Part shown: positions 1-54,144 of the stretch, piece after piece
How positions within the stretch are numbered: the stretch's first letter is position 1
Layout: each line of letters begins with the position of its first letter
IMG/VR virus record: IMGVR_UViG_3300025168_000115
Location: 1 to 54,144 of that record
Length of the DNA: 54,144 bases
Direction: 5' to 3' (one strand)
Source of the DNA: a virus
The notes under the pieces: generated by a model
What the model was told of the DNA's origin: nothing
The model's database searches: none
The model's input: the letters and a program-made list of their open reading frames with translations, nothing else
Program-made: the position numbers and the translations under genes

Positions 1-4
1 AATT

Positions 5-565
5 TCATTTTTTCTTTCCTCTTTTTTTAGCTTTTTTGCCCCAAGACTTTCCTCTTCCTCGCTCTTTACAAGCGCCGGGAGTTGGCCGACATGCGGGGTA
101 CTTCTTTCTTTTCTCGCCTGATCCACGGCCGCAAGACTTGTATCCGCCTTTACCGTCGGGGGCATTACAATCGACCCAGCCTTTCTTCTTGCCTTTGGCT
201 CCTTTGCGACCAAACCAGTCACGGAGGGAAGATTCTTTCCCAGATTCAGTTCCAGCTTTCTTTTTCTTTTTTGATTTCTTTTTTGATTTCTTCTTCTTTT
301 TTTTCTTTTCCTCGAGAGTTCCTTCACCATAACCGCCGCCATATTCCCAATCGGGTTCATCCCAATGGTATGCCTTGGCTTCGTCAATATCTTCATCTAG
401 CTCTTGGCCTTCTTCTGCTTTTACGCAGTTGCGATATGTCTTTCCAAACATCTTCTTGGTCTTTCTCTTCTCGTGAGTCTTATAACCTTTTTGACATTTT
501 TCATCGAGAACAGCTTCGAGCTCTTCCTCTATGATTCGTTGTAAATCTTCTTTGGTTATGTTCAT
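5..565 (-). CDS. Lysine-rich putative internal virion protein
   Basis: 186 residues. The N-terminus (MNITKEDLQRIIEEELEAVL) is an acidic amphipathic helix. A long lysine/serine run follows near residues 85-105, then a basic Cys-containing tail with WVDCNAPDG, SCGRG and YPACRPTPGACK and a Lys/Arg-rich end. The helix closely matches the start of the next gene upstream (562..1278); the two genes overlap by 4 bases and are probably co-expressed. No enzyme motif is visible. By analogy with T4 internal proteins, an acidic N-terminal capsid-targeting helix followed by a strongly basic body suggests a DNA-condensing protein packaged in the head; this is inference. It could instead be an unrelated nucleic-acid-binding protein. 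The ORF is certain, the role is not. Confidence 0.6.
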   Translation of the reverse strand: MNITKEDLQRIIEEELEAVLDEKCQKGYKTHEKRKTKKMFGKTYRNCVKAEEGQELDEDIDEAKAYHWDEPDWEYGGGYGEGTLEEKKKKKKKSKKKSKKKKKAGTESGKESSLRDWFGRKGAKGKKKGWVDCNAPDGKGGYKSCGRGSGEKRKKYPACRPTPGACKERGRGKSWGKKAKKRGKKK

Positions 566-1278
566 TTTTTTTCTTGCGCCATTTTAGTTGCAGTTGCATA
601 CATTACGGACTTTGCATCAGAACCATAATCTTTTTTGAAACCTTTCATATTCTTCTTCATCCCCATTGCGAATTTTTCTTTTTGTTGCTTGTCCTTTTTG
701 GTAAGCTTCTTTTCAGATAGGTCAACATCTTTATTATCGTCCAAGATGTAGTCACCATTTTGGTGCTTCTTTACTGACGGCATATCTTCAAGGGTCTTAA
801 GGATGTCTTTCTCTTGTTCTTTCCCAAACTCTTTGAAGAATGGATCGAGTCCTGCTGCTCCACCTTCGTCTCTGAGGATCTTTTCGATCTTCTTAGGGTC
901 GACGTGGGTATAACCCTTTTTGGCCATGCTTGTGTGATCTTGCTTAACGTCAGCTGCATACTTCTTTCCGCTCTCAGGGTCGTACATGTCGTGCTTTTGG
1001 AACTCTTCCTCTAAGCCTTCCTTTTTTGAGTTACCCCAGTTTTTGGCTCCAACCTTGCGGCACTTTACAAGAGCTCCGGAAGCATATGCGGAAGGCCAAA
1101 CGTCATAGCGAGACTTTACCTTGTGATAGCAGGCATCTTTCTTCTTGGCTTTTGCTTTCTTTTTCTTTTTGCGCTTCTTCTTTTTCGCAGCTTTTCGCTT
1201 CTTACCTTTCTTCTCATCAAGCACAGCTGTGAGCTCTTCTTTGATAATCTGAATTAAATCTTTGTTACTAATTTGCAT
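562..1278 (-). CDS. Lysine-rich protein with DUF5872-like segment, putative internal protein
   Basis: 238 residues from the ATG at 1278, chosen because AAGGAG lies 5 bases upstream; an in-frame start 18 bases earlier has no ribosome site. Residues 1-23 (MQISNKDLIQIIKEELTAVL) repeat the acidic helix of the following gene. A long Lys-rich stretch follows, then a segment with DACYHKVKSRYDVWPSAYAS and NWGNSKKE, which I recognise as the DUF5872 type seen in phages and large viruses. The C-terminus ends in SVMYATATKMAQEKK, a tail common in marine T4-like phage proteins. An ACTATTTA motif sits 19 bases upstream of the start. Packaged DNA-binding protein is my inference; no catalytic residues are evident. 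Confidence 0.65.
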   Translation of the reverse strand: MQISNKDLIQIIKEELTAVLDEKKGKKRKAAKKKKRKKKKKAKAKKKDACYHKVKSRYDVWPSAYASGALVKCRKVGAKNWGNSKKEGLEEEFQKHDMYDPESGKKYAADVKQDHTSMAKKGYTHVDPKKIEKILRDEGGAAGLDPFFKEFGKEQEKDILKTLEDMPSVKKHQNGDYILDDNKDVDLSEKKLTKKDKQQKEKFAMGMKKNMKGFKKDYGSDAKSVMYATATKMAQEKK

Positions 1279-1297
1279 AACACTCCTTCGTTTCATA

Positions 1298-1305
1298 TAA
1301 ATAGT
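1298..1305 (-). promoter_or_regulatory. Putative late-promoter motif ACTATTTA
   Basis: The coding strand reads ATACTATTTATATG, 19 bases upstream of the Lys-rich gene start at 1278. The same octamer precedes several virion genes at a similar distance. The promoter role is inferred from recurrence and position. Confidence 0.4.
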
Positions 1306-1306
1306 A

Positions 1307-1486
1307 TCAAGCGACCCATTTTAGAGCTCTTCTCAGGTGATATCTTATTTTTCCATCTCTCCATTGAACTGCGATAAATCCACTGGTTAAATTTTCGCGG
1401 ACGACTATCCCCAATATATAATTTGGATTGCTTCGTTGAAGCCGGGAAGTCACAAGATCTGCGACCTTAAGGGGTCTTTGATCCAT
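1307..1486 (-). CDS. Small SH3/KOW-like protein
   Basis: 59 residues from the ATG at 1486; a TTG three codons upstream is the alternative start. It overlaps the end of the J-domain gene by 20 bases. The pattern VADLV ... YILGIVVREN ... AVQWRDGKIRYH resembles small SH3-like beta-barrels that begin with a V/G-D-L-V turn and have an LGIVV strand. Similar small proteins occur at 4523, 18768, 20053, 20246 and 20433. The fold is inferred from hydrophobic pattern only; no function is evident. Confidence 0.5.
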   Translation of the reverse strand: MDQRPLKVADLVTSRLQRSNPNYILGIVVRENLTSGFIAVQWRDGKIRYHLRRALKWVA

Positions 1487-2084
1487 CCCACTCAAACACT
1501 TGCTTTAGAAAGGCGCTGACCACCATATCTATACAACCCTGATTTCCCTCACAGTTTTGCAAGTGCCAAGCATAGGTTGTCTTTTGTTTCTGAAGCTTCT
1601 CGGACATTCTTACCACATCTTTCTCTAGAGATGTATTCGCCTCTTCGTAGTTTGGAATGTCGATTTTATATCGATCTATGACGTCAAAGAGTTCGCCCCA
1701 TTGTCCTTCATTCATCGCAACGGTTGCTCTTTGAAACGCATTGGTGAATTCTTCGTGTCTTGGGTCGGTTTGTCCAACCTTGTCTGGGTGTATTTTCTTG
1801 GCGACAGACTTAAATACATCTTTATGTTTTTTTTGCTTACCCTTCACTTCAATTCTAGAATGGTCCTCTGGATATTCTATTTTTGTTGGACTGTTTATGA
1901 TAACTTTCTTATTTTTGTCCTTCTGGAGATTATCTAGGTTAACGCCATTGTCTTCGCACCACTTTAGGTAGGTGCACTCAAAAGCTTCATTTGCCTCTCG
2001 CAATACTTCGTTATTGTATTCGAATTCAGCTTCTAGTGAACGGAACTCATTTAAGAGCTTTTTGAATTTAAGTTTGTCCTTCAT
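1467..2084 (-). CDS. J-domain (DnaJ-like) protein
   Basis: 205 residues. A central J-domain is recognisable by KSVAKKIHPDKVG near residues 91-103, with the invariant HPD, followed by a helix containing FTNAFQRATVAMNEG. The domain is flanked by predicted helical segments and lacks the Gly/Phe and Cys-rich parts of full DnaJ, so it is a J-protein of restricted type. J-proteins recruit and stimulate Hsp70 through HPD. A phage version would redirect host DnaK; the partner and client are unknown. An ACTATTTA motif lies 7 bases upstream of the ATG. The gene also overlaps the end of the upstream nucleotidyltransferase-like gene. Confidence 0.7.
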   Translation of the reverse strand: MKDKLKFKKLLNEFRSLEAEFEYNNEVLREANEAFECTYLKWCEDNGVNLDNLQKDKNKKVIINSPTKIEYPEDHSRIEVKGKQKKHKDVFKSVAKKIHPDKVGQTDPRHEEFTNAFQRATVAMNEGQWGELFDVIDRYKIDIPNYEEANTSLEKDVVRMSEKLQKQKTTYAWHLQNCEGNQGCIDMVVSAFLKQVFEWDGSKTP

Positions 2085-2988
2085 CAGAATCTAAATAGTC
2101 CGCAGACACTCGATTAGACCGAGAGCCTAGAAGAATTTCTTTCTCTGGTCTCTTGACGATTGTGGACCTCGAGGCACATAGAAAGTTTCTATATTCCTCC
2201 CAATTTCGGAGATTGTGGAAATCATCAACTGGTATCTCATGTGATTTTTCCAAACTGAGAGGTTTAAATACTTTGTCCAATCCAAACCACCTAGCTGACC
2301 ACATCTGAGATGGATCAAGGTAGATTTCCTCTCCCCATGTAGAACCAGGCGGCTTTCGGCCGGTTCCTGTACGGATTATTCTCCTAAAGTCTAGCCACTC
2401 ATCTTTGCCAAATGTAAACGACATGAAGTTGTTATCTCTCACTGTCTGTCCATTGAAGCTTATATAGCAATTCTTTTTGGAATTAATTATCCTTCTATGT
2501 TCTCGTAGCTGGTATGGGGAAAAGTACCCATGAGGGAATGAAACATAATACTTAGAAGGTATCATCCAGTCAGAGATTCTCGCTAGAGTCTTGAAAGCAG
2601 TGACTGCTCCATGTATAACGGACCATGATGTACAGTCTCTCTTATGCCTGTCTTTTGGATTGACTCCGACGTAATAAATTGGAATCCTTCTTCTAGAAAC
2701 TCCAATGTTCCTATCGAATGTCCTATGTGCCCAAACGGGATCTCCGCACCATCCGCCAAGTCTCTTTTTTATTATTGGAGCAAAGTCTCCATTAACAACA
2801 ATCCAGATAGATTTACATCCAGCCCAAGCGCACTCTACAACGGCTGCTTCCAACAGATTGTAGTTCGCAGCAATAGGCATCATGCAATCTGGCCATGGTT
2901 GGTCAAAGTCGAATGTCTCATGTCCTGCGACTGGTATGATGCCGACTAAGTTCCTACTCTCTTCCGTAGCGTCTCTAGCGTTTTCCAT
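2068..2988 (-). CDS. Nucleotidyltransferase-like protein
   Basis: 306 residues, with AAAGGAG upstream of the ATG. The N-terminus (VGIIPVAGHETFDFDQPWPD, then CMMPIAANYNLLEAAVVECA and AGCKSIWIVVNGD) follows the layout of sugar-phosphate nucleotidyltransferases: a GIIPAAG-like loop, an MP element, then a helix and strand ending in a VNGD acidic site. The basic GxGxR-K signature is altered, so substrate and activity are uncertain. The rest has no motif I can name. It overlaps both neighbours, consistent with an operon with 2946..3725. A role in making a modified nucleotide or sugar is possible but speculative. Confidence 0.5.
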   Translation of the reverse strand: MENARDATEESRNLVGIIPVAGHETFDFDQPWPDCMMPIAANYNLLEAAVVECAWAGCKSIWIVVNGDFAPIIKKRLGGWCGDPVWAHRTFDRNIGVSRRRIPIYYVGVNPKDRHKRDCTSWSVIHGAVTAFKTLARISDWMIPSKYYVSFPHGYFSPYQLREHRRIINSKKNCYISFNGQTVRDNNFMSFTFGKDEWLDFRRIIRTGTGRKPPGSTWGEEIYLDPSQMWSARWFGLDKVFKPLSLEKSHEIPVDDFHNLRNWEEYRNFLCASRSTIVKRPEKEILLGSRSNRVSADYLDSDEGQT

Positions 2989-3725
2989 GGTTTCTCCTTT
3001 GCTTGTTCCATATTATATATCTCTTCAAGTGAATATTTTGGCCTTAACGATTGAGATGTTACTCTCCTAAAGAACTCTATCTTTGGTCTCTTATAATACC
3101 TCTTATTTTTGCGTTGCCATGCGAACTTGCCGTTGATACCTGCAGACTTAAGCATGCGTAGTATCTTTATCATAGCTATACCTTGGCCATAGTCGGGACT
3201 TAAAAGTTGGTCCATGGTCATCCTAGAGGCTCCCACAAGGTCTTTTGTCTTGTTGTGTTCGACTCGGGGTGTTTTATATAAATTTAATTGATAAATGAAA
3301 TCATCCTCAGGATCGATCAACATTGTCGAGTCATTCATGGACATTTCTCGAGTATCAAAGAAATCGTAAACATTAAAAATTTTTGTCTCCTTATCGAACC
3401 TGATGAGCTCATCGACGTGTAGGGTGACTCTTTTGTTTCCAATCGTTATGATGTTGACTTCTTTCTTGTATTTGCGAATATTGGATATCCTATTTGGACA
3501 TATCATCAAAGAAGTCAAGCCAAGTGCAAAGGTTAAGTTATTATAAAGCTGCTTGGGGTCATCTGCGTTCATAAATCCAAAGTCGTAGTCCAGCAGTTTC
3601 AAATCGTGTCGAAATACATATTCGGGATCTTGCACTACGATCTTTGTCTGAGTTCTCCACGCATATAGTAGAGACTCTAGGGATCGACCAATGATTAACT
3701 TTGGTATCTTATGAGTCAAGATCAC
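2946..3725 (-). CDS. Hypothetical protein
   Basis: 259 residues, function not recognised. It starts at GTG (3725) or a TTG two codons later preceded by AAGGTG; both overlap the end of the upstream gene. The N-terminus (KLIIGRSLESLLYAWRTQTK) could begin a Rossmann-like fold, but no complete dinucleotide-binding motif is visible. The C-terminal third is very basic (WQRKNKRYYKRPKIEFFRR). It overlaps the nucleotidyltransferase-like gene downstream by about 40 bases, which suggests translational coupling and perhaps a shared pathway. Confidence 0.55.
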   Translation of the reverse strand: MILTHKIPKLIIGRSLESLLYAWRTQTKIVVQDPEYVFRHDLKLLDYDFGFMNADDPKQLYNNLTFALGLTSLMICPNRISNIRKYKKEVNIITIGNKRVTLHVDELIRFDKETKIFNVYDFFDTREMSMNDSTMLIDPEDDFIYQLNLYKTPRVEHNKTKDLVGASRMTMDQLLSPDYGQGIAMIKILRMLKSAGINGKFAWQRKNKRYYKRPKIEFFRRVTSQSLRPKYSLEEIYNMEQAKEKPWKTLETLRKRVGT

Positions 3726-4530
3726 CTTTGCTATTTCTCTGCTTGATCAATTCTTCTGGTGTGTCGTAGCCGGTTGCTCCGTCGTCCCAAGCATTTTCGC
3801 CCTTGGCAAACCATTGTGGTTCCTTCTCGGTGCTTGGAGCCTCAGAGTCTGGGTCTTTGCTAAATGTTTTTCTCAATTCGTCTCTTTCTTCTATCATTTC
3901 AGACTTCATGAGTCCACGACCATCAGTAGACATCCACCAATCATTCATTTGACCATATAGACCTGATACCTTACCAGCTCCACCAACATATTTTTTCCCG
4001 AGTTCTAATTCAACAGACATCTGGTTACTAAAGAAAAAATTCAAGTAGTCTTCCCAGAAATGCTTTTCATATATGATATTCTTGTCTTTTTTTGGTAGTT
4101 TTGCAAAATCTTTTGATGTTAACTCAGAATAACCTCTTCCTTCGTAACTTATGTTTTCAAGTCTCTCTTCGAGTTCAATATAATATGATACAACTTGAAA
4201 TCTTATAATCTTACGAACTATTTTTAGTCCAAACAATCTAAACCACCAAAATGTAACTCCAGAAGCCAATAGCGCTTTGACTTTCGACAAGGGGGTCTTA
4301 TAGCCTCTAGTTCCCGTGGGTGGGATATCTTCTTCTTCAAGGTCATCGATCAATTTTTGAAAATTTTTATTAATAAAAGTTTTCAATGAATCTTTAAATG
4401 TTGGATTGGTAGAGGTAAAGGTTTCTAGAAACAAATCCAAACTACCAGGCATTACTCCGATCAAATCATACAATCCTTTGTTGTCCTCAGATAGTAGCTT
4501 ACTCTCATTTATAATTTTAACCTTATACAT
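3709..4530 (-). CDS. Hypothetical protein with possible capsid-targeting N-terminus
   Basis: 273 residues, not recognised. The first residues (MYKVKIINESKLLSEDN) resemble the short helix ending in LxE seen at the start of other proteins here, a possible gp21-type cleavage signal. A hydrophobic segment around residues 86-108 (LLASGVTFWWFRLFGLKIV) could contact membrane or form a core. The last 60 residues are acidic and polar. AAAGGA precedes the ATG and an ACTATTTA motif lies about 40 bases upstream inside the preceding gene. A structural or packaged role is a guess. Confidence 0.5.
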   Translation of the reverse strand: MYKVKIINESKLLSEDNKGLYDLIGVMPGSLDLFLETFTSTNPTFKDSLKTFINKNFQKLIDDLEEEDIPPTGTRGYKTPLSKVKALLASGVTFWWFRLFGLKIVRKIIRFQVVSYYIELEERLENISYEGRGYSELTSKDFAKLPKKDKNIIYEKHFWEDYLNFFFSNQMSVELELGKKYVGGAGKVSGLYGQMNDWWMSTDGRGLMKSEMIEERDELRKTFSKDPDSEAPSTEKEPQWFAKGENAWDDGATGYDTPEELIKQRNSKGDLDS

Positions 4531-4777
4531 CGTTGTTTAGTCCTTTTAAGAATTGTTCTGGTACCATTTTAAATAGTTCATTATCGATCTTAATATTGTA
4601 AGACCAAAATTCATTTGGAAAACCTGACTTTGTAGGCCAGTCGTGTTCAAACATCAATTGAGGCTCGGAAACTATAATTCCTAAGCCGTCGATTAGTTCA
4701 CCAATAAAATCTTGACGGAACATGACAAGGTCACCAATTGAAAACTTAGGTCCCTCGCAAATCACGATAAGCACCAA
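4523..4777 (-). CDS. Small SH3-like protein
   Basis: Up to 84 residues. It contains FSIGDLVMFRQDF then GLGIIVSEP, the G-D-L-V and GIIV pattern shared with the mini-proteins at 1307 and 20053-20639. The first codons lie inside the end of thyX and the start is unclear: TTG at 4777, an internal GTG, or a later start are all possible and none has a good ribosome site. The tail (LFKMVPEQFLKGL) ends 8 bases into the next gene. Function unknown. Confidence 0.45.
   Translation of the reverse strand: MVLIVICEGPKFSIGDLVMFRQDFIGELIDGLGIIVSEPQLMFEHDWPTKSGFPNEFWSYNIKIDNELFKMVPEQFLKGLNNDV
4570..4577 (-). promoter_or_regulatory. Putative late-promoter motif inside upstream gene
   Basis: AACTATTTAA on the coding strand, 40 bases upstream of the start at 4530 and within the small gene 4523..4777. 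It has the same octamer as the motifs before virion genes. Being intragenic, it could be chance. Confidence 0.3.
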
Positions 4778-5450
4778 TTGAATAAGGCCAGATTTCTTCT
4801 GCGATCTCTAAACATGATTTTGCTACCTGTTGTATTTCCCATTGGGCACCTTCATGAGTGCGAAGGTCTATAAACTTAAGTAGGTTCGACAAGTTAACAG
4901 TTCCGTAATACTTCGCATAAAGGTTTTGAGGAAGAACTCCTCTCGCTTGCTCTCGACAAACTCCTTTAGCGATCAAATGGTTGAATAGATCCAACGCATG
5001 CTTGTGAAAAGCAACCATGGCGTCTGATGACTTAATGTAAGTGTCGGCAAACCGTGGTGTAATTACTGGATCAATCAAGCCATCTAGATTGGAAGCTTGA
5101 CGGTTGCTCTCATGTTGAGTTCTGAAAGCCTTTGGTTCATAGAACTTCAGGTCAATTTCAGTGTATCGTCGTGAGATTTCATTGTAAGCCCAAGTCCGGT
5201 GTCTCATGTGCTGAGACCTTACGAACATTGGAACTTCAAACATAAATGTAATCGAGTTGTGCTCGAATGGTGACGTGTGCCTATGCTTGATCAAATACTT
5301 AATCAAACCCTTATCTTTTTTAGTTAAGGGCTTGGTGTTATCTTGACCAAAGGACACACGAGCGGCATTAGCTATCATCTTATCATCTCCAACATGTTGG
5401 ATATAAGAGACCTTGCCAATACCGTCTCCGTAAAGTTTTATTTCTTTCAT
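4746..5450 (-). CDS. thyX: FAD-dependent thymidylate synthase ThyX
   Basis: 234 residues, the usual ThyX length. The diagnostic ThyX motif is complete: RHRTWAYNEISRRY near residues 82-95, with preceding HTSPFEHNSITF and MFVRSQHMRHR. ThyX makes dTMP from dUMP using methylene-tetrahydrofolate and FAD/NADPH, independently of the host ThyA. AGAGGA lies 4 bases before the ATG. With the class II ribonucleotide reductase at 6872 it forms a nucleotide-supply module. Marine T4-like phages commonly carry ThyX in place of the T4 td enzyme. Identification is firm. Confidence 0.95.
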   Translation of the reverse strand: MKEIKLYGDGIGKVSYIQHVGDDKMIANAARVSFGQDNTKPLTKKDKGLIKYLIKHRHTSPFEHNSITFMFEVPMFVRSQHMRHRTWAYNEISRRYTEIDLKFYEPKAFRTQHESNRQASNLDGLIDPVITPRFADTYIKSSDAMVAFHKHALDLFNHLIAKGVCREQARGVLPQNLYAKYYGTVNLSNLLKFIDLRTHEGAQWEIQQVAKSCLEIAEEIWPYSIGAYRDLRGT

Positions 5451-5478
5451 GATTCCTCTATATTTTTATTTTCTTACC

Positions 5479-6282
5479 TTAAGTCGTAATTGGACGCTTA
5501 TTGTATAAGTCATCATCGCTCATCGGAGCGTTTGATGGATCATCCGAATAAAATGGAATTTGAAACTTCTTACCGGTTCTCGAAGAAGTAAATAGATTCG
5601 TTGCTTGTTGGACATTTGCTCCCGCAAGAACCATATCTCGTTCATCCTCAACATGATAGTCTGTGATGGCCGATGGATCATAGTTATAATCTCTACCGCT
5701 GAAGTGATTCGCTCTTAAGTTAAACATAGTAAAGGTCATCCAAATCTTGAAAGATCCTTGTGGTGGTTGAGACATGATGGAGTCAGGCGATCTGTCCTTG
5801 AAGTCTGGGTCTTCAAAATTTGCATCGTAATCTGATAGGTTCGTTGCTTTCATTTTTTGACCAAACACAATCGCATCCTGTAAATACTTCTTACCTAGCC
5901 TAATCGCATCCATCTTATCGATATCAAAAACCAAAAAGCTTAATTCTGGTCCAAAATATTCTCCGTCAACTTCCATATACTCCAAATTTAAAGAGTCTAG
6001 GTCTTGTCTTAATTCGGCCATCTTTGCTGAATTATCCCAATCTAATTTAACATCATTGATTTGACGTCTAATCTTGCGGAATGATCCTTGATTTTTATCG
6101 TCGTTTGGATCTATTACTTTCGCAGGTGGATTTTCTGCTGTAATTATCGCAACGGTTGCAGGTCCACTTTCTGATTGTAGAGTGCCTAATAATTTATCCA
6201 AGTTTTGATCTGTAGAGCCTATTTGTGCTTCGCTTAAAACCTCGTATATCATTTTTTTTAGCTTTTTAGTTGTAAGTTTCAT
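5479..6282 (-). CDS. DUF3293-like protein with possible capsid-targeting N-terminus
   Basis: 267 residues. The N-terminus (MKLTTKKLKKMIYEVLSEAQ) is an amphipathic helix ending in LSE-A, matching the LxE/A type of site cut by T4-like prohead proteases. Residues about 35-140 (ATVAIITAENPPA ... EYFGPELSFLVFDID ... GKKYLQDAIVFGQ) follow the DUF3293 pattern, a family of unknown function often in phage and bacterial genomes. The C-terminal half is unrecognised. An ACTATTTA motif lies about 40 bases upstream of the start. It overlaps the GroES-like gene by 4 bases. DUF3293 assignment is by pattern only. Confidence 0.6.
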   Translation of the reverse strand: MKLTTKKLKKMIYEVLSEAQIGSTDQNLDKLLGTLQSESGPATVAIITAENPPAKVIDPNDDKNQGSFRKIRRQINDVKLDWDNSAKMAELRQDLDSLNLEYMEVDGEYFGPELSFLVFDIDKMDAIRLGKKYLQDAIVFGQKMKATNLSDYDANFEDPDFKDRSPDSIMSQPPQGSFKIWMTFTMFNLRANHFSGRDYNYDPSAITDYHVEDERDMVLAGANVQQATNLFTSSRTGKKFQIPFYSDDPSNAPMSDDDLYNKRPITT

Positions 6283-6560
6283 TCTTCTAGTCTCCCGTAG
6301 ACATAATTTTCTTTAACGACGTAAATAGTCTCAGATCCGGCTTTTATCTCCTGAACCGTAGTTCTATCTGCTATGATCGAGTCTCCGATCTTTAATGAGA
6401 TGGAGCAGTCTTCAGCCATACCTATCACCTCTCCTATAATATATGGAGACTTGGGGGGTTGGTATTCTTCAGGCATCACAAAGAGTGGTGCTTCTTTGTC
6501 TTCTTTCTTTTCGTTCAACGGTAAGATCCATAGGTGTCGGTTGTGTGGTTCAAAATGCAT
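6279..6560 (-). CDS. GroES-like co-chaperonin (gp31-type function)
   Basis: 93 residues from the ATG at 6560, chosen for TTTGGAGG 5 bases upstream. Start and end match the GroES fold used by phage co-chaperonins: HNRHLWILPLNEK, then LFVMPEEYQPPKSPYIIGEV, IGDSIIADR and a final YVVKENYVYGRL. Between residues 15 and 30 is an acidic segment (EKKEDKEAPL) where GroES carries its mobile loop. T4 needs gp31 to replace GroES when folding gp23, so this protein probably caps host GroEL for capsid folding. An early promoter (6626..6654) drives it directly. Confidence 0.75.
   Translation of the reverse strand: MHFEPHNRHLWILPLNEKKEDKEAPLFVMPEEYQPPKSPYIIGEVIGMAEDCSISLKIGDSIIADRTTVQEIKAGSETIYVVKENYVYGRLEE
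6322..6329 (-). promoter_or_regulatory. Putative late-promoter motif inside upstream gene
   Basis: GACTATTTACG on the coding strand, inside the GroES-like gene and about 40 bases before the DUF3293-like gene at 6282. It matches the motif before virion genes; intragenic position lowers certainty. Confidence 0.3.
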
Positions 6561-6625
6561 TTTTCCTCCAAATAAAAAAATCACAATATGTTATATTGGG
6601 AACAAAATTAACTGTTCTTGTTTAT

Positions 6626-6654
6626 AATATAACATATTGTGATTGAGTTGTCAA
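6626..6654 (-). promoter_or_regulatory. Early sigma70-type promoter (GroES-like gene)
   Basis: The coding strand has -35 TTGACA (6654-6649), a 17-base spacer and -10 TATATT (6631-6626) with an extended TGT just before it. It precedes the GroES-like gene start by about 65 bases. It is one of eight promoters in the window sharing this architecture. Confidence 0.8.
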
Positions 6655-6664
6655 GTAAAAACTT

Positions 6665-6859
6665 TCACTTTTCTTCGTGAGATTTTTTTGCTTCTTGAAT
6701 TACTGTTCGAACTTCTCTAAGTTCTTTTGAAGCCTCCATGAGAGTCTTTCGGGCTCTAGGGGCTGCAGATTTATAACCATATGACCCTGCTTCGATTTTG
6801 TCCAAGTCATCCATCACCTCTTTAAGATCATGAATAATTTTTTCTAATTGTTCTCTCAT
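6665..6859 (-). CDS. Histone H1-like (Hc1-type) small protein
   Basis: 64 residues, almost entirely helical. An N-terminal acidic helix (MREQLEKIIHDLKEVMDDLD) is followed by GSYGYKSAAPRARKTLMEAS, which matches the conserved centre of the bacterial Hc1 family (GNKAAxxRxRK), then another charged helix. It lacks the long Lys/Ala tail of chlamydial Hc1. Related small proteins occur in Bacteroidetes, chlamydiae and marine phages, where they bind nucleic acid. It follows nrdJ and ends before the early promoter of the GroES-like gene. The family assignment is by eye. Confidence 0.5.
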   Translation of the reverse strand: MREQLEKIIHDLKEVMDDLDKIEAGSYGYKSAAPRARKTLMEASKELREVRTVIQEAKKSHEEK

Positions 6860-6871
6860 ACTTTTCTCCTG

Positions 6872-8728
6872 TTAAAATATATCACAGGCTCCACCGCCAC
6901 ATGCAATTTCACCCGACAGATCTGTCTCATCTGTTATTTCAATAACTAGGTCTAGGTCAACATTTTTGACCAACGAGAGCATCTTTTCATATGTCTCAAC
7001 GTCACAGTCTTCATAAGGGGCTTGGACGTAACTGCCCAAATCCATCGGGAGCACGCTTAGGCCATTGTAGACTCCACGGTTAGTCCACATCCACTCTCCA
7101 ACAGTTTCCCACTCATCATCTTTGATGCTTACTGTAGCTGAGACGTTGTGAGTGTTGTTCCCTTTCTTGTGGCCGGGCTTGATCCACTCACAAGAAACCT
7201 TTTTTACTCTCTCGAGCAAATCAAGTGCTGTTTCGTGGCGCGTTATTGCCCCTTCAGGAGCTTTTTGCGGCACAGATAGGATAGCAGTGTCGTGTGGTCT
7301 AAAGCGACAGTCCTCGATGAGCTCAGGCAGGTTATTGACGAGATACGAATAGATTGCTTCACCCTTTCCAACGCGAAGTCTTCTAATATAATAGTCATTG
7401 TGCCAAGCGTGAATTCCGCTTGATGTACCAAGAGTAAGAGAAGTTGTTCCTGCTGGTTTAACACATGTTTGTCGTGCAGCCTGATTGATACCGGTTTGCA
7501 TTGCGACTTGACGGTTCATCTTTGAGATTTCCAAAGAGGCCTCAGTCATGTTTAACTCAAGCACACCGCCAGATGCAATGCCGGTCATTGAGACGCCGAT
7601 GAGCGCATCTTTCTCGGTTGTACGACGCCAGACAGGTCTAAGGTAATGAAAGTCCGTGTAGGACGCCTGAAGCGTTCCTATGAACGATGCTGCACGAGAG
7701 CGAGCATTTAACTCGTCTTGGGTGTTTACATCTGAGACGTTTATCTCAACCAAGTTGCAGAACTGGTTTGGTCTTAAACCAATCTCACAACATGGATTGC
7801 ATCCCCAATCTTTATCATTGGAAAAGTAGAATCCGGGCTCTCCTGATCGAGACTCTTCGACACGCTTCCATAGACTCATGAAAGTTGGCTTATCAATTCT
7901 ATGTCGCATTACGACTACAGAGTTGTTTGCTCGTCCTCGTTGAGGGTTGAGTTCCCACCATGCCCCTGCTTTTGCCGAGAGCATATCTTCGTCATCAGCA
8001 CTGAATAGAGATATAAGGGCGGCGCGGCGAATACCCCCCGCCAAAACCGCATCCGCAATATAGCAGATGATATCATGAACCTCAATAGTAGTGAGTTTGT
8101 CACCGTTTTCTTTCGCATCTAAAATTCCCTCTATTTTTACTAGACATTCTCTAAGTGGTTGTGGACCGGGTGCCTTACCACCGGATGTAACTAGTCTCGC
8201 ACCTTTCGGACGGATGTCTGAAAAGTCAAAACGTAATCGGGATGTGCCTTTAAAGTAAGACATCATTAGAGCCTTCACGGAATCGGCCCAACCTTCGATA
8301 GAGTCTCCAACTAGAAACCTACGTGTTCGTTTTGATGATGGTCTATGTATCTCAGGGAGACTTTCTACGTGATGGTGTTGTACTGAATAGCCGACGCCTG
8401 TTCCTCCAAGCAGTAGGAACATGATCTCTCCGAACACTCGGGGATCATCTGCAGGTGTGTATGCGCAATTAAAGATGCGGTTTGGAGAAACCTCAATTGG
8501 CTTTCCTCCGAACTGCATTGAACGCATAGATGGTAAGACCTGCTTGTCGTAGACAAACTTATAGTTCTCACGAATTTCTTGTTCTAAACTGGGAAATTTT
8601 TTGATGTGCATTTGCATGTTTCTGGTAACTAATTCGTCCCAGTTCTCTCGGCGGTGTTCCTTTTCCATGTATCGTGCATACTTCATGTGGACGGTGATGT
8701 CCGATAAAATCTTCTTCTCTAAATCCAT
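6872..8728 (-). CDS. nrdJ: Class II (B12-dependent) ribonucleotide reductase
   Basis: 618 residues. Characteristic elements appear in order: VLPSMRSMQFGG, NRIFNCAYTPADD with the first active-site Cys, FLLLGGTGVGYSVQ, the radical-site region CNLVEINVSD, then GTSSGIH. The C-terminus ends in ACGGGACDIF with a redox Cys pair. No partner small subunit is present, as expected for a monomeric adenosylcobalamin enzyme. It reduces ribonucleotides to deoxyribonucleotides for replication and works under aerobic or anaerobic conditions if the host supplies B12. AGGAG lies before the ATG. It sits between the replicative helicase and the Hc1-like gene. T4 itself carries class I and III enzymes, so this is a replacement. 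Confidence 0.9.
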   Translation of the reverse strand: MDLEKKILSDITVHMKYARYMEKEHRRENWDELVTRNMQMHIKKFPSLEQEIRENYKFVYDKQVLPSMRSMQFGGKPIEVSPNRIFNCAYTPADDPRVFGEIMFLLLGGTGVGYSVQHHHVESLPEIHRPSSKRTRRFLVGDSIEGWADSVKALMMSYFKGTSRLRFDFSDIRPKGARLVTSGGKAPGPQPLRECLVKIEGILDAKENGDKLTTIEVHDIICYIADAVLAGGIRRAALISLFSADDEDMLSAKAGAWWELNPQRGRANNSVVVMRHRIDKPTFMSLWKRVEESRSGEPGFYFSNDKDWGCNPCCEIGLRPNQFCNLVEINVSDVNTQDELNARSRAASFIGTLQASYTDFHYLRPVWRRTTEKDALIGVSMTGIASGGVLELNMTEASLEISKMNRQVAMQTGINQAARQTCVKPAGTTSLTLGTSSGIHAWHNDYYIRRLRVGKGEAIYSYLVNNLPELIEDCRFRPHDTAILSVPQKAPEGAITRHETALDLLERVKKVSCEWIKPGHKKGNNTHNVSATVSIKDDEWETVGEWMWTNRGVYNGLSVLPMDLGSYVQAPYEDCDVETYEKMLSLVKNVDLDLVIEITDETDLSGEIACGGGACDIF

Positions 8729-8752
8729 TACTTACTCCTGTAAATGTTTGTT

Positions 8753-10108
8753 TTATTTTCCTGCTTTCGCATATTTGTCTTTGAGCATTTGCAACGCATC
8801 CGACGTTGATTGCATTCTCTCTGCTGATTCGTCTCTGTCCAATATCTTGATGGTAACGTCAGACCAATCAACGAAAGCATCAAACACAAGGCCATCTGGG
8901 CCGTTCCGATTCTTCGCAACGAAAAGGCGGCCCTTGTTCGCTTGCTTGTCTTGCACAGTTCTCGATAGAGAAAAGATAAAGTCAGCAACGAAACACTTGT
9001 TAAACGCTTCAGAGATCGCTTCCATAGTGATAACTTCAGCATTGAGACCTCCTCGGTTTGTTTGAGATGCAGTCCAACAAGGGATCTCATAAGACTGAGC
9101 AAGCCCACGAAGACCTTCGTAGGTCTCCTCTAACTCATGACGCTTCTCTCCGGTTGCCCGTGGAGGTCGCAATAAGTCGGCATAGTCAACCAAGATCATA
9201 TCAGGCTCAATGCCTCTCTTCCGTAATTTCTCAATGTGATTTTTGAGAGTTGAAACGGAAGCTGATTTGGTTGGATACTCTTTGATAATTAGAGTACCTT
9301 GAAGGTCTTTTACTTTATTGACGATTTCTTTTTGTCTCTCTTTGTGTTCCTGAAGTGGTACGTCAGTTATACAGCAATCAAATCGTTGACCAACTGTCGT
9401 ATCTTTAAGTTCCAAAGTGTAATAAACGACAGTCTTGCCTTGCAAGAGAGCCTGTGTGGCCAAGTGAACGAGAACCATTGACTTTCCAGCACCTGTTGGA
9501 GCTACAACTACACCAAGTTCTGATTTGCCAAGGCCGCCCTTAACAATCTCATCCATTCGAGCCCATCCTGTTGAAATAGGATCTCTTGTTACAGATTCAA
9601 AACGCTTGAGTAGATCTTTACGGAAGTCATGACCAAAATTATTATCTGTACCAAGGACGAGTGCATCTTTGATAAGTTTCTCTATTTCCTCAAAGGAGGA
9701 AGACTTTAACAACGCTGCTGATTTCATCATTGCTTGCTTTAAGACTTGTTTACGACAGAAATCAATAGATTTGTCCTTGATGAAATCAAGTTCTTCTACT
9801 CCGTCAGATGTATGAATACGAGCGTAGAACTCTCTCACATCTTTTTGCGTAGCTTTATCATGGTGATTTAATTCTGTTCGCAACAAAGTCATCATCACTT
9901 CGTTATTTGGATGAGTATTATATTTGTTGCGATAGTTAATCAATGTTTGTGCGAAAATTTGCAAATACTTCTTTTCAAAGAAGGTGATATCTAAAACTTC
10001 CGTAATTTGATCGAAAAATGGTCGATCCTCCAACATGAGTTGGCATAAGTTTTCTTGAAAGTTTTTTCCGAAACGCATAAAGGTTTCGCTCTTGTTAAAT
10101 TCGTTCAT
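8753..10108 (-). CDS. DnaB-like replicative helicase (gp41-type)
   Basis: 451 residues. The C-terminal RecA-like core has Walker A APTGAGKS (about residues 205-212), Walker B DMILVDYADLLRP and a sensor region with WTASQTNRGG, the order found in DnaB/gp41 helicases. The N-terminal 180 residues are helical, as in the ring-collar domain. It unwinds DNA ahead of the fork, normally with a DnaG/gp61 primase that is not in this window. A consensus early promoter lies just upstream. It is followed after 24 bases by nrdJ. Confidence 0.85.
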   Translation of the reverse strand: MNEFNKSETFMRFGKNFQENLCQLMLEDRPFFDQITEVLDITFFEKKYLQIFAQTLINYRNKYNTHPNNEVMMTLLRTELNHHDKATQKDVREFYARIHTSDGVEELDFIKDKSIDFCRKQVLKQAMMKSAALLKSSSFEEIEKLIKDALVLGTDNNFGHDFRKDLLKRFESVTRDPISTGWARMDEIVKGGLGKSELGVVVAPTGAGKSMVLVHLATQALLQGKTVVYYTLELKDTTVGQRFDCCITDVPLQEHKERQKEIVNKVKDLQGTLIIKEYPTKSASVSTLKNHIEKLRKRGIEPDMILVDYADLLRPPRATGEKRHELEETYEGLRGLAQSYEIPCWTASQTNRGGLNAEVITMEAISEAFNKCFVADFIFSLSRTVQDKQANKGRLFVAKNRNGPDGLVFDAFVDWSDVTIKILDRDESAERMQSTSDALQMLKDKYAKAGK

Positions 10109-10138
10109 TTGTCCTCCCAGACTTTTATCGGTTATATA

Positions 10139-10167
10139 ATTATAACCTATAACGGTTCACTTGTCAA
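10139..10167 (-). promoter_or_regulatory. Early sigma70-type promoter (helicase gene)
   Basis: TTGACA at 10167-10162, a 17-base spacer, and a perfect TATAAT at 10144-10139. It drives the helicase and probably nrdJ. Unlike its siblings it lacks the TGT before the -10. Confidence 0.85.
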
Positions 10168-10173
10168 GTTTTT

Positions 10174-11124
10174 TCACTTATTTATTCTTCGAAACACCAA
10201 CTGCAAGTCTGTGAAGTTGAGATGGCCGGCATCATCAACAAAGAGCATTTGTGTGAACTTTATTTTATTGAATGTTGGTTCGAAGTCATTGATTGCTTTT
10301 TTGATGATCTCTCGATTCATCGGCCTGATGTTTGGGAATTGTAATTGCATGATCGCATAGTTGTCTTTGATTAACTGCTCATCCTTTTGAATGTTCTCGT
10401 GGATCTTAAGCTTTTTTCCGACCATCACACAGTCCTTTACAATATCTCCGACTTCATATTCGTCCTCTCTGATGAGATAGGGGAACCGCTTCGCAATAGT
10501 CTTAAGACCTGCTCCTTTGATCCCCGGTAAATTGTCCGACGAATCGCCAGCGATGGCTCGTGCTAATGCGAAGTTCTTTGGGTGAATCTTGAATTGTTCT
10601 ACGACAGTTTGTTCAGTTACAATTTTTTTCTGAATTGGTCGGTAAATTTGAACATCATCTCGACATAATTGAAAAAAGTCTTTGTCACTTGATATGATTG
10701 TCTTTTTCCAACCGGCATACTTTGGATGATTAATTACTAACGCAATAATATCATCCGCTTCCGTAAAGTCTGCAACAAGTTGGATCACAGGCATTTCATT
10801 TAGATATTCCATAAGTCTAATTTGCTGATATCCTTTATTGGCCTCTTCTTTGTCTTCAGGTATATCTATCATTCTTCGGTTGAATCTCACCGGTTTTCTT
10901 CCGCCTTTGTAGTTCTTGTTCATCGAACGTCGTCTCTGAGAGCCTTCATGGCCATCCCAGGCTATTATAACCTCATCAGCAGTAAAGTCCCTAGCTACCT
11001 TCTGAAGGCTCTTTAAGAAGCCTATGGTGCCCCCGATGGGCATACCATTTTTGTCCAGCTGTGGGCTTATTACATAGCTACGCAAAAACATGTTCAGCGC
11101 ATCGATTATTATTACATTTTTCAT
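10174..11124 (-). CDS. 5'-3' exonuclease / flap endonuclease (T4 RNase H type)
   Basis: 316 residues. FEN-family acidic clusters are visible in order: NVIIIDALNMF near the start, IIAWDGHEGSQRR, TEADDIIA near residue 121, SSDKDFFQL, and the helix-hairpin-helix GDSSDNLPGIKGAGLKTI around residues 193-210. The enzyme removes RNA primers and 5' flaps at the lagging strand. It stands in for the 5' nuclease domain of bacterial Pol I, fitting the polymerase-only family A enzyme at 20633. It overlaps the AlaRS-like gene by 4 bases, so both share the promoter at 12004. A 21-base piece of it recurs at 12099. Confidence 0.9.
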   Translation of the reverse strand: MKNVIIIDALNMFLRSYVISPQLDKNGMPIGGTIGFLKSLQKVARDFTADEVIIAWDGHEGSQRRRSMNKNYKGGRKPVRFNRRMIDIPEDKEEANKGYQQIRLMEYLNEMPVIQLVADFTEADDIIALVINHPKYAGWKKTIISSDKDFFQLCRDDVQIYRPIQKKIVTEQTVVEQFKIHPKNFALARAIAGDSSDNLPGIKGAGLKTIAKRFPYLIREDEYEVGDIVKDCVMVGKKLKIHENIQKDEQLIKDNYAIMQLQFPNIRPMNREIIKKAINDFEPTFNKIKFTQMLFVDDAGHLNFTDLQLVFRRINK

Positions 11125-11984
11125 TTGTCCTCCAGACTTTTTATGAAATCAATATCTATTCCCATGGTGTCGAACCACCACTCGTTGGACTTGTCTTTAA
11201 ACTTGGGTTTGTCCTTGTTTCTATTGTAGTTTTCTACAACCTTGTCTTGTCTCTTCTTCTCCTTAAGGTAGTGTTCATTATCCCAATCTGAACCCAATCT
11301 GTAGAGTTCCCTGAGAAGCTTGCGAAACACATAACCTTGCTCCTTGTTGCTTGGGTAATAACCAGAGTAAAGAAGCTTCTCGCATGCTTGGATTAGGATC
11401 TCTTCCCTTGTCTCTTCGTTATCTCCATTGACGAACATGTTAAGTCTTTGAAGACCAAATCCGACGTCAATGCACGTTCCAAGTGGGTTTACGATGTTTC
11501 CAATCTCGACGTCGTCCTTGAAGAACTCTGTGCAGTAGCCACCAATTTGTCCATCGGTCCACTTGCACTCTTCATCTGGTCTGACTTCTACATCATAGTT
11601 TTCGTAAAGGCTTTTCCAATCCTCCATCTTATCCGGATGGATGGTAACGTAATCTACTTTGATCCCTAGGGTGTCTTCGACGAACTCCATCCAAAAGTCA
11701 ACTGACTGCTGAACCGTAAGAGTCCTGAAAGAGAATAACCCTATCATATCAAAATAAAGATAGTGTGTTCCATCACCTATCTCCTCAAGGTCATTGAGTC
11801 TTATGCATGACTGCACGTTTGCTAGTGTTCCCGTCTCTTCCGACTTAAACCTCTCTTTGAATTGCTGCATTCCTGCAGGGCAAAACAATGTTGTATTGTC
11901 GTAAGGCCGGACATTGTCGTCCAATTGGAATTGAACTCCTTTGCTAGCACAAAAATTTCTATATAAATCAATTATATCTATCAT
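11121..11984 (-). CDS. Alanyl-tRNA synthetase-like catalytic fragment
   Basis: 287 residues from the ATG at 11984, chosen for CGGAGG 7 bases upstream; a longer reading would run through the promoter. It matches the N-terminal third of AlaRS: TTLFCPAGMQQFKERF (31-46), class II motif 2 region QSCIRLNDLEEIG then YFDMIGLFSF (58-86), motif 3 DVGFGLQRL (173-181), and PSNKEQGYVFRKLLREL (211-227), which corresponds to the PSNxGxGYVLRRIIRR start of the tRNA-binding region. The rest of that region, the editing domain and the C-Ala domain are absent (AlaRS is about 875 residues). It probably activates alanine or a related acid; the acceptor is unknown. Confidence 0.75.
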   Translation of the reverse strand: MIDIIDLYRNFCASKGVQFQLDDNVRPYDNTTLFCPAGMQQFKERFKSEETGTLANVQSCIRLNDLEEIGDGTHYLYFDMIGLFSFRTLTVQQSVDFWMEFVEDTLGIKVDYVTIHPDKMEDWKSLYENYDVEVRPDEECKWTDGQIGGYCTEFFKDDVEIGNIVNPLGTCIDVGFGLQRLNMFVNGDNEETREEILIQACEKLLYSGYYPSNKEQGYVFRKLLRELYRLGSDWDNEHYLKEKKRQDKVVENYNRNKDKPKFKDKSNEWWFDTMGIDIDFIKSLEDK

Positions 11985-12003
11985 AATATGTCCTCCGTAT
12001 GAT

Positions 12004-12032
12004 AATATAACATGTCTAAGGCGACGTGTCAA
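12004..12032 (-). promoter_or_regulatory. Early sigma70-type promoter (AlaRS-like gene)
   Basis: TTGACA at 12032-12027, 17-base spacer ending in ACATGT, TATATT at 12009-12004. It lies 20 bases before the AlaRS-like start and also serves the flap endonuclease gene. Confidence 0.85.
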
Positions 12033-12044
12033 GTAAAAAGGGTA

Positions 12045-12089
12045 AAAAAAAACCCCAACTCCGAAGAGAAGGGGTTTATGAGTAACTTC
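12045..12089 (-). terminator. Rho-independent terminator, copy A of a duplicated element
   Basis: The coding strand forms AACCCC ... GGGGTT with an inner CTC-TTCG-GAG stem, followed by nine T. It ends transcription of 12126..12647. The same 45 bases with one mismatch occur at 12690-12734. Confidence 0.85.
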
Positions 12090-12098
12090 ATCGGTGTC

Positions 12099-12119
12099 AA
12101 AGTCCCTAGCAACCTTCTG
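12099..12119 (-). pseudogene. Short duplicated fragment of the flap endonuclease gene
   Basis: These 21 bases match 20 of 21 bases at 10984-11004 inside the flap endonuclease gene and read in frame as QKVARDF; the bases after it still resemble the parent (DTDEV against TADEV). It lies between 12126..12647 and its terminator. It looks like the scar of an unequal recombination event. Too short to be functional. Confidence 0.5.
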
Positions 12120-12125
12120 TTGGTT

Positions 12126-12647
12126 TCATTTTCTTACACCAATTAATTCTTTAATTGCTTCCACTATCATTTGTTTTAGTTTTGCTTCTGTGAGTTGAAA
12201 TAAATTGTTCTCTTGCAGGTCTTTTCTTCTTTTCATTTTATCTTTTAGTTGTTTAATAAATTTATCAATTCTTCTCAAGATTTTTTCTCCATTACGGGCG
12301 TGGTTGGATAGCGCACCTGTGATCGCTGGGATCGTTCTAGGAATACCAGGCCCTCTATGAAAGTCGCCAACACTAAAGATAGGTGTTGGATTGGGATCAT
12401 AATATTTTTCATTTGGATGGCTGAGTTGGATGCCCGGCACCCAGCTGTGGAAAATCCTAACTGCTATGTTTTTTCGTTCGTCTCGTGCTTTTTGCATAGC
12501 GGCGTCTAGTTCATCAACTCTTTGGTAGTAGTCCGGTCCTGGATTTTGGGACATGTTTGCCCATTCTTCGTAGACTTGTCTTACCACCTCTCTGTTTTCT
12601 TCAAGATCCATGATTGCTTGTTCAATAACTTGTCTTTTTGGGTTCAT
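12126..12647 (-). CDS. Hypothetical accessory protein
   Basis: 173 residues, not recognised. Mostly helical at both ends, with a proline/glycine-rich centre (PGIQLSHPNEKYYDPNPTPI, FHRGPGIPRTIPAITG). The C-terminus (LFQLTEAKLKQMIVEAIKEL) is the same kind of amphipathic helix found at the N-terminus of several other proteins in the window. GGAGAA precedes the ATG and an ACTATTTA motif lies 23 bases upstream. It is bracketed by two copies of one terminator and stands between early genes uvsX and the AlaRS-like gene, so it looks like an inserted late gene. Confidence 0.55.
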   Translation of the reverse strand: MNPKRQVIEQAIMDLEENREVVRQVYEEWANMSQNPGPDYYQRVDELDAAMQKARDERKNIAVRIFHSWVPGIQLSHPNEKYYDPNPTPIFSVGDFHRGPGIPRTIPAITGALSNHARNGEKILRRIDKFIKQLKDKMKRRKDLQENNLFQLTEAKLKQMIVEAIKELIGVRK

Positions 12648-12670
12648 CGCGAGTTCTCCATTGATGATAT

Positions 12671-12678
12671 TAAATAGT
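12671..12678 (-). promoter_or_regulatory. Putative late-promoter motif ACTATTTA
   Basis: GCACTATTTAATATC on the coding strand, 23 bases before the start of 12126..12647 and downstream of the uvsX terminator, so this gene would have its own promoter. Confidence 0.45.
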
Positions 12679-12689
12679 GCTTTAAAAAC

Positions 12690-12734
12690 AAAAAAAACCC
12701 CAACTCCGAAGAGAAGGGGTTCATGAGTAACTTC
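12690..12734 (-). terminator. Rho-independent terminator after uvsX, copy B
   Basis: Same hairpin as at 12045-12089: AACCCC/GGGGTT outer stem, CTC-TTCG-GAG inner stem, eight T. It lies immediately after the uvsX stop. Confidence 0.85.
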
Positions 12735-12739
12735 GGGAT

Positions 12740-13846
12740 CTAACCTTCTTCGTCCTCACCTTCAAGTCCAAAGTTCTTGCCTTCAGACTCAAATTTTCTT
12801 ATGATTTCCTCATCCATGATGTCAAGCACAACAGAACGAAACTCTGGTTCTTGCAACTTGTTGATCCATTGCGACTTCTGGAATTTGAATTCCTTTCCAT
12901 TCGCGTCATAAATCTTGTTCCAAGCTCCCGGCTTAAAGCGATCAGAACCTGAGACCCTTAGTGCTTCCAACCACGATTCTTCATCTTGAATTCCGACCGT
13001 ATTTCCCCACAAGATCTTAAAGCCACATGTGCGCCCCTCAGATCCGAAGCGAGACTTCTCAACCTTAACTTTTACCTCAGAGCCAATGCGAACACCGGTT
13101 CCATTAGTTACATAAGAAGCCTTCGCTTTTCGCTTTGTTAACCAAATGCGTAGCGAACAGAAATAACCGATTGCCTTACCGCCTGGAGCAATGTAGGGCG
13201 TGGTCATTGCCTCAGCAATGTTTGAAGTTATGTTGGTCTTAAGCTGATTAATCAACAACATTGTGCATTGGTGATCTGCTAACGGAATAATCAATTTAGG
13301 AAATGCTTTCGCAAAAATCCTTGGTTTCACGGCCATTGTTGACTGGGGATTAAAATCACTTTCCAACTCTTTCTCGGAAGAGGTAGCTGCGATTGAGTCC
13401 CAAATAAACAAAAATTTTGTCTCCGAATACTCCGTCATCAGGTCTTCAATTGTCTCAAGAACTTTCTCGACGGAAACTCCCTGAACATACATGAAGAGGT
13501 TTTCAATATCAACGCCAGAACTCAATAGGAATGCCGGGTCAATAGCAGACTCCGCATCAAAGTAAATGACAAAATGGCCTTTCTTTTGTGCTTGCGCAGC
13601 AATTTGACAAGCCATGTAAGATTTGCCTGCTGATGATAAGCCGGCGATCTCAGTGGCTTTCCCAACGGGAATTCCAGCCATCTTACCTCGACAGATAATA
13701 GAGTCCAACCAGCGTGAACCAGTTGGAATCCATTCTGTGACAGCAGTAGGATTGTCTTCACTAAGGTTGTGTGCTATGTTCAGTCCAACTTTTTTATTGA
13801 TGAACTTCTTCATAGAACTAATGTCAATCTTACCTGCTTTGGTCAT
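12740..13846 (-). CDS. uvsX: UvsX/RecA-type recombinase
   Basis: 368 residues. RecA core with ATEIAGLSSAGKS (Walker A), HFVIYFDAESAID, Walker B KFLFIWDSIAA, LLINQLKTNI and the glycine-rich APGGKAIGYFCSLRIWL region that contacts DNA. The C-terminus is acidic (FGLEGEDEEG), as in RecA/UvsX, where it tempers DNA binding. It drives strand exchange in recombination-dependent replication together with the gp32-like protein at 16370. It is the last gene of an overlapping set with ClpP and two lipoproteins and ends in a strong terminator. Confidence 0.9.
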   Translation of the reverse strand: MTKAGKIDISSMKKFINKKVGLNIAHNLSEDNPTAVTEWIPTGSRWLDSIICRGKMAGIPVGKATEIAGLSSAGKSYMACQIAAQAQKKGHFVIYFDAESAIDPAFLLSSGVDIENLFMYVQGVSVEKVLETIEDLMTEYSETKFLFIWDSIAATSSEKELESDFNPQSTMAVKPRIFAKAFPKLIIPLADHQCTMLLINQLKTNITSNIAEAMTTPYIAPGGKAIGYFCSLRIWLTKRKAKASYVTNGTGVRIGSEVKVKVEKSRFGSEGRTCGFKILWGNTVGIQDEESWLEALRVSGSDRFKPGAWNKIYDANGKEFKFQKSQWINKLQEPEFRSVVLDIMDEEIIRKFESEGKNFGLEGEDEEG

Positions 13847-14040
13847 TACTCTTCACCTTCTTCAGAGCCTTCTTCGGTCTCCTCAGTCTCTTCTTCAGTT
13901 TCCTCTTCGGAACCTTCGGATGCCGTGTCTTCTACTTCTTCAGCAGTTTCTTCGGTTGTCTCTTCAGCATCTACTGCTGTATCTTGTTCTTCTTCTTTGT
14001 CGCCACAGGCCAAGAACATTGTTATTAATAAACTAATCAT
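13846..14040 (-). CDS. Tiny acidic lipoprotein
   Basis: 64 residues. MISLLITMFLACGDKEEE is a short signal peptide with a lipobox (FLAC), so Cys-12 would be lipidated. The mature part is almost only Glu, Thr, Ser and Ala, with an extreme negative charge and no expected fold. It overlaps the similar lipoprotein upstream and abuts uvsX. It would be tethered to the inner or outer membrane. Functions of phage lipoproteins include superinfection exclusion and lysis accessory roles, but nothing in this sequence decides. Confidence 0.7.
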   Translation of the reverse strand: MISLLITMFLACGDKEEEQDTAVDAEETTEETAEEVEDTASEGSEEETEEETEETEEGSEEGEE

Positions 14041-14281
14041 TTGTTACTCCTTCGTTTGTATTAGTAGTTTTGGTTGAAGTCGAAGTGACTTCTGTTTTAG
14101 GTTGCTCAAGTGTGATAGCATTAACATCTTTAGCAACTTCGACTGTAACGTCTGCAGTTTTTTCATTAGTTGTCTCCTTCGTTTCTATTGTAGCAACTTC
14201 GGCTGCTGTAGTTGTGGAGTCTACATTGTTTGTGACTTCCTTCTCTCCGCAAGCAAAGAGCATTGTTAGTAGTAACATCAT
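14033..14281 (-). CDS. Small Thr/Glu-rich lipoprotein
   Basis: 82 residues. MMLLLTMLFACGEKE is a short signal with lipobox LFAC, nearly the same as the next gene. The mature chain is low-complexity, rich in Thr, Glu, Val and Ala, and less acidic than its neighbour. The shared signal and gene overlap point to duplication followed by divergence. It overlaps the end of the ClpP-like gene by 4 bases. Membrane-anchored, unknown role. Confidence 0.7.
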   Translation of the reverse strand: MMLLLTMLFACGEKEVTNNVDSTTTAAEVATIETKETTNEKTADVTVEVAKDVNAITLEQPKTEVTSTSTKTTNTNEGVTND

Positions 14282-14889
14282 GTTACCTCCTTTAGTTTTA
14301 TATCTAATTTTATATTTATTTCTAATTTTGGCATACCAACTTTGTCGGCTAATCCAAGGTCAATCGCTTCTTTAGATTCAATGAACCAGTCGGCACGACC
14401 TTTCTCGTTTAACTGTTTGTTAAACCATTTCTCTGACTTGTTTGAGTTTGCTGATAGGATTTTGTAAATCTTCTCATTCAAACGCTTCACCTCTTCTGCA
14501 CTTGCTTGAATCTCCGAGTTCTTACCCCATGAGGCGGAACTTACATCGTGGATCATCAATGTTGCGTCTTCTGTTATGTATCGATATCCTTCGGTTCCAC
14601 AAGAGAACAGAATGACTCCACAACTCATAGCCTTTCCTTCGACTATGGTTGCTACCGGTAATTCAGAGTTCTTGATGGATGCGATCATACTCATGAGAGA
14701 GTAGACTTGACCTCCATAAGAATCAATGATTACTGGAATAACAGATTGACCCGTATTGTGTGCCGAAGCCATCTTCTCTGCGAACTCCTTCGCTGATTTT
14801 TCATCAAACTTGTTAACTCTGATGATGACCGGGCTGCTTCTTAATTCAACAGATTTTATATTACTGTCAATATTTCTTTTCCATAACAT
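14278..14889 (-). CDS. ClpP-family serine protease
   Basis: 203 residues from the ATG at 14889, preceded by AAAGGAG at 6 bases. ClpP landmarks: PVIIDSYGGQVYSLMSMIAS, the catalytic Ser in GKAMSCGV, the catalytic His in ATLMIHDVSS, and the Asp in KGRADWFIESKEAIDLGLADKVG. The Asp-containing end closely follows host ClpP. Phages use ClpP-like proteins either as prohead proteases or as regulators; here a separate gp21-type prohead protease exists and the gene lies in the early region, so a host-protein-degrading or ClpP-replacing role is more likely. No partner ATPase is present here. Confidence 0.85.
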   Translation of the reverse strand: MLWKRNIDSNIKSVELRSSPVIIRVNKFDEKSAKEFAEKMASAHNTGQSVIPVIIDSYGGQVYSLMSMIASIKNSELPVATIVEGKAMSCGVILFSCGTEGYRYITEDATLMIHDVSSASWGKNSEIQASAEEVKRLNEKIYKILSANSNKSEKWFNKQLNEKGRADWFIESKEAIDLGLADKVGMPKLEINIKLDIKLKEVT

Positions 14890-14905
14890 GTTGTCTCCTT
14901 TAAAT

Positions 14906-14933
14906 AAAAAAGGCACCTGTAAACCCGTGCCTT
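14906..14933 (-). terminator. Rho-independent terminator
   Basis: AAGGCAC ... GTGCCTT stem of seven pairs followed by TTTTTT on the coding strand. It ends the DUF262 gene and precedes the ClpP-like gene, which must then have its own start of transcription or rely on read-through. Confidence 0.85.
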
Positions 14934-14954
14934 CCTGCGGTTTATCGAAAAAGC

Positions 14955-16169
14955 CTAAGCCGCTTCTTCTTCTGAATTTTCCACTGCTAGTAGTGATTTC
15001 TCAAGTTCCAATATGAACTTAAAATCCTCACTAGAAATCAGTCGATCAATTAGCAATGCTCTTCTGGAATTTCTACTGTTCATTCCCTTTATATTGCTTT
15101 GGTTAAAGAAGTAATATCCTGACTTCGATGGTTCAGAGTCGCCATTTTTATTTGCTTTTTCCAAATCTTTAAGATATTGAACGCTAGATTCACTAGAGAG
15201 TTGAGAGTCCACATTCTTGAATGCATTAATCAAAGATTCATAATCAGAAATTACTATTTGATTGTCAACCATGTATTCAGCAACCATCAACAAGCCCCAA
15301 AAAGATTTTTGGGTGACTGACTTAGTCGAACTAGTTTTTGAATGCTTAACCAAGTTTGAAGTTAGACTTAATATGTTACTAAATCTGGTTCGAAAGTAAG
15401 GAGAATATTGTACTATGCCTTTATTTTCCTTTCCTTTTCCCAAATTGTAGAATTCATCCAACTTGGAGTCTCTAGCGTCTGTTTGATGCTCCTGCAGTGT
15501 TGCGATATATGCGATAGCTACCCATTCTGTGTCTTGTGATCTCTGTATGTTAGTTTTCTTAAAACCAGCAATCTTTGGCCACATTTCTGCGATATCAGGT
15601 CGTTCCGACATTTTTCTGAAGTATTCAGATATTGGAGTATTTATCGCATTTCTCTTTTCTTGAGGATTCAGTGCATCTCCTGAGTTAATATTAACAAAGA
15701 TGTCATGAAGACTTGAATATGAACACTTGTGCATAATGGAAATAGAAATAGCAGTATCTCTAAGTGCATCTTGCAACCTTAACGGAAGCCCACTATAGTA
15801 TTTGTTATTAATTCCAACTTCGGCTCCATCTGCATCAATGAAGGTGCCGATCAAAGTTAATTCATCATCAAAGAGTCTTCGCCACCCTTCAACTCGGTTT
15901 TGTCCATCGAGAGACACATAGTCCTTTCTAAGGCCTTGTACGAATTGATATTTCTGCTCAGAGACTAAGTCACCAGAATCTTCTGAAGCGATAAGTCCTG
16001 TTTCAACACTAGCCACAACAACTGGATATGGTGTTCGACCTCTATTCGCAGACAATATGTATTGTCGACATGTGTGGTCTGACCAGCACGATCTTCGTTG
16101 GAAGGCTCGGTCGATGTGGATTTTGTGTGCTTCATTTTGAATGAAGTCTTTTGCTTTAAAATTTTGCAT
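14955..16169 (-). CDS. DUF262-domain protein
   Basis: 404 residues, AGGAG before the ATG. The N-terminal half fits DUF262/ParB-like proteins: IDRAFQRRSCW, TPYPVVVAS, YVSLDGQNRVEGW (DGQxR-type motif, about residues 85-97), then HDIFVNINSGDALNPQEKRN and AINTPISEYFRKM. DUF262 is the N-terminal domain of GmrS/D-type modification-dependent enzymes and binds or hydrolyses NTPs. The C-terminal HNH domain of GmrD is not visible; the rest is helical and unrecognised. In a phage this could act on host or rival DNA, but no nuclease motif is evident. It stands alone between the gp32-like gene and a terminator. Confidence 0.65.
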   Translation of the reverse strand: MQNFKAKDFIQNEAHKIHIDRAFQRRSCWSDHTCRQYILSANRGRTPYPVVVASVETGLIASEDSGDLVSEQKYQFVQGLRKDYVSLDGQNRVEGWRRLFDDELTLIGTFIDADGAEVGINNKYYSGLPLRLQDALRDTAISISIMHKCSYSSLHDIFVNINSGDALNPQEKRNAINTPISEYFRKMSERPDIAEMWPKIAGFKKTNIQRSQDTEWVAIAYIATLQEHQTDARDSKLDEFYNLGKGKENKGIVQYSPYFRTRFSNILSLTSNLVKHSKTSSTKSVTQKSFWGLLMVAEYMVDNQIVISDYESLINAFKNVDSQLSSESSVQYLKDLEKANKNGDSEPSKSGYYFFNQSNIKGMNSRNSRRALLIDRLISSEDFKFILELEKSLLAVENSEEEAA

Positions 16170-16276
16170 TTCTGCTCCTATAATTTAATATTAAATGTTA
16201 TTATCATTCATGTATTATTGTTTTTAATAACGCATAAATAAAATTTATTGATCTTAGCCGGCATTACCCGTTCCCA

Positions 16277-16342
16277 TCGCACACCACGAGGAGGTTGATC
16301 TTGTGCGACATAAAGCCGTTCCTTTGATCACGGGGGAACGGC
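16277..16342 (-). terminator. Two hairpins after the gp32-like gene
   Basis: The 200-base gap between the gp32-like gene and the DUF262 gene holds two stems. 16342-16315 reads GCCGTTCC ... GGAACGGC then TTTAT, a likely terminator of the gp32-like gene. 16308-16277 reads TCGCACA ... TGTGCGA with CCTCCTC in its loop. The remainder to 16169 is AT-rich with no gene. Confidence 0.6.
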
Positions 16343-16369
16343 AAAACCCTAACAACACAGGAGGATATA

Positions 16370-17143
16370 TCAGTCTTCACTCATGAAAGCGGCGAATGCT
16401 TTATCCACGTCTGCTCCTGTTTTCTTTTTATATTGTTGAGTCTCATTGGAAGAGGACTCTGCTGAACCGTCGGAGGACAGGTAACCATCCAGCAGAGTTT
16501 GCACTTCTTCCGGAGTCTTGACATCAAACAAGTTGTCGATATCAGGAACGGAATCCAACAATTGTTGACAGTCTGCGATGCTGTCGTCACATAAGATAGA
16601 TGGACGTCGGCGGGGTTGCAAGACTGTCTTTGGAAAAGAACCAGGTGTTCCGGGAATTGAATAAGTTAACTTAATATCAGTTCCTGTTTGAGAGTCAGTG
16701 ATGTCTCCGTAGTCAGGATCCAATACATAGCCCAAAAGGGTTTCATAAGCGGTCTTACCATAAGCCCAGATTTTTACACCGTCGGCTTCGTTTCCACGAA
16801 CAAGAACAGGTGAATAATATCGCTTTCGAGCGAACATTTTCTTAGCTTCGTTTTTGAGGTTCTGGTCGTCACTTTGAACGCCATCCCTCCAAAGCTTTGA
16901 TGCGAAATCACAGATGGCACATTCGCCACCGTCGTTTCGCTTGTTGCAGTAAATTCCAGGGTTCTTCCCTACATTGTAGTGAAAGTGGAACTCACGGAAC
17001 GGATCGCCATCCGCTGTTGGTAGAATACGAATCATTTGGTCACCAGCACTTGGTTTCCACATTGTACTCTTGCGTCCGGAGGATTTTCCACCGTTTTTTG
17101 ATTGATCGAGCTTAGCTCGCATTGCATTTAGATCTATAGCCAT
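16370..17143 (-). CDS. gp32-like single-stranded DNA-binding protein
   Basis: 257 residues. The order matches T4 gp32: basic N-terminus, GDQMIRILPTADGDPF and FHFHYNVG, a zinc site made from YCNKRNDGGECAICDFA, the OB-fold core with KKMFARKRYYSPVLVR and KIWAYGKTAYETLLGY, and an acidic C-terminal tail with the final DKAFAAFMSED that recruits partner proteins. It coats single-stranded DNA and organises helicase, recombinase and polymerase. It has its own strong promoter at 17245 and a terminator downstream, so it is a monocistronic early gene. Confidence 0.9.
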   Translation of the reverse strand: MAIDLNAMRAKLDQSKNGGKSSGRKSTMWKPSAGDQMIRILPTADGDPFREFHFHYNVGKNPGIYCNKRNDGGECAICDFASKLWRDGVQSDDQNLKNEAKKMFARKRYYSPVLVRGNEADGVKIWAYGKTAYETLLGYVLDPDYGDITDSQTGTDIKLTYSIPGTPGSFPKTVLQPRRRPSILCDDSIADCQQLLDSVPDIDNLFDVKTPEEVQTLLDGYLSSDGSAESSSNETQQYKKKTGADVDKAFAAFMSED

Positions 17144-17244
17144 AATATACTCCTATATGGTTTGTTTATTTTATTGTGTTTTATCACTAAGGTAGGCAGG
17201 GTTTCAACCATACCCCCATTTGTAATTCGTTTTTGTTATACTAT

Positions 17245-17273
17245 AATATAACATGTTTTGACTTGCTTGTCAA
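17245..17273 (-). promoter_or_regulatory. Early sigma70-type promoter (gp32-like gene)
   Basis: TTGACA at 17273-17268, 17-base spacer ending ACATGT, TATATT at 17250-17245. The transcript would have a leader of about 95 bases containing no gene. Confidence 0.85.
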
Positions 17274-17297
17274 GTAAAAAGTTAAAGTTTTTTTCAT

Positions 17298-17333
17298 AAT
17301 CTCAAAAAAGTGTCGAAAAAAGTTTTTGAGATT
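17298..17333 (-). terminator. Perfect inverted repeat, likely terminator of the tRNA segment
   Basis: AATCTCAAAAA and TTTTTGAGATT form an 11-pair stem around a 14-base loop, followed by ATGAAAAAAAC. The T-rich right arm could act as the U tract. It lies between the tRNA-like element and the promoter at 17245. Confidence 0.5.
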
Positions 17334-17352
17334 TCTAGTTTTATAAAATTTA

Positions 17353-17436
17353 TGCTCGAGTAGGGATTTGAACCCCACAATTCTAACGTTATAGAGCGCC
17401 TGCCCACGTTAGTTATCTGCAACCGTACAGTCGAGC
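17353..17436 (-). tRNA. tRNA-like element, atypical or degenerate
   Basis: 84 bases. A T-arm is clear (TGGGG-TTCAAAT-CCCTA) and the ends pair as an acceptor stem (GCTCGA with TCGAGC), with discriminator A and no encoded CCA. Between them no normal D-arm plus seven-base anticodon loop can be drawn: the best stems are CTAACG/CGTTAG enclosing 18 bases, or a four-pair stem with a six-base loop. I therefore cannot assign an anticodon. It may be a decayed tRNA, one with an insertion, or a structural mimic. Confidence 0.4.
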
Positions 17437-17531
17437 TAATAAGGTGAAGAAAGAGGAGGTGGTTTGATTTCGCTCTCGATGATTTGAGGATCCTCATACG
17501 AAACCAACAATGTTATTATAAAAATAATCAC
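17436..17531 (-). CDS. Possible 31-residue membrane peptide
   Basis: GTG start with AGGAGG four bases upstream, then a hydrophobic stretch IIFIITLLVS and a polar tail YEDPQIIESEIKPPPLSSPY. The stop codon touches the first base of the tRNA-like element. The ribosome site is one arm of a perfect 12-base inverted repeat (17449-17460 with 17535-17546). A small ORF with a strong ribosome site is suggestive, but conservation is untested. Confidence 0.35.
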   Translation of the reverse strand: MIIFIITLLVSYEDPQIIESEIKPPPLSSPY

Positions 17532-17546
17532 ATAACCTCCTCTTTC
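17449..17546. repeat. 12-base inverted repeat covering a ribosome site
   Basis: GAAAGAGGAGGT at 17546-17535 and ACCTCCTCTTTC at 17460-17449 on the minus strand are exact complements with 74 bases between. One arm contains the ribosome site of the 31-residue ORF. Confidence 0.7.
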
Positions 17547-17604
17547 AAATCTCACGAATTCATCTTCCAAGGTTCTCTTATGGAGATTACTAGTCGTAAG
17601 AAAG

Positions 17605-17690
17605 TGGTACGCCAGGTAGGATTCGAACCTACGATGGGTGTTACCCGTCGCCTTAGAAGGGCGATACCATATCCACTAGGTGACTGACGC
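17605..17690 (-). tRNA. tRNA-Arg (anticodon UCU)
   Basis: 86 bases with encoded CCA. Acceptor GCGTCAG/CTGGCGT, D-arm ACC ... GGT, anticodon stem TCGCC/GGCGA around loop CTTCTAA (anticodon TCT), T-arm GTAGG-TTCGAAT-CCTAC, discriminator A. The region between anticodon and T-arms is about 15 bases (CGGGTAACACCCATC) and can form a GGG/CCC hairpin, which is long for arginine. It decodes AGA, a codon favoured in low-GC phage genes. Confidence 0.9.
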
Positions 17691-17700
17691 GTGCTAAAAA

Positions 17701-17790
17701 GCGGCCTTTTGGAAGGTAGCCGCGAACCTTTTATCAGCCTTGGAGGTTCGATAAAAACAGGCCGCCTTTTGGTAGGTAGCGGCAAACCTT
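17701..17790 (-). terminator. Two tandem terminator-like hairpins, 60-base period
   Basis: Two copies of a roughly 30-base element (17701-17732 and 17761-17790) each fold on the coding strand into a 5-pair GC stem (GCGGC/GCCGC or GCCGC/GCGGC) followed closely by TTTTT. They lie between the small gene at 17805 and tRNA-Arg. Confidence 0.7.
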
Positions 17791-17804
17791 CAACCAACGG
17801 AGTA

Positions 17805-18071
17805 TTAAAACAATCTAATGCTTACATCACGAGATGAACTCGAGATAGTTCCAACTTGAGTGTTGGAGTTGAATGTGCGGTATTGTTGACGATCAATGTC
17901 CCACACGGTTTCATAGCCGGCTTTTAAGTTTCGTTCACGCAAGGTCATCGGGAATACACCATCTGGTGCTTCTGAAATGCGAACAAAGTTCATTGTTCGT
18001 TCAAATCCGGTTTGCGTTACGAAAGTGCCGGTGTATACGGTCATAGTGTTTGTGTTATTTGTGTTTGTCAT
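17805..18071 (-). CDS. Hypothetical small protein
   Basis: 88 residues, not recognised. Thr/Asn-rich start (MTNTNNTNTMTVYTGTFVTQ), then a beta-rich pattern with VWDIDRQQYRTFN. AGGAGG precedes the ATG and a strong early promoter lies 30 bases further up, so it is expressed early at high level. Two terminator-like hairpins follow. A host-takeover role fits the expression context only. Confidence 0.6.
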   Translation of the reverse strand: MTNTNNTNTMTVYTGTFVTQTGFERTMNFVRISEAPDGVFPMTLRERNLKAGYETVWDIDRQQYRTFNSNTQVGTISSSSRDVSIRLF

Positions 18072-18102
18072 AATTCCTCCTAGAATATTGTTTGACTATT
18101 AT

Positions 18103-18131
18103 AATATAACATAGTTTTGATACCTTGTCAA
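18103..18131 (-). promoter_or_regulatory. Early sigma70-type promoter (88-residue gene)
   Basis: TTGACA at 18131-18126, 17-base spacer, TATATT at 18108-18103 with TGT before it. Confidence 0.85.
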
Positions 18132-18150
18132 GTATTTTTTTAAAGTTTTT

Positions 18151-18228
18151 TTACTCTCTCTCATCAATCCATCGCCAAAATAAAGTAAAGCCGAAGATAA
18201 ATAAAGAGGCCATTATTACTAATTCCAT
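18151..18228 (-). CDS. 25-residue membrane peptide
   Basis: ATG preceded by AAGGAAAAC, encoding MELVIMASLFIFGFTLFWRW then a charged end IDERE. It is a single transmembrane helix with a short cytoplasmic or periplasmic tail. It is the only ORF directly behind the early promoter at 18256-18284, with nothing else before the next promoter at 18103, which supports it being real. Membrane toxin, antiholin-like or host-modulating roles are possible. Confidence 0.55.
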   Translation of the reverse strand: MELVIMASLFIFGFTLFWRWIDERE

Positions 18229-18255
18229 TTTGTTTTCCTTATTTGTTATACTTAT

Positions 18256-18284
18256 AATATAACATGTTTAAGATGCCTTGTCAA
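18256..18284 (-). promoter_or_regulatory. Early sigma70-type promoter (25-residue peptide)
   Basis: TTGACA at 18284-18279, 17-base spacer ending ACATGT, TATATT at 18261-18256. It overlaps the stop codon of the upstream gene. Confidence 0.85.
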
Positions 18285-18775
18285 GTAAAAAGGCAAACTT
18301 TTTTTATAAAAGATTCATTTTCCCTAATTGAGTCCATCTTTACGGTGAACCAATCATCGTTTGTCTCGCCACCGTCTCTGACTCTCTCTGCCCACTCTAT
18401 TTGAGTTGCGATGTATTGCCGTAATTCTTCCTCAGTATCAAACAAGTAGCTTGAATAATCCATTCCATCCCTAATCGCTTTCTCATATTGGGGAAAGAGC
18501 TTGATCGCTGTCTGATAAACGCTTCTATAATGTCTTGCGTCTTGCAGGTGCGTCTCTTTACTAAATGAGACGTAAACCCTAGGTGAACCAAACTTTTCTT
18601 TTGTTTGTAGTACCGATATGTTTGACAAGGGCATAATTTCTGTTGTGTAAGGTCTGTGTCTCGGACCTATCAGTGCATAGCCAATCCAGTTGGCGATAGT
18701 TCCTATTGTTCGAAAGTAGTCCTTGTGCTCTTCGCTTTGGCTACCCCACATGTTGTAGTAAATTTGGTCAGTCAT
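18281..18775 (-). CDS. Hypothetical protein
   Basis: 164 residues, not recognised. GGAGG lies 4 bases before the ATG, which overlaps the stop of the previous gene. The N-terminus has WGSQSEEHKDYFRTIGTIAN, the middle IMPLSNISVLQTKEKFGSPR and VYVSFSKETHLQDARHYRSV, and the end is helical and acidic. It appears to be a compact globular cytoplasmic protein. Its position in a run of short overlapping early genes suggests a host-interaction role. Confidence 0.6.
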   Translation of the reverse strand: MTDQIYYNMWGSQSEEHKDYFRTIGTIANWIGYALIGPRHRPYTTEIMPLSNISVLQTKEKFGSPRVYVSFSKETHLQDARHYRSVYQTAIKLFPQYEKAIRDGMDYSSYLFDTEEELRQYIATQIEWAERVRDGGETNDDWFTVKMDSIRENESFIKKVCLFT

Positions 18776-18938
18776 TAATCCTCCAATGATCTTTGTTCCA
18801 AGTGATTCTGTTTATGTGAATTGAGATTAAATCCCCAGTCACAAACTTTATTTGGACATCTACTCTTCTAATTCTGTGTATCTGTCCAAATAAATTTCTA
18901 TTTGGACAATAAACAATGTCCATTACTTTAATTTTCAT
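18768..18938 (-). CDS. Small SH3-like protein
   Basis: 56 residues from the ATG at 18938, preceded by GGAAG and overlapping the stop of the gene upstream. Pattern MKIKVMDIVYCPNRNLFGQI then VQIKFVTGDLISIHINRI is all-beta and resembles the SH3-like mini-proteins at 20053-20639. It overlaps 18281..18775. Function unknown. Confidence 0.5.
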   Translation of the reverse strand: MKIKVMDIVYCPNRNLFGQIHRIRRVDVQIKFVTGDLISIHINRITWNKDHWRIND

Positions 18939-19125
18939 TCTTCCGTATTTCCTCAAGTGTTTTGTTGAGCCGCAAAATGAGATTGCTCATTTCAAATATC
19001 TTATTCACAACATAATTTAATTCCTCTATCGGAGTTGCGGTATCGATTGCTAACCGATAAAGTATTTCAGCTTCAGATTGTAATAGTTTTTTCAACTGTT
19101 TTTTTATTTCTTGTTTCTGGTTCAT
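18928..19125 (-). CDS. Small coiled-coil protein
   Basis: 65 residues, helical with heptad-like leucines: MNQKQEIKKQLKKLLQSEAE, then ELNYVVNKIFEMSNLILRLN. No known family. An internal early promoter (19416) lies upstream in the tubulin-like gene. It begins a three-gene run with small overlaps down to 18281. Confidence 0.5.
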   Translation of the reverse strand: MNQKQEIKKQLKKLLQSEAEILYRLAIDTATPIEELNYVVNKIFEMSNLILRLNKTLEEIRKNEN

Positions 19126-19241
19126 AATAATCTCCGATAGAATCTAAATATTTGTCGCAAGATGCAACTCTTGCTTCATTAATAATTATGATTTAAATAT
19201 CCCAAGATGTCGAATTTCCGCAGAATGTACGTATGTTAACG

Positions 19242-20051
19242 TTAAACCTCTTGAATGAAGTGAGTGTAGTGTTTGGCGTACAAATGACTTTCCTCAGATG
19301 AGCGCCAGATGGCGAATGAAGTTTCCCGGTTTCGTGCATTGTTCTCTCTAACGATTTGTTGGCATTTCGGTATGACTGTCTCATCTGCGTTTAAATCTTC
19401 TTCTTCTATATTAATATAATAACATGTTTCAGTAATGTTGTCAAGTGAATAAAGTAACTTTTCATCTTCTGCATCAAAAGAACCAAATGATATTGTAGAG
19501 ATTCTCGATATTTCTTTTTTAGAATGAAGCCTATTAAAGTCTGCAGCCGTGTGTGAACAATACATGAGGTTTTGAAGAGTTGAATAGATAAAATAATTTA
19601 CTTTTTCATAATAGTCCGTAACGGTTCCTGCACCAGCAATGCTCAATAGAGTCTTGTTGTCCAATATTAACATTTCTTCAATCATTCCTGATCGGACATA
19701 TTCTTGAAGTACATTGAAATGAACCCTGTGTCTTAACTTTTCTTTCTTCGAACAGAACTCAACGTCAGGCACCAAATAACATACGGTTGTTTTAAAGCCC
19801 TTCAGTGCCTCTAGGACACGTAGTGATGCACCAGCAACCTTACCGGACCCACAAACAAACAGGATGGCTTCATCGTGAGATTTGAGGCCTCTCTGTTTAA
19901 ATCTGATTGTGGCTTCATCGTATTCTTCCACGGTACTCTTCTTTTCAATACCGTCATCTTCGTCAAGAATTATTATTTTATAATTCTTGGTATGTGGCTT
20001 GAAGAGTTTGGCTATATTTTTTCCAGCCTCTCCTAATCCTACTAAAATCAT
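19242..20051 (-). CDS. Divergent tubulin/FtsZ-like protein
   Basis: 269 residues, GGAG before the ATG. Landmarks follow FtsZ order: MILVGLGEAGKNIAKLF (first GxGxxG loop, 1-17), ILDEDDG (28-34), a degenerate glycine loop FVCGSGKVAGAS (65-76) where tubulins have GGGTGTG, TTVCYLVPDVEF (88-99) like the VTxPFxFE strand, ILDNKTLL (129-136) like PNDRLL, and NLMYCSHTAADFNRL (161-175) like the T7 loop with NxDFADV. The C-terminal part is short. A filament-forming cytoskeletal role as in PhuZ or TubZ is plausible, but the altered nucleotide loop leaves GTP binding in doubt. Confidence 0.45.
   Translation of the reverse strand: MILVGLGEAGKNIAKLFKPHTKNYKIIILDEDDGIEKKSTVEEYDEATIRFKQRGLKSHDEAILFVCGSGKVAGASLRVLEALKGFKTTVCYLVPDVEFCSKKEKLRHRVHFNVLQEYVRSGMIEEMLILDNKTLLSIAGAGTVTDYYEKVNYFIYSTLQNLMYCSHTAADFNRLHSKKEISRISTISFGSFDAEDEKLLYSLDNITETCYYINIEEEDLNADETVIPKCQQIVRENNARNRETSFAIWRSSEESHLYAKHYTHFIQEV
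19416..19444 (-). promoter_or_regulatory. Early sigma70-type promoter inside the tubulin-like gene
   Basis: TTGACA at 19444-19439, 17-base spacer ending ACATGT, TATTAT at 19421-19416. It lies within coding sequence and would drive 18928..19125 and the genes after it. Confidence 0.75.
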
Positions 20052-20052
20052 T

Positions 20053-20259
20053 TCATTCTCCTATTTGTTGTGCGTATAATATTGGTATTGTAACTATCTT
20101 TTCTGAGGCAAAGACAAAAACTCTTACTGATGGTAGGCTAATCTCATTTGGGTATGAAAAGACCTCTAAAACCATCGCAACATCACCATTCTTGTATCCG
20201 AAAAGCGAACGTTCATCCCATGGACTACTAAAAATTGTTATGAGATCACCTTCTTTCAT
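20053..20259 (-). CDS. SH3-like mini-protein (third of a tandem trio)
   Basis: 68 residues. MKEGDLITIF then LFGYKNGDVAMVLEVF and VRVFVFASEKIVTIP. It shares the G-D-L ... Y-x-N-G-x-x-x-x-V layout with the two genes upstream. It overlaps the preceding gene by 14 bases and ends 1 base before the tubulin-like gene. All-beta, no catalytic residues seen. Confidence 0.55.
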   Translation of the reverse strand: MKEGDLITIFSSPWDERSLFGYKNGDVAMVLEVFSYPNEISLPSVRVFVFASEKIVTIPILYAQQIGE

Positions 20260-20464
20260 CTAATTCGCTCAACAGTTTCATAAAACTCTTCAGAACAGGA
20301 TGTGTCTTACTATTATGGAGGAAAAATACTTCATAAATTGGGTCTCGAGAATCTATTGTGCCGATCCTTACATTTCTCACCAATCCTATGTGGCCCGTAG
20401 TATATGTTGACCATGACCAATGAGGCAACGACTCAACTATAATTACTAGATCCCCTTTCTCCAT
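20246..20464 (-). CDS. SH3-like mini-protein (second of a tandem trio)
   Basis: 72 residues from the ATG at 20464, chosen for GAGG six bases upstream; this overlaps the preceding gene by 32 bases. MEKGDLVIIVESLPHWSWST then TTGHIGLVRNVRIG and YEVFFLHNSKTHPV. The same GDLVII and GxIGLV strands as its neighbours. Confidence 0.55.
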   Translation of the reverse strand: MEKGDLVIIVESLPHWSWSTYTTGHIGLVRNVRIGTIDSRDPIYEVFFLHNSKTHPVLKSFMKLLSELDERR

Positions 20465-20639
20465 TGAATACCTCAAGTTCCGTGTCCCACATTGGAACTT
20501 CTACCCCGTCACTCATAAATACCCAATATAACCTAAATAGTTGTCCGACTTCTTCTATTTTAGTCACAATTCCAATCTCACCGTTCCTATATCCTGTTGT
20601 TTGACAATCAGAAAGGACAACCAAATCACCAACTACCAT
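20433..20639 (-). CDS. SH3-like mini-protein (first of a tandem trio)
   Basis: 68 residues. MVVGDLVVLSDCQTTGYRNG then EIGIVTKIEEVGQLFRLYWV. Its ATG overlaps the DNA polymerase stop by 7 bases, so it is translationally coupled to it. The trio looks like successive duplications of one gene downstream of the polymerase. Confidence 0.55.
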   Translation of the reverse strand: MVVGDLVVLSDCQTTGYRNGEIGIVTKIEEVGQLFRLYWVFMSDGVEVPMWDTELEVFNGERGSSNYS

Positions 20640-21826
20640 GAAAACTCTTTTAGTTTCCCCAAACTCTTACCCATTGAGCAGTTAACCTTGAACTTGCCCA
20701 AGCGGGTGTTCCCAAATATTTCCTTTAATTCAGGGATGAGTCGTTTGTCGTCGGCATGAAGATCAATGATAACGCTATCGTGAACAATCGCAGTAACATG
20801 GGATCTTGTTGCCCTAAGGAAACCAGAAATTTTGATAAATCGTTCGAGTGTGTTATCAGAGGAACTTGATTGTAAAAGGTAATTGAGTGCTTTACTAGGG
20901 GTAGTTGCAATTGTTCTCCCGAATGGAGTGCTGACCATTTCACTTTCGGCGTCATAATATCTTTCCAAGAGTATTTCTCTATCGTAGTAATCTGATTCAA
21001 TGGCTGTAGATTCTGGGTTGTAGAGCCAAGCGAATATTTTTGTTTTTGCTTCGTCTCGGCTAAGATCTTTTCGAAAAACGTTTTTGATGTTCCATTCATG
21101 AATATCCTCCTCTGGTTGTTCATGTTCTAACAATGCAAGCATTGTTCTAATCTCGGAAGCGTTGAAATCAAGTTCCAAGAACACATCATTGGTTGGATAG
21201 ACGTGGTTTTTGAGTTCTGTCTTAAGATTTAATATTGGAAAAGAATCTTTCTTAGTTGTTAGTCGACCAGTAATTGTTCCAAACAAGTTGTAATCAATGT
21301 ATGGGGTTGTTTCGCCAAATTGACTGTAAAGATGCTTTGCCTTTAAATCATCTGCAGATATACAATATAGAGCGAATGAATTAAGGTTGATTGGGTGTCG
21401 TTTCAATTCCTTTATGGCCGCTTGGGCGTTTTTTAATAAAGTGTAGTGTTCAGGTCTCTCGTAGTTATCAAAAATCCACTTGGTGATTTCATTCTTGGTG
21501 TCGAAGTAGTGAATCAAATGCTTCTGAGGTACGACATCGTAAAAGCAGACATCGTCAAGATCAATCTTCGATGTAATAAAACTCTTGAAATGAGACTTCA
21601 TCAATTTACTAACAGAACTCCACCGTTCCCTTAAGAATTCTGGACATACAGAATCGAGTGATTTGCCCTCAACAAGCAAACTAGCGTAATCGACATCCAT
21701 ACCGAATAGGTGGTCTGAATATGACCACGTTTTTGATATTCCTTCTGGAATTCTTTGCCAAATGAACTGACCGTCTAGGTAAGTTCCAGCACAATCTAAT
21801 TTATTGTCTAAAAGTTGAAAAAACAT
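20633..21826 (-). CDS. Family A DNA polymerase, polymerase domain only
   Basis: 397 residues, CGGAGG before the ATG. Pol I motifs in order: NLFGTITGRLTTKKDSFPIL, motif A FLELDFNASEIR, motif B SRDEAKTKIFAWLYN, TPFGRTIATTP, ALNYLLQSSSSDN and motif C AIVHDSVIIDL. Motif C has HDS where HDE is usual; the metal-binding Asp is kept. The first 150 residues show no convincing proofreading DEDD motifs and there is no 5' nuclease domain, so this is about half the length of Pol I or T7 gp5. Pairing with the separate flap endonuclease (10174) and helicase (8753) suggests it replicates the phage genome. Confidence 0.85.
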   Translation of the reverse strand: MFFQLLDNKLDCAGTYLDGQFIWQRIPEGISKTWSYSDHLFGMDVDYASLLVEGKSLDSVCPEFLRERWSSVSKLMKSHFKSFITSKIDLDDVCFYDVVPQKHLIHYFDTKNEITKWIFDNYERPEHYTLLKNAQAAIKELKRHPINLNSFALYCISADDLKAKHLYSQFGETTPYIDYNLFGTITGRLTTKKDSFPILNLKTELKNHVYPTNDVFLELDFNASEIRTMLALLEHEQPEEDIHEWNIKNVFRKDLSRDEAKTKIFAWLYNPESTAIESDYYDREILLERYYDAESEMVSTPFGRTIATTPSKALNYLLQSSSSDNTLERFIKISGFLRATRSHVTAIVHDSVIIDLHADDKRLIPELKEIFGNTRLGKFKVNCSMGKSLGKLKEFSW

Positions 21827-21873
21827 CTGCAGGGTCCTCCGAAATGTGTTATAATAAGTGTGACGGTACTAAT

Positions 21874-21902
21874 AGAATAACATATCTCAACAGGCTTGTC
21901 AA
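21874..21902 (-). promoter_or_regulatory. Early sigma70-type promoter (DNA polymerase)
   Basis: TTGACA at 21902-21897, 17-base spacer, TATTCT at 21879-21874 with TGT before it. It is the most rightward early promoter found; no copy was found in the virion module. Confidence 0.8.
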
Positions 21903-21903
21903 G

Positions 21904-23055
21904 TTATTTGTGAAACTTTTTTTTGTAATAGGTCAGCGACCCTTCCTTGGTGTTGTACCTGTCTCTGAATTGAGATTCAATGAATTGCATTGCTTGTTCT
22001 GGTGTTATCGCAAACAATCTTATGGAGGTGTTGTGGATAGATCTCATTTCGGAATCAGAAAACGGAAAAAGTTCTTCCATATTTCTTATTTTAATATATA
22101 ATAATAATAATATAATATAATCTATACTATTAATATTGTTTCTTTTAGATATATTAGATTTAGTTTTATTATTACATACATATACTTCCTTTAAATTCGG
22201 TCTTAGATAAACAAATGAATTGTAAGTATCAAGTAGGTATTGTGATAATAAGTCAAAGTCAAAATTGTTTGTTTTATAGTATTGCTTTTCGAATACTGAA
22301 GCAACAGTTAACAATGTATATCTTTCTCGAAACTTTGTTGTAGTTGGATGAGCTAAGTCAGACACCAGCACGCTGGGATTTTGGAGATTGACGGAAAATC
22401 CAAACTGTTTGGCCATATTCATAAAGAATGCATAGTTCGGTGAGTTTAGAATCGCACTTTCTTTATTAGCATCATTTGCGAAACCAACAGGAGCTAACTG
22501 TAAAGCTAGACCTGTGTTGAAGGCGGAGCTTTGTTTGGACTTCATGAAGCCTGAGAGAGTTATCTTTGAACCAATATCTTCAGTGAGAACATGTGCTTCG
22601 AAAAATTTCAAGAAAGTTTCGAATGAATCGATCTTCCTATCAATAGGGATCATTTTTTTCACGAGAAAATCATCCATGAATGAGGCCATGAAATCGGAAT
22701 ATCCTTTTATCGGGCTTTCCCAACCACGAATAACAGTCAATTTTGATAGGTTAGGATCTTCATTGTTTATTAGACTTAGGTTTAAAGCGTTCTCATAGCG
22801 TATATACATCTCTTTGAATTGATCACCAACAAAGTTCATGATTTGAAAGTCTTGATTGTGAAAGGTTCTTAAGAAAGACTCGTTCGCGATGACTGGATCA
22901 AGTTGCCTATTGACTCTTCCATAGAATGACTTCTCGGCAAAATTAAAATCCACAACTTGAATCTCACTTGGGGAGAATGCATTGAGTTTGTAATTTGCTC
23001 TGTCAAAAGCTGTTTTGAGTGCTTTCGAATTATTGTTTCCTTTAAAGTTGCTCAT
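21904..23055 (-). CDS. Hypothetical protein at the end of the virion module
   Basis: 383 residues, not recognised. The first 300 residues look like one globular protein (SEIQVVDFNFAEKSFYGRVN, WESPIKGYSDFMASFMDDF). Around residues 290-325 the DNA becomes extremely AT-rich (22080-22200) and encodes a low-complexity Asn/Lys/Ile/Leu linker (NNKTKSNISKRNN, YIILLLLYIKI). A final 60-residue domain begins at MEELFPFSDSEMRSIHNTS. The last segment could be a fused or separately translated unit. It follows the large hub-like protein, so a baseplate or tail role is possible. Confidence 0.55.
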   Translation of the reverse strand: MSNFKGNNNSKALKTAFDRANYKLNAFSPSEIQVVDFNFAEKSFYGRVNRQLDPVIANESFLRTFHNQDFQIMNFVGDQFKEMYIRYENALNLSLINNEDPNLSKLTVIRGWESPIKGYSDFMASFMDDFLVKKMIPIDRKIDSFETFLKFFEAHVLTEDIGSKITLSGFMKSKQSSAFNTGLALQLAPVGFANDANKESAILNSPNYAFFMNMAKQFGFSVNLQNPSVLVSDLAHPTTTKFRERYTLLTVASVFEKQYYKTNNFDFDLLSQYLLDTYNSFVYLRPNLKEVYVCNNKTKSNISKRNNINSIDYIILLLLYIKIRNMEELFPFSDSEMRSIHNTSIRLFAITPEQAMQFIESQFRDRYNTKEGSLTYYKKKFHK

Positions 23056-23065
23056 GATATAAGTA

Positions 23066-26000
23066 TTACGCCGTTGGATATTCTGTAGCTCTTACTTCGG
23101 AACCATCAGTATTTTTGTATACATATTCTATCTCCCCGTTATTATAAGCGACTATCTCTAGAGGGATGTTTTTTCCACCGATATTTGTAAATGTGTTAGA
23201 ACGACTTGTAACAACTCTCGTATCTCCATCTACAGCAGAACCTTGAAGGTTCGCTTGTTGATCAGTAGTTAGACTTACAACGCTGCTTGACGTAGCCGCA
23301 GCAGTTTGTGCACTTGGTGCTGGTGTAGATGTTTGTGCTTCTATTTCTTCTTGTGGAATGACCTGAACAAATGGTGCACCGCCCATAACTTCTTGTAAAT
23401 CAACAATTGCTTTCTCACAGAATCTAGCATCTGCGGCGTTTTTGTTCGCGGCAGCATCGATACCAAATGTTTCAATGAGCAATTCATCACTGCTTTCCGG
23501 CACAGAATTGGACGGAGCAACAGAGTTGTTCTCTTTATCTCCAGAATAATAATGTTGAGCCTTAACGCTTGTTGTAAATGAACTAGGAGTAAGTGTTGTG
23601 GATACGCCGGTGATTGTGTGATACCCACCTATACCTAGAACGTTAGCAAGAGACCTTTTTTTCTCAAGCCCGCCGGTTCTAGGGTGTCCCAGTGCAGTCC
23701 CTCCAAAACCATATGGATTTAACCATAGATCCATTCCCGGATAGAATAGTGTATTTCCAAACATCTCAATGGACACGCTATAAACTGAAGATAATTGTAA
23801 TAAACCGTCAACACCATTGCGCATAAATCTAGCTTCGCGAACATATTGTAAATCTGTTTTTGAAAATTGAACTGTCTTTACCAGTCCCCTGTTTGATCCA
23901 ATCTCAATATGAAATATCCCACTACCAATGTCTAGTGCATAATCCCCGACTCCCTTGTGGCTTCTTGTTGATCCATTTGGGTTCAATATGATATAGTGAA
24001 AGAAGTTTTCAATCTTTGAATCACCAGCTGGGCTGCCCTCTAAAGGCAATCCCGCAGGCTGCACTGTATTTTCACCCTCAATATTTGAAGGCAACCTGTT
24101 GTCGTCAGTGTCTAAGATAGCGTTGGCTCTAGACACTCCAATTAGGCTACCGATCTTGTCTTCTTTGGTGTCTGAGTATGAAGAAAATTGTCCGGTTTGA
24201 AAAATCAATCTTTTTTCGATATCGCGATTAACACATGCCTCTAGCATCGCATTTGATACCAATGCGTTTGAAAGAGATCTGATAAAGTTCAAGATTGGAA
24301 AAGACCTTCGTGTGGATTTTTGACTTAGAACGTTGTCGACAAACCATCTAGAGAAAAATTCAACAGAAATTGGTATATGAGAGATATTAAATGAATTAGT
24401 CTGCGTTTCTTGGAATAATTGAAATTCAAAAGATCCCAAGATAATCATCGTGTTTGCCAAACCTCTTGCCTTACCATTGTCTCTCTCTAGGTATAGAGAA
24501 TCTAAGACCGTATAAAGCAAGTCTCCAAAGAAAAAATACTGAACAAGAGTGTCATTCTTGTCTGCGTCGTTAAAGTCAAACCCATTGCTGTTCTCTGGTA
24601 GTCTCGTGTTAAGTACAATACCTAAATCTCCAGAGTTCGCATTGGCTTTGTCTTTGTCTAGTGCAACGGTGCCTAAAATATCGCACTCTCGGAAGTATCC
24701 ATTGTCCAGAAACTGTCTCCGATGATTGTCGTCTATAACACAGTTAAATATCTTATTATTTTTTTGCAACCTTTTCATGATAGAACTTAGTGATTGCTTC
24801 AACAGGACCTCTTCAATAGCAGCGATTGTCTTTTTAGCATCAGTCAATTGATCAATGGTGCATTTTTTCGAGATAGCCAATTCATTTAGTTTCGTTTCGT
24901 TGACTAGTCTCTGATGTATCACTTCCGGCGTCGCCAAGGCATCATATCTCAGACTCTTAAGAGCAGTTTCAACATACGCTCTATATGTTAGACTAACTTC
25001 GACAGTCCCATCATTTTTAATATTAAAGCTGTGATCTATCATACATAAGTAGAATGACTTATTCATATTCTTGATTGCTGATCGGATGTTAGGTAAGTCG
25101 CTTCCAATCCCTTCGAGACTATCCGGAACATTATATCCAGTCTCCACCATAATTCTGTAAAAAGATGGGTCATACTGTCTCAAGCTGGTGACGGGTACTC
25201 CTTGTACGCGTTCATCATCGTCTGGTTCTGGTTGAACAATCAAGTCTACAAAACTAAAGGTATCTCCATTGTAAGACTTTCTCTCTCTAATGAAATCCGC
25301 GAAGCTCTGAAAAAACAAGGTCATGGTACCTTTAACATCATTTCTAGCTTCTGCTGGATTTGTTCCATTGAATTCTAAAGTGAAACTCTTAAGGCCAACA
25401 CCATCTCCCTTGTCAAACTCAGCTTCCAAGAAAGATTGGACTTTTCCCTCCACTACCGTTCCACTTCTTCCTGCTTGAGGGTTTGTAAAGTTTTTACTTC
25501 TTGACAAGTCGGTATGCATCGGGAATATAAACTCAGTTCTTTGCAACTTCCCGGCTGGATCATTTAGTACCTTATATAGTCTAAATTTTGGTACAAGTTG
25601 AGTCATAATATGAGGAGGGGCTTCAAATAGGTATTGGGATTTTTCTGAAGAAAAAATATTATTAATCAACTGCTCTTTGTTTTCTGAAGTCGCTCTCCAA
25701 AATCTACCACCGAATGGTTTTTCTGGGTTCGGCCCATCAGGATTTTCTGATGCTTGGCGATCTATTATGTGTTCCTCATAAGGTATTGCGAGCTTTGACA
25801 TGTTCATCATTAAAGCGCATTGTTTGTAAAATTTTTGCCGGTCTTGGATCTGTTCATCTGTGAGCGTGGTTATGTCGGGTAAAGGTATATTGGCGAAAGC
25901 CTTTCCAATCGCATCATCAGCAGCGGCTTTGGCTGCACCAACATTGCTATCATCAAGAAAGTTCTCATCTCTACTTAATTCAAAAGAAAACCTATTCCAC

Positions 26001-27775
26001 AACCTTAATCTTCTTTCAACATCCTTATCTATAGCGAAGATGGATAGTGTTTTTTTTAAAAATTCATCATCGGCTACTGTGGCTCTAAACGAGGCACCTA
26101 CAGATTTACCATTCGCAAGCGCATGTATGGCATTCCCCAGGAAGTTTTGATATTTATTTAAAACCAGTCTTTCTAATCTATCTGACTGTGACCGTTCCGA
26201 TGCTGCCTCATAAAGAGACTGGCCGAAACCAGCCAGCATAGCAAGGTTGAATGCGAGAAGGACACCCTTTAGGCTCACTATGAATCTTATGACCTTAGTT
26301 GCTCTCACTAATCTCTGAGTGTTTTTTCCTACCTTACCCATCTTGGTTAACTGTTTGAACGCGTTTACACTTATATTTCCCGTCTTCCACTTAGATGATC
26401 CCCCAAGTGGATATTGCTTGTTTAAGACCGTTAGCATTCTCCAAGCATTTATTTTGGTTACACCGTACTTGGTCATGATTGCGGCCGTACCTCCGACCAA
26501 AGTACTTGTGTTGATCTGCGGAAACTCTACAGGTGTATCATCTTCCGCCTCGAACTCTTTTAAAAGTTTACCGGTCCAAAATGGCGTTTGTAAAACATCA
26601 TAGTCTCCTTCGGGATCTGGATTAGAGAGTTTTATGAGCCCTGTGGCCTTGTCGATGAACTTGGACCTATTTTCTCCCAATTGTTCTCCAAATGCTGTCC
26701 AATAATCACTATCGAAAATAATTCCCCATGAGTCATAAAACTCACCACTGTAGAAGTTAAAAGGGTTTTTGGTAATATCCTTCCCCCTCAACGCTTTAGC
26801 TAAGATGTCGATCTGATCATCAGTATAATATATCGCTGTATCTGGGTCTTGGTCTTCGGGGGGAGTTGTCTTTCCAAGTATTGTGGCCTTTGTGTTCCAT
26901 TTTGTCAATTTTTTGAATGTTTCCAATTTATCAACAGGTATGGTTGTGGCGTGAGTCACATTAACCGTTTTATATTCTTTGCTCAAATAAGCCTTATCTC
27001 CATCTATAATTATAGATAGTGGACCTTCGCCATCTCCAATTATTTCAAATAATTTGAATGCGCCCGTAACTGTAGGGAGCACCGAGACCGACGCACTAGC
27101 AACTTGTTGAATTTTATCTACTGCTGTGGTGTCCTTGGTTTCTCCTAGAAATTCAGGAGACAAACTAGTCTGCACTTGAAACCCAGTCTCTCTAGACGAG
27201 ATAAGTTTATCGGATAGTTTTTCAGACAATTTTAACTTGAAATCATCGTAGGTGTACCCTCTGTCTATGAGCGTTCCCAAGAATGTTTCTTTAAACAATT
27301 CTCCTACTGTTCCATTTTTCATAGCTTTTGTTATTGAGTCATTTATTTTGTTTTCTGCGATTTCGGTCTTGACCGGGTCGATTTTTTTTAAGATGATGTT
27401 GTTGTCGGTATCATAAGTAATGTAGTTTATCTTCTTGTCTGAGTAGACGGAGAGCAAAAGGAGTTCAAAGAATCCTCTATTGACCGGATTGTTCACATCT
27501 AACCCATCAGACAAGACCAACCAGTGGGAAACAGCATATTTGTAGTCTTCTTCATTTTCAAAATTTGGCCCAAAGATTGTGATTGCTCTGCCGGCTAAAT
27601 AATCATCAATCGCCGTTTCTAGATCCGAGGTCATGTAATCGTCGATAAAAAACGGATTCAATAGCATGTTCTTTATGTCCACATTGATCAAGTTGGATGG
27701 TCCAGCAGATATTTTCTGCGGGGAAAATTTTCCCATTAAGAGTCCTTCTGTTCTCGTTCTTAGATTTGGGCTCAT
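23066..27775 (-). CDS. Very large baseplate/hub-like structural protein
   Basis: 1569 residues, start overlapping the gp53-like stop as ATGA. A hydrophobic stretch occurs near residues 490-520 (VIRFIVSLKGVLLAFNLAML). The C-terminal part (GIFHIEIGSNRGLVKTVQFS, YSVSIEMFGNTLFYPGMDLW) resembles hub proteins that bridge tail tube and baseplate; after it comes a Ser/Thr/Ala-rich stretch and a small final domain. No lysozyme or other enzyme motif is seen. Its place after the tape measure and gp53-like genes fits a hub or wedge role. It may replace several separate T4 baseplate proteins. Confidence 0.55.
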   Translation of the reverse strand: MSPNLRTRTEGLLMGKFSPQKISAGPSNLINVDIKNMLLNPFFIDDYMTSDLETAIDDYLAGRAITIFGPNFENEEDYKYAVSHWLVLSDGLDVNNPVNRGFFELLLLSVYSDKKINYITYDTDNNIILKKIDPVKTEIAENKINDSITKAMKNGTVGELFKETFLGTLIDRGYTYDDFKLKLSEKLSDKLISSRETGFQVQTSLSPEFLGETKDTTAVDKIQQVASASVSVLPTVTGAFKLFEIIGDGEGPLSIIIDGDKAYLSKEYKTVNVTHATTIPVDKLETFKKLTKWNTKATILGKTTPPEDQDPDTAIYYTDDQIDILAKALRGKDITKNPFNFYSGEFYDSWGIIFDSDYWTAFGEQLGENRSKFIDKATGLIKLSNPDPEGDYDVLQTPFWTGKLLKEFEAEDDTPVEFPQINTSTLVGGTAAIMTKYGVTKINAWRMLTVLNKQYPLGGSSKWKTGNISVNAFKQLTKMGKVGKNTQRLVRATKVIRFIVSLKGVLLAFNLAMLAGFGQSLYEAASERSQSDRLERLVLNKYQNFLGNAIHALANGKSVGASFRATVADDEFLKKTLSIFAIDKDVERRLRLWNRFSFELSRDENFLDDSNVGAAKAAADDAIGKAFANIPLPDITTLTDEQIQDRQKFYKQCALMMNMSKLAIPYEEHIIDRQASENPDGPNPEKPFGGRFWRATSENKEQLINNIFSSEKSQYLFEAPPHIMTQLVPKFRLYKVLNDPAGKLQRTEFIFPMHTDLSRSKNFTNPQAGRSGTVVEGKVQSFLEAEFDKGDGVGLKSFTLEFNGTNPAEARNDVKGTMTLFFQSFADFIRERKSYNGDTFSFVDLIVQPEPDDDERVQGVPVTSLRQYDPSFYRIMVETGYNVPDSLEGIGSDLPNIRSAIKNMNKSFYLCMIDHSFNIKNDGTVEVSLTYRAYVETALKSLRYDALATPEVIHQRLVNETKLNELAISKKCTIDQLTDAKKTIAAIEEVLLKQSLSSIMKRLQKNNKIFNCVIDDNHRRQFLDNGYFRECDILGTVALDKDKANANSGDLGIVLNTRLPENSNGFDFNDADKNDTLVQYFFFGDLLYTVLDSLYLERDNGKARGLANTMIILGSFEFQLFQETQTNSFNISHIPISVEFFSRWFVDNVLSQKSTRRSFPILNFIRSLSNALVSNAMLEACVNRDIEKRLIFQTGQFSSYSDTKEDKIGSLIGVSRANAILDTDDNRLPSNIEGENTVQPAGLPLEGSPAGDSKIENFFHYIILNPNGSTRSHKGVGDYALDIGSGIFHIEIGSNRGLVKTVQFSKTDLQYVREARFMRNGVDGLLQLSSVYSVSIEMFGNTLFYPGMDLWLNPYGFGGTALGHPRTGGLEKKRSLANVLGIGGYHTITGVSTTLTPSSFTTSVKAQHYYSGDKENNSVAPSNSVPESSDELLIETFGIDAAANKNAADARFCEKAIVDLQEVMGGAPFVQVIPQEEIEAQTSTPAPSAQTAAATSSSVVSLTTDQQANLQGSAVDGDTRVVTSRSNTFTNIGGKNIPLEIVAYNNGEIEYVYKNTDGSEVRATEYPTA

Positions 27776-28104
27776 CCTAACACCTCAAGTGCAACCGCAA
27801 CATTCGTGGGAATCTTAATCTCGTCTCCTTCTGTGAGGTGAGCTTCCGTTGGAGTATTATTCAATTTTGCAATAATCCACCATAGAGATTGGTCCCCCAT
27901 GTACTTCGAAGCTAAATACCAGAACTTCTCGCCATTAGACCAATAGTGAGTAATCGTCGGGATTCTATCAATATCTTCTTGCGAAGGGTTTGACAAAACA
28001 GGCGTTGCGAATTGCTCTATTTCTTTCACTCCTCGATCTTCAAAGATTTTTTCATACATTTCATTTCTGTTTTTAGCTATTCTTCTTGAGTTAAGTCTTG
28101 ACAT
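27772..28104 (-). CDS. gp53-like baseplate wedge protein with LysM-like fold
   Basis: 110 residues. The C-terminal half fits the gp53/LysM-like pattern: TITHYWSNGEKFWYLASKYM, then SLWWIIAKLNNTPTEAHL and GDEIKIPT. In T4, gp53 connects baseplate wedges around the hub. The basic N-terminus (SRLNSRRIAKNRN) differs. It is much shorter than T4 gp53 (about 196). It lies between a tail-tube-associated candidate and the large hub-like protein. Confidence 0.7.
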   Translation of the reverse strand: MSRLNSRRIAKNRNEMYEKIFEDRGVKEIEQFATPVLSNPSQEDIDRIPTITHYWSNGEKFWYLASKYMGDQSLWWIIAKLNNTPTEAHLTEGDEIKIPTNVAVALEVLG

Positions 28105-28106
28105 AA

Positions 28107-28742
28107 TTAAGATCCTCCATCATATGGGAACTTAGTGAATGTAGAAGTTACAGGCTCTCCACCAGTTGAATTCCATCCTAAGTCATATTCGTGTTGCGGT
28201 GTGAAGTCCAGAGATACGTTGTATACTTTCGGGAAAAACTTTCCTTCTCTTTCCTCCCCTTCATTAAACATTCCCATGTCTATGACTGGTGTCGCACTGA
28301 ATGAACCGATCCAACCTAATAGTCCTTTTTCGGAACCATTTTGAATTAAGTTTGCGAACTTTAATCGAACCAAAGGTGACTTCGCAAGAGACAGAGCATT
28401 TCTAGTGATAGTCGTCGTAGACCCTGACGGTGGTGCGATACTTGTGTGATAAGCAGGATACATGAACTGCTTTACTTTGTTTACTTTGGTCAAATTCTTT
28501 TTGGCCTCTGCGATATCCACCGCAGGCAAATCAAAACTCAAAGATATCTTCCTTGAGGTATTTTGGAATGTTCCAATTGGATCTTGGCGTCCATAGACTT
28601 GCTCTTCCGTCCAGTTCGAAGACAAACTGTCGTTGAAGGATGTGATGAATGCGTAAAAATCAACACTCGCGCCTGGGATCACCCCTGAGATTTCAATCAT
28701 TGCGCCTGATTTCGTCGCATAATTATCAATATAACTCGTCAT
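28107..28742 (-). CDS. Putative tail-tube-baseplate junction protein
   Basis: 211 residues. All-beta pattern with ISGVIPGASVDFYAFITSFN at the start and VYNVSLDFTPQHEYDLGWN near the end, which resembles tube-initiator proteins of the gp48/gp54 class. The gene directly follows the tape measure, where those proteins are usually encoded. The assignment rests mainly on context; sequence similarity to T4 gp48 or gp54 is not obvious by eye. Confidence 0.45.
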   Translation of the reverse strand: MTSYIDNYATKSGAMIEISGVIPGASVDFYAFITSFNDSLSSNWTEEQVYGRQDPIGTFQNTSRKISLSFDLPAVDIAEAKKNLTKVNKVKQFMYPAYHTSIAPPSGSTTTITRNALSLAKSPLVRLKFANLIQNGSEKGLLGWIGSFSATPVIDMGMFNEGEEREGKFFPKVYNVSLDFTPQHEYDLGWNSTGGEPVTSTFTKFPYDGGS

Positions 28743-28752
28743 TTAATTCTCC

Positions 28753-31020
28753 TTAAACTGACATCGATGTGTTTGCAGCAACATCTTTAATATAGGCCTC
28801 GAACTGTTGCCCACCGGCTTCCAAAGTCAATTTCATTCCATCGAATACGTTGGACACATTTGCCGTTACGTTCGTGCTTGATGCCGCAATTTTCGCACCA
28901 GTCATGTCGAAAGCAGTATTGGAACCAATCAGTGCAAGGTTTTGCAATGTTGACGTAACTTTTACGTCCGAACCCATTTTGGTCAGTTCCTGCATAGCTC
29001 CTCTAAACTTCGTTGCGATTCCTGAGAAGTCCGCATTTCCAATATCAGCCATTGCTTTGATTGTATCGGAGCCTTCACTGACCATTTTCGCATTTGATTC
29101 CGCCATTTTTGCCTTGCTATCCGCCATGCTAGCTAAGGTCATTGCGATTCCACCACCAGCTAATACAAGAGCACCCAAGACGCCAGCGCCAATTCCAGTT
29201 GCAGCAACAGCAGTCACTGCGGCAGTCGCAGTAGCAATTCCTGCTCCAATACCTGCGATGGCTGGGCCAATTGCTGCTAGACCAGCCATCAAACCTCCAC
29301 CGACTGCGAAGAGTGGCGCAATCACCAAGATACCAGAGATAGCCAACGCTGCGGTCCCAAGAGCTTCTTTTGTTTCTTTGCTCATATTTTGGAATGCGTC
29401 CGTTAGATAATCGGCGATCTCCCCAAGTTTCTCTAGGGCAGGTTGGACCATTATGATTAATTCTGTTGCGAGATTCTGGAACTTATCCATTGTCTTGACG
29501 GTTCCCTGAACTGCATCGTCAAATTTTTGTTGTGCTGCAGCGTTGTTTTCCATCTCGGCAGCATTTGCTTCATAGTCAGCAAGGCTCATTGAAAAGATCC
29601 TATTTGCCTCGTTCATATCTGTGATACCTGCTGCGGCAGCAATTGATTTTTGAGTGAACCTGTCCATTTCTCCAAATGCTATACCTTGTGCTTGAACTTG
29701 TTGCACAAGAGTCTTCATTCTCTCATCTTCCGTCATCATCAACATTTGAGTTGTAGACAATTGAGTACCAAGTAGTGCGTTGAAGTGTGCTGCGCCTTCT
29801 GCAGCTCCGGAGAATGTGTCAAACTTTTGAACGATCCCGAGCAAAGTTCCAACTTCAACCCCTGCAGCCTTAGCTTGAGCAGCCAAGCCTTTGAATACTT
29901 TGATCGAACCCTTTCCATATACAGCAAGCGTCTTTGATGCTGCGTTGAAGTCTTTAACGATCTTATCTGCACCAATACCCAGTTGAACACCAGCCATTGC
30001 TAGTTCTGTTTGAGTTTCGATTGCTTCAGTCGCACCCATGCCCATTATTTTAAATGCGTTCTCCATGAACTCTGCTGTATCTGAGGCACTAACTCCAAGT
30101 TTTTCCATTTGTGAAGTGGAAATTGCTAAGTCTGTCTGAGTCTGCTTTGATAGCTTGGCGAATTGAGATGTCCCCGCATTTAAGGCAATGATCGCATTTG
30201 CTGCACCATCCATCGAAACGCCAAGCAGGTTTCCTGCTCTCTGTGTGTCGTAGAGTACATCGTTAAATTTACCGACAGTTCCAGTTTTTGCTGCTAATGT
30301 CGCAAGACCAGCGTCAAATGCGTTTAAAACTTTCATTGATTCGGAGAAGATTTTGCTTCCGATGTTCATTGCGATATTTTGTAGTGAAAACATTGTCTTG
30401 AATTTAGCTTTAAAATCATCCAATGCAGCAAGTCCATCAGCCGAGGTGTCTTGAAACAATCTAAAAGTGCTTTCCATTTTTCCTACAAAGCTGTTGCTAA
30501 ACTTGTCGGTAAGGCCAACAAGGCTGCCCATACCATCAACAAGATCTGATACACTCCTCTTGTGTTCTTCTGATAAATCATTAATCCTTGCTTGCTCCAA
30601 GGAGACTTCGTTATATTTTTCGATTAGAGTATCAAAATCAGCACCGAACCGACCAGTCAGAGAACCAATCTCTTCCCCTGCCTTTATTGCTTCTTTGAGG
30701 TTATGCAATGCTGACTTCTGGTTGGCCTCGGTTACTTCCTCCAAGCCCTGTTTTTGAGCCAACAATAACAACTCAGCATTTATCATCTTTGCTTCTTGCT
30801 CTCTAGCAGCAGTATGGTCCTGCATTGCTTTGGCGGACTGCATTAGAAGTTTGGCTCTAGACTTTTCTAGTTCAAGCGCCATCTCACTCGCCTCAGTATC
30901 GATACCTGACGATGCCCCGCCTTTGGAACCCCATGCTTTTTTGGCTTCTTTGGTGAGATCTTTATCATCGGAAATTCCTTTGATAATCGCCATCAGCTGT
31001 TCTTTTGTGTATGTCGCCAT
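28753..31020 (-). CDS. Tape measure protein (gp29-like)
   Basis: 755 residues. Long helical N-terminal two-thirds with coiled-coil character (KSRAKLLMQSAKAMQDHTAA, MFSLQNIAMNIGSKIF), then a hydrophobic Ala/Gly segment around residues 540-640 (ALAISGILVIAPLFAVGGGL, AGIGAGIATATAAVTAVAAT), typical of tape measures that insert in the host membrane. Its length should set tail length: T4 gp29 is about 590, so a longer tail is expected. It sits right after the gp26-like and 31076..31279 pair, as tape measures follow their chaperones. Confidence 0.8.
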   Translation of the reverse strand: MATYTKEQLMAIIKGISDDKDLTKEAKKAWGSKGGASSGIDTEASEMALELEKSRAKLLMQSAKAMQDHTAAREQEAKMINAELLLLAQKQGLEEVTEANQKSALHNLKEAIKAGEEIGSLTGRFGADFDTLIEKYNEVSLEQARINDLSEEHKRSVSDLVDGMGSLVGLTDKFSNSFVGKMESTFRLFQDTSADGLAALDDFKAKFKTMFSLQNIAMNIGSKIFSESMKVLNAFDAGLATLAAKTGTVGKFNDVLYDTQRAGNLLGVSMDGAANAIIALNAGTSQFAKLSKQTQTDLAISTSQMEKLGVSASDTAEFMENAFKIMGMGATEAIETQTELAMAGVQLGIGADKIVKDFNAASKTLAVYGKGSIKVFKGLAAQAKAAGVEVGTLLGIVQKFDTFSGAAEGAAHFNALLGTQLSTTQMLMMTEDERMKTLVQQVQAQGIAFGEMDRFTQKSIAAAAGITDMNEANRIFSMSLADYEANAAEMENNAAAQQKFDDAVQGTVKTMDKFQNLATELIIMVQPALEKLGEIADYLTDAFQNMSKETKEALGTAALAISGILVIAPLFAVGGGLMAGLAAIGPAIAGIGAGIATATAAVTAVAATGIGAGVLGALVLAGGGIAMTLASMADSKAKMAESNAKMVSEGSDTIKAMADIGNADFSGIATKFRGAMQELTKMGSDVKVTSTLQNLALIGSNTAFDMTGAKIAASSTNVTANVSNVFDGMKLTLEAGGQQFEAYIKDVAANTSMSV

Positions 31021-31075
31021 GTGTTGTCCCTCGTTATTCCCTAATTAGCTTCGAAAAACAAAAACCCAAAGGACG

Positions 31076-31279
31076 TTACCGTCTCTTTTGGGCTTTCTTT
31101 ATTTCCTTGGCTTCTTCTTCGAACTGTTTTTTCATTCTTTCAACAAACCAACTCCTCAAACCGATTGGAAGATTGTATGCTTCGGTCAATGACCAGCCTC
31201 CAAAGTGTTTCAAAATGAAGAACTGTTCATAGACTCCTTCCATGAACTTAGATGTTAGGCCAAAAAAAGTCCGTTCCAA
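31076..31279 (-). CDS. Small protein upstream of tape measure, possible frameshift extension
   Basis: Up to 67 residues from a TTG at 31279; AGGAGG lies 12 bases upstream, rather far. An internal ATG at 31243 has no ribosome site. It overlaps the end of the gp26-like gene in the +1 frame, with a seven-T run (31262-31268) in the overlap. The C-terminus (LPIGLRSWFVERMKKQFEEE) is helical and basic. Position and overlap mimic the G/GT tail-assembly chaperone arrangement, so it may be made mainly as an extension of the upstream protein. Confidence 0.5.
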   Translation of the reverse strand: MERTFFGLTSKFMEGVYEQFFILKHFGGWSLTEAYNLPIGLRSWFVERMKKQFEEEAKEIKKAQKRR

Positions 31280-32081
31280 AAGGAACGTCGACCTCCTGCT
31301 CGTTAGAGCAACTCTTGCAAGTAAGAGTCTGTGCGATTCTGACGCTTGTAGTACAACTTCTCAAGCATTTCTTAAAATGTGTAGCATCGGATACGATCAT
31401 GTTGTCAACGTAAGAGTGGATCACTTCTTCTTCTATGAAGTTCTCAACTGACTTGATCATCTTCTTGTATTGTTCCACTGCGCCATATTCAACTGTTTTA
31501 CCTTGAATGGCCATTTCCATGATTCTATTTTCGTCTTCGCCATTTGCGAGCCTAAACTTAACCGTGAACTTTGTGCCCGGCATCTTTGTTTGGTATAGTC
31601 CATTTCCAAAGTACTGAACAATGTTCATTCCTTCTTCGTCAAGACCACCTTCGATCTTTGGCGACATCAGATCAAACGTCATCATGTTCTTGGTTGCGCA
31701 CTTGGGACAGTTAACTATGGCGTCGTAATTCGCCCCGTAAGCCGTCGCACGAGCTTTGATGAGTATTGCGTTGCGATCACACACAAGAAGACTTAGAGGG
31801 TCAATCTCGGTGTCTACAATGATGTTTTGAAGTACTCTCTCTAGTGCGATCCCTTTTCTTATAAGAGATTGGTTTGAAAGCGTGTCTTCATCTTTTGCGG
31901 TCATGAATTTAATCTCAACAAAGTCAATCCCGTTTAGAGGATGGTCTTCTGGATATCCCTGACCTTTTGATGGAAGGTCAACGACCTCCGTTGGAGCCAC
32001 AAAATTTAATGGACTCATTGGTGAAGCATCTGAGTGCTCTGGTTTATTGTCTGATCCCAGACGGTTGGAATTTCTTCCCAT
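31248..32081 (-). CDS. gp26-like baseplate/tail assembly protein with zinc site
   Basis: 277 residues. The N-terminal region (VVDLPSKGQGYPEDHPLNG, VEIKFMTAKDEDTLSNQSLI) fits the T4_baseplate (gp26) family. Two CxxC pairs, NCPKCATKN near residue 125 and TCKSCSNEQ near residue 260, suggest a zinc ribbon. T4 gp26 is a hub-associated assembly factor. The gene precedes the tape measure and ends with a T7 run that could cause a frameshift into 31076..31279. That suggests a tail chaperone role rather than a virion component. Confidence 0.65.
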   Translation of the reverse strand: MGRNSNRLGSDNKPEHSDASPMSPLNFVAPTEVVDLPSKGQGYPEDHPLNGIDFVEIKFMTAKDEDTLSNQSLIRKGIALERVLQNIIVDTEIDPLSLLVCDRNAILIKARATAYGANYDAIVNCPKCATKNMMTFDLMSPKIEGGLDEEGMNIVQYFGNGLYQTKMPGTKFTVKFRLANGEDENRIMEMAIQGKTVEYGAVEQYKKMIKSVENFIEEEVIHSYVDNMIVSDATHFKKCLRSCTTSVRIAQTLTCKSCSNEQEVDVPFGTDFFWPNI

Positions 32082-32092
32082 TATACCTCCAA

Positions 32093-32578
32093 TTATTCAA
32101 AAGTGGCGTAGTCGTAGGCCACTTCTATTGTTATTTCTGTTATGTCATCACTTCCATAGTCAAGTCTCGAGAAAGACAGCGAAGTCATGAAAGCTCCTTT
32201 GACTGTCCATGATTCAACTGGTTCTCCATCGGCATCCAATTGTTGAATTGAGAGTCCTTCAATGAATCCTTTGTTAGCTTTTGCCAAGCCTTCCATGGGA
32301 TCCTCGCTACTAGGGTCTACATATCCTAATTCTCTCAACTCGTCCACTAGTAGGTTGATAATATCTCCTACGTCTGCTACAATTAATGAGATGGGTTTCC
32401 ATGTAGCAATACCGGGATATTTGAATTTGTGATTGATAAGTTGATATTCACTGTTAGAAATCTCGAAAGATGGCTTATCAACCGACTTAGCCCACCACCA
32501 AGTTGTCTGATCGCCATCTAACAATTTAAATCTAAAGTTTCTTTTAGGTTCAAGACTTGCTTCCGTCCAAAAGGTCAT
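32093..32578 (-). CDS. Tail tube paralogue (gp19-like)
   Basis: 161 residues. It begins MTFWTEASLEPKRNFRFK like the next gene upstream, has TTWWWAKSVDKPSFEISNSE, and ends with TEITIEVAYDYATFE. The shared start and YDYA-type end show common ancestry with the main tube protein. It lacks an insertion present in the larger copy. One copy probably forms the tube and the other caps or initiates it; which is which cannot be decided here. Confidence 0.75.
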   Translation of the reverse strand: MTFWTEASLEPKRNFRFKLLDGDQTTWWWAKSVDKPSFEISNSEYQLINHKFKYPGIATWKPISLIVADVGDIINLLVDELRELGYVDPSSEDPMEGLAKANKGFIEGLSIQQLDADGEPVESWTVKGAFMTSLSFSRLDYGSDDITEITIEVAYDYATFE

Positions 32579-32590
32579 GTATAGCCTCTA

Positions 32591-33151
32591 TTAGTTGTTA
32601 GTCGTGAATTGTGAAGCGCTTCCGTCGCCGTGAGCACATTCAGCCCAGTCATATCGCCAAGTCATGTCGATTGTTCTCAAGTCATCGTTGTCATAAGATA
32701 AGTCAGAAAACGAAACTCCTTTCAACCAAGCATTCTGCAAGGTCCATTCTTCAATCATGTTACCTTCTGAATTTAAAATTGTAACGATAACGGATTTGGT
32801 AGCAACATTTACAGAATTCTTTTTGGACATTGTAGTCAATGCTCCAGCTACATTAAGATCGTTAGCGGTCTTAATTTTGAAACCGGCCTTTAAGACGATA
32901 TCATTGGTTAATTGAGCTGCATTTGGTGAAACTGGGTCCACTAGAGACATGCTGCAATCAGTCCAAGTCAAGCGACCAGGAAAGTAATACTTGTTGTCCA
33001 TGAAGTCGTGAGTTGCTTCCGCGATATCGTAAGATGGGGTCTTGAAGTTCTTCGCCCACCAGATAACAGAGTTGTCCCCAAAACCAGTGATCTCCACTTT
33101 AAATCTAAAATTTCTTTTAGGCTCTATCGATGCTTCTGTCCAAAATGACAT
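32591..33151 (-). CDS. Tail tube protein (gp19-like)
   Basis: 186 residues. MSFWTEASIEPKRNFRFKVE, WWAKNFKTPSYDI, then EEWTLQNAWLKGVSFSDLSY and TIDMTWRYDWAE, the conserved end of gp19-type tube proteins. T4 gp19 is 163 residues. It forms the inner tube of the contractile tail and is encoded directly after the sheath, as in T4. AGGAGAA lies upstream of the ATG. Confidence 0.85.
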   Translation of the reverse strand: MSFWTEASIEPKRNFRFKVEITGFGDNSVIWWAKNFKTPSYDIAEATHDFMDNKYYFPGRLTWTDCSMSLVDPVSPNAAQLTNDIVLKAGFKIKTANDLNVAGALTTMSKKNSVNVATKSVIVTILNSEGNMIEEWTLQNAWLKGVSFSDLSYDNDDLRTIDMTWRYDWAECAHGDGSASQFTTNN

Positions 33152-33187
33152 AATGTAATTCTCCTATTTATTAATAATTAGTGTTGA

Positions 33188-36100
33188 TTAAAATTCTACG
33201 CCACTTTGAGTGATAACAAAGTCAACAGCGATAAACTCGATCGCACGGGCAGGCTTAACGAAAACCTTTGCGTACAAAATGTTTCGATCTTGAAGATCTG
33301 GGGTTGTGGTGGTCTCATCAAGAACAAGCTTGTATTCAGTAACACCAAATTCAGCCTTAACTCCGGAGAGAACGATGTCTGCTTGAGCCTTAAAACGATT
33401 CCAAGTTGCTTGGACGTTTTGATCAAACAAGATAGTATCAGCAATATCTCCGATTTCTTTCTTCAGATAGTTCATCAAACGACGAACGTTGATTCTATCT
33501 AATGCAGATGCTGATTGTTGAAGAGTTTTTTGTCCAAAGATCACGGTGTCACCTGTTGCAGGGAAACGTGCGATTGGATTGATGTTTACTTCGTATAAGC
33601 TATCGCGATCAGCTTTAGTTAAGTGTTCGATTGTTCCTAGTACTGCAGGACCTCCAGATCCACCAAGAGGGTTTAGTCCACCTCTTTGGAATCCAGCAGG
33701 CGCAAACCATGGCTGAGAGTCAGCTTCTGATTTCGCAATCGCTCCAAGAGCAGCTACTGATGGTGGAGCTACGATAATAGTTCCATTTCCATTTAAAGTA
33801 TCAGACAATCGGACATTTGGATAATAAGTCGCAGCATAAGAACTATCTAATCCGGCAGCATTTATTTCACCGACAATACCACTGATGGTTTGAGGAGTAT
33901 CTGTAGTAAGACCATTATCAACTGCAGGTGAAAAAATACCTTCAACATCGATAATTGCTAATGCATCACCACGAGCCTCAGTTTGTGAAATCAAGTCTTG
34001 ATTTACTGAACGGTTTGTAACACCCGGTATAGAGATCAAGTCATAACGAATAACGTCTCTATCTGCTACCATGTTAAGCGCAGATTCCATTGAGTATTGA
34101 GCGTATCCGCTTGCATCCAACTCAACTTTGTTGAATGGGTTTTGCAACTTAATGTTAAGTCCGTCAAATCCACCGAAGAATGGTGCGACAAATTGCTTAA
34201 CACCATCTGTGTCAATAAGTGTAGCAAGTGTTATTACTGGGGTTGAACCAGATTCGAAGAAATACTTGCCGCCAAGCTTCTTAACTTCGTCCAAAGTGAA
34301 CGTGTATGATGCTTCAGACAGTGCATCACCTTCTGCTAAGTGTGGCTGAAATAGAGAGTCTGCTCTTAATTGACCTAGGTCTCCGAAGTTCTCGTCGCCT
34401 TTTTGAGCAGCGTAAGAGAGTCCAAGTAATGCAGTAGAACCATAGTCTCCGTTTCTTATATTCGTACCTACTGTTGACAACCCATATTTCGGATAAGAAA
34501 CAGTTACTGTATCGCCAACTTTGAGTTCGTCAATTAGTTTATTAGACTGACCGTCTGGTAAGGTATTTTTACCGAAGATCCAATCTTCAGATCTAGCAGC
34601 ATTGAGTTGTGTAATTGCAACATCGCCAAGATAAGTTCTTGGTCCAACGAATCCAACTGGAAAGTCAGCTCCGATTGTCGCTGTAGCTGTAGGCATTTCA
34701 ACTCTGACTAAGTTAGAATTGTTAGTGTATGTACCCGTGGTAATAACTTTTTTGCCATTCCATTCTTGATTGATGTTCCCAATTTTCTTTTCGATATAAT
34801 TCGCATCAGCAGGATTTAAAGTTAAGTTTACAAACTTTTCAATGTATTGAGAAGCCTTCATTCCAACACCAGCGATCTCCAAAGAGAATGTAGCATTTGG
34901 ACTAAGAGCAGTACCGCGACGAATATCTTTGATTCTCACGACGTGATTCTTGTGAAAGTCTGAGCCTTCTTCTAAAGCTACCAATCTAAACAATTTCTTT
35001 TGTGCAGGCTTCGCACCGATAAACCAACCAGACTTTGCTGCTGTGGCTTCGGATTGCCAATCAGTGAATTCACCATTTGATCCAGAACGAATCGCTGCTG
35101 TGAAAGCAATGAGGTCATTGCTAGCATCTAGTCTATTAACTGCATGTTCAAAGGTCTCGCCTAAGAAGTAGTTCAAAGCATTAGTACCTGTTCCATCTGC
35201 GAACTCTGTAGCATCTGTGTTAAAAACATTTCTGATAAAGTTTGGTGATGCTGAGTCGAAGTTAAAGGTATATTCTTGTTCAGCGTTAACGCCACCAGAT
35301 ACATGAGCGGTCCAACCACTTGTCCCTTTAACAATAGCGGTTGCTCCATCTTTAGTGATGGCTGTTCCAAAACGTCCATTACCAGATAATGTGATGTTAC
35401 TTGCGCTCATGTAAAGAACTGCAGCAAGTGTTCCGCTTAATGCAGCTGTCGTTGGAAGACCGCCTGTAAACGTTATGACTCCAGAGGCAACTGTGAAGAG
35501 CAATGTTCTGCTATACGATATAGTTCGAGTGTTACCAGTGGGGCCGGAAACTGCTTGTGTTATGATGAAGAAATCATCTGCAGGATCTGCTTGCACTGCT
35601 TCGAAGTCCGCATGATTATTGATAACAGCAACCATCGCAGTTGCCATTTGTGCTCTAGTTCCACAAATAGTCGGAACAGGTCCTATATCAGTAGCGGCTA
35701 CTACGGTTGTTTTGAAAGTAAATACAATCCCAACACCAGAAGCATTTTCAATAGTTAAAGTGTCTCCATCAACGGTTGTTGATCGACCGGTGTCGTCAAT
35801 AGTTACCGTCACAGAAGCAGCTTGAGTAGCAGGGTTTGTGTTAGATGCGACAAAGATTCCAACGGCAGATTGAACTGCGCCAACGGTAGTGATTGCGCCT
35901 CCAAGGTTATCCTGAGGAACACTCCAACCAGCTTCATAAGATGCACCAGCTTCTTTAATTCCAGCTAAGCGAAGGAATTTAACAGGGCCAACTCCAGCAG
36001 CCAAATAGGCTTGAGCAGCATAGCCAGCATATGAAGGAGCGCCAGTATTACCTTCTCGCCATGGATCTTGGCTCTTAACCCCATCCATTGGTCTTCCAAA

Positions 36101-36271
36101 AACTTCGATAAAGTTTTCCAAACTGTTAACCTTAACAGGTTTCATTGAGGGCCCTTTTCTAGATCTACCGATGAGAAGCAATCCATCTTCCTCAGGTACT
36201 AGGGTTACTTGTGATTGGTCGATCTCTCTCAGCTCAATTCCGGGAGACGCAAAGTCAAACTTGGTAGGCAT
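33188..36271 (-). CDS. Tail sheath protein (gp18-like), enlarged
   Basis: 1027 residues against 659 in T4. The N-terminus (DFASPGIELREIDQSQ, DGLLLIGRSRKGPSMKPVKV, FIEVFGRP) and C-terminus (TGDTVIFGQKTLQQSASALD, INVRRLMNYLKKEIGDIADT, IEFIAVDFVITQSGVEF) are standard sheath sequence. Between about residues 125 and 350 lies an extra beta-rich, Thr/Ala/Val-rich region (SVTVTIDDTGRSTTVDGDTL) that has no T4 equivalent. It forms the contractile outer tail. An ACTATTTA motif lies 33 bases upstream. Confidence 0.9.
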   Translation of the reverse strand: MPTKFDFASPGIELREIDQSQVTLVPEEDGLLLIGRSRKGPSMKPVKVNSLENFIEVFGRPMDGVKSQDPWREGNTGAPSYAGYAAQAYLAAGVGPVKFLRLAGIKEAGASYEAGWSVPQDNLGGAITTVGAVQSAVGIFVASNTNPATQAASVTVTIDDTGRSTTVDGDTLTIENASGVGIVFTFKTTVVAATDIGPVPTICGTRAQMATAMVAVINNHADFEAVQADPADDFFIITQAVSGPTGNTRTISYSRTLLFTVASGVITFTGGLPTTAALSGTLAAVLYMSASNITLSGNGRFGTAITKDGATAIVKGTSGWTAHVSGGVNAEQEYTFNFDSASPNFIRNVFNTDATEFADGTGTNALNYFLGETFEHAVNRLDASNDLIAFTAAIRSGSNGEFTDWQSEATAAKSGWFIGAKPAQKKLFRLVALEEGSDFHKNHVVRIKDIRRGTALSPNATFSLEIAGVGMKASQYIEKFVNLTLNPADANYIEKKIGNINQEWNGKKVITTGTYTNNSNLVRVEMPTATATIGADFPVGFVGPRTYLGDVAITQLNAARSEDWIFGKNTLPDGQSNKLIDELKVGDTVTVSYPKYGLSTVGTNIRNGDYGSTALLGLSYAAQKGDENFGDLGQLRADSLFQPHLAEGDALSEASYTFTLDEVKKLGGKYFFESGSTPVITLATLIDTDGVKQFVAPFFGGFDGLNIKLQNPFNKVELDASGYAQYSMESALNMVADRDVIRYDLISIPGVTNRSVNQDLISQTEARGDALAIIDVEGIFSPAVDNGLTTDTPQTISGIVGEINAAGLDSSYAATYYPNVRLSDTLNGNGTIIVAPPSVAALGAIAKSEADSQPWFAPAGFQRGGLNPLGGSGGPAVLGTIEHLTKADRDSLYEVNINPIARFPATGDTVIFGQKTLQQSASALDRINVRRLMNYLKKEIGDIADTILFDQNVQATWNRFKAQADIVLSGVKAEFGVTEYKLVLDETTTTPDLQDRNILYAKVFVKPARAIEFIAVDFVITQSGVEF

Positions 36272-36304
36272 TAATTTACTCCTAATAAAATATTATTTTC
36301 CTAG

Positions 36305-36312
36305 TAAATAGT
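36305..36312 (-). promoter_or_regulatory. Putative late-promoter motif (sheath gene)
   Basis: AACTATTTACTAGG on the coding strand, 33 bases before the sheath start. Confidence 0.5.
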
Positions 36313-36329
36313 TAAATAAAAGCCCAAAG

Positions 36330-37136
36330 TCATAAATCTCTAAATTTCTCACCCGACTTATCCCAAGGTTTACTATCTCCAACAATCACACGCTCTCTTG
36401 AGATCTTGACCTCAACTACCGACTCCTTTCTCTGAATGAAAGGTTCGTCGTCATTATGGTCATTGCCCGTTAGGTAGCCGAGGATCTTGATGGTCGCTTT
36501 CGCTGTGAATATTCTTTCTTCTTCTCCAAGGTTACCGGAGCTTGATGTACCAAAGTCTGAGTCGATAAACGCTTCATATTTGTATCCACCATTTTGAACG
36601 GTGAAGTTTCTTTTTCTCTCGGAAATAAGGAGAGGTAAGATCTGATTCATTTGTTGTTGATATTCTGTTCGGATAAATACTTCAAATGTGCAAGCCACAT
36701 ATACGGGCCTTGGGATTGATATTGTTTCGTAGACAACTTTCTTTGAAGTTGTTGGTCCGGTATTGTCTCCGGTCTCTCTACGTCGGTCAGCGTTCTTAAA
36801 GTTTTGAGTCTTGTCTTGTTTAATGACTCTCTTTATCATAATCTTGTTATTGTCGAGCTCTTCCGATTGAACTGCGCCTTTAAAAGCATCATCTTTTGAG
36901 ACACCAGTTCGTGCGACTGTGATGATTGGAAGCCTTAACTTGCCAACACTATCTCTCAAGTCTTTGTTGTTTTTTATCTGATAAGCTCTTTCTGAACCAA
37001 ACCACAATACCTTAACCTTCTCGATGCCCTGATTTGTTCTTACGTGGGCATTAAGTGTCTCATCTACAAACCTAAACACAGCAGTGTCTATATTCTCTAA
37101 TGTTGATGGTACTTCTGGAACTTGACTATCCTGCAT
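36330..37136 (-). CDS. gp15-like tail completion/sheath stabiliser
   Basis: 268 residues. The middle matches T4 gp15: VACTFEVFIRTEYQQQMNQI followed by LPLLI, comparable with the FTRYEDDMFQIVEQILPYF region, then a beta-rich part ending in KATIKILGYL. gp15 caps the sheath and tube and joins the tail to the neck. Its position between a gp14-like gene and the sheath fits T4 gene order. The C-terminal 40 residues are charged. Confidence 0.65.
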   Translation of the reverse strand: MQDSQVPEVPSTLENIDTAVFRFVDETLNAHVRTNQGIEKVKVLWFGSERAYQIKNNKDLRDSVGKLRLPIITVARTGVSKDDAFKGAVQSEELDNNKIMIKRVIKQDKTQNFKNADRRRETGDNTGPTTSKKVVYETISIPRPVYVACTFEVFIRTEYQQQMNQILPLLISERKRNFTVQNGGYKYEAFIDSDFGTSSSGNLGEEERIFTAKATIKILGYLTGNDHNDDEPFIQRKESVVEVKISRERVIVGDSKPWDKSGEKFRDL

Positions 37137-37611
37137 TGAATACTCCGTCTCTTGCTCTTATACAGTCAGCTGATATCTCAAACCGGCTCTCTGGTTGTCC
37201 AAAGAGAAGCTTGGGCTCGTTTAGCTTGACTATCTCATAGTAGATAGATCCAAACCTTACAAAGTCACCCTCTCGGACAAATAGATTTTGATCTTCAGTC
37301 AATCTTCTCTTGTGGAAGTTGACGGTAATTTTTGTCGACTTGTCGAGTGCGATGTTTTCTAAGTCTGCTGTTTCAACACCATTGTAGGTAACCAAAGCAT
37401 AAACTCTTATTGGATGCAGAAAGGTCTTTTCTATTGCCTCTCCATATAATGGATGGAATTCTGTGTTGTCAACGTCGATGGGAAAGTACAGGACTTGTTG
37501 ACCAACAACTCTCTCGATGATCTCATCGTTGATCTGCTTTACGAGGTTCTTCTCTTTCTCACCTAAGAATAAAGGCGCAGGTGGCTGTGCTGGTCTTTCC
37601 CATTTACCCAT
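37126..37611 (-). CDS. gp14-like neck protein
   Basis: 161 residues. The segment REGDFVRFGSIYYEIVKLNE then LLFGQPESRFEISADCI corresponds to the G-D-x-x-x-F ... YEI ... FQLG pattern of gp14 neck proteins. It is shorter than T4 gp14 (256). It overlaps the gp15-like gene by 11 bases and follows the gp13-like candidate, the usual 13-14-15 order. It should sit at the head-tail joint. Confidence 0.55.
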   Translation of the reverse strand: MGKWERPAQPPAPLFLGEKEKNLVKQINDEIIERVVGQQVLYFPIDVDNTEFHPLYGEAIEKTFLHPIRVYALVTYNGVETADLENIALDKSTKITVNFHKRRLTEDQNLFVREGDFVRFGSIYYEIVKLNEPKLLFGQPESRFEISADCIRARDGVFNAG

Positions 37612-37616
37612 CTAGA

Positions 37617-38855
37617 TTACCCCACAAAAATCTTTAGCGGAGTCTTTGAGACGATTGCGTCCATATTGTCCACCATTGCTTTATCTGTCTCGGCAATCTT
37701 AGCATAGAGCATTTCATCAAGTTGCTTGTTGAGCTCTTCTCTTAATGTCTGCTGTTCGCTAGAAGCTTGTCCTAGAAGGTCTGAGGCGTTCAAGGAGACC
37801 GTGTCTCCGGGAATAGGTATGCTACCCCCAAACTTACCTCTAACTTGTCCTAGGGTCTCTTTAGAGAGCGCTAAGGAGAACCTTCTGACCCACTGTTGGC
37901 CGATGGAGTTAATCTTATTAAAAGGAATGTTCTCCATAGGCATAGTGTTCATGTTGTTAACTCCATCAACACCAGAGTCATATGAGCCAGTAGTGAATGC
38001 TTCGTTACCAGTTTCGACAGTAAATCTAAACCAGAACTTTTCTGGGGAAACAGCGTCTGGGGCTGGATATAGTACTAATCTATTGTCAATCAACTCATAC
38101 GAATAATGAGATGTCCTTGTATACAAGTGATCTTCATATTGTATAGCTTGAAGCTTGTTTTGCCAAGGCGGTATTACTTGAAATGATGAATCATCGGCAT
38201 ACTGTCCGTAATTGTGCATATCACCAGTAACGTTTAGGCCACCGTAATATCCATAAAATCTCCACATTTGTCTCGGAGATATGTAGTATACTTGTCTTAT
38301 TTTAATTCTCTTATTATCCATTCCAGCCCAAGGCGTTCCCTCCTGAGAGCTAGATACGATATGTTGAAGGTCATAGTCTTGTTGTTTTATGACCCTATCA
38401 AAGGATGCTGAATAGATTGGTTGAGTACCACCAACCATTGCTTCTGTTGAAAACTTATCTGCGGCCCTGAAGGCATAGTCGAATTGAAACTTGGGATACT
38501 TAAGAGATACCGAGTCTGATCCAGATACTTCGCCCTTATGATCAAAAGACCCTGTAGGGCCTCCTAGGGCGCTCCCTAAGGCATTTCGTGCTTGATGTAG
38601 GTTCACGATATAGGAATACTCTAAACAGGCTTCCTCGTAGTGATTATAGACGTTTTTGTTTGTGATCTCGATATCAAGAACGTCTCCACCAAGTCTCTTG
38701 TATGTGAATGCTACCTGTGCTGCAGCACCTGATAAAAAAGCATCTGATGTGTAAAAACCAATCGCTAATGACTCGACAACATCGGCTTCTGTTCCCTTTT
38801 CGGATAATACAATAGCTGATAATGTTGATGTTGGTGTAAGATCAGGAAATGACAT
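37617..38855 (-). CDS. Putative neck/head-completion protein (gp13-like by position)
   Basis: 412 residues. The early region DIEITNKNVYNHYEEACLEY then IVNLHQARNAL resembles head-tail adaptor helices; later come YYISPRQMWRFYGYYGGLNV and a final helix-rich segment. CGGAGGG precedes the ATG and an ACTATTTA motif lies 19 bases further up. It is longer than T4 gp13 (309) and similarity is not clear by eye; position before gp14- and gp15-like genes is the main evidence. Confidence 0.5.
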   Translation of the reverse strand: MSFPDLTPTSTLSAIVLSEKGTEADVVESLAIGFYTSDAFLSGAAAQVAFTYKRLGGDVLDIEITNKNVYNHYEEACLEYSYIVNLHQARNALGSALGGPTGSFDHKGEVSGSDSVSLKYPKFQFDYAFRAADKFSTEAMVGGTQPIYSASFDRVIKQQDYDLQHIVSSSQEGTPWAGMDNKRIKIRQVYYISPRQMWRFYGYYGGLNVTGDMHNYGQYADDSSFQVIPPWQNKLQAIQYEDHLYTRTSHYSYELIDNRLVLYPAPDAVSPEKFWFRFTVETGNEAFTTGSYDSGVDGVNNMNTMPMENIPFNKINSIGQQWVRRFSLALSKETLGQVRGKFGGSIPIPGDTVSLNASDLLGQASSEQQTLREELNKQLDEMLYAKIAETDKAMVDNMDAIVSKTPLKIFVG

Positions 38856-38874
38856 ATAAAACCCTCCGTCATTG

Positions 38875-38882
38875 TAAATAGT
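38875..38882 (-). promoter_or_regulatory. Putative late-promoter motif (neck genes)
   Basis: AACTATTTACAAT on the coding strand, 19 bases before the start at 38855 and just after the terminator at 38888-38923. Confidence 0.5.
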
Positions 38883-38887
38883 TTAAT

Positions 38888-38923
38888 TAAAAGTAAACCT
38901 CCGAACACCAAGGTATTCAGAGG
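38888..38923 (-). terminator. Rho-independent terminator
   Basis: CCTCTGAATAC/GTGTTCGGAGG stem of 11 pairs (two G-T) with a four-base loop, then TTTACTTTT. It ends the Lys/Ala-rich gene. Confidence 0.8.
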
Positions 38924-38952
38924 AAAGGAGGTTAAAATGAAACTTAATTATT

Positions 38953-39246
38953 TTACTTTTTAGTAGATTTTCTAGAACGCTTACGAGTTGTCTTTTTTTC
39001 TTTGACTTCTTCAACAGCTTCTTTTGCTTCTTCAATAATGTCTTCGACTGTCTCTTTCGCCTCTTTCGCTGCGACTGCAATGGTCTCTGCTGCATCATCT
39101 AGTGTTTCCTTTACTTCTTCTACCACTTCTTTGGCCAAAGATGAGGCTCCTTCGGTCATAGCATCTAATGCGACTTTTGCGACTTCAGCTTCTAGTCTTG
39201 CCTTGTGGGCTAGTTTTCGTCTTTTCTTGATAAAACGTGAGGGCAT
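38953..39246 (-). CDS. Lys/Ala/Glu-rich coiled-coil protein after the capsid gene
   Basis: 97 residues from the ATG at 39246, preceded by AAGGAG at 7 bases. Basic start (MPSRFIKKRRKLAHKA), a long Ala/Glu heptad helix (AAETIAVAAKEAKETVEDII), and a very basic end (KKTTRKRSRKSTKK). This architecture, like small histone-like proteins, suggests DNA or capsid binding. It is isolated between two terminators with its own motif upstream (TACTTA variant at 39273), so it is separately transcribed. Possible head decoration or internal protein. Confidence 0.6.
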   Translation of the reverse strand: MPSRFIKKRRKLAHKARLEAEVAKVALDAMTEGASSLAKEVVEEVKETLDDAAETIAVAAKEAKETVEDIIEEAKEAVEEVKEKKTTRKRSRKSTKK

Positions 39247-39272
39247 GATAAATCTCCTTAAATTGATATCTA

Positions 39273-39280
39273 TAAGTAGT
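39273..39280 (-). promoter_or_regulatory. Variant late-promoter motif
   Basis: ACTACTTA on the coding strand, one base different from ACTATTTA, 26 bases before the start at 39246 and after the capsid gene terminator. Confidence 0.35.
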
Positions 39281-39290
39281 CTTTTAAAAC

Positions 39291-39319
39291 AAAAAAGCTC
39301 CAAGCCGAAACTTGGAGCC
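39291..39319 (-). terminator. Strong terminator after the major capsid gene
   Basis: GGCTCCAAG ... CTTGGAGC stem around TTTCGG, followed by TTTTTTG. It lies 24 bases after the capsid gene stop. Confidence 0.9.
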
Positions 39320-39342
39320 AATTGAAGATTAATTAATTAATC

Positions 39343-41130
39343 TTACAACAAGTCACGACAAATGACCAATCCGTACATATCCGGACGAACCATTTTCTTA
39401 CCGTAACGAGTCATAACACCTTTGCGAGGAACGAAGTCTTCAGGTCCAAAGATGGTAGGAGTTGTTTGCAATGGTACATATGGAGCGTAAACATATCCAC
39501 TTTCCAAGAAAGAAGCGCCTTTACGACCGACCAAGAGTGCGTTACGTGGGAAGTATGGATCAACGATAACGTCGAACTTACGGTTCAAAGAACCAACCTT
39601 AACAGCACCGATGTCGCCTTTGTCAGCGTCAGCAGTAACGTTCGCACGGAATCCAGCTGTGAATTCCAAGATGTTCGCAACTTCAGGAGAAACAACTACG
39701 AAGTTAGCACCACCACGCAAAGTCTTACGATGGATTTGTGCAGAGACGTCATTGACTGTTTCGATCAAAGTTTCATACCATTCAGAAACAGTACCCGTGA
39801 AGTCAGGACCTTGTACACCGCCAGCGGTAAGGTCAGCACCAGTCAATCTATTTACAAATAAACCAGGTGAGCGAGACCAGTAGAAAGTCCCAGCAGTTGC
39901 GCCGTTAACCAAGTCAGACAAGATTTCACGGTCGATTTCAAGAGCGATTTGCTCAGAAAGGATAGAAGTCAATTCTACTTCAGCATCCAAGTTATGGTAA
40001 GCGTTCAAGTCTTGACCCAATTCTGGAGTCCACTTTGCTTTCAACTTCTTGGTTACCGCTGTGATTGCGATTGATTCAACTTTGATGTCGATCTCTGGAA
40101 TTTGCGTTTCACCTTCAAGTCCCCAACTAGCAGCACCAGCGATAGAACCAAGTCCACCACCTTCTTCAAAGGTATCTTTTGCAGGATAAGAACCAGCACC
40201 AAAGATAGAAGCGCGTCCACCACCAGTAATTACTCCGGCACCGGCGAGTGCTTTACCACCAGTTGCATCCATTTTGTAAGTCAAGGTCAAAGTAAGCTTG
40301 TCGCTAGAGATTGAAGTCAAACGACGGATTTGAACAGCGCTAGCTTGATCTTTTGCTGAAGCTCCATCATTAACTGTTTTCAAGGGAACGATGATTGCTC
40401 CTACTTGATCCAAGTTCATTGCAAAACCAGAAGCATCCAATGCTGCAACTGTTACGGTTACTTGAAGAAGCTTGTCTGTTGCTGCATAAGTTGATGCGAT
40501 ATCTGGATCAAAGTCGATAGAGGCCTCATCAAAAGTCGAGTGTCCGATTGTTGCCGAGTTAGAGAATCCATCTAATGTAGTAGAGACGCTGGCGATTGCT
40601 ACATCTGTAGCAATAGAGCCTGTCGGTGAAGAATAAGCTGATTGAAAACCGTAAGGTTGCTTGTCCAACTCAACAGAAGTCAAGTTAACACCACCAGTGA
40701 TTTGAGAGCCAGTTACTCCTTGTCCATAGATAGAGTCACTATTTGTTTGTCCTAAGCGGTTATAAGCTCCGTTAGGTGGATTGTTTGGATCTGTTCCGAA
40801 AGTGAAATCCAAGAAGAAGATTAATCCACTTGGAAGAGACATTGGTTGTACAGAAACCAAGTCGTTCGCAATCAATCCAGCGAATACACGACGAACGATT
40901 GGGAATGCAACAGCAGCGAAACCTTCGACAGATCCACCAGCCATTGTGTTAGACTCACGCAATAATTCGCGAGCTTGATTCTCCAATAGACGAGCCATTG
41001 AAGCTTTTTTGTTTTCATCGGTCAAGCCTTCTAAAAGACCGGTTTGTGACCATTTGTTTAAAAGAGCGGCACCTTCTTGTTGCATATTGCGGTGTACCAT
41101 CCCTTCTGTTAGAGTTTCGATAATAGACAT
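39343..41130 (-). CDS. Major capsid protein (gp23-like)
   Basis: 595 residues (T4 gp23 is 521). The N-terminal 60 residues are a helical leader (HRNMQQEGAALLNKWSQTGL) with a likely gp21-type cleavage in ARELLRE-SNTM near residue 60. The body starts AVAFPIVRRVFAGLIANDLV then SVQPMSLPSGLIFFLDFTFG, the hallmark of gp23. The end (EDFVPRKGVMTRYGKKMVRP) is also typical. It forms the hexameric capsid shell and probably needs the GroES-like protein for folding. A strong terminator follows. Confidence 0.95.
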   Translation of the reverse strand: MSIIETLTEGMVHRNMQQEGAALLNKWSQTGLLEGLTDENKKASMARLLENQARELLRESNTMAGGSVEGFAAVAFPIVRRVFAGLIANDLVSVQPMSLPSGLIFFLDFTFGTDPNNPPNGAYNRLGQTNSDSIYGQGVTGSQITGGVNLTSVELDKQPYGFQSAYSSPTGSIATDVAIASVSTTLDGFSNSATIGHSTFDEASIDFDPDIASTYAATDKLLQVTVTVAALDASGFAMNLDQVGAIIVPLKTVNDGASAKDQASAVQIRRLTSISSDKLTLTLTYKMDATGGKALAGAGVITGGGRASIFGAGSYPAKDTFEEGGGLGSIAGAASWGLEGETQIPEIDIKVESIAITAVTKKLKAKWTPELGQDLNAYHNLDAEVELTSILSEQIALEIDREILSDLVNGATAGTFYWSRSPGLFVNRLTGADLTAGGVQGPDFTGTVSEWYETLIETVNDVSAQIHRKTLRGGANFVVVSPEVANILEFTAGFRANVTADADKGDIGAVKVGSLNRKFDVIVDPYFPRNALLVGRKGASFLESGYVYAPYVPLQTTPTIFGPEDFVPRKGVMTRYGKKMVRPDMYGLVICRDLL

Positions 41131-41147
41131 TGTAAAATCTCCTTAAA

Positions 41148-42320
41148 TTATTTTTTTATGCCTGCAAGCTTCTGCATCTTCTCTTTAAAAGAATCTTCAG
41201 ATTGCTTGCTTTCTTTAATGTTTTGTCTCGAATTCAACATAGAACTTAAGTTCGATCTTCGGTTGACAGACTCGCTCAGTGATTGTGGGCCTCTTTTGCT
41301 ATTAGGCGTCGACCCCACTGTTGCTTTGAGTGTCTCATGAAGTTTTTTAGCTTCTTTCGGAGACTCCGCATTTGAAATGGCTTCGACAATTTTTGACTTT
41401 TGTCGCTCATTCAGGGAGATGTCATTCAATGTACGGTTTTGATATAAAAGTTTTGCGTTGGACAATAGTGTTTCCTCAAGATAGACTTCCATCTTGGATA
41501 GGACGCTTTCCATTTGATTGTTCTGGTTCGTCAGAAACTCTAATGTCTCGTTTAATTCGTTTACGACACCCATAGTGTCGTCTTCATCTTCAGAAGCTTC
41601 TTCAGCTTCGGCTTCTTCGGGATCTGGATATATAATGTTTGCCATTGATGCGATGAAATCTTCTTCGCTTTCATTATGTCTCCAAACTCCTTTGGCTGCA
41701 GTTCTAGGTTCAAAATCAATGGGGACCTGCTTCTCTTCGATAACTTCCTCTGATCCTTCAGATAGCATATCTAAGACTTCTTGCAGTTGCAAATCCATGT
41801 CGTCTCCACCGTCGTCAAGGATGTCGTCTAAGCCACCTTCGGTATCACCAGAGGGTGTATCCATTCCAAGATCATCAAGACCCCCTAGAGAGTCATCCAG
41901 GCCACCATCAGCGGCATCTGCTTCATCTTGCTCTAGTGAAAAGTCTCCAAGGTCTAAATTAATCATTCCATCGACAGGGTCAACTGGTAAGTCCTCCACA
42001 AGAGCTGAAATTCTTGTGTATAAATCTTCTGTTCCGGGTCGACTATCATATGCACCAAGTGCTTCGATTGGAGCAGTAGTTTCGGGAGCAGAAGCACCGA
42101 CAGCCGCAGCAGCGGCTTCCTCTTCTTGCATTAATTCATTTTCAACTTCATTGATGATTTCATCAACTTTGCTGGGAGGCTCTCCCATCTCTAACATTTG
42201 ATCAACAGCTTCTTTGATTTGCTTTGAATATTTGTCGAGAACGGATTGTTCTGCGTTCTTGATGGCCTGCTCTCTAAGAGCCGCAGCATCGGCAATTGCT
42301 TGTTCTAACATGCTAGACAT
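41148..42320 (-). CDS. Prohead core scaffold protein (gp22-like)
   Basis: 390 residues. Helical N-terminus (MSSMLEQAIADAAALREQAI), an acidic Asp/Gly/Leu-rich centre (EQDEADAADGGLDDSLGGLD), and a coiled-coil C-terminal third ending KMQKLAGIKK. Acidic helical composition and place directly before the capsid gene and after the protease gene match T4 gp22. It scaffolds prohead assembly and is then digested by the gp21-like protease. A double ACTATTTA-type motif lies upstream. Confidence 0.8.
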   Translation of the reverse strand: MSSMLEQAIADAAALREQAIKNAEQSVLDKYSKQIKEAVDQMLEMGEPPSKVDEIINEVENELMQEEEAAAAAVGASAPETTAPIEALGAYDSRPGTEDLYTRISALVEDLPVDPVDGMINLDLGDFSLEQDEADAADGGLDDSLGGLDDLGMDTPSGDTEGGLDDILDDGGDDMDLQLQEVLDMLSEGSEEVIEEKQVPIDFEPRTAAKGVWRHNESEEDFIASMANIIYPDPEEAEAEEASEDEDDTMGVVNELNETLEFLTNQNNQMESVLSKMEVYLEETLLSNAKLLYQNRTLNDISLNERQKSKIVEAISNAESPKEAKKLHETLKATVGSTPNSKRGPQSLSESVNRRSNLSSMLNSRQNIKESKQSEDSFKEKMQKLAGIKK

Positions 42321-42352
42321 TAATTTATCTCCCGAATTTTGTTTTTCTCCAA

Positions 42353-42369
42353 TAAATAGTGTAAATAGA
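42353..42369 (-). promoter_or_regulatory. Double late-promoter motif (scaffold/capsid operon)
   Basis: Two copies, CTCTATTTA (42369-42362) and ACTATTTA (42360-42353), 32-49 bases before the scaffold start and after a terminator at 42401. This is the best positioned case, ahead of the most highly expressed virion genes. Confidence 0.55.
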
Positions 42370-42400
42370 GTTTAAAGTCCAAAAGAGAGCTCAAAAAGAA

Positions 42401-42425
42401 AATGCCTCAGCGCTTTCACGCCGAG
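42401..42425 (-). terminator. Rho-independent terminator
   Basis: CTCGGCG ... CGCTGAG stem of seven pairs (one G-T), then GCATTTTCTTTTT. It ends the LamG protein gene. Confidence 0.8.
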
Positions 42426-42454
42426 ACAAGATATGTTTCAAAGCTTAATTGAAA

Positions 42455-44212
42455 TTAAGGAGTGTAGTTGTTAGCATCAGATACAGACCAACCTCGTGTC
42501 CCGCCATTATACATAGCTAAGATTTGAGCGTCAGATAGTGTAACGTCATCAACCCATTCCACGAAGTCAAATTGGCCATTGCCTTTATAACTTACGGATC
42601 CATTATAGTTCTCAGCGCCTATGTAGTGCTTAGTTCCATTAGGGATTCCAGTGTAACCTCTGATTCTCTTGGTGGAAGAGTTTCCGGTTTTGGTGTAAAC
42701 TTCTTCGCCGTCAATAAACAATTTTACAGTCATAGATTTAGAGCTAGTAGAAGTGTAAGCAACATCCGTTTCAACAGTAACCAAGGCGTGATGCCATTCG
42801 TTAAGAGTCAAAGGTGTTGTCAAACTAACCCCATTGCTAGTTCCAATTGGTGTTGAAATGTGTAGAAGTCCAGTATTAAACATTCTTAATCCGAAAGTTA
42901 CTTGCGATGGATAGTGTTGATCTGAATAAAGTCCCATTTGAGATTGCTCTGGATTGAACCACATTGAGAATACTGCTGTCGTTGCAGTTGTACTCGGTAC
43001 AGTCATCGCAGACTTCTTGTAATAAGAAGGAGTCGCAGCGGATGTTGAAAGAACTCCGTCGGTGACTGTTCCTCCACCAAACATTGTGAACTCTTCCAAG
43101 AAGGTTCCAACGCCAGAAGGTTGCCCTTCCCTTCCTGCAGAGTGCAAGCCGGAGATGTCACTAGCTGATAAAGCTGTCTTCTGAATAGAGACTCCGTCAA
43201 TGTATCCATCGAAGTATCCACTGTAAGATCCATTCTGCCATCCACCAATTCTAAGGTCGCCCGTAGTAGAAGTGTTTCTACCGGTTGGAACCCAAGAGTG
43301 AACCTCTTGCCCGTTGAAATACATCTTGTAATCCCCAGTCGAGGGCATTACATATGCAACGTGATGCCAAGTATCCAAAGAGATACCGCTTGGTGGTGCT
43401 GCACGATTGTTCGGATTTGGATTAGATCCCCCACCCCAAGATGTCGTCTGCATCCCACCAGAGGTCATGTTACCTCCAGCATCTGCTTGCATTGTTGAGA
43501 TAGCTGTGATGTATCCATCCCAACCATTGCCCATTTTTGACACAAGACCGGCATTCCAATTGTTTGGTAATGAATTTGCCTTAATCCACATGTTTATGGT
43601 TAAGTCCCCAGACTCTCTATCGAAATCGCTAGAATGCGGTAGAGAAGCATATGTTCCCACTGTTCCATCTATAGATAGAACTCCGTCAACAAGTTGTGCG
43701 TTTCCATGCAGAGTTAGACCAGAATTTTCTTCCAATCCGACAACTCCACTAGATTCTCCACCCTCGGATGGGATTATGAATGATTCATTTACCAACAACC
43801 AAGCTAATGAACCATCGGACATGACCGTAAGCATCGCACCATCTCGAGAACCATTGTAGACTGGGATCTCTTCGATGTCATAGAATCTTGTATTTCCGGG
43901 TGTACCACCTGTTCTAATACCAGAATCCTCATCCTCAGAAGATAAGAATGAAACTCGAACAGTTTGCTCGGATCCTGTTTTAGATTCTAAATAATATTTT
44001 TGATGCTGGATATCAGCTATGTATGATGGTATTAAACCATCTGTGTTGTGTAATAAGGACCAACTTTGGCCATCAAAGCCGTAGATTTTGACATCTACTT
44101 CATGGAGACTGACTGAGATTTTGTAGTCAAAACCCACTGTTGGGACGAAACCATCCGCAATTTGCGGAGGGACCAAGTATGCAGTCTCTCTTAAGTGTGT
44201 AGTTTTTTTCAT
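42455..44212 (-). CDS. Virion protein with two LamG/concanavalin-like domains
   Basis: 585 residues. The N-terminal about 170 residues (KISVSLHEVDVKIYGFDGQS, GAMLTVMSDGSLAWLLV) match the short protein upstream. Two LamG folds follow: DLTINMWIKANSLP ... WHHVAYVMPSTGDYKMYFNG near 200-355, and AVFSMWFNPEQSQMG ... WHHALVTVETDV with VKLFIDGEEVYTKTG near 410-570. LamG domains bind glycans, so this is a likely capsid- or tail-surface adhesin. It ends in a good terminator and shares an operon with 44223..44672. Confidence 0.75.
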   Translation of the reverse strand: MKKTTHLRETAYLVPPQIADGFVPTVGFDYKISVSLHEVDVKIYGFDGQSWSLLHNTDGLIPSYIADIQHQKYYLESKTGSEQTVRVSFLSSEDEDSGIRTGGTPGNTRFYDIEEIPVYNGSRDGAMLTVMSDGSLAWLLVNESFIIPSEGGESSGVVGLEENSGLTLHGNAQLVDGVLSIDGTVGTYASLPHSSDFDRESGDLTINMWIKANSLPNNWNAGLVSKMGNGWDGYITAISTMQADAGGNMTSGGMQTTSWGGGSNPNPNNRAAPPSGISLDTWHHVAYVMPSTGDYKMYFNGQEVHSWVPTGRNTSTTGDLRIGGWQNGSYSGYFDGYIDGVSIQKTALSASDISGLHSAGREGQPSGVGTFLEEFTMFGGGTVTDGVLSTSAATPSYYKKSAMTVPSTTATTAVFSMWFNPEQSQMGLYSDQHYPSQVTFGLRMFNTGLLHISTPIGTSNGVSLTTPLTLNEWHHALVTVETDVAYTSTSSKSMTVKLFIDGEEVYTKTGNSSTKRIRGYTGIPNGTKHYIGAENYNGSVSYKGNGQFDFVEWVDDVTLSDAQILAMYNGGTRGWSVSDANNYTP

Positions 44213-44222
44213 GATGTTCTCC

Positions 44223-44672
44223 TTATCTGGTAACCCAGATTAAACTTCCTAGTGCATCAACAGTTAGTACCTTTCCTGCATCAGCAACGGTAAATGCAGG
44301 CATATCAGAGATGTCTTCAAGCTTGTTGGCCTTCGAACCCTCTACGGTTGGTGCGACAACGCTATCTTCAACAAAGAAGTATCTCATCACTTCTTCTTTT
44401 CCAGATATAGATACGAAGTACACATCTTCATATTGCGATAAATCAACGGCGTATGTATCATGTGCTGATTCGTCAATTAGCATGAAATCCGATTGCGGTC
44501 GTAGTTCATCAATCAAAGCCCATGCTCCGTTTTGTTTTCCGTAAATATCGATATTAGCAAAGCCAACGATGATTACAGATTGTGCTTGTCCATTCGCCTG
44601 AGCCAACATACCATCAGTTGTTGGGGTTGGCTGAGTTAGTGCAGCATTTGTTTTATTTAATTTCATAGACAT
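44223..44672 (-). CDS. Small virion protein, short paralogue of the LamG protein
   Basis: 149 residues from the ATG at 44672, chosen for GGAGG 7 bases upstream; the longer frame would run into the terminator. Pattern SVIIVGFANIDIYGKQNGAW, DVYFVSISGKEEVMRYFFVE and final AGKVLTVDALGSLIWV aligns with the first 170 residues of the next gene. It seems to be the bare base domain. Probably a head or fibre attachment protein. Confidence 0.6.
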   Translation of the reverse strand: MSMKLNKTNAALTQPTPTTDGMLAQANGQAQSVIIVGFANIDIYGKQNGAWALIDELRPQSDFMLIDESAHDTYAVDLSQYEDVYFVSISGKEEVMRYFFVEDSVVAPTVEGSKANKLEDISDMPAFTVADAGKVLTVDALGSLIWVTR

Positions 44673-44703
44673 TTTATTTCCTCCGATGAATGTTAAGTGT
44701 CTT

Positions 44704-44737
44704 AAAAAAATGGCCTCGAAGATTTCTCCCCGAGGCC
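44704..44737 (-). terminator. Strong rho-independent terminator after the fibre gene
   Basis: GGCCTCG ... CGAGGCC perfect 7-pair stem with a 12-base loop followed by ATTTTTTT. Confidence 0.9.
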
Positions 44738-44783
44738 AAAGAGCAATGCTCAATAGCATTGAGAATTGCGAACTAATTAGCTA

Positions 44784-47700
44784 TTATACCATGTAGTATA
44801 CGCCAGCGTTCTCAAGGAAAGTAACAGAAGAGCCAGGGTAAAGAGTGATCTTAGCATCAGCTTCGCCATCAATAACCATTCCAGCAGGAGCATGGAATTC
44901 CATTGCTTCAGAACCAGCAGCAGCAGCCAAAGACAAAGTCATTTTGAAGTTTGCACCCAAAACAGGCAATGTAGCTACAGCAGAAGCACCAGAGTTAGAA
45001 ACAATCTGATGTGCGAAACCGTTAGGCATTGTGATAGAAGCCGAAGCAACCGCATTAGAAATGAAGTTAACAGTGGTTTCACCATCATGCATATCAGTAA
45101 TTTTGCTTTGCAATTGAGCCTCGACACCAGAAGCACGAGCAACTTCAGAATTCAAAGAAGCAGTCAATGCGTTATCACCAGCAATACGAGCAGACACTTC
45201 AGCAGAATCAGCAGCTTTATATGCAGCATCCAAAGCCGAGTCACCAGCAACACGTTCAGCGATTTCATCAAAGATATCGCTTTCAAGACCAGTCTTCATA
45301 GCAAGATCAGCAGATTCGTAAGCAGCAGTTACAACTGCATCAGCAGCAGCAAATTCAGCTTGTAAAGTAGCTTTTTCAGAAGCCAACTCAGAACGGATCG
45401 CAGCACGGTCAGTTGTTGCAGCACCGAAAGAAACTACATTAGCAGCTTCGTGTGCAGACAATGCAGCTTCAACAGCATCAACCTCTGCTTCAAGAGCAGC
45501 TTTAGCAGTAGCGATATCACCAGCAACAGTAGCAGCAAAGTTCTGATCGTCACCGATAGCAGCAGCCAATTCGTTCAAAGTATCCAACATCGCAGGTGCA
45601 GAATCTACAAGACCAGCAACAGCAGCGTCAGTGTGAGCGATAGCTTGAGACTTAGCAGTAGCGATATCAGCAGTCAACTGAGTGTTCATACCGATACGAG
45701 CTTGTTCAGCAGCCAAGAAGTCAGCATTAGTCGCAGCAATTTCAGCGTCCAAAGAAGCTTGCATTGTAGCAATTTCAGCGTCAGTGTAAGACTTAGCAGA
45801 AGCCAAAGTTGAAACATCACCAGCAGCACGGTCAAGAAGCTCTTGAGCCAAACCAGCAGCAATTACACCACGACCTGCAGAAGCAGATGCGAAAGAACCA
45901 GAAGCAGAAGCTTCGTTAGCGTCAACGTCAGCTTGGATAGCATTACGAGCAGCCAAGTTGAAAGATGCAGCAGCTGTATCAGCAGCTCCACGATCAGCAA
46001 CTTCAGCAGCCAAACCATTAGTCAAAACAAGTTCTGCAGCTTCAGCGCGTTGTTGTTCAGCAGACAAACCATTAGACAATGAAAGTTCAGCAGCTTCAGC
46101 ACGAACTTTTTCACCGTCAACTTTTCCGTCAACTGTGTTGATTTGACCTTGAAGACCTGCATCACCAGCAGCACGAGCGATAAGCTCAGCAGCTAATCCA
46201 GCAGTTAAAACACCCTCAGCAGCTTCGGCACGTGCTTGTTCAGCAGACAAACCAGCAGTTAAAGTTGCATCAGCAGCTTCAAAATCAGATTTGTTAGTAC
46301 CGATTGCTTGATCGAGACCTTGCATAGAACCAGCGAAACCACCACGAATAGCAGAGTCACCAGCAAGTCTTCCAGCTTCTTCAGCAGAAATTGCAGAAGC
46401 ATTTGCAGCTTCAGCAGCACGGGCTGTAGTAGCTTCGCTTGCACGAGCAGTTGCTGCAGCAGCGAATGATGCGTCAGCATCAGCTTCATTTTGATCTACA
46501 TCAGCCTGAATAGCTTGACGTCCAGCTAAAGCAGCTGCTTCGTTAGCATCTACATCAGCTTGGATAGCATTACGACCCGCAAGAGCGACTCCAGCTTCGA
46601 ATGCATCAGCAGACATTCTGTTTTGTGTCTCAAGAGCAAGTGCAGCATCATTAGATACTTCATATGCAGCTTCTTTAGCAACTTGTGCAGACAAACCAGC
46701 AGTCAACACACCTTCAGCAGCTTCAGCACGTGTTTGCTCAGCAGACAATCCAGCAGTCAAAGTTGCATCAGCAGCTTTGTATGCAGTGTCCATAGCGGCT
46801 CTTTCACTTTCTTGCTTAGCTTCTTGAGCGTCAAGAGCAGATTGAATTCCACCACGAGCAGTTGCAGCAGCAGCATCATCAGCACCATGTTGGGTGATAA
46901 TTGCAGCACGTGCAGTCGCAGCAGCAGCGAATGATGCATCAGATGCAACTTCGTTAGCATCAACATCAGCTTGAATCGCACCACGAGCAGTTGCAGCTTC
47001 AGCGATATCACTGTTTGTAGATGCAATTTCTGCATTCAAACTAGAGATAACAGCAGCAACATCTGCATCATTTTGTGTATCAACAGCGTTGATCAAAGTA
47101 ACGATTTCAGCAAATGAATCTTTATCAGCATCAGATGCTAATAAGATTGCGTCAATACGAGCTTCTTCGATTTCAACTTTTGCATCAGCTTCAGCTTTCG
47201 CAGATACCAATAATGCATCAGCAGCAGCTTTTGCAGCAACAACAGCAGCTTCAGCAGCAGCTTTATCAGCAGCTTGCTTAGCAACTTGAGCAGCTAACGC
47301 AGCATCGTTAGATGTTTCATAAGCAGCTTCTTTAGCTACTTGAGCAGCAAGAGCAGAATCATTAGATACTTCATAAGCAGCTTCTTTTGCAACCTGAGCA
47401 GCCAATGCAGCATCATTAGATACTTCATATGCAGCTTCCTTAGATACTTGAGCAGCAAGACCAGAAGTCAAAGTTGCATCAGCAGCGATACGAGCAGCAG
47501 CTTCTGAAGCCATCGCAGCATCGTCAATAACTTTAGCAGCAGCAATTTCAGAACGAATTGCTCCACGGTCAGTCGCTGAAACTCCAGCTTCGAATGCATC
47601 AGCATTCATTCTGTTTTGTGTTTCAAGAGCAAGAGCAGCATCGTTAGATGTTTTATAAGCAGCTTGAAGAGCAACTTGAGAAGCCAAATCAGCTGTTAAA

Positions 47701-48338
47701 ACACCTTCAGCAGCACGAGCTGTAGCAGCTTCAGTTGCCAAAGAAACAGTAACACCGTTAACTGCAGCAGTACGATCTGTAACTTCTTGAGCCAAACCAG
47801 CAGTCAAAATTGCATCAGCAGCAACACGTTCAGTTTTGTGAGTGGTTACTTCCATTCCAATGTCGCCATTGAAAGTTTCTTGAGCAGCTTTGAAAGTACT
47901 GTGAGCCAAAGCGTTTGCACCTTCAGCAGCAGTAGCTCTTGCAGCTTCAGCATTGATGTTACCTTGAAGAACAACTTCGCGTCCATCAGTGTAAGCACCA
48001 GCAGAAGAGATAGCGTCAGCTTCAGCTTGATCAGCATAAGCTTCCATTTGTCCTTTTAAGCCAAGACGAGCTTGTTCAGCAGCAAGTGCTTCAGCAGCAG
48101 TGAAGTCCTTAGCAGCTTGGATGTGACCCATGCGAGACAATTTTTGCAAGTCGCCTTGACGGATTGTACCGATGTCAAAAGACGCATCAAATTCGTAGAC
48201 TACGTCAGCAGCCAGATAGTTAAGGTCCTTGATAACATTGCTTGGAAAGTCAATGTTCTCAGAGGCCATGAGAGTCATATCGAATTTAGCAACTTGTGCG
48301 TCATATACGATAACTCCATTGTGAAAATTATTAGCCAT
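44784..48338 (-). CDS. Very long alanine-rich coiled-coil fibre protein
   Basis: 1184 residues. A 90-residue N-terminal head (IVYDAQVAKFDMTLMASENI) probably docks to the virion. About 950 residues of Ala/Glu/Asp/Arg helix follow with many near-copies of EAAYEVSNDAALAAQVAK and ADATLTAGLSAEQARAEAA, spaced by YTD turns. The last 90 residues are a beta-rich tip (ITMPNGFAHQIVSN, GVYYMV). Such trimeric coiled coils form long thin fibres or whiskers; at 1.5 A per residue the rod could exceed 100 nm. AGG-type ribosome site and a possible leader ORF lie upstream. Confidence 0.75.
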   Translation of the reverse strand: MANNFHNGVIVYDAQVAKFDMTLMASENIDFPSNVIKDLNYLAADVVYEFDASFDIGTIRQGDLQKLSRMGHIQAAKDFTAAEALAAEQARLGLKGQMEAYADQAEADAISSAGAYTDGREVVLQGNINAEAARATAAEGANALAHSTFKAAQETFNGDIGMEVTTHKTERVAADAILTAGLAQEVTDRTAAVNGVTVSLATEAATARAAEGVLTADLASQVALQAAYKTSNDAALALETQNRMNADAFEAGVSATDRGAIRSEIAAAKVIDDAAMASEAAARIAADATLTSGLAAQVSKEAAYEVSNDAALAAQVAKEAAYEVSNDSALAAQVAKEAAYETSNDAALAAQVAKQAADKAAAEAAVVAAKAAADALLVSAKAEADAKVEIEEARIDAILLASDADKDSFAEIVTLINAVDTQNDADVAAVISSLNAEIASTNSDIAEAATARGAIQADVDANEVASDASFAAAATARAAIITQHGADDAAAATARGGIQSALDAQEAKQESERAAMDTAYKAADATLTAGLSAEQTRAEAAEGVLTAGLSAQVAKEAAYEVSNDAALALETQNRMSADAFEAGVALAGRNAIQADVDANEAAALAGRQAIQADVDQNEADADASFAAAATARASEATTARAAEAANASAISAEEAGRLAGDSAIRGGFAGSMQGLDQAIGTNKSDFEAADATLTAGLSAEQARAEAAEGVLTAGLAAELIARAAGDAGLQGQINTVDGKVDGEKVRAEAAELSLSNGLSAEQQRAEAAELVLTNGLAAEVADRGAADTAAASFNLAARNAIQADVDANEASASGSFASASAGRGVIAAGLAQELLDRAAGDVSTLASAKSYTDAEIATMQASLDAEIAATNADFLAAEQARIGMNTQLTADIATAKSQAIAHTDAAVAGLVDSAPAMLDTLNELAAAIGDDQNFAATVAGDIATAKAALEAEVDAVEAALSAHEAANVVSFGAATTDRAAIRSELASEKATLQAEFAAADAVVTAAYESADLAMKTGLESDIFDEIAERVAGDSALDAAYKAADSAEVSARIAGDNALTASLNSEVARASGVEAQLQSKITDMHDGETTVNFISNAVASASITMPNGFAHQIVSNSGASAVATLPVLGANFKMTLSLAAAAGSEAMEFHAPAGMVIDGEADAKITLYPGSSVTFLENAGVYYMV

Positions 48339-48352
48339 TATTTATTCCTCCA

Positions 48353-48406
48353 TTAAGAATATAATGTGCTCAACGTCTCATCATAGGCGGACGAAGAGCT
48401 ACACAT
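48353..48406 (-). CDS. Possible 17-residue leader peptide before the fibre gene
   Basis: ATG with AAGGTG five bases upstream encodes MCSSSSAYDETLSTLYS; its stop is followed within 4 bases by the GGAGG of the fibre gene. It lies in the 187-base gap between two fibre genes, which otherwise holds an AT-rich stretch and a weak terminator-like hairpin near 48490-48530. Coding status is unproven. Confidence 0.3.
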   Translation of the reverse strand: MCSSSSAYDETLSTLYS

Positions 48407-48525
48407 AACTACACCTTAAAAAACTTAAAAGAATATAAATATTAAACAGTTTTTAATTAAGCTTTCGAAACATTGAAAAAAAAATTATCCTTCTATAATA
48501 TCGCTACTACCGATGAAGTAGAAGA

Positions 48526-50847
48526 TTAGAACAAGAAGAAACTAGATTGTCCATCGGTATACATGCTTATCGACGACCTAGGAGACACAATTGTAAGCTG
48601 TGATTGGCCATCGATAGTTTGATTATTAGTTGTTTGAATTACTAGATTGTGGACTTGTGCGTTCGCAAGCTCATCAGTTATGATAAATATTTGTCCATTG
48701 ATAAGGTTGCTAGCATCAGGCAGTGTAATTATCAGGTTTTGTTGTGATTGGAGACCTACGAAGTAATCACTTGTTTGGACTTGGTAATCTTGAGTTGCTA
48801 TGACTCTCGATCTAACCTCTATTCCATGTTGCAAGTTTGGAGATATGACTACGTTCCCATTTTGATCAAGAGATAGATGCTTGAATGAACTTCCTTCTGG
48901 AATGTTTGACAGGTTCAATTGAGGTATGATTACTTTGCCGGAGGATGGTAGGAGAGATAAATCCCCAGTTGGTTGCACATGCAAATCTGCATATGTATGA
49001 CTTGATAGTCCGAAAACAGCATCTGTGTTTGTCAATCTCATTTGAGGATTAGAATCTTTGATCTCGACTTTTCTAGAAGCAGAGTTTGTACCCACAGCGA
49101 TTGAAGACCCAACATTCAACCCTCCACCGATAGATGCTGCATTCGCAACATTAAGTGAAGTTAGTGTTCCTAAACTTGTTACGTTCGGTTGTGCTGCTGT
49201 ACTAAGCGTACCTCCAAGGTTTGTGGAGTTTACTGTTGTTGCATCAAGAGTTGGAGTCACAATGTTGTCGCTATTGACTGTAGTGTTTCCATTCGTTATG
49301 GTGTTCGATGTAATATTTGTAAAGTGACCCAAATGTGAGGACACAGAAACAGAGGAAGAAACTTCTCCAATGTTATTAAGAACTATGTCGCCATTAGAGC
49401 CTACCACAAGCTCACCAAGAACGTTTGTTGAGTTTGCTATGTCTAGTGTCGTAGAGTTTGTTGAAAGTGTTGTAGAACTATTCTCGACGTTAATAGAGAG
49501 TGTCTTGGTTCCATCTCCAACAGAAAACTGATTTGCGGTTGCTGATACACCAAATTTGGATGTTGCATAGTTTCCAACACCAACTGTTCCACTTTGCATG
49601 TAGAAGCTGTTGTCAATAACTAAACCATTGGGAGTTGAGATTGTGCTTGCGTTCATTATAATTGTGTCGCTGGCTTCATCTCCGAATGTTAAAGTATCAG
49701 CTGAGACTACAAAGTCTGTAGTGTGTGCTGTGAGTGTGCCCGACACTATAAGGTTTCCAGTTATTCTTGCATCTCCGGAGACATCTAGTGCATGTTCTGG
49801 CGATGTGGTGTTGATACCTAACTTTTGTGCTGTAGGCATTATTGAGAACGCACCAGTGGAATCAGTTGTTAAGTCTGTGTGGTGACGTGTTGGATTAAAT
49901 AAGACTCCACCGTTTACAATTTGGTCTGCACCAACTGAAGATAGTCTCAACTGTGTACCAGTTGGGTCATATATTTCGACTTTCTTTTCGGGGTCGTTTG
50001 TTCCGAAACCAGATTTGCCGGCTGAGCCTACGAAAAATCTGTTTGTCGCAACAGCTAATCCTTCATTGATTACTGCGAAATCCATTCCGACTGCATTGGT
50101 GCTATTAACATTGCTAAAGTTATTGCTAGCAATTTGCGTTTGACCATTGCTGTTTGATGAGATGTTGAATTCTGTTTGCGCAGTTGGAGTTCCCAATATA
50201 ACATTTCCATTTACATCCACGATACGTCCTGTGAGAATGACGTCACCCAAGGTTGTGTTGGGGATTACTGCGGTATTAGATGTTAATGCGGATGAGGTTA
50301 TTTCATTTGCAGACAATGTTTCCATGGCTACATCTTCAAAGAAACCCAATGTTCCGCTAACCTCATCAGCTTTTACTTCCAATGCTTGGACATTTCCCGT
50401 GACTGAGAGTAATGTACCATCGAATAGAAGATTTGCTTCTGCATTGACGGTGTCTCCACTAACTGATGTTACGATTCTATTGTCACCTTGATTAGTGTAA
50501 TAATTGATCGGCACACCATCAAGGTCTCCACCCCAGCCATAAAAGGCTGATGCCGAAACGTTCCCTGTAATATTTAGAGAACCAGTAAATTGGTGCAAGT
50601 CATCTTCGGTGTCTCCAAAGATTGAAGATCCGGAAACTTCAAAATGAAATACTGTTTTGGTTTGGTTTTGAATCTCGAAGTTGTGGGCAATGATATTCCC
50701 AGACACCATCAAAGCGTTCTCTTCGTCTGACCATAGAAGGTTAGGGTCGTGCTCTAATGCAGTCGTGATACCAGCAAGTTGAACCGAACCTTTAGGTCCG
50801 GAAGCTTGCGTACCAGCAACGTATGCCCATCCAAATTCCTTCGCCAT
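48526..50847 (-). CDS. Beta-rich tail fibre/virion protein
   Basis: 773 residues. Ser/Thr/Asn/Val-rich beta repeats (ITGNVSASAFYGWGGDLDGV, VSGDARITGNLIVSGTLTAH, NSTNVLGELVVGSNGDIVL) typical of phage fibre shafts with beta-helix or chaperone-type ends. Near the end VQTSDYFVGLQSQQNLIITL then LVIQTTNNQTIDGQSQ form a terminal domain. It overlaps the LamG-insert gene by one base. Likely a receptor-binding or decorating fibre acting with 44784..48338. Confidence 0.65.
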   Translation of the reverse strand: MAKEFGWAYVAGTQASGPKGSVQLAGITTALEHDPNLLWSDEENALMVSGNIIAHNFEIQNQTKTVFHFEVSGSSIFGDTEDDLHQFTGSLNITGNVSASAFYGWGGDLDGVPINYYTNQGDNRIVTSVSGDTVNAEANLLFDGTLLSVTGNVQALEVKADEVSGTLGFFEDVAMETLSANEITSSALTSNTAVIPNTTLGDVILTGRIVDVNGNVILGTPTAQTEFNISSNSNGQTQIASNNFSNVNSTNAVGMDFAVINEGLAVATNRFFVGSAGKSGFGTNDPEKKVEIYDPTGTQLRLSSVGADQIVNGGVLFNPTRHHTDLTTDSTGAFSIMPTAQKLGINTTSPEHALDVSGDARITGNLIVSGTLTAHTTDFVVSADTLTFGDEASDTIIMNASTISTPNGLVIDNSFYMQSGTVGVGNYATSKFGVSATANQFSVGDGTKTLSINVENSSTTLSTNSTTLDIANSTNVLGELVVGSNGDIVLNNIGEVSSSVSVSSHLGHFTNITSNTITNGNTTVNSDNIVTPTLDATTVNSTNLGGTLSTAAQPNVTSLGTLTSLNVANAASIGGGLNVGSSIAVGTNSASRKVEIKDSNPQMRLTNTDAVFGLSSHTYADLHVQPTGDLSLLPSSGKVIIPQLNLSNIPEGSSFKHLSLDQNGNVVISPNLQHGIEVRSRVIATQDYQVQTSDYFVGLQSQQNLIITLPDASNLINGQIFIITDELANAQVHNLVIQTTNNQTIDGQSQLTIVSPRSSISMYTDGQSSFFLF

Positions 50848-51893
50848 TACTCATCGATTCCCGGTCCAGTTAATTCATACATTCTTTCAGCTGGGATTGC
50901 AGTGAGTCCAGCGCAAATACTAACATCCGCATCGGCAGTAGATCTTAGAAAGATTTGCTTTGCTTTGCAGTTTAACGTTATTTCTTGTTGATCAACAAGA
51001 GTAATTTTGTGATGTGAAAGTGCGTTGTCTAATTGATAGCCGTCTTCAAAAAGTAAAGCCCCAGAGTTAAGCACAAGGTTGTTAGAGGATACTCTATCAA
51101 ATATTGTTGTTGTAGTATCTGCCGTAGTGAAGAAAGTTTTATAATTATTGTCTTCGAAAGCCCACCAAGAAGTTAGATCCGGAATAATGCTTGAGTTGTC
51201 CGGTGATGTTTTGTATGATCCATTATACACTTTTGCAATTTCACTTTCGGTCAGTGCACGGTTAAACAAGTATATGTTTGAATATGAGCCATCGTTATTG
51301 GATGATGTCGATCCCAAAGATAGACTATCAAAGTCGCCACCAATCGTTTGAGTATTAACTGTTTCTGTTAGCAATTGTCCATTTAAATAAATTTTTGAAT
51401 CGCCGCTTTTAACTACAAATATCATATTAAACCATTCATCTACAACAAGAGGACTTGTTGTTGTGGTTTGAGTTTGTGTTCCTCCGCTGGATACAACAGT
51501 TCTAATTTCATCTACAAGTCTAGTTTGCACCCTGATGTCCACGCCTGTTCCAGTAAAATTAGCGATTCTTACATCGCCAGGAGTTGGATTAGCCAGAACA
51601 TCAAACTTCACCCACATGGACAAGGTTACTTCTCGCGTGGCTATTATTGATGTAGACAAGTATTCATTTACATTGGGCATGTTCGCAGACCGTCTTGGCT
51701 CACAGAAAACGATATCTATGTTACCAGACTTAGTTCCATTAACGTCATTCATTACTTTGATGTAATCAGTAACATTTGGAAATTCATAAAACTTACTCTC
51801 GACACCAGTAAACTCATGATTCTTCATCCATGGTCGACCAGATACTTGATATGACCCCATGTTGTTGAGACCTGTTGTGTAATTAAAACTCAT
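50847..51893 (-). CDS. Virion protein with inserted LamG domain
   Basis: 348 residues. The ends match the next protein upstream: start YTTGLNNMGSYQVSGRPW and finish LNCKAKQIFLRSTADADVSI then LTAIPAERMYELTG. Between them, about residues 75-245, lies a LamG fold (VTLSMWVKFDVL, VVDEWFNMIFVVKSGDSKIY, YNGSYKTSP, LTSWWAFEDN). The insertion adds a probable glycan-binding unit to a small base protein. Gene ends overlap neighbours by one base on both sides. Confidence 0.65.
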   Translation of the reverse strand: MSFNYTTGLNNMGSYQVSGRPWMKNHEFTGVESKFYEFPNVTDYIKVMNDVNGTKSGNIDIVFCEPRRSANMPNVNEYLSTSIIATREVTLSMWVKFDVLANPTPGDVRIANFTGTGVDIRVQTRLVDEIRTVVSSGGTQTQTTTTSPLVVDEWFNMIFVVKSGDSKIYLNGQLLTETVNTQTIGGDFDSLSLGSTSSNNDGSYSNIYLFNRALTESEIAKVYNGSYKTSPDNSSIIPDLTSWWAFEDNNYKTFFTTADTTTTIFDRVSSNNLVLNSGALLFEDGYQLDNALSHHKITLVDQQEITLNCKAKQIFLRSTADADVSICAGLTAIPAERMYELTGPGIDE

Positions 51894-52321
51894 TAGGTTG
51901 CCACCCCTTCTACATTGTCTAGACTAAACATTCTGTCATTGGGGATTGTAGTAAGTTCTGCGTATATTTGAACGTCTTGTACGGCTTGTGTCGCTGTAGC
52001 ATTGTTTGTGCTTGAGATAAAAATCTCTTTACACTTCACGTCAAATGTTTGTGAGCCACTCGATGCGATTGTAACAAAATTATCTTTGTTATCAGCACCT
52101 TTGACGTAGTCATGTTGACCAGCAGTATAAGGTGCAAAATGAACACGAATAGAGTGCGCATAGTTTGATTTAACCGTTATTGATTTAGAAACAGATGGAA
52201 ATTGAAACCTTAATGAGGAAGTTTGGTCACCCGGCATATTAGAGCCGCTAAGATATGGGACTCCACTTACTTGGTATGCACCGACGTGGCTTAATCCAGC
52301 TGTGTAAAAATTTGAACTCAT
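51893..52321 (-). CDS. Small virion protein, short paralogue without LamG
   Basis: 142 residues. FYTAGLSHVGAYQVSGVPYL at the start and FDVKCKEIFISSTNNA then LTTIPNDRMFSLDN at the end align with the LamG-containing neighbour. All-beta, no enzyme motif. GAGGAGAG precedes the ATG and an ACTATTTA motif lies 23 bases upstream. Probably a head or tail decoration protein that shares a binding site with its paralogue. Confidence 0.6.
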   Translation of the reverse strand: MSSNFYTAGLSHVGAYQVSGVPYLSGSNMPGDQTSSLRFQFPSVSKSITVKSNYAHSIRVHFAPYTAGQHDYVKGADNKDNFVTIASSGSQTFDVKCKEIFISSTNNATATQAVQDVQIYAELTTIPNDRMFSLDNVEGVAT

Positions 52322-52344
52322 AAATCTCTCCTCTCTTTTAGGAC

Positions 52345-52352
52345 TAAATAGT
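52345..52352 (-). promoter_or_regulatory. Putative late-promoter motif (decoration/fibre operon)
   Basis: AACTATTTAGTCC on the coding strand, 23 bases before the start at 52321, immediately after the bS21 stop. Confidence 0.5.
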
Positions 52353-52546
52353 TAATCCTTGTTCTTCTTGATCCGTGATCTCCATTTTTTACGTGCGAGT
52401 CTCTTTTTCTCAGAGTCAGAAGTAAAATGTCTGTGATCTCGGACTTCTTGAATGATTCCAAGTTTCTTGCACTTTTTGGTAAATCGTTTGATGAATTTTT
52501 CCATCGTCTCGCCTTTGCGAGGTTTCATTTTGTAATTGGTAGCCAT
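52352..52546 (-). CDS. rpsU: Ribosomal protein bS21 homologue
   Basis: 64 residues from the ATG at 52546, which overlaps the upstream stop as TAATG; a longer start is less likely. The bS21 family pattern is complete: KPRKGETMEKFIKRFTKKCK, then KKLGIIQEVRDHRHFTSDSE and a basic end RLARKKWRSRIKKNKD. bS21 sits at the platform of the 30S subunit near the anti-Shine-Dalgarno sequence and helps initiation. Phage copies are known from aquatic phages and are thought to replace host bS21. This copy lies inside the virion operon beside the prohead protease. Confidence 0.85.
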   Translation of the reverse strand: MATNYKMKPRKGETMEKFIKRFTKKCKKLGIIQEVRDHRHFTSDSEKKRLARKKWRSRIKKNKD

Positions 52547-52971
52547 TATTTTCCCTTTGCTAATTTTGACCAAATAGCTGAAGACATTCCGAAAGCTGAG
52601 ATATCAACGCCGGGATCATTTGGTGCAACACCCTCAAGGGCTTTTGAACCATGACCTCCGGAAGATTTGCCTGCTGCTTGTTGACTCAAAGGCTTTGTAC
52701 CTTCAAACAAGTCCACACCATTGTATGCATCGGACCCGATTGAGTCAATCATTCTTCGTCGGTGTTCTTTCAGTTTTCTTTGCTGTGCTTCTTGATCTAT
52801 TTGTGGTTTTTGATAAGTGGGTTGAGTTCGGGTTTCGACAATACGTTGACCACCTGTTCCCTTGACAACCTCTGAAATGATTCCAGAGAGAACTCCTTCT
52901 TCAAAAATTACCTCTTTGATACACTCTTTGATGAGTGGCTTTAAGGTTTTTCTTAATTGTTCTTTGTTCAT
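52546..52971 (-). CDS. Hypothetical protein with capsid-targeting-like N-terminus
   Basis: 141 residues. MNKEQLRKTLKPLIKECIKE then VIFEEGVLSGIISEVV is an amphipathic helix rich in Glu with LxE/IxE-like sites. The rest is polar and Gln/Arg/Gly-rich with a final FGMSSAIWSKLAKGK. It lies between the prohead protease gene and bS21. A motif TCTATTTA is 20 bases upstream. It may be a core or packaged protein processed by the neighbouring protease. Confidence 0.5.
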   Translation of the reverse strand: MNKEQLRKTLKPLIKECIKEVIFEEGVLSGIISEVVKGTGGQRIVETRTQPTYQKPQIDQEAQQRKLKEHRRRMIDSIGSDAYNGVDLFEGTKPLSQQAAGKSSGGHGSKALEGVAPNDPGVDISAFGMSSAIWSKLAKGK

Positions 52972-53595
52972 TTAATCTCCAAGAATCTTTTTAAATAGAT
53001 TGTCAATATTGTTTTCTTTTTGTTCTCGCAACTTTGTCGAGAATCTAGTTGGCTTTCTAGAGCTTTCGCCCGGATAAACATAGGCATCTGGGGTTGATGG
53101 TTCGGACACGATATCAAAGCAAATTAGTTGGAAGTCTTCTTCTACAACTGTTGTTCCCATAGATTCTCGAACAGATCCAAGTCCACGAGATGAAATCCCA
53201 AGCTTAACACCAGCATTGATGAGGTCCTTTAGGATTCTACCGCTAGGAGTGTCTAAGACCTTGATCTTGCCCATTACGTCCTTGCCTTCCCACCAACAGT
53301 CTGTGACCATGTGAGAAACGTTCTTAAGGTTAATTACGGAGTCATCAGGGTGATCTAATTCACCACACGCTCTGTTGTCTTTAACGATAGCCATGTAATT
53401 ATCCATCTCTCTCTTGAGAACTTTGTGTGGATACTTACGACCGTTTCCATTCTTTTTGTCCGCAGTCTGAATCCGACCAGTCAAGTAGACCGCGCCATCT
53501 TCAACAACTTCTCTCTTTTCTCTTTCAGTTAAGAGATCAAGGCACCTTCCATCCGGACAAAGCGCATGGAACTCTCTTAGTAATTGTTTAGACAT
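52972..53595 (-). CDS. Prohead core protease (gp21-like)
   Basis: 207 residues from the second ATG (53595), preceded by GGAGA; the first ATG has no ribosome site. Family landmarks: LTGRIQTADKKNGNGRKYPH, catalytic His in CGELDHPDDSVINL, and catalytic Ser in KLGISSRGLGSV; T4 gp21 is 212 residues. It cleaves scaffold, capsid leader and internal proteins after (L/I)xE. Its presence gives a reason for the LxE helices found on several other proteins here. Confidence 0.9.
   Translation of the reverse strand: MSKQLLREFHALCPDGRCLDLLTEREKREVVEDGAVYLTGRIQTADKKNGNGRKYPHKVLKREMDNYMAIVKDNRACGELDHPDDSVINLKNVSHMVTDCWWEGKDVMGKIKVLDTPSGRILKDLINAGVKLGISSRGLGSVRESMGTTVVEEDFQLICFDIVSEPSTPDAYVYPGESSRKPTRFSTKLREQKENNIDNLFKKILGD
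52992..52999 (-). promoter_or_regulatory. Variant late-promoter motif inside protease gene
   Basis: TCTATTTA on the coding strand, 20 bases before the start at 52971; first base differs from the other copies. Confidence 0.3.
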
Positions 53596-53611
53596 TCTTC
53601 TCTCCATTAAT

Positions 53612-53641
53612 AAAAAAGGTGGGCAGAGCTTAGCTCCACCC
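53612..53641 (-). terminator. Rho-independent terminator before the protease gene
   Basis: GGGTGGAGC-TAA-GCTCTGCCC, nine pairs with two G-T, then ACCTTTTTT. It is the last of four hairpins in this gap and ends transcripts from the right. Confidence 0.8.
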
Positions 53642-53705
53642 TTAGCAGGCGTTACCTGCCCGAGCTACGATCCGCTGCAACAGCGACGGACGGGTTGTAA
53701 AACCC
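53612..53705 (-). ncRNA. Structured RNA of four consecutive hairpins
   Basis: On the coding strand: GGGTT-TTAC-AACCC (53705-53692), CGCTG-TTG-CAGCG (53685-53673), GCAGG-TAACG-CCTGC (53659-53645), then the terminator stem. The segment is more GC-rich than its surroundings and holds no ORF. It is either an elaborate 3' end of the upstream gene or a small independent RNA. No tRNA T-arm is present. Confidence 0.45.
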
Positions 53706-53710
53706 AGCGC

Positions 53711-54040
53711 TTAATCATCGACATAATCACCTCCTGATCTCGACGATAGCCTTAGTCCAAAATCATCGACTAAGACCGAAATTAAATAAGATGTACCAGC
53801 TGAAACGCAGCCAAGAACAAATGCATTCCCGAAAGAATACTCGAAACTAAATAGTTCAGTAAATGGGGAAAGGAGCATTAAAAACCAACCTACATGAAAG
53901 CCTACACACAATGGACAGTTCCACAGAGTGTTCCACTTCTTTGTATAATCCTTCTTGGGGCGGATGTCTTCGAAGATTTTACCATGCACAATCATGAAAG
54001 TCATACCGTATGCTGCTAAAATAAAATTTAAAAGTTCCAA
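53711..54040 (-). CDS. Small membrane protein (DUF1360-like)
   Basis: 109 residues from a TTG start with AAGAGG five bases upstream. Three hydrophobic segments: LNFILAAYGMTFMIVHG, CVGFHVGWFLMLLSPF, and FGNAFVLGCVSAGTSYLISV. A CPLCVGFHVG motif between the first two resembles the CPYCxGFW signature of DUF1360 proteins found in T4-like phages and bacteria. Inner-membrane location is expected. The function of the family is unknown. It lies just upstream of the multi-hairpin RNA. Confidence 0.6.
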   Translation of the reverse strand: MELLNFILAAYGMTFMIVHGKIFEDIRPKKDYTKKWNTLWNCPLCVGFHVGWFLMLLSPFTELFSFEYSFGNAFVLGCVSAGTSYLISVLVDDFGLRLSSRSGGDYVDD

Positions 54041-54055
54041 GTGAGCCTCTTGTAG

Positions 54056-54144
54056 TCAATCGTCGTATTCATCTGTAAAGCTCTTGAAGGCGGCTTGGTC
54101 TAAAAACTTATTAAACTCTCTCTCGCTCATGAATCCAGAGTCAA
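54056..54144 (-). CDS. C-terminal end of an unknown gene (partial)
   Basis: The reading frame enters from beyond the window and ends with DSGFMSEREFNKFLDQAAFK then SFTDEYDD and a stop. An internal ATG would give a 24-residue peptide, but the frame stays open to the edge. Acidic C-terminus; not identifiable. By T4 gene order the portal and terminase genes would be expected further right. Confidence 0.5.
   Translation of the reverse strand, partial: DSGFMSEREFNKFLDQAAFKSFTDEYDD

Follow-up and report, generated by a model that had tools for sequence, protein, structure and literature searches.

Several proteins of the viral DNA analysed here start, and one of them ends, with an acidic amphipathic helix, which raises the question of what this helix is for. 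The window, as the whole analysed stretch of 54,144 bases is called here, comes from IMG/VR record IMGVR_UViG_3300025168_000115, and almost all of its genes lie on the minus strand. It represents part of the genome of a marine T4-like myovirus with a gp21 S77 protease and a gp23 capsid protein, and it also encodes T4-type tail sheath and tube genes as well as T4-like replication genes. Another record, G010, is 99.98% identical to the window over 36.9 kb, is the same phage, and reaches 25 kb beyond the right end of the window. Genes were defined by simple ORF calls.

Proteins of the window that carry the helix

An earlier note on this DNA had placed the helix on six window proteins and read it as a capsid-targeting sequence (CTS) of the T4 type. 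The helix was found at the N-termini of the proteins encoded by 5..565 (MNITKEDLQRIIEEELEAVLDE), 562..1278 (MQISNKDLIQIIKEELTAVLDE, read from Met7 of the listed ORF, the ATG at 1278, which is most likely the translation start) and 5479..6282 (MKLTTKKLKKMIYEVLSEA), and at the C-terminus of 12126..12647 (LTEAKLKQMIVEAIKEL). The other two assignments did not stand. The protein at 3709 (MYKVKIINESKLLSEDNKG) did not fit the tag motif and had no relative among the fetched proteins, and it was dropped from the tagged set. The protein at 52546 (MNKEQLRKTLKPLIKECIKEVIFEEG) had a loose likeness to the tag; its gene is conserved over its full length and adjoins gp21 in related records, unlike a tag on variable cargo, and it is possibly, and in our view probably, a core-type head protein and not cargo. 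The features are given below, where the arrow marks the tag edge or predicted cut.

5..565, minus: tagged gene for a basic, Lys-rich cargo of 186 aa, without a late motif of its own
500..565, minus: class I tag (22 aa) of 5..565, ending V-L-D-E↓K
562..1278, minus: tagged gene for a basic cargo with phage domains of unknown function phrog_727 and phrog_12788
1213..1278, minus: class I tag of 562..1278, ending V-L-D-E↓K
1298..1305, minus: late motif ACTATTTA, 19 bases before the ATG at 1278
5479..6282, minus: tagged cargo gene with a DUF3293 domain at residues 83-138
6229..6282, minus: class I tag of 5479..6282, ending L-S-E↓A at residue 18
6322..6329, minus: late motif ACTATTTA of 5479..6282, 39 bases ahead of its ATG and within the groES-like ORF upstream
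12126..12647, minus: cargo gene with the tag at the C-terminus
12129..12194, minus: C-terminal class I tag LTEAKLKQMIVEAIKELIGVRK of 12126..12647
12210..12218, minus: predicted cleavage site L-Q-E↓N just before the C-terminal tag
12671..12678, minus: late motif ACTATTTA of 12126..12647, 23 bases ahead of its ATG
52546..52971, minus: small conserved head-cluster gene after gp21, with a tag-like N-terminus
52992..52999, minus: TCTATTTA, which differs from the late motif at one base, 20 bases ahead of the ATG of 52546..52971

The phage itself has more such genes, as the part of G010 beyond the window holds four further class I genes (17233-22951) and one gene with a different, class II tag (24692).

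The class I tag is modular and widespread in a clade of phages

The data showed that the same helix is present in related phages. Each of 17 related records had up to 13 proteins with a match to it at the N-terminus, compared to 0-0.4 matches per record in shuffled N-termini, and a few of these rough matches are homologues of 37126 or 52546, or chance, and not tagged cargo. The tag, named class I, is a 22-residue N-terminal sequence with the consensus MK[IL]TKxxLK[QR]IIKEELxxV[LM]xE in 292 cargo clusters, and its carriers in related contigs are 425 distinct proteins from these 292 unrelated clusters. It was present in 92 of the 1388 proteins of the gp21 clade versus none of the 1536 proteins of random phage loci, which together with the shuffles excludes a chance origin. 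A blind scan for N-termini common to non-homologous proteins recovered the known CTS of T4 in T4, and detected clusters of 3-11 class I tags in most relatives; no tag cluster was seen in the examined parts of G003, G005 and G008.

A tblastn search of isolate phages with a 25-aa consensus gave no match, and after this the tag was traced using DNA patterns and profiles. The exact pattern LK[QR]IIKEEL had at least 240 matches in fetched IMG/VR loci, and among the matches listed an ATG stood at the tag start in 220 of 240, and a GTG in about 10 of the rest. The control pattern LKELIEKLKK, which is somewhat more specific, was found in 2 viral stretches versus at least 120 for LKQIIKEEL, so the idea of a general amphipathic helix was rejected. 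In cellular genomes (257 Gb) the pattern matched 16 times, four of them tag-like at a protein start; all four were in metagenome-assembled bins, three on contigs shorter than 25 kb, and they may be misbinned phage. A profile search did not find the class I tag in T4, Syn9, KVP40, P-SSM2 or HTVC008M, so it is not an element shared T4-wide. The cultured Flavobacterium phage vB_FspM_immuto has a small related tag set (MKKSQLRQIIKEAL..., MKKSELVKLIKEEL...). The tag strings had no match in the literature searched.

The edge of the tag resembles a gp21 processing site

The gp21 protease of T4 cuts after L/I-x-E (PMC9026906). In the 292 clusters the conservation was 1.67 bits at E22 but about 0.3 bits two residues further on, and in the closest set it fell from 2.51 to 0.4. 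The motif [LIMV]xE occupied residues 20-22 in 50% of clusters versus about 2% at other positions past the tag, and [LIM]xE was present within residues 16-34 in 74% of clusters versus 16-22% in body windows, which leaves about a quarter of the cargo clusters without it there. The predicted structure of one 2H-like cargo has a helix at residues 5-22, followed by a low-confidence linker at 21-26. The earlier note had described the end of the helix as LxE-A; the hydrophobic-x-Glu part was confirmed at the tag edge, but a strict alanine is not needed, because the P1' residue is broad (E, G, Q, A, S), while in T4 it is mainly A. Two of the window's own tags end L-D-E↓K, which was counted against the capsid-targeting reading.

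The conservation of E22 could partly reflect a preference for glutamate at helix ends. If it were merely a helix end, a C-terminal tag should need no site on its other side, yet [LIF]xE is present there. In the 12126 family L/F-Q-E directly precedes the C-terminal tag in 10 of 10 sequences, and in L209, L275 and L092 the tag is preceded by LTE, ITE and IME, respectively. Only the C-terminal families were used in this argument, because the count before internal tags (L/I/M/V-x-E in 9 of 15) is distorted by ORFs extended past the real start. Several homologues of 12126, such as L526-L529, have more sequence after the tag, and hence the tag lies within the chain, with a part on either side.

In 14 of 14 sequences the major capsid protein of this clade has a comparable site at residue 59↓60, L-x-E↓[SA]. 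It is the putative gp21 site of this clade, and the counterpart of the T4 cleavage at residue 65.

39343..41130, minus: major capsid protein gp23 (PF07068, E 2.4e-73)
40954..40962, minus: L-R-E↓S in gp23, residues 57-59↓60
41148..42320, minus: likely scaffold at the gp22 position directly upstream of gp23, from its position and conservation in relatives; no family match
52972..53607, minus: gp21-type prohead serine protease, the proposed tag-cleaving enzyme (PF03420, Peptidase_S77, E 5.3e-33; phrog_207, E 3.2e-59)

Tagged genes have late promoter motifs and co-occur with gp21

The earlier note had also seen a late motif 19-40 bases before the ATGs of all these genes except 5..565. The motif ACTATTTA does lie 19-39 bases before 562 (inner start), 3709, 5479 and 12126, and its variant TCTATTTA before 52546; it is the general late motif of the phage and not peculiar to this set, as it precedes head and tail genes too, while early genes are preceded by TTGACA-type sites. 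It was the strongest 8-mer before genes, in 124 upstream windows versus 2 for its reverse complement, and over 18 whole records it occurred 219 times on the coding strand and 9 times on the other. The late motifs of tagged genes are embedded in early regions, as had been noticed before, for example at 6322-6329. Among 95 tagged genes, 35 had a late motif of their own and none an early one, while 200 untagged genes had a late motif and 85 an early one (Fisher p 1.9e-5, not corrected for the shared ancestry of the contigs).

Among the tag-bearing contigs, Peptidase_S77 was encoded by 20 of the 26 that measure 64 kb or more, versus 1 of 14 random phage contigs (p 3e-5, again not corrected for shared ancestry), and by 12 of the 13 that measure 100 kb or more. 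The six tag-bearing contigs without it also lack gp23, and hence they probably miss the head region.

A second tag is exchanged with class I on homologous cargo

In the same phages other late genes start with the class II tag, MENWRKFLKE, which shares with the T4 sequence MKTYQEFIAE an aromatic residue at position 4, F at 7, L/I at 8 and E at 10. In the T4 CTS, mapping assigned importance in targeting to positions 4 and 7, and in processing to positions 8 and 10 (PMC9026906). The class II pattern was present in 32 of 3052 proteins versus 0-3 in shuffles. Immediately behind their different tags begins a stretch of 167 aa in which the proteins L059:7802 (class II) and L141:18448 (class I) share 79% identity. 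An acetyltransferase family likewise has members with either tag, including the class II gene of the window phage (L002:8818, the same as G010:24692), and 2H-type phosphoesterase-like proteins were found under both tag classes by weak matches.

The cargo behind the tag is short (median 95 aa), and most of it is without a Pfam match. The Pfam and PHROG matches obtained included a pentapeptide repeat, L,D-transpeptidase, P-loop kinase (a polynucleotide kinase PHROG), acetyltransferase, exonuclease and DUF3293. In alignment A3, of the 2H-like cargo, H-x-T occurs twice in all rows, and the AlphaFold prediction gave a moderate model with weak matches to CNPase; the model of 5479..6282 had a pLDDT of 34.

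Capsid targeting and its alternatives

Several independent lines support the reading of the helix as a T4-type capsid-targeting sequence. Class I is a short N-terminal segment on otherwise unrelated proteins, as seen in the 292 clusters and the blind scan; its boundary holds a gp21-type hydrophobic-x-E motif, at residue 22 in half of the clusters; its genes are late as judged by promoter motif; a gp21-type S77 protease is encoded in the window and the tag contigs; and it is interchanged in nature with the T4-CTS-like class II tag on homologous cargo. The T4 positions 4, 7, 8 and 10 are matched by class II and not by class I. Hence the helix is very probably a capsid-targeting propeptide, new in sequence and far more widely used than in T4, and we call it a putative new, greatly expanded class of capsid-targeting sequence. 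Its purpose would most likely be the loading of proteins into the phage head for injection with the DNA. Late in infection many small unrelated proteins would be made with the common helix, N-terminal or sometimes C-terminal or internal, which would bind the assembling prohead core, so that the gp23 shell would form around the cargo. Next, gp21 would cut at the hydrophobic-x-Glu at the tag edge, the peptide would leave, and the freed cargo would stay with the DNA and be ejected at the next infection. Core binding, cleavage, packaging into the virion, ejection and the roles of the cargo are what we infer from the sequences.

The helix could alternatively dock its carriers to some other phage or host structure, such as a membrane, replication or ribosome complex, unrelated to the head. 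It is indeed amphipathic, and for a few of the cargo types (kinase, exonuclease, acetyltransferase) a cytoplasmic role is conceivable, but a docking role is unlikely in view of the late and never early promoters, the association with the head protease, the hydrophobic-x-Glu that lies at the tag edge and also precedes C-terminal tags, the exchange with class II, and the fact that none of the window's replication genes is tagged. It also seems improbable that the tag recruits core or assembly factors to the prohead core, which are degraded or expelled before maturation and not injected. In T4, gp22, gp67 and gp68 of the core are cleaved into fragments that mostly leave (PMC9026906), and 52546, beside gp21, starts similarly to the tag; conserved assembly factors would, however, be common to relatives, whereas the cargo varies greatly, is for the most part specific to the clade, and has recognisable enzyme folds among it, and its body windows are not rich in L/I/M-x-E.

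Two further explanations fit the data poorly. Tagged genes are often in runs, as would suit a paralogous family that arose by duplication and diverged until only the N-terminus was still conserved, but the 292 clusters are without detectable body similarity, they include distinct folds (acetyltransferase, 2H phosphoesterase, P-loop kinase, exonuclease, pentapeptide repeat), homologous bodies have different tags, and tags are also located at C-termini or inside proteins, which makes this origin extremely improbable. A promoter or translation enhancer in the DNA or mRNA, which encodes a helix by accident, would be consistent with the position at gene starts. It was rejected, and has next to no likelihood, because all six codons are used for Leu8 and the other positions vary synonymously, which shows that the tag is an amino-acid signal; moreover, the same peptide occurs at C-termini.

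Beyond capsid targeting as such, we consider it fairly likely that this undescribed CTS class, unlike that of T4 in sequence, is the universal loading label of a large marine T4-like lineage. It would load from several to about 10 small effectors per phage and hundreds across the clade (2H phosphoesterases, acetyltransferases, nucleic-acid kinases, exonucleases), some of them as two-domain chains cut by gp21 on the near side of an internal tag. The cargo set would suit proteins acting at once on cell entry, probably in counter-defence early in infection or in taking over the host. As the bodies of injected phage proteins have nothing in common, such proteins are difficult to find, and a strong common label would open them to a search by sequence; 292 candidate cargo families of uncultured marine phages, most without a known domain, are already marked by the tag. 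For the loading of proteins into phage heads the tag would add a second capsid-targeting peptide of a different kind, and it would allow the co-evolution of targeting signal and prohead protease to be tested directly.

Comparison with known systems

The closest likeness is to the CTS of the T4 internal proteins IPI-IPIII (MKTYQEFIAE↓A), which is also a short N-terminal propeptide on unrelated small late proteins, ends with hydrophobic-x-Glu, and belongs to a phage with a gp21 protease. The T4 proteins Ip1-Ip3 all block restriction enzymes (PMC12373910). Unlike the T4 CTS, class I is a 22-residue amphipathic helix without aromatic residues and without a match in T4, is carried by many more proteins in each genome, and also occurs in C-terminal or internal positions. 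The head and ejection proteins of the giant phages phiKZ and SPN3US similarly have many N-terminal propeptides cut after Glu by a gp21 homologue, and two head proteins with identical N-termini were described there (PMC5694885; PMC9026906). In contrast to class I, several of those propeptides are longer than 100 residues, and no common short tag is shared there by dozens of unrelated proteins. T4 Alt has a C-terminal propeptide which is processed by gp21 (PMC9026906) and resembles in this the C-terminal tag of 12126; the difference is that in 12126 the C-terminal piece is the tag which other proteins have at the N-terminus, with L/F-Q-E before it.

Promoter-like motifs and shared N-termini

Comparison of upstream regions in 18 records of the phage clade gave ACTATTTA as the late promoter-like motif and CTTGACAA as the early one, with a sharp separation between the two. 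The cultured Flavobacterium phage vB_FspM_immuto (NC_055915) has two more such N-termini: MENFDLKKFLVENKLT was common to non-homologous proteins encoded by the genes at 1803, 118632, 103806, and 117631, and MKKQILSEQFKRMQFLAGIITES was common to non-homologous proteins of the genes at 25061 and 111675. Three adjoining genes of marine virus AG-345-F15 (locus L457, 12845-14580) begin with MKTFQEF, MKSFSKF, and MKTFYQF, likely a capsid-targeting tag of the cyanophage lineage.

Phage domains of unknown function recur in the tagged cargo gene at 562-1278 and its relatives: KVKSRYDVWPSAYASGALVKCRKVGAKNWG and, at the C-terminus, SVMYATATKMA. They occur in proteins of differing arrangement.

Other genes of the window

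13846-14281, (-): two small, adjoining lipoprotein-like genes (FLACGDKEEEQ... and LFACGEKEVT...)
14278-14916, (-): ClpP-like protease, with matches to PHROG head-maturation-protease
52352-52573, (-): ribosomal protein bS21-like gene (start MKPRKGETMEKFIKRFTKKCKKLGI...), recognised by eye

Both lipoprotein-like genes have low-complexity tails. The ClpP-like protease is a second protease of this phage beside gp21, the prohead protease. The bS21-like gene is located two genes away from gp21, and a position near gp21 is the setting reported for phage bS21 (PMC9723584). The gene order around the bS21-like gene in Microcystis phage Mel-JY01 matches that of the window.

What the first reader, a model, noticed from the sequence alone, without database searches (positions are those of the whole stretch)
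11121..11984. Phage alanyl-tRNA-synthetase-like protein cut down to the catalytic core
The 287-residue protein keeps AlaRS class II motif 2 (QSCIR ... DMIGLFSF), motif 3 (DVGFGLQRL) and the PSNKEQGYVFRKLLRE stretch but has no editing or C-Ala domain. It is expressed from a strong early promoter with the flap endonuclease. Conserved catalytic motifs argue it still activates an amino acid. It might aminoacylate a tRNA-like RNA, add alanine to a small molecule or protein, or interfere with host AlaRS. The tRNA-like element at 17353 is a possible but unproven partner.
Basis: partly seen in the sequence, partly recalled or inferred. Interest (0 to 1): 0.75.

Follow-up and report, generated by a model that had tools for sequence, protein, structure and literature searches.

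The report
Smallest viral alanine-tRNA charging enzyme
This marine phage carries a 287-residue alanyl-tRNA synthetase, about a third of the normal length, which belongs to a family that sits beside the phages' own alanine tRNA genes, so it very probably helps the phage load alanine for protein synthesis rather than doing something exotic.

Summary
The ORF is real (window 11121-11984, minus strand, 287 aa). It is an alanyl-tRNA synthetase (AlaRS) relative: Pfam PF01411 E=6e-21, AlphaFold pLDDT 92, best PDB matches all AlaRS. It is more than a bare core. It aligns end to end with AlaRS residues 5-417 and keeps the motif 2 and 3 arginines, the alanine pocket, and both residues that read G3:U70 in tRNA-Ala. 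Only the editing domain, C-Ala and several inserts are gone. About 60 relatives occur in phages up to 635 kb, and more in Rhizobiales. In five large phages the tRNA-Ala genes cluster at the mini-AlaRS gene (permutation p<5e-6). Two longer relatives of this phage (79% identity) carry tRNA-Ala with G3:U70. Best explanation: an active mini-AlaRS that charges tRNA-Ala, smaller than the 461-aa Tupanvirus enzyme. The tRNA-like element at 17353 is not a plausible partner. Unexpected extra, not in this window: most bacterial and about a dozen phage members lack an in-frame start codon. They follow a conserved leader whose Shine-Dalgarno and ATG open a tiny ORF with an alanine codon at the frame change, and AlaRS lies in the -1 frame. 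This suggests an untested frameshift switch sensing Ala-tRNA shortage.

The parts
11121..11984 (-). mini-AlaRS gene, 287 aa
11799..11801 (-). R62, motif 2 arginine (AlaRS R69 in crystal numbering), invariant in 25 family members
11559..11561 (-). W142, alanine-pocket tryptophan (AlaRS W170), invariant in 25 members
11496..11498 (-). N163, alanine-pocket asparagine in the EIxNIV strand, invariant; the equivalent residue is Gln in the non-synthetase AcmF
11466..11468 (-). D173, binds the alpha-amino group (AlaRS D235), invariant; the equivalent residue is Glu in AcmF
11445..11447 (-). R180, motif 3 arginine (DVGFGLQRL), invariant
11346..11348 (-). N213 (YYPSN), equivalent of E. coli AlaRS N303, which reads U70
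   Evidence: role of N303 from PMC10036535
11169..11171 (-). D272 (WWFDTMGID), equivalent of E. coli AlaRS D400, which reads G3
   Evidence: role of D400 from PMC10036535
11992..11996 (-). Shine-Dalgarno GGAGG, 7 nt before the ATG
12004..12032 (-). sigma70-type promoter TTGACA-17-TATATT
   Evidence: 11 of 12 matches; the region as a whole holds no more promoter-like sites than shuffles
12050..12079 (-). GC stem-loop plus T run just upstream, a likely terminator of the preceding gene (read by eye)
10174..11124 (-). 5'-3' exonuclease (flap endonuclease) gene, overlapping the mini-AlaRS stop by 4 nt (same operon)

Best explanation
The protein is a catalytically competent minimal alanyl-tRNA synthetase. 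[quoted passage not shown] It does this without the editing domain and without C-Ala, which in normal AlaRS grips the tRNA elbow. The phage makes it together with its replication genes, presumably to keep tRNA-Ala (its own or the host's) charged during infection. Shown by sequence or model: fold, intact active-site residues, retained G3:U70 residues, purifying selection, and linkage of the family to tRNA-Ala genes. Inferred: activity, tRNA substrate in this phage, timing.
For: Fold: AlphaFold pLDDT 92.1, pTM 0.85; the top 26 PDB matches are all AlaRS, TM 0.77-0.80 for the best. Full-length hhalign to AlaRS 5-417, E=3.9e-20, with R62, W142, N163, D173, R180, N213 and D272 on the known functional residues; the first five are invariant in 25 diverse members. 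dN/dS 0.054. Family-wide linkage: tRNA-Ala genes of several anticodons lie within 6-2400 nt of the gene in many phages. In five large phages every tRNA-Ala seen lies at the mini-AlaRS gene while other tRNAs are spread over hundreds of kb, p<5e-6 by label shuffling. All 31 tRNAs with Ala anticodons NGC carry G3:U70, against 1 of 167 other tRNAs. The two longest contigs of the window's own clade carry three tRNAs in 204 kb, of which two are tRNA-Ala(TGC). Precedent: Tupanvirus AlaRS, 461 aa and also without editing and C-Ala, charges tRNA-Ala and rescues a yeast knockout (PMC10036535).
Against: No activity data. The window, a 54-kb fragment, has only tRNA-Arg(TCT), and other fragments of close relatives show no tRNA-Ala either. 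N213 and D272 vary elsewhere in the family (as they do in Tupanvirus AlaRS). Much of the helical recognition domain of AlaRS (about 323-385) is missing, and an E. coli 1-461 fragment binds tRNA poorly (PMC10036535). Rhizobiales homologues have no tRNA gene nearby. The label-shuffle test treats clustered tRNAs as independent, and for LR745206.1 the distances of remote tRNAs were approximated.
Confidence: 0.78

Rival explanations
1. A repurposed AlaRS-like transferase or ligase that moves alanine to a non-tRNA target (small molecule, nucleotide or protein), like AcmF of ascamycin biosynthesis.
For: Truncated AlaRS-like proteins with new chemistry exist (AcmF, PMC12945691). Missing tRNA-binding parts fit loss of tRNA charging. 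Rhizobiales members have no tRNA next to them.
Against: AcmF has lost the two activation residues (N219Q, D232E); here the equivalents N163 and D173 are invariant in 25 members. No biosynthetic or DNA-modification genes were identified among the ten neighbours scanned. Phage members are linked to tRNA-Ala.
Confidence: 0.1
2. An inhibitor or decoy: it binds host AlaRS (as a false partner) or tRNA-Ala and lowers host translation.
For: Phages often use truncated copies of host proteins as modulators (general knowledge). Prokaryotic AlaRS is a dimer or tetramer (PMC10036535).
Against: Dimerisation lies in C-Ala, which is absent here (PMC10036535). The strict conservation of catalytic residues, more than of the surface, is not needed by a decoy.
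Confidence: 0.06
3. It charges the tRNA-like element at 17353 or the tRNA-Arg at 17605.
For: They are the only tRNA or tRNA-like sequences in the window.
Against: 3:70 is U:A in the element and G:C in tRNA-Arg. Neither has an alanine anticodon. The element's core was found only in this phage and one near-identical contig, while the enzyme is conserved widely.
Confidence: 0.02
4. A protein-modifying enzyme, for example a lysine lactyl- or alanyl-transferase acting from its adenylate.
For: AARS1 and AARS2 are reported as lactyltransferases (titles and abstracts seen).
Against: Nothing in the genome context points to it; the family is linked to tRNA-Ala.
Confidence: 0.03

Closest known systems
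Tupanvirus mini-AlaRS (TuAlaRS, PMC10036535) and giant-virus AlaRS of 464-513 aa (Terrestrivirus A0A3G4ZSP6, Yasminevirus A0A5K0U818)
   Same: Viral AlaRS with catalytic and recognition parts only, no editing and no C-Ala
   Different: 461-513 aa against 287 aa; a eukaryotic virus enzyme derived from its host; TuAlaRS has lost the N/D pair that the window protein keeps
Canonical bacterial AlaRS (TIGR00344; 876 aa in the Salmonella reference used here)
   Same: Class II motifs, alanine pocket, N303/D400 equivalents, PSNxxxGYVxRxLLR helix
   Different: One third of the length; no editing, no C-Ala, reduced inserts and recognition domain
RefSeq 'alanine--tRNA ligase-related protein' of Rhizobium (for example WP_028743334.1 on plasmid pRL9)
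   Same: Same family: about 52% identity, same length and architecture
   Different: Plasmid or chromosomal genes beside a full-length AlaRS elsewhere in the genome; they carry the frameshift-like leader that the window gene lacks
AcmF, AlaRS-like transferase of ascamycin biosynthesis (PMC12945691)
   Same: Truncated AlaRS-like protein
   Different: AcmF has lost the activation residues and uses Ala-tRNA as donor; the phage protein keeps them

Membership tests
AlaRS (PF01411 / TIGR00344) | Class II motifs with motif 2 and motif 3 arginines | tested here: met
   R62 and R180, invariant in 25 members
AlaRS (PF01411 / TIGR00344) | Alanine pocket (W170, N in EIWNIVF, D235) | tested here: met
   W142, N163, D173
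AlaRS (PF01411 / TIGR00344) | Profile score: Pfam cut-off 30.3; TIGR00344 equivalog cut-off 457 | tested here: inconclusive
   Pfam passed (75 bits); the TIGR00344 full-length cut-off is not reached (76 bits), as expected for a 287-aa protein
AlaRS (PF01411 / TIGR00344) | AlaRS catalytic fold | tested here: met
   Foldseek, top 26 PDB matches all AlaRS
AlaRS (PF01411 / TIGR00344) | G3:U70-reading pair N303 and D400 | tested here: met
   N213 and D272 in the window protein; variable in other members
AlaRS (PF01411 / TIGR00344) | Editing domain and C-Ala domain | tested here: not met
   The protein ends at the AlaRS 417 equivalent. It is therefore not a canonical AlaRS
AlaRS (PF01411 / TIGR00344) | Charges tRNA-Ala with alanine | not testable with these tools
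   Needs biochemistry
Viral mini-AlaRS (TuAlaRS type) | Only catalytic plus tRNA-recognition parts, encoded by a virus | tested here: met
   the recognition part is much reduced
Viral mini-AlaRS (TuAlaRS type) | Virus encodes tRNA-Ala with G3:U70 | tested here: inconclusive
   True for relatives; none in the 54-kb window fragment
AcmF-type transferase | Lost activation residues (N to Q, D to E) | tested here: not met
   N163 and D173 invariant

The most novel reading that the evidence does not exclude
The mini-AlaRS family uses a translational switch. In 44 of 48 bacterial loci and about a dozen phage members the gene has no start codon in its own frame near the conserved N-terminus. A Shine-Dalgarno and ATG/GTG open a tiny ORF (M-x-x-[RL]-D-A-stop in bacteria) and AlaRS lies in the -1 frame. 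The zero-frame codon at the junction is always alanine (GCN). When Ala-tRNA is scarce, ribosomes would stall at this hungry alanine codon and slip into the AlaRS frame, so the enzyme is made only when it is needed, in analogy to release factor 2. The same leader, single copy per genome tested, drives an unrelated small protein in other phages. The window gene itself has an ordinary start and is not under this switch.
Probability: 0.45. Interest if true: 0.9.

Novelty: new variant of a known kind. Interest (0 to 1): 0.7.

Why it matters
It would be the smallest AlaRS known to me, smaller than the 461-aa Tupanvirus enzyme, and it would define the least protein that can read the G3:U70 code and charge tRNA-Ala. 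It shows a phage-borne AlaRS genetically tied to phage tRNA-Ala genes and apparently passed to Rhizobiales. The leader found in relatives would, if confirmed, be a hungry-codon frameshift used as a sensor of aminoacyl-tRNA supply. A 2016 review states of hungry-codon frameshifting for starvation-specific trans-frame proteins that 'no examples are known' (PMC5009743).

Tried and rejected
AlphaFold on the single sequence was useless (pLDDT 45) and was replaced by the 25-sequence alignment. The tRNA-like element at 17353 and tRNA-Arg at 17605 were rejected as partners (3:70 not G:U). AcmF-like chemistry was rejected on residues. PHROG gave only a weak hit to an unknown family. The first form of the leader idea, that it is exclusive to AlaRS, was rejected: the same leader precedes an unrelated small protein family ('...PHWWLDS...') in phages without mini-AlaRS. 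Reinitiation at an overlapping CTGA was considered for the bacterial leaders (CTG overlaps TGA in 43 of 44) but cannot explain most phage leaders, where no start codon overlaps the stop. A downstream stimulatory RNA structure was looked for in seven leaders and not found consistently; in some the automatic anchor may not have hit the junction. Three 'tRNA-Ala(agc)' calls by ARAGORN are probably misfolded other tRNAs (U3:A70). Literature searches for a described phage or Rhizobium AlaRS-like protein of this size found none in the open-access library.

Full report
OBSERVATION. The ORF at 11121-11984 (minus strand) is real: 287 aa, ATG start, GGAGG 7 nt upstream, and a sigma70-type promoter TTGACA-17-TATATT at 12032-12004. 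Its stop overlaps the ATG of a 5'-3' exonuclease (PF02739, E=5e-27) by 4 nt. Further genes scanned nearby are DnaB, RecA, gp32-like, ClpP and a B12-dependent ribonucleotide reductase, that is, a T4-like replication module. The only tRNA in the 54-kb fragment is tRNA-Arg(TCT).

WHAT IT IS. Pfam tRNA-synt_2c E=6e-21, TIGR00344 E=1.9e-21 but far below its full-length cut-off, PDB sequence hits all AlaRS. With a 25-member alignment AlphaFold gives pLDDT 92.1 and pTM 0.85. Foldseek finds AlaRS crystal structures as the top 26 hits, followed by the GlyRS alpha chain. hhalign aligns the whole protein to residues 5-417 of a Salmonella AlaRS (E=3.9e-20). R62 and R180 are the motif 2 and motif 3 arginines; W142, N163 and D173 form the alanine pocket; all five are invariant in 25 members at 46-79% identity. 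N213 (PSN) and D272 (FDTMGID) fall on N303 and D400, the residues that read U70 and G3 (roles from PMC10036535). So the protein is more than a catalytic core: it keeps both ends of the recognition module and deletes inserts, the middle helices (about 323-385), the editing domain and C-Ala.

SELECTION. Against the 97%-identical relative L063, dN/dS is 0.054. Against others synonymous sites are near saturation with dN 0.06-0.13.

DISTRIBUTION. 23 IMG/VR loci were found with the single sequence and 64 with the profile, on contigs up to 508 kb. A 635-kb phage, LR745206.1, has one at 56% identity. 49 loci occur in bacteria, mostly Rhizobium plasmids and chromosomes, and 90 Rhizobium plasmids carry it. 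RefSeq calls it 'alanine--tRNA ligase-related protein'. The two bacterial genomes checked also have a full-length AlaRS. In the tree the window clade is all phage (100/99), and the Rhizobiales clade lies inside phage diversity, next to L093/L104, with moderate support.

LINK TO tRNA-Ala. In LR745206.1 the gene sits in a tRNA array with tRNA-Ala(TGC) 372 nt downstream, a class II synthetase core (PF00587, GlyRS-like by eye) just upstream and Thg1 next. In other phages tRNA-Ala (TGC, GGC, CGC) lies 6, 65, 208, 875 and 1629 nt from the gene. In five phages with 11-61 tRNAs scattered in distant clusters, the tRNA-Ala genes are those at the mini-AlaRS; label shuffling gives 0 of 200,000 (clustered tRNAs are not independent, and remote distances in LR745206.1 were approximated). 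All 31 tRNAs with NGC anticodons have G3:U70, against 1 of 167 others. In the window's own clade, the 120-kb contig has tRNA-Ala and tRNA-Asp, and the 84-kb contig has only tRNA-Ala. This is what an enzyme that charges tRNA-Ala predicts. For this phage itself the tRNA is not seen because the record is a fragment, or the host tRNA-Ala is used.

REJECTED PARTNER. The element near 17353 pairs U3:A70, has a 20-nt anticodon loop and is not scored by ARAGORN or Rfam; its core occurs otherwise only in one near-identical contig.

UNEXPECTED: THE LEADER. While placing start codons I found that about a dozen phage members lack an in-frame start. Instead GGAGG-ATG (or GTG) opens a tiny ORF, and AlaRS is in the -1 frame, entered at XXA[C/A]-GCN. 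In bacteria 44 of 48 loci show aGGAGGttgcct-ATG-nCn-nnG-C[GT]G-GAC-GCC-T[GA]A, that is M-[ST]-x-[RL]-D-A-stop in almost all. In the -1 frame the silent third bases of GGA (44/44) and CGC (44/44) do not vary, while third bases further downstream do, so the zero frame is constrained. The leader is single copy in six of seven bacterial genomes of 4-8 Mb (one has an extra match with three mismatches; the seventh, whose spacing differs, was missed by the pattern) and in ten phage genomes. In other phages it precedes an unrelated small family. There, members found by protein search show zero-frame junction codons AAC, AAA or CAA, always followed by GCN, while the -1-frame residue changes from Arg to Ser. 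Three members of that family have an ordinary ATG and no leader. So the alanine codon, not the -1-frame arginine, is conserved. My reading is a -1 frameshift at a hungry alanine codon that makes AlaRS when Ala-tRNA is short. The shift itself, its site and its response to Ala-tRNA are inferred, not shown. The window gene has no such leader.

COMPARISON. The nearest described enzyme is the 461-aa Tupanvirus AlaRS, which charges tRNA-Ala without editing and C-Ala domains and without the N/D pair (PMC10036535). AcmF (PMC12945691) is a truncated AlaRS-like transferase but has lost the activation residues kept here. The huge-phage survey reports up to 15 aaRS per genome without mentioning alanyl in its main text (PMC7162821).

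VERDICT. A minimal phage AlaRS, very probably active on tRNA-Ala. It works like an AlaRS; [quoted passage not shown]

Noticed in passing
L158, L150, L173 and 41 further bacterial loci; L026, L074, L078, L086, L090, L093, L098, L102-L104, L107, L132, L284: Mini-AlaRS genes without an in-frame start codon near the N-terminus: SD-ATG opens a tiny zero-frame ORF with an Ala codon at the junction, AlaRS is in the -1 frame. Candidate hungry-codon frameshift switch, usually one copy per genome.
   Followed up: partly
L118, L124, L129, L120, L126, L233-L257, L262-L275: The same leader precedes an unrelated family of 100-131 aa proteins ('...KFRRMSELYR...PHWWLDS...') with no Pfam or PHROG match, in phages that lack mini-AlaRS, often inside tRNA arrays; L123, L127 and L133 carry a possibly related 137-147 aa family.
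   Followed up: partly
LR745206.1 (L026:7226-7966, 9406-10245, 14059-14646): A 246-aa class II synthetase core (PF00587, GlyRS-like by eye) directly upstream of mini-AlaRS, plus Thg1 and a TilS-like PP-loop protein, in a 61-tRNA huge phage. Possibly more miniature synthetases.
   Followed up: no
Rhizobium plasmids, e.g. NC_008379.1 92660-93562: Mini-AlaRS stably kept beside an Xre-RES toxin-antitoxin pair in four plasmids examined; annotated start codons differ between records, as expected if no true in-frame start exists.
   Followed up: partly
window 17353-17440 (-): tRNA-like element with good acceptor and T arms but a 20-nt anticodon loop (about 13 extra bases); possibly a decayed or intron-like tRNA.
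   Followed up: partly
L035, L200/L207 in huge phages LR745206.1 and IMGVR_UViG_3300049793_000366: ARAGORN reports tRNAs with four-base anticodons (gtag, ggaa) in the arrays.
   Followed up: no
L167:7977-8006: One Rhizobium lentis copy has ACG in place of the leader ATG, a possible natural loss of the switch.
   Followed up: no
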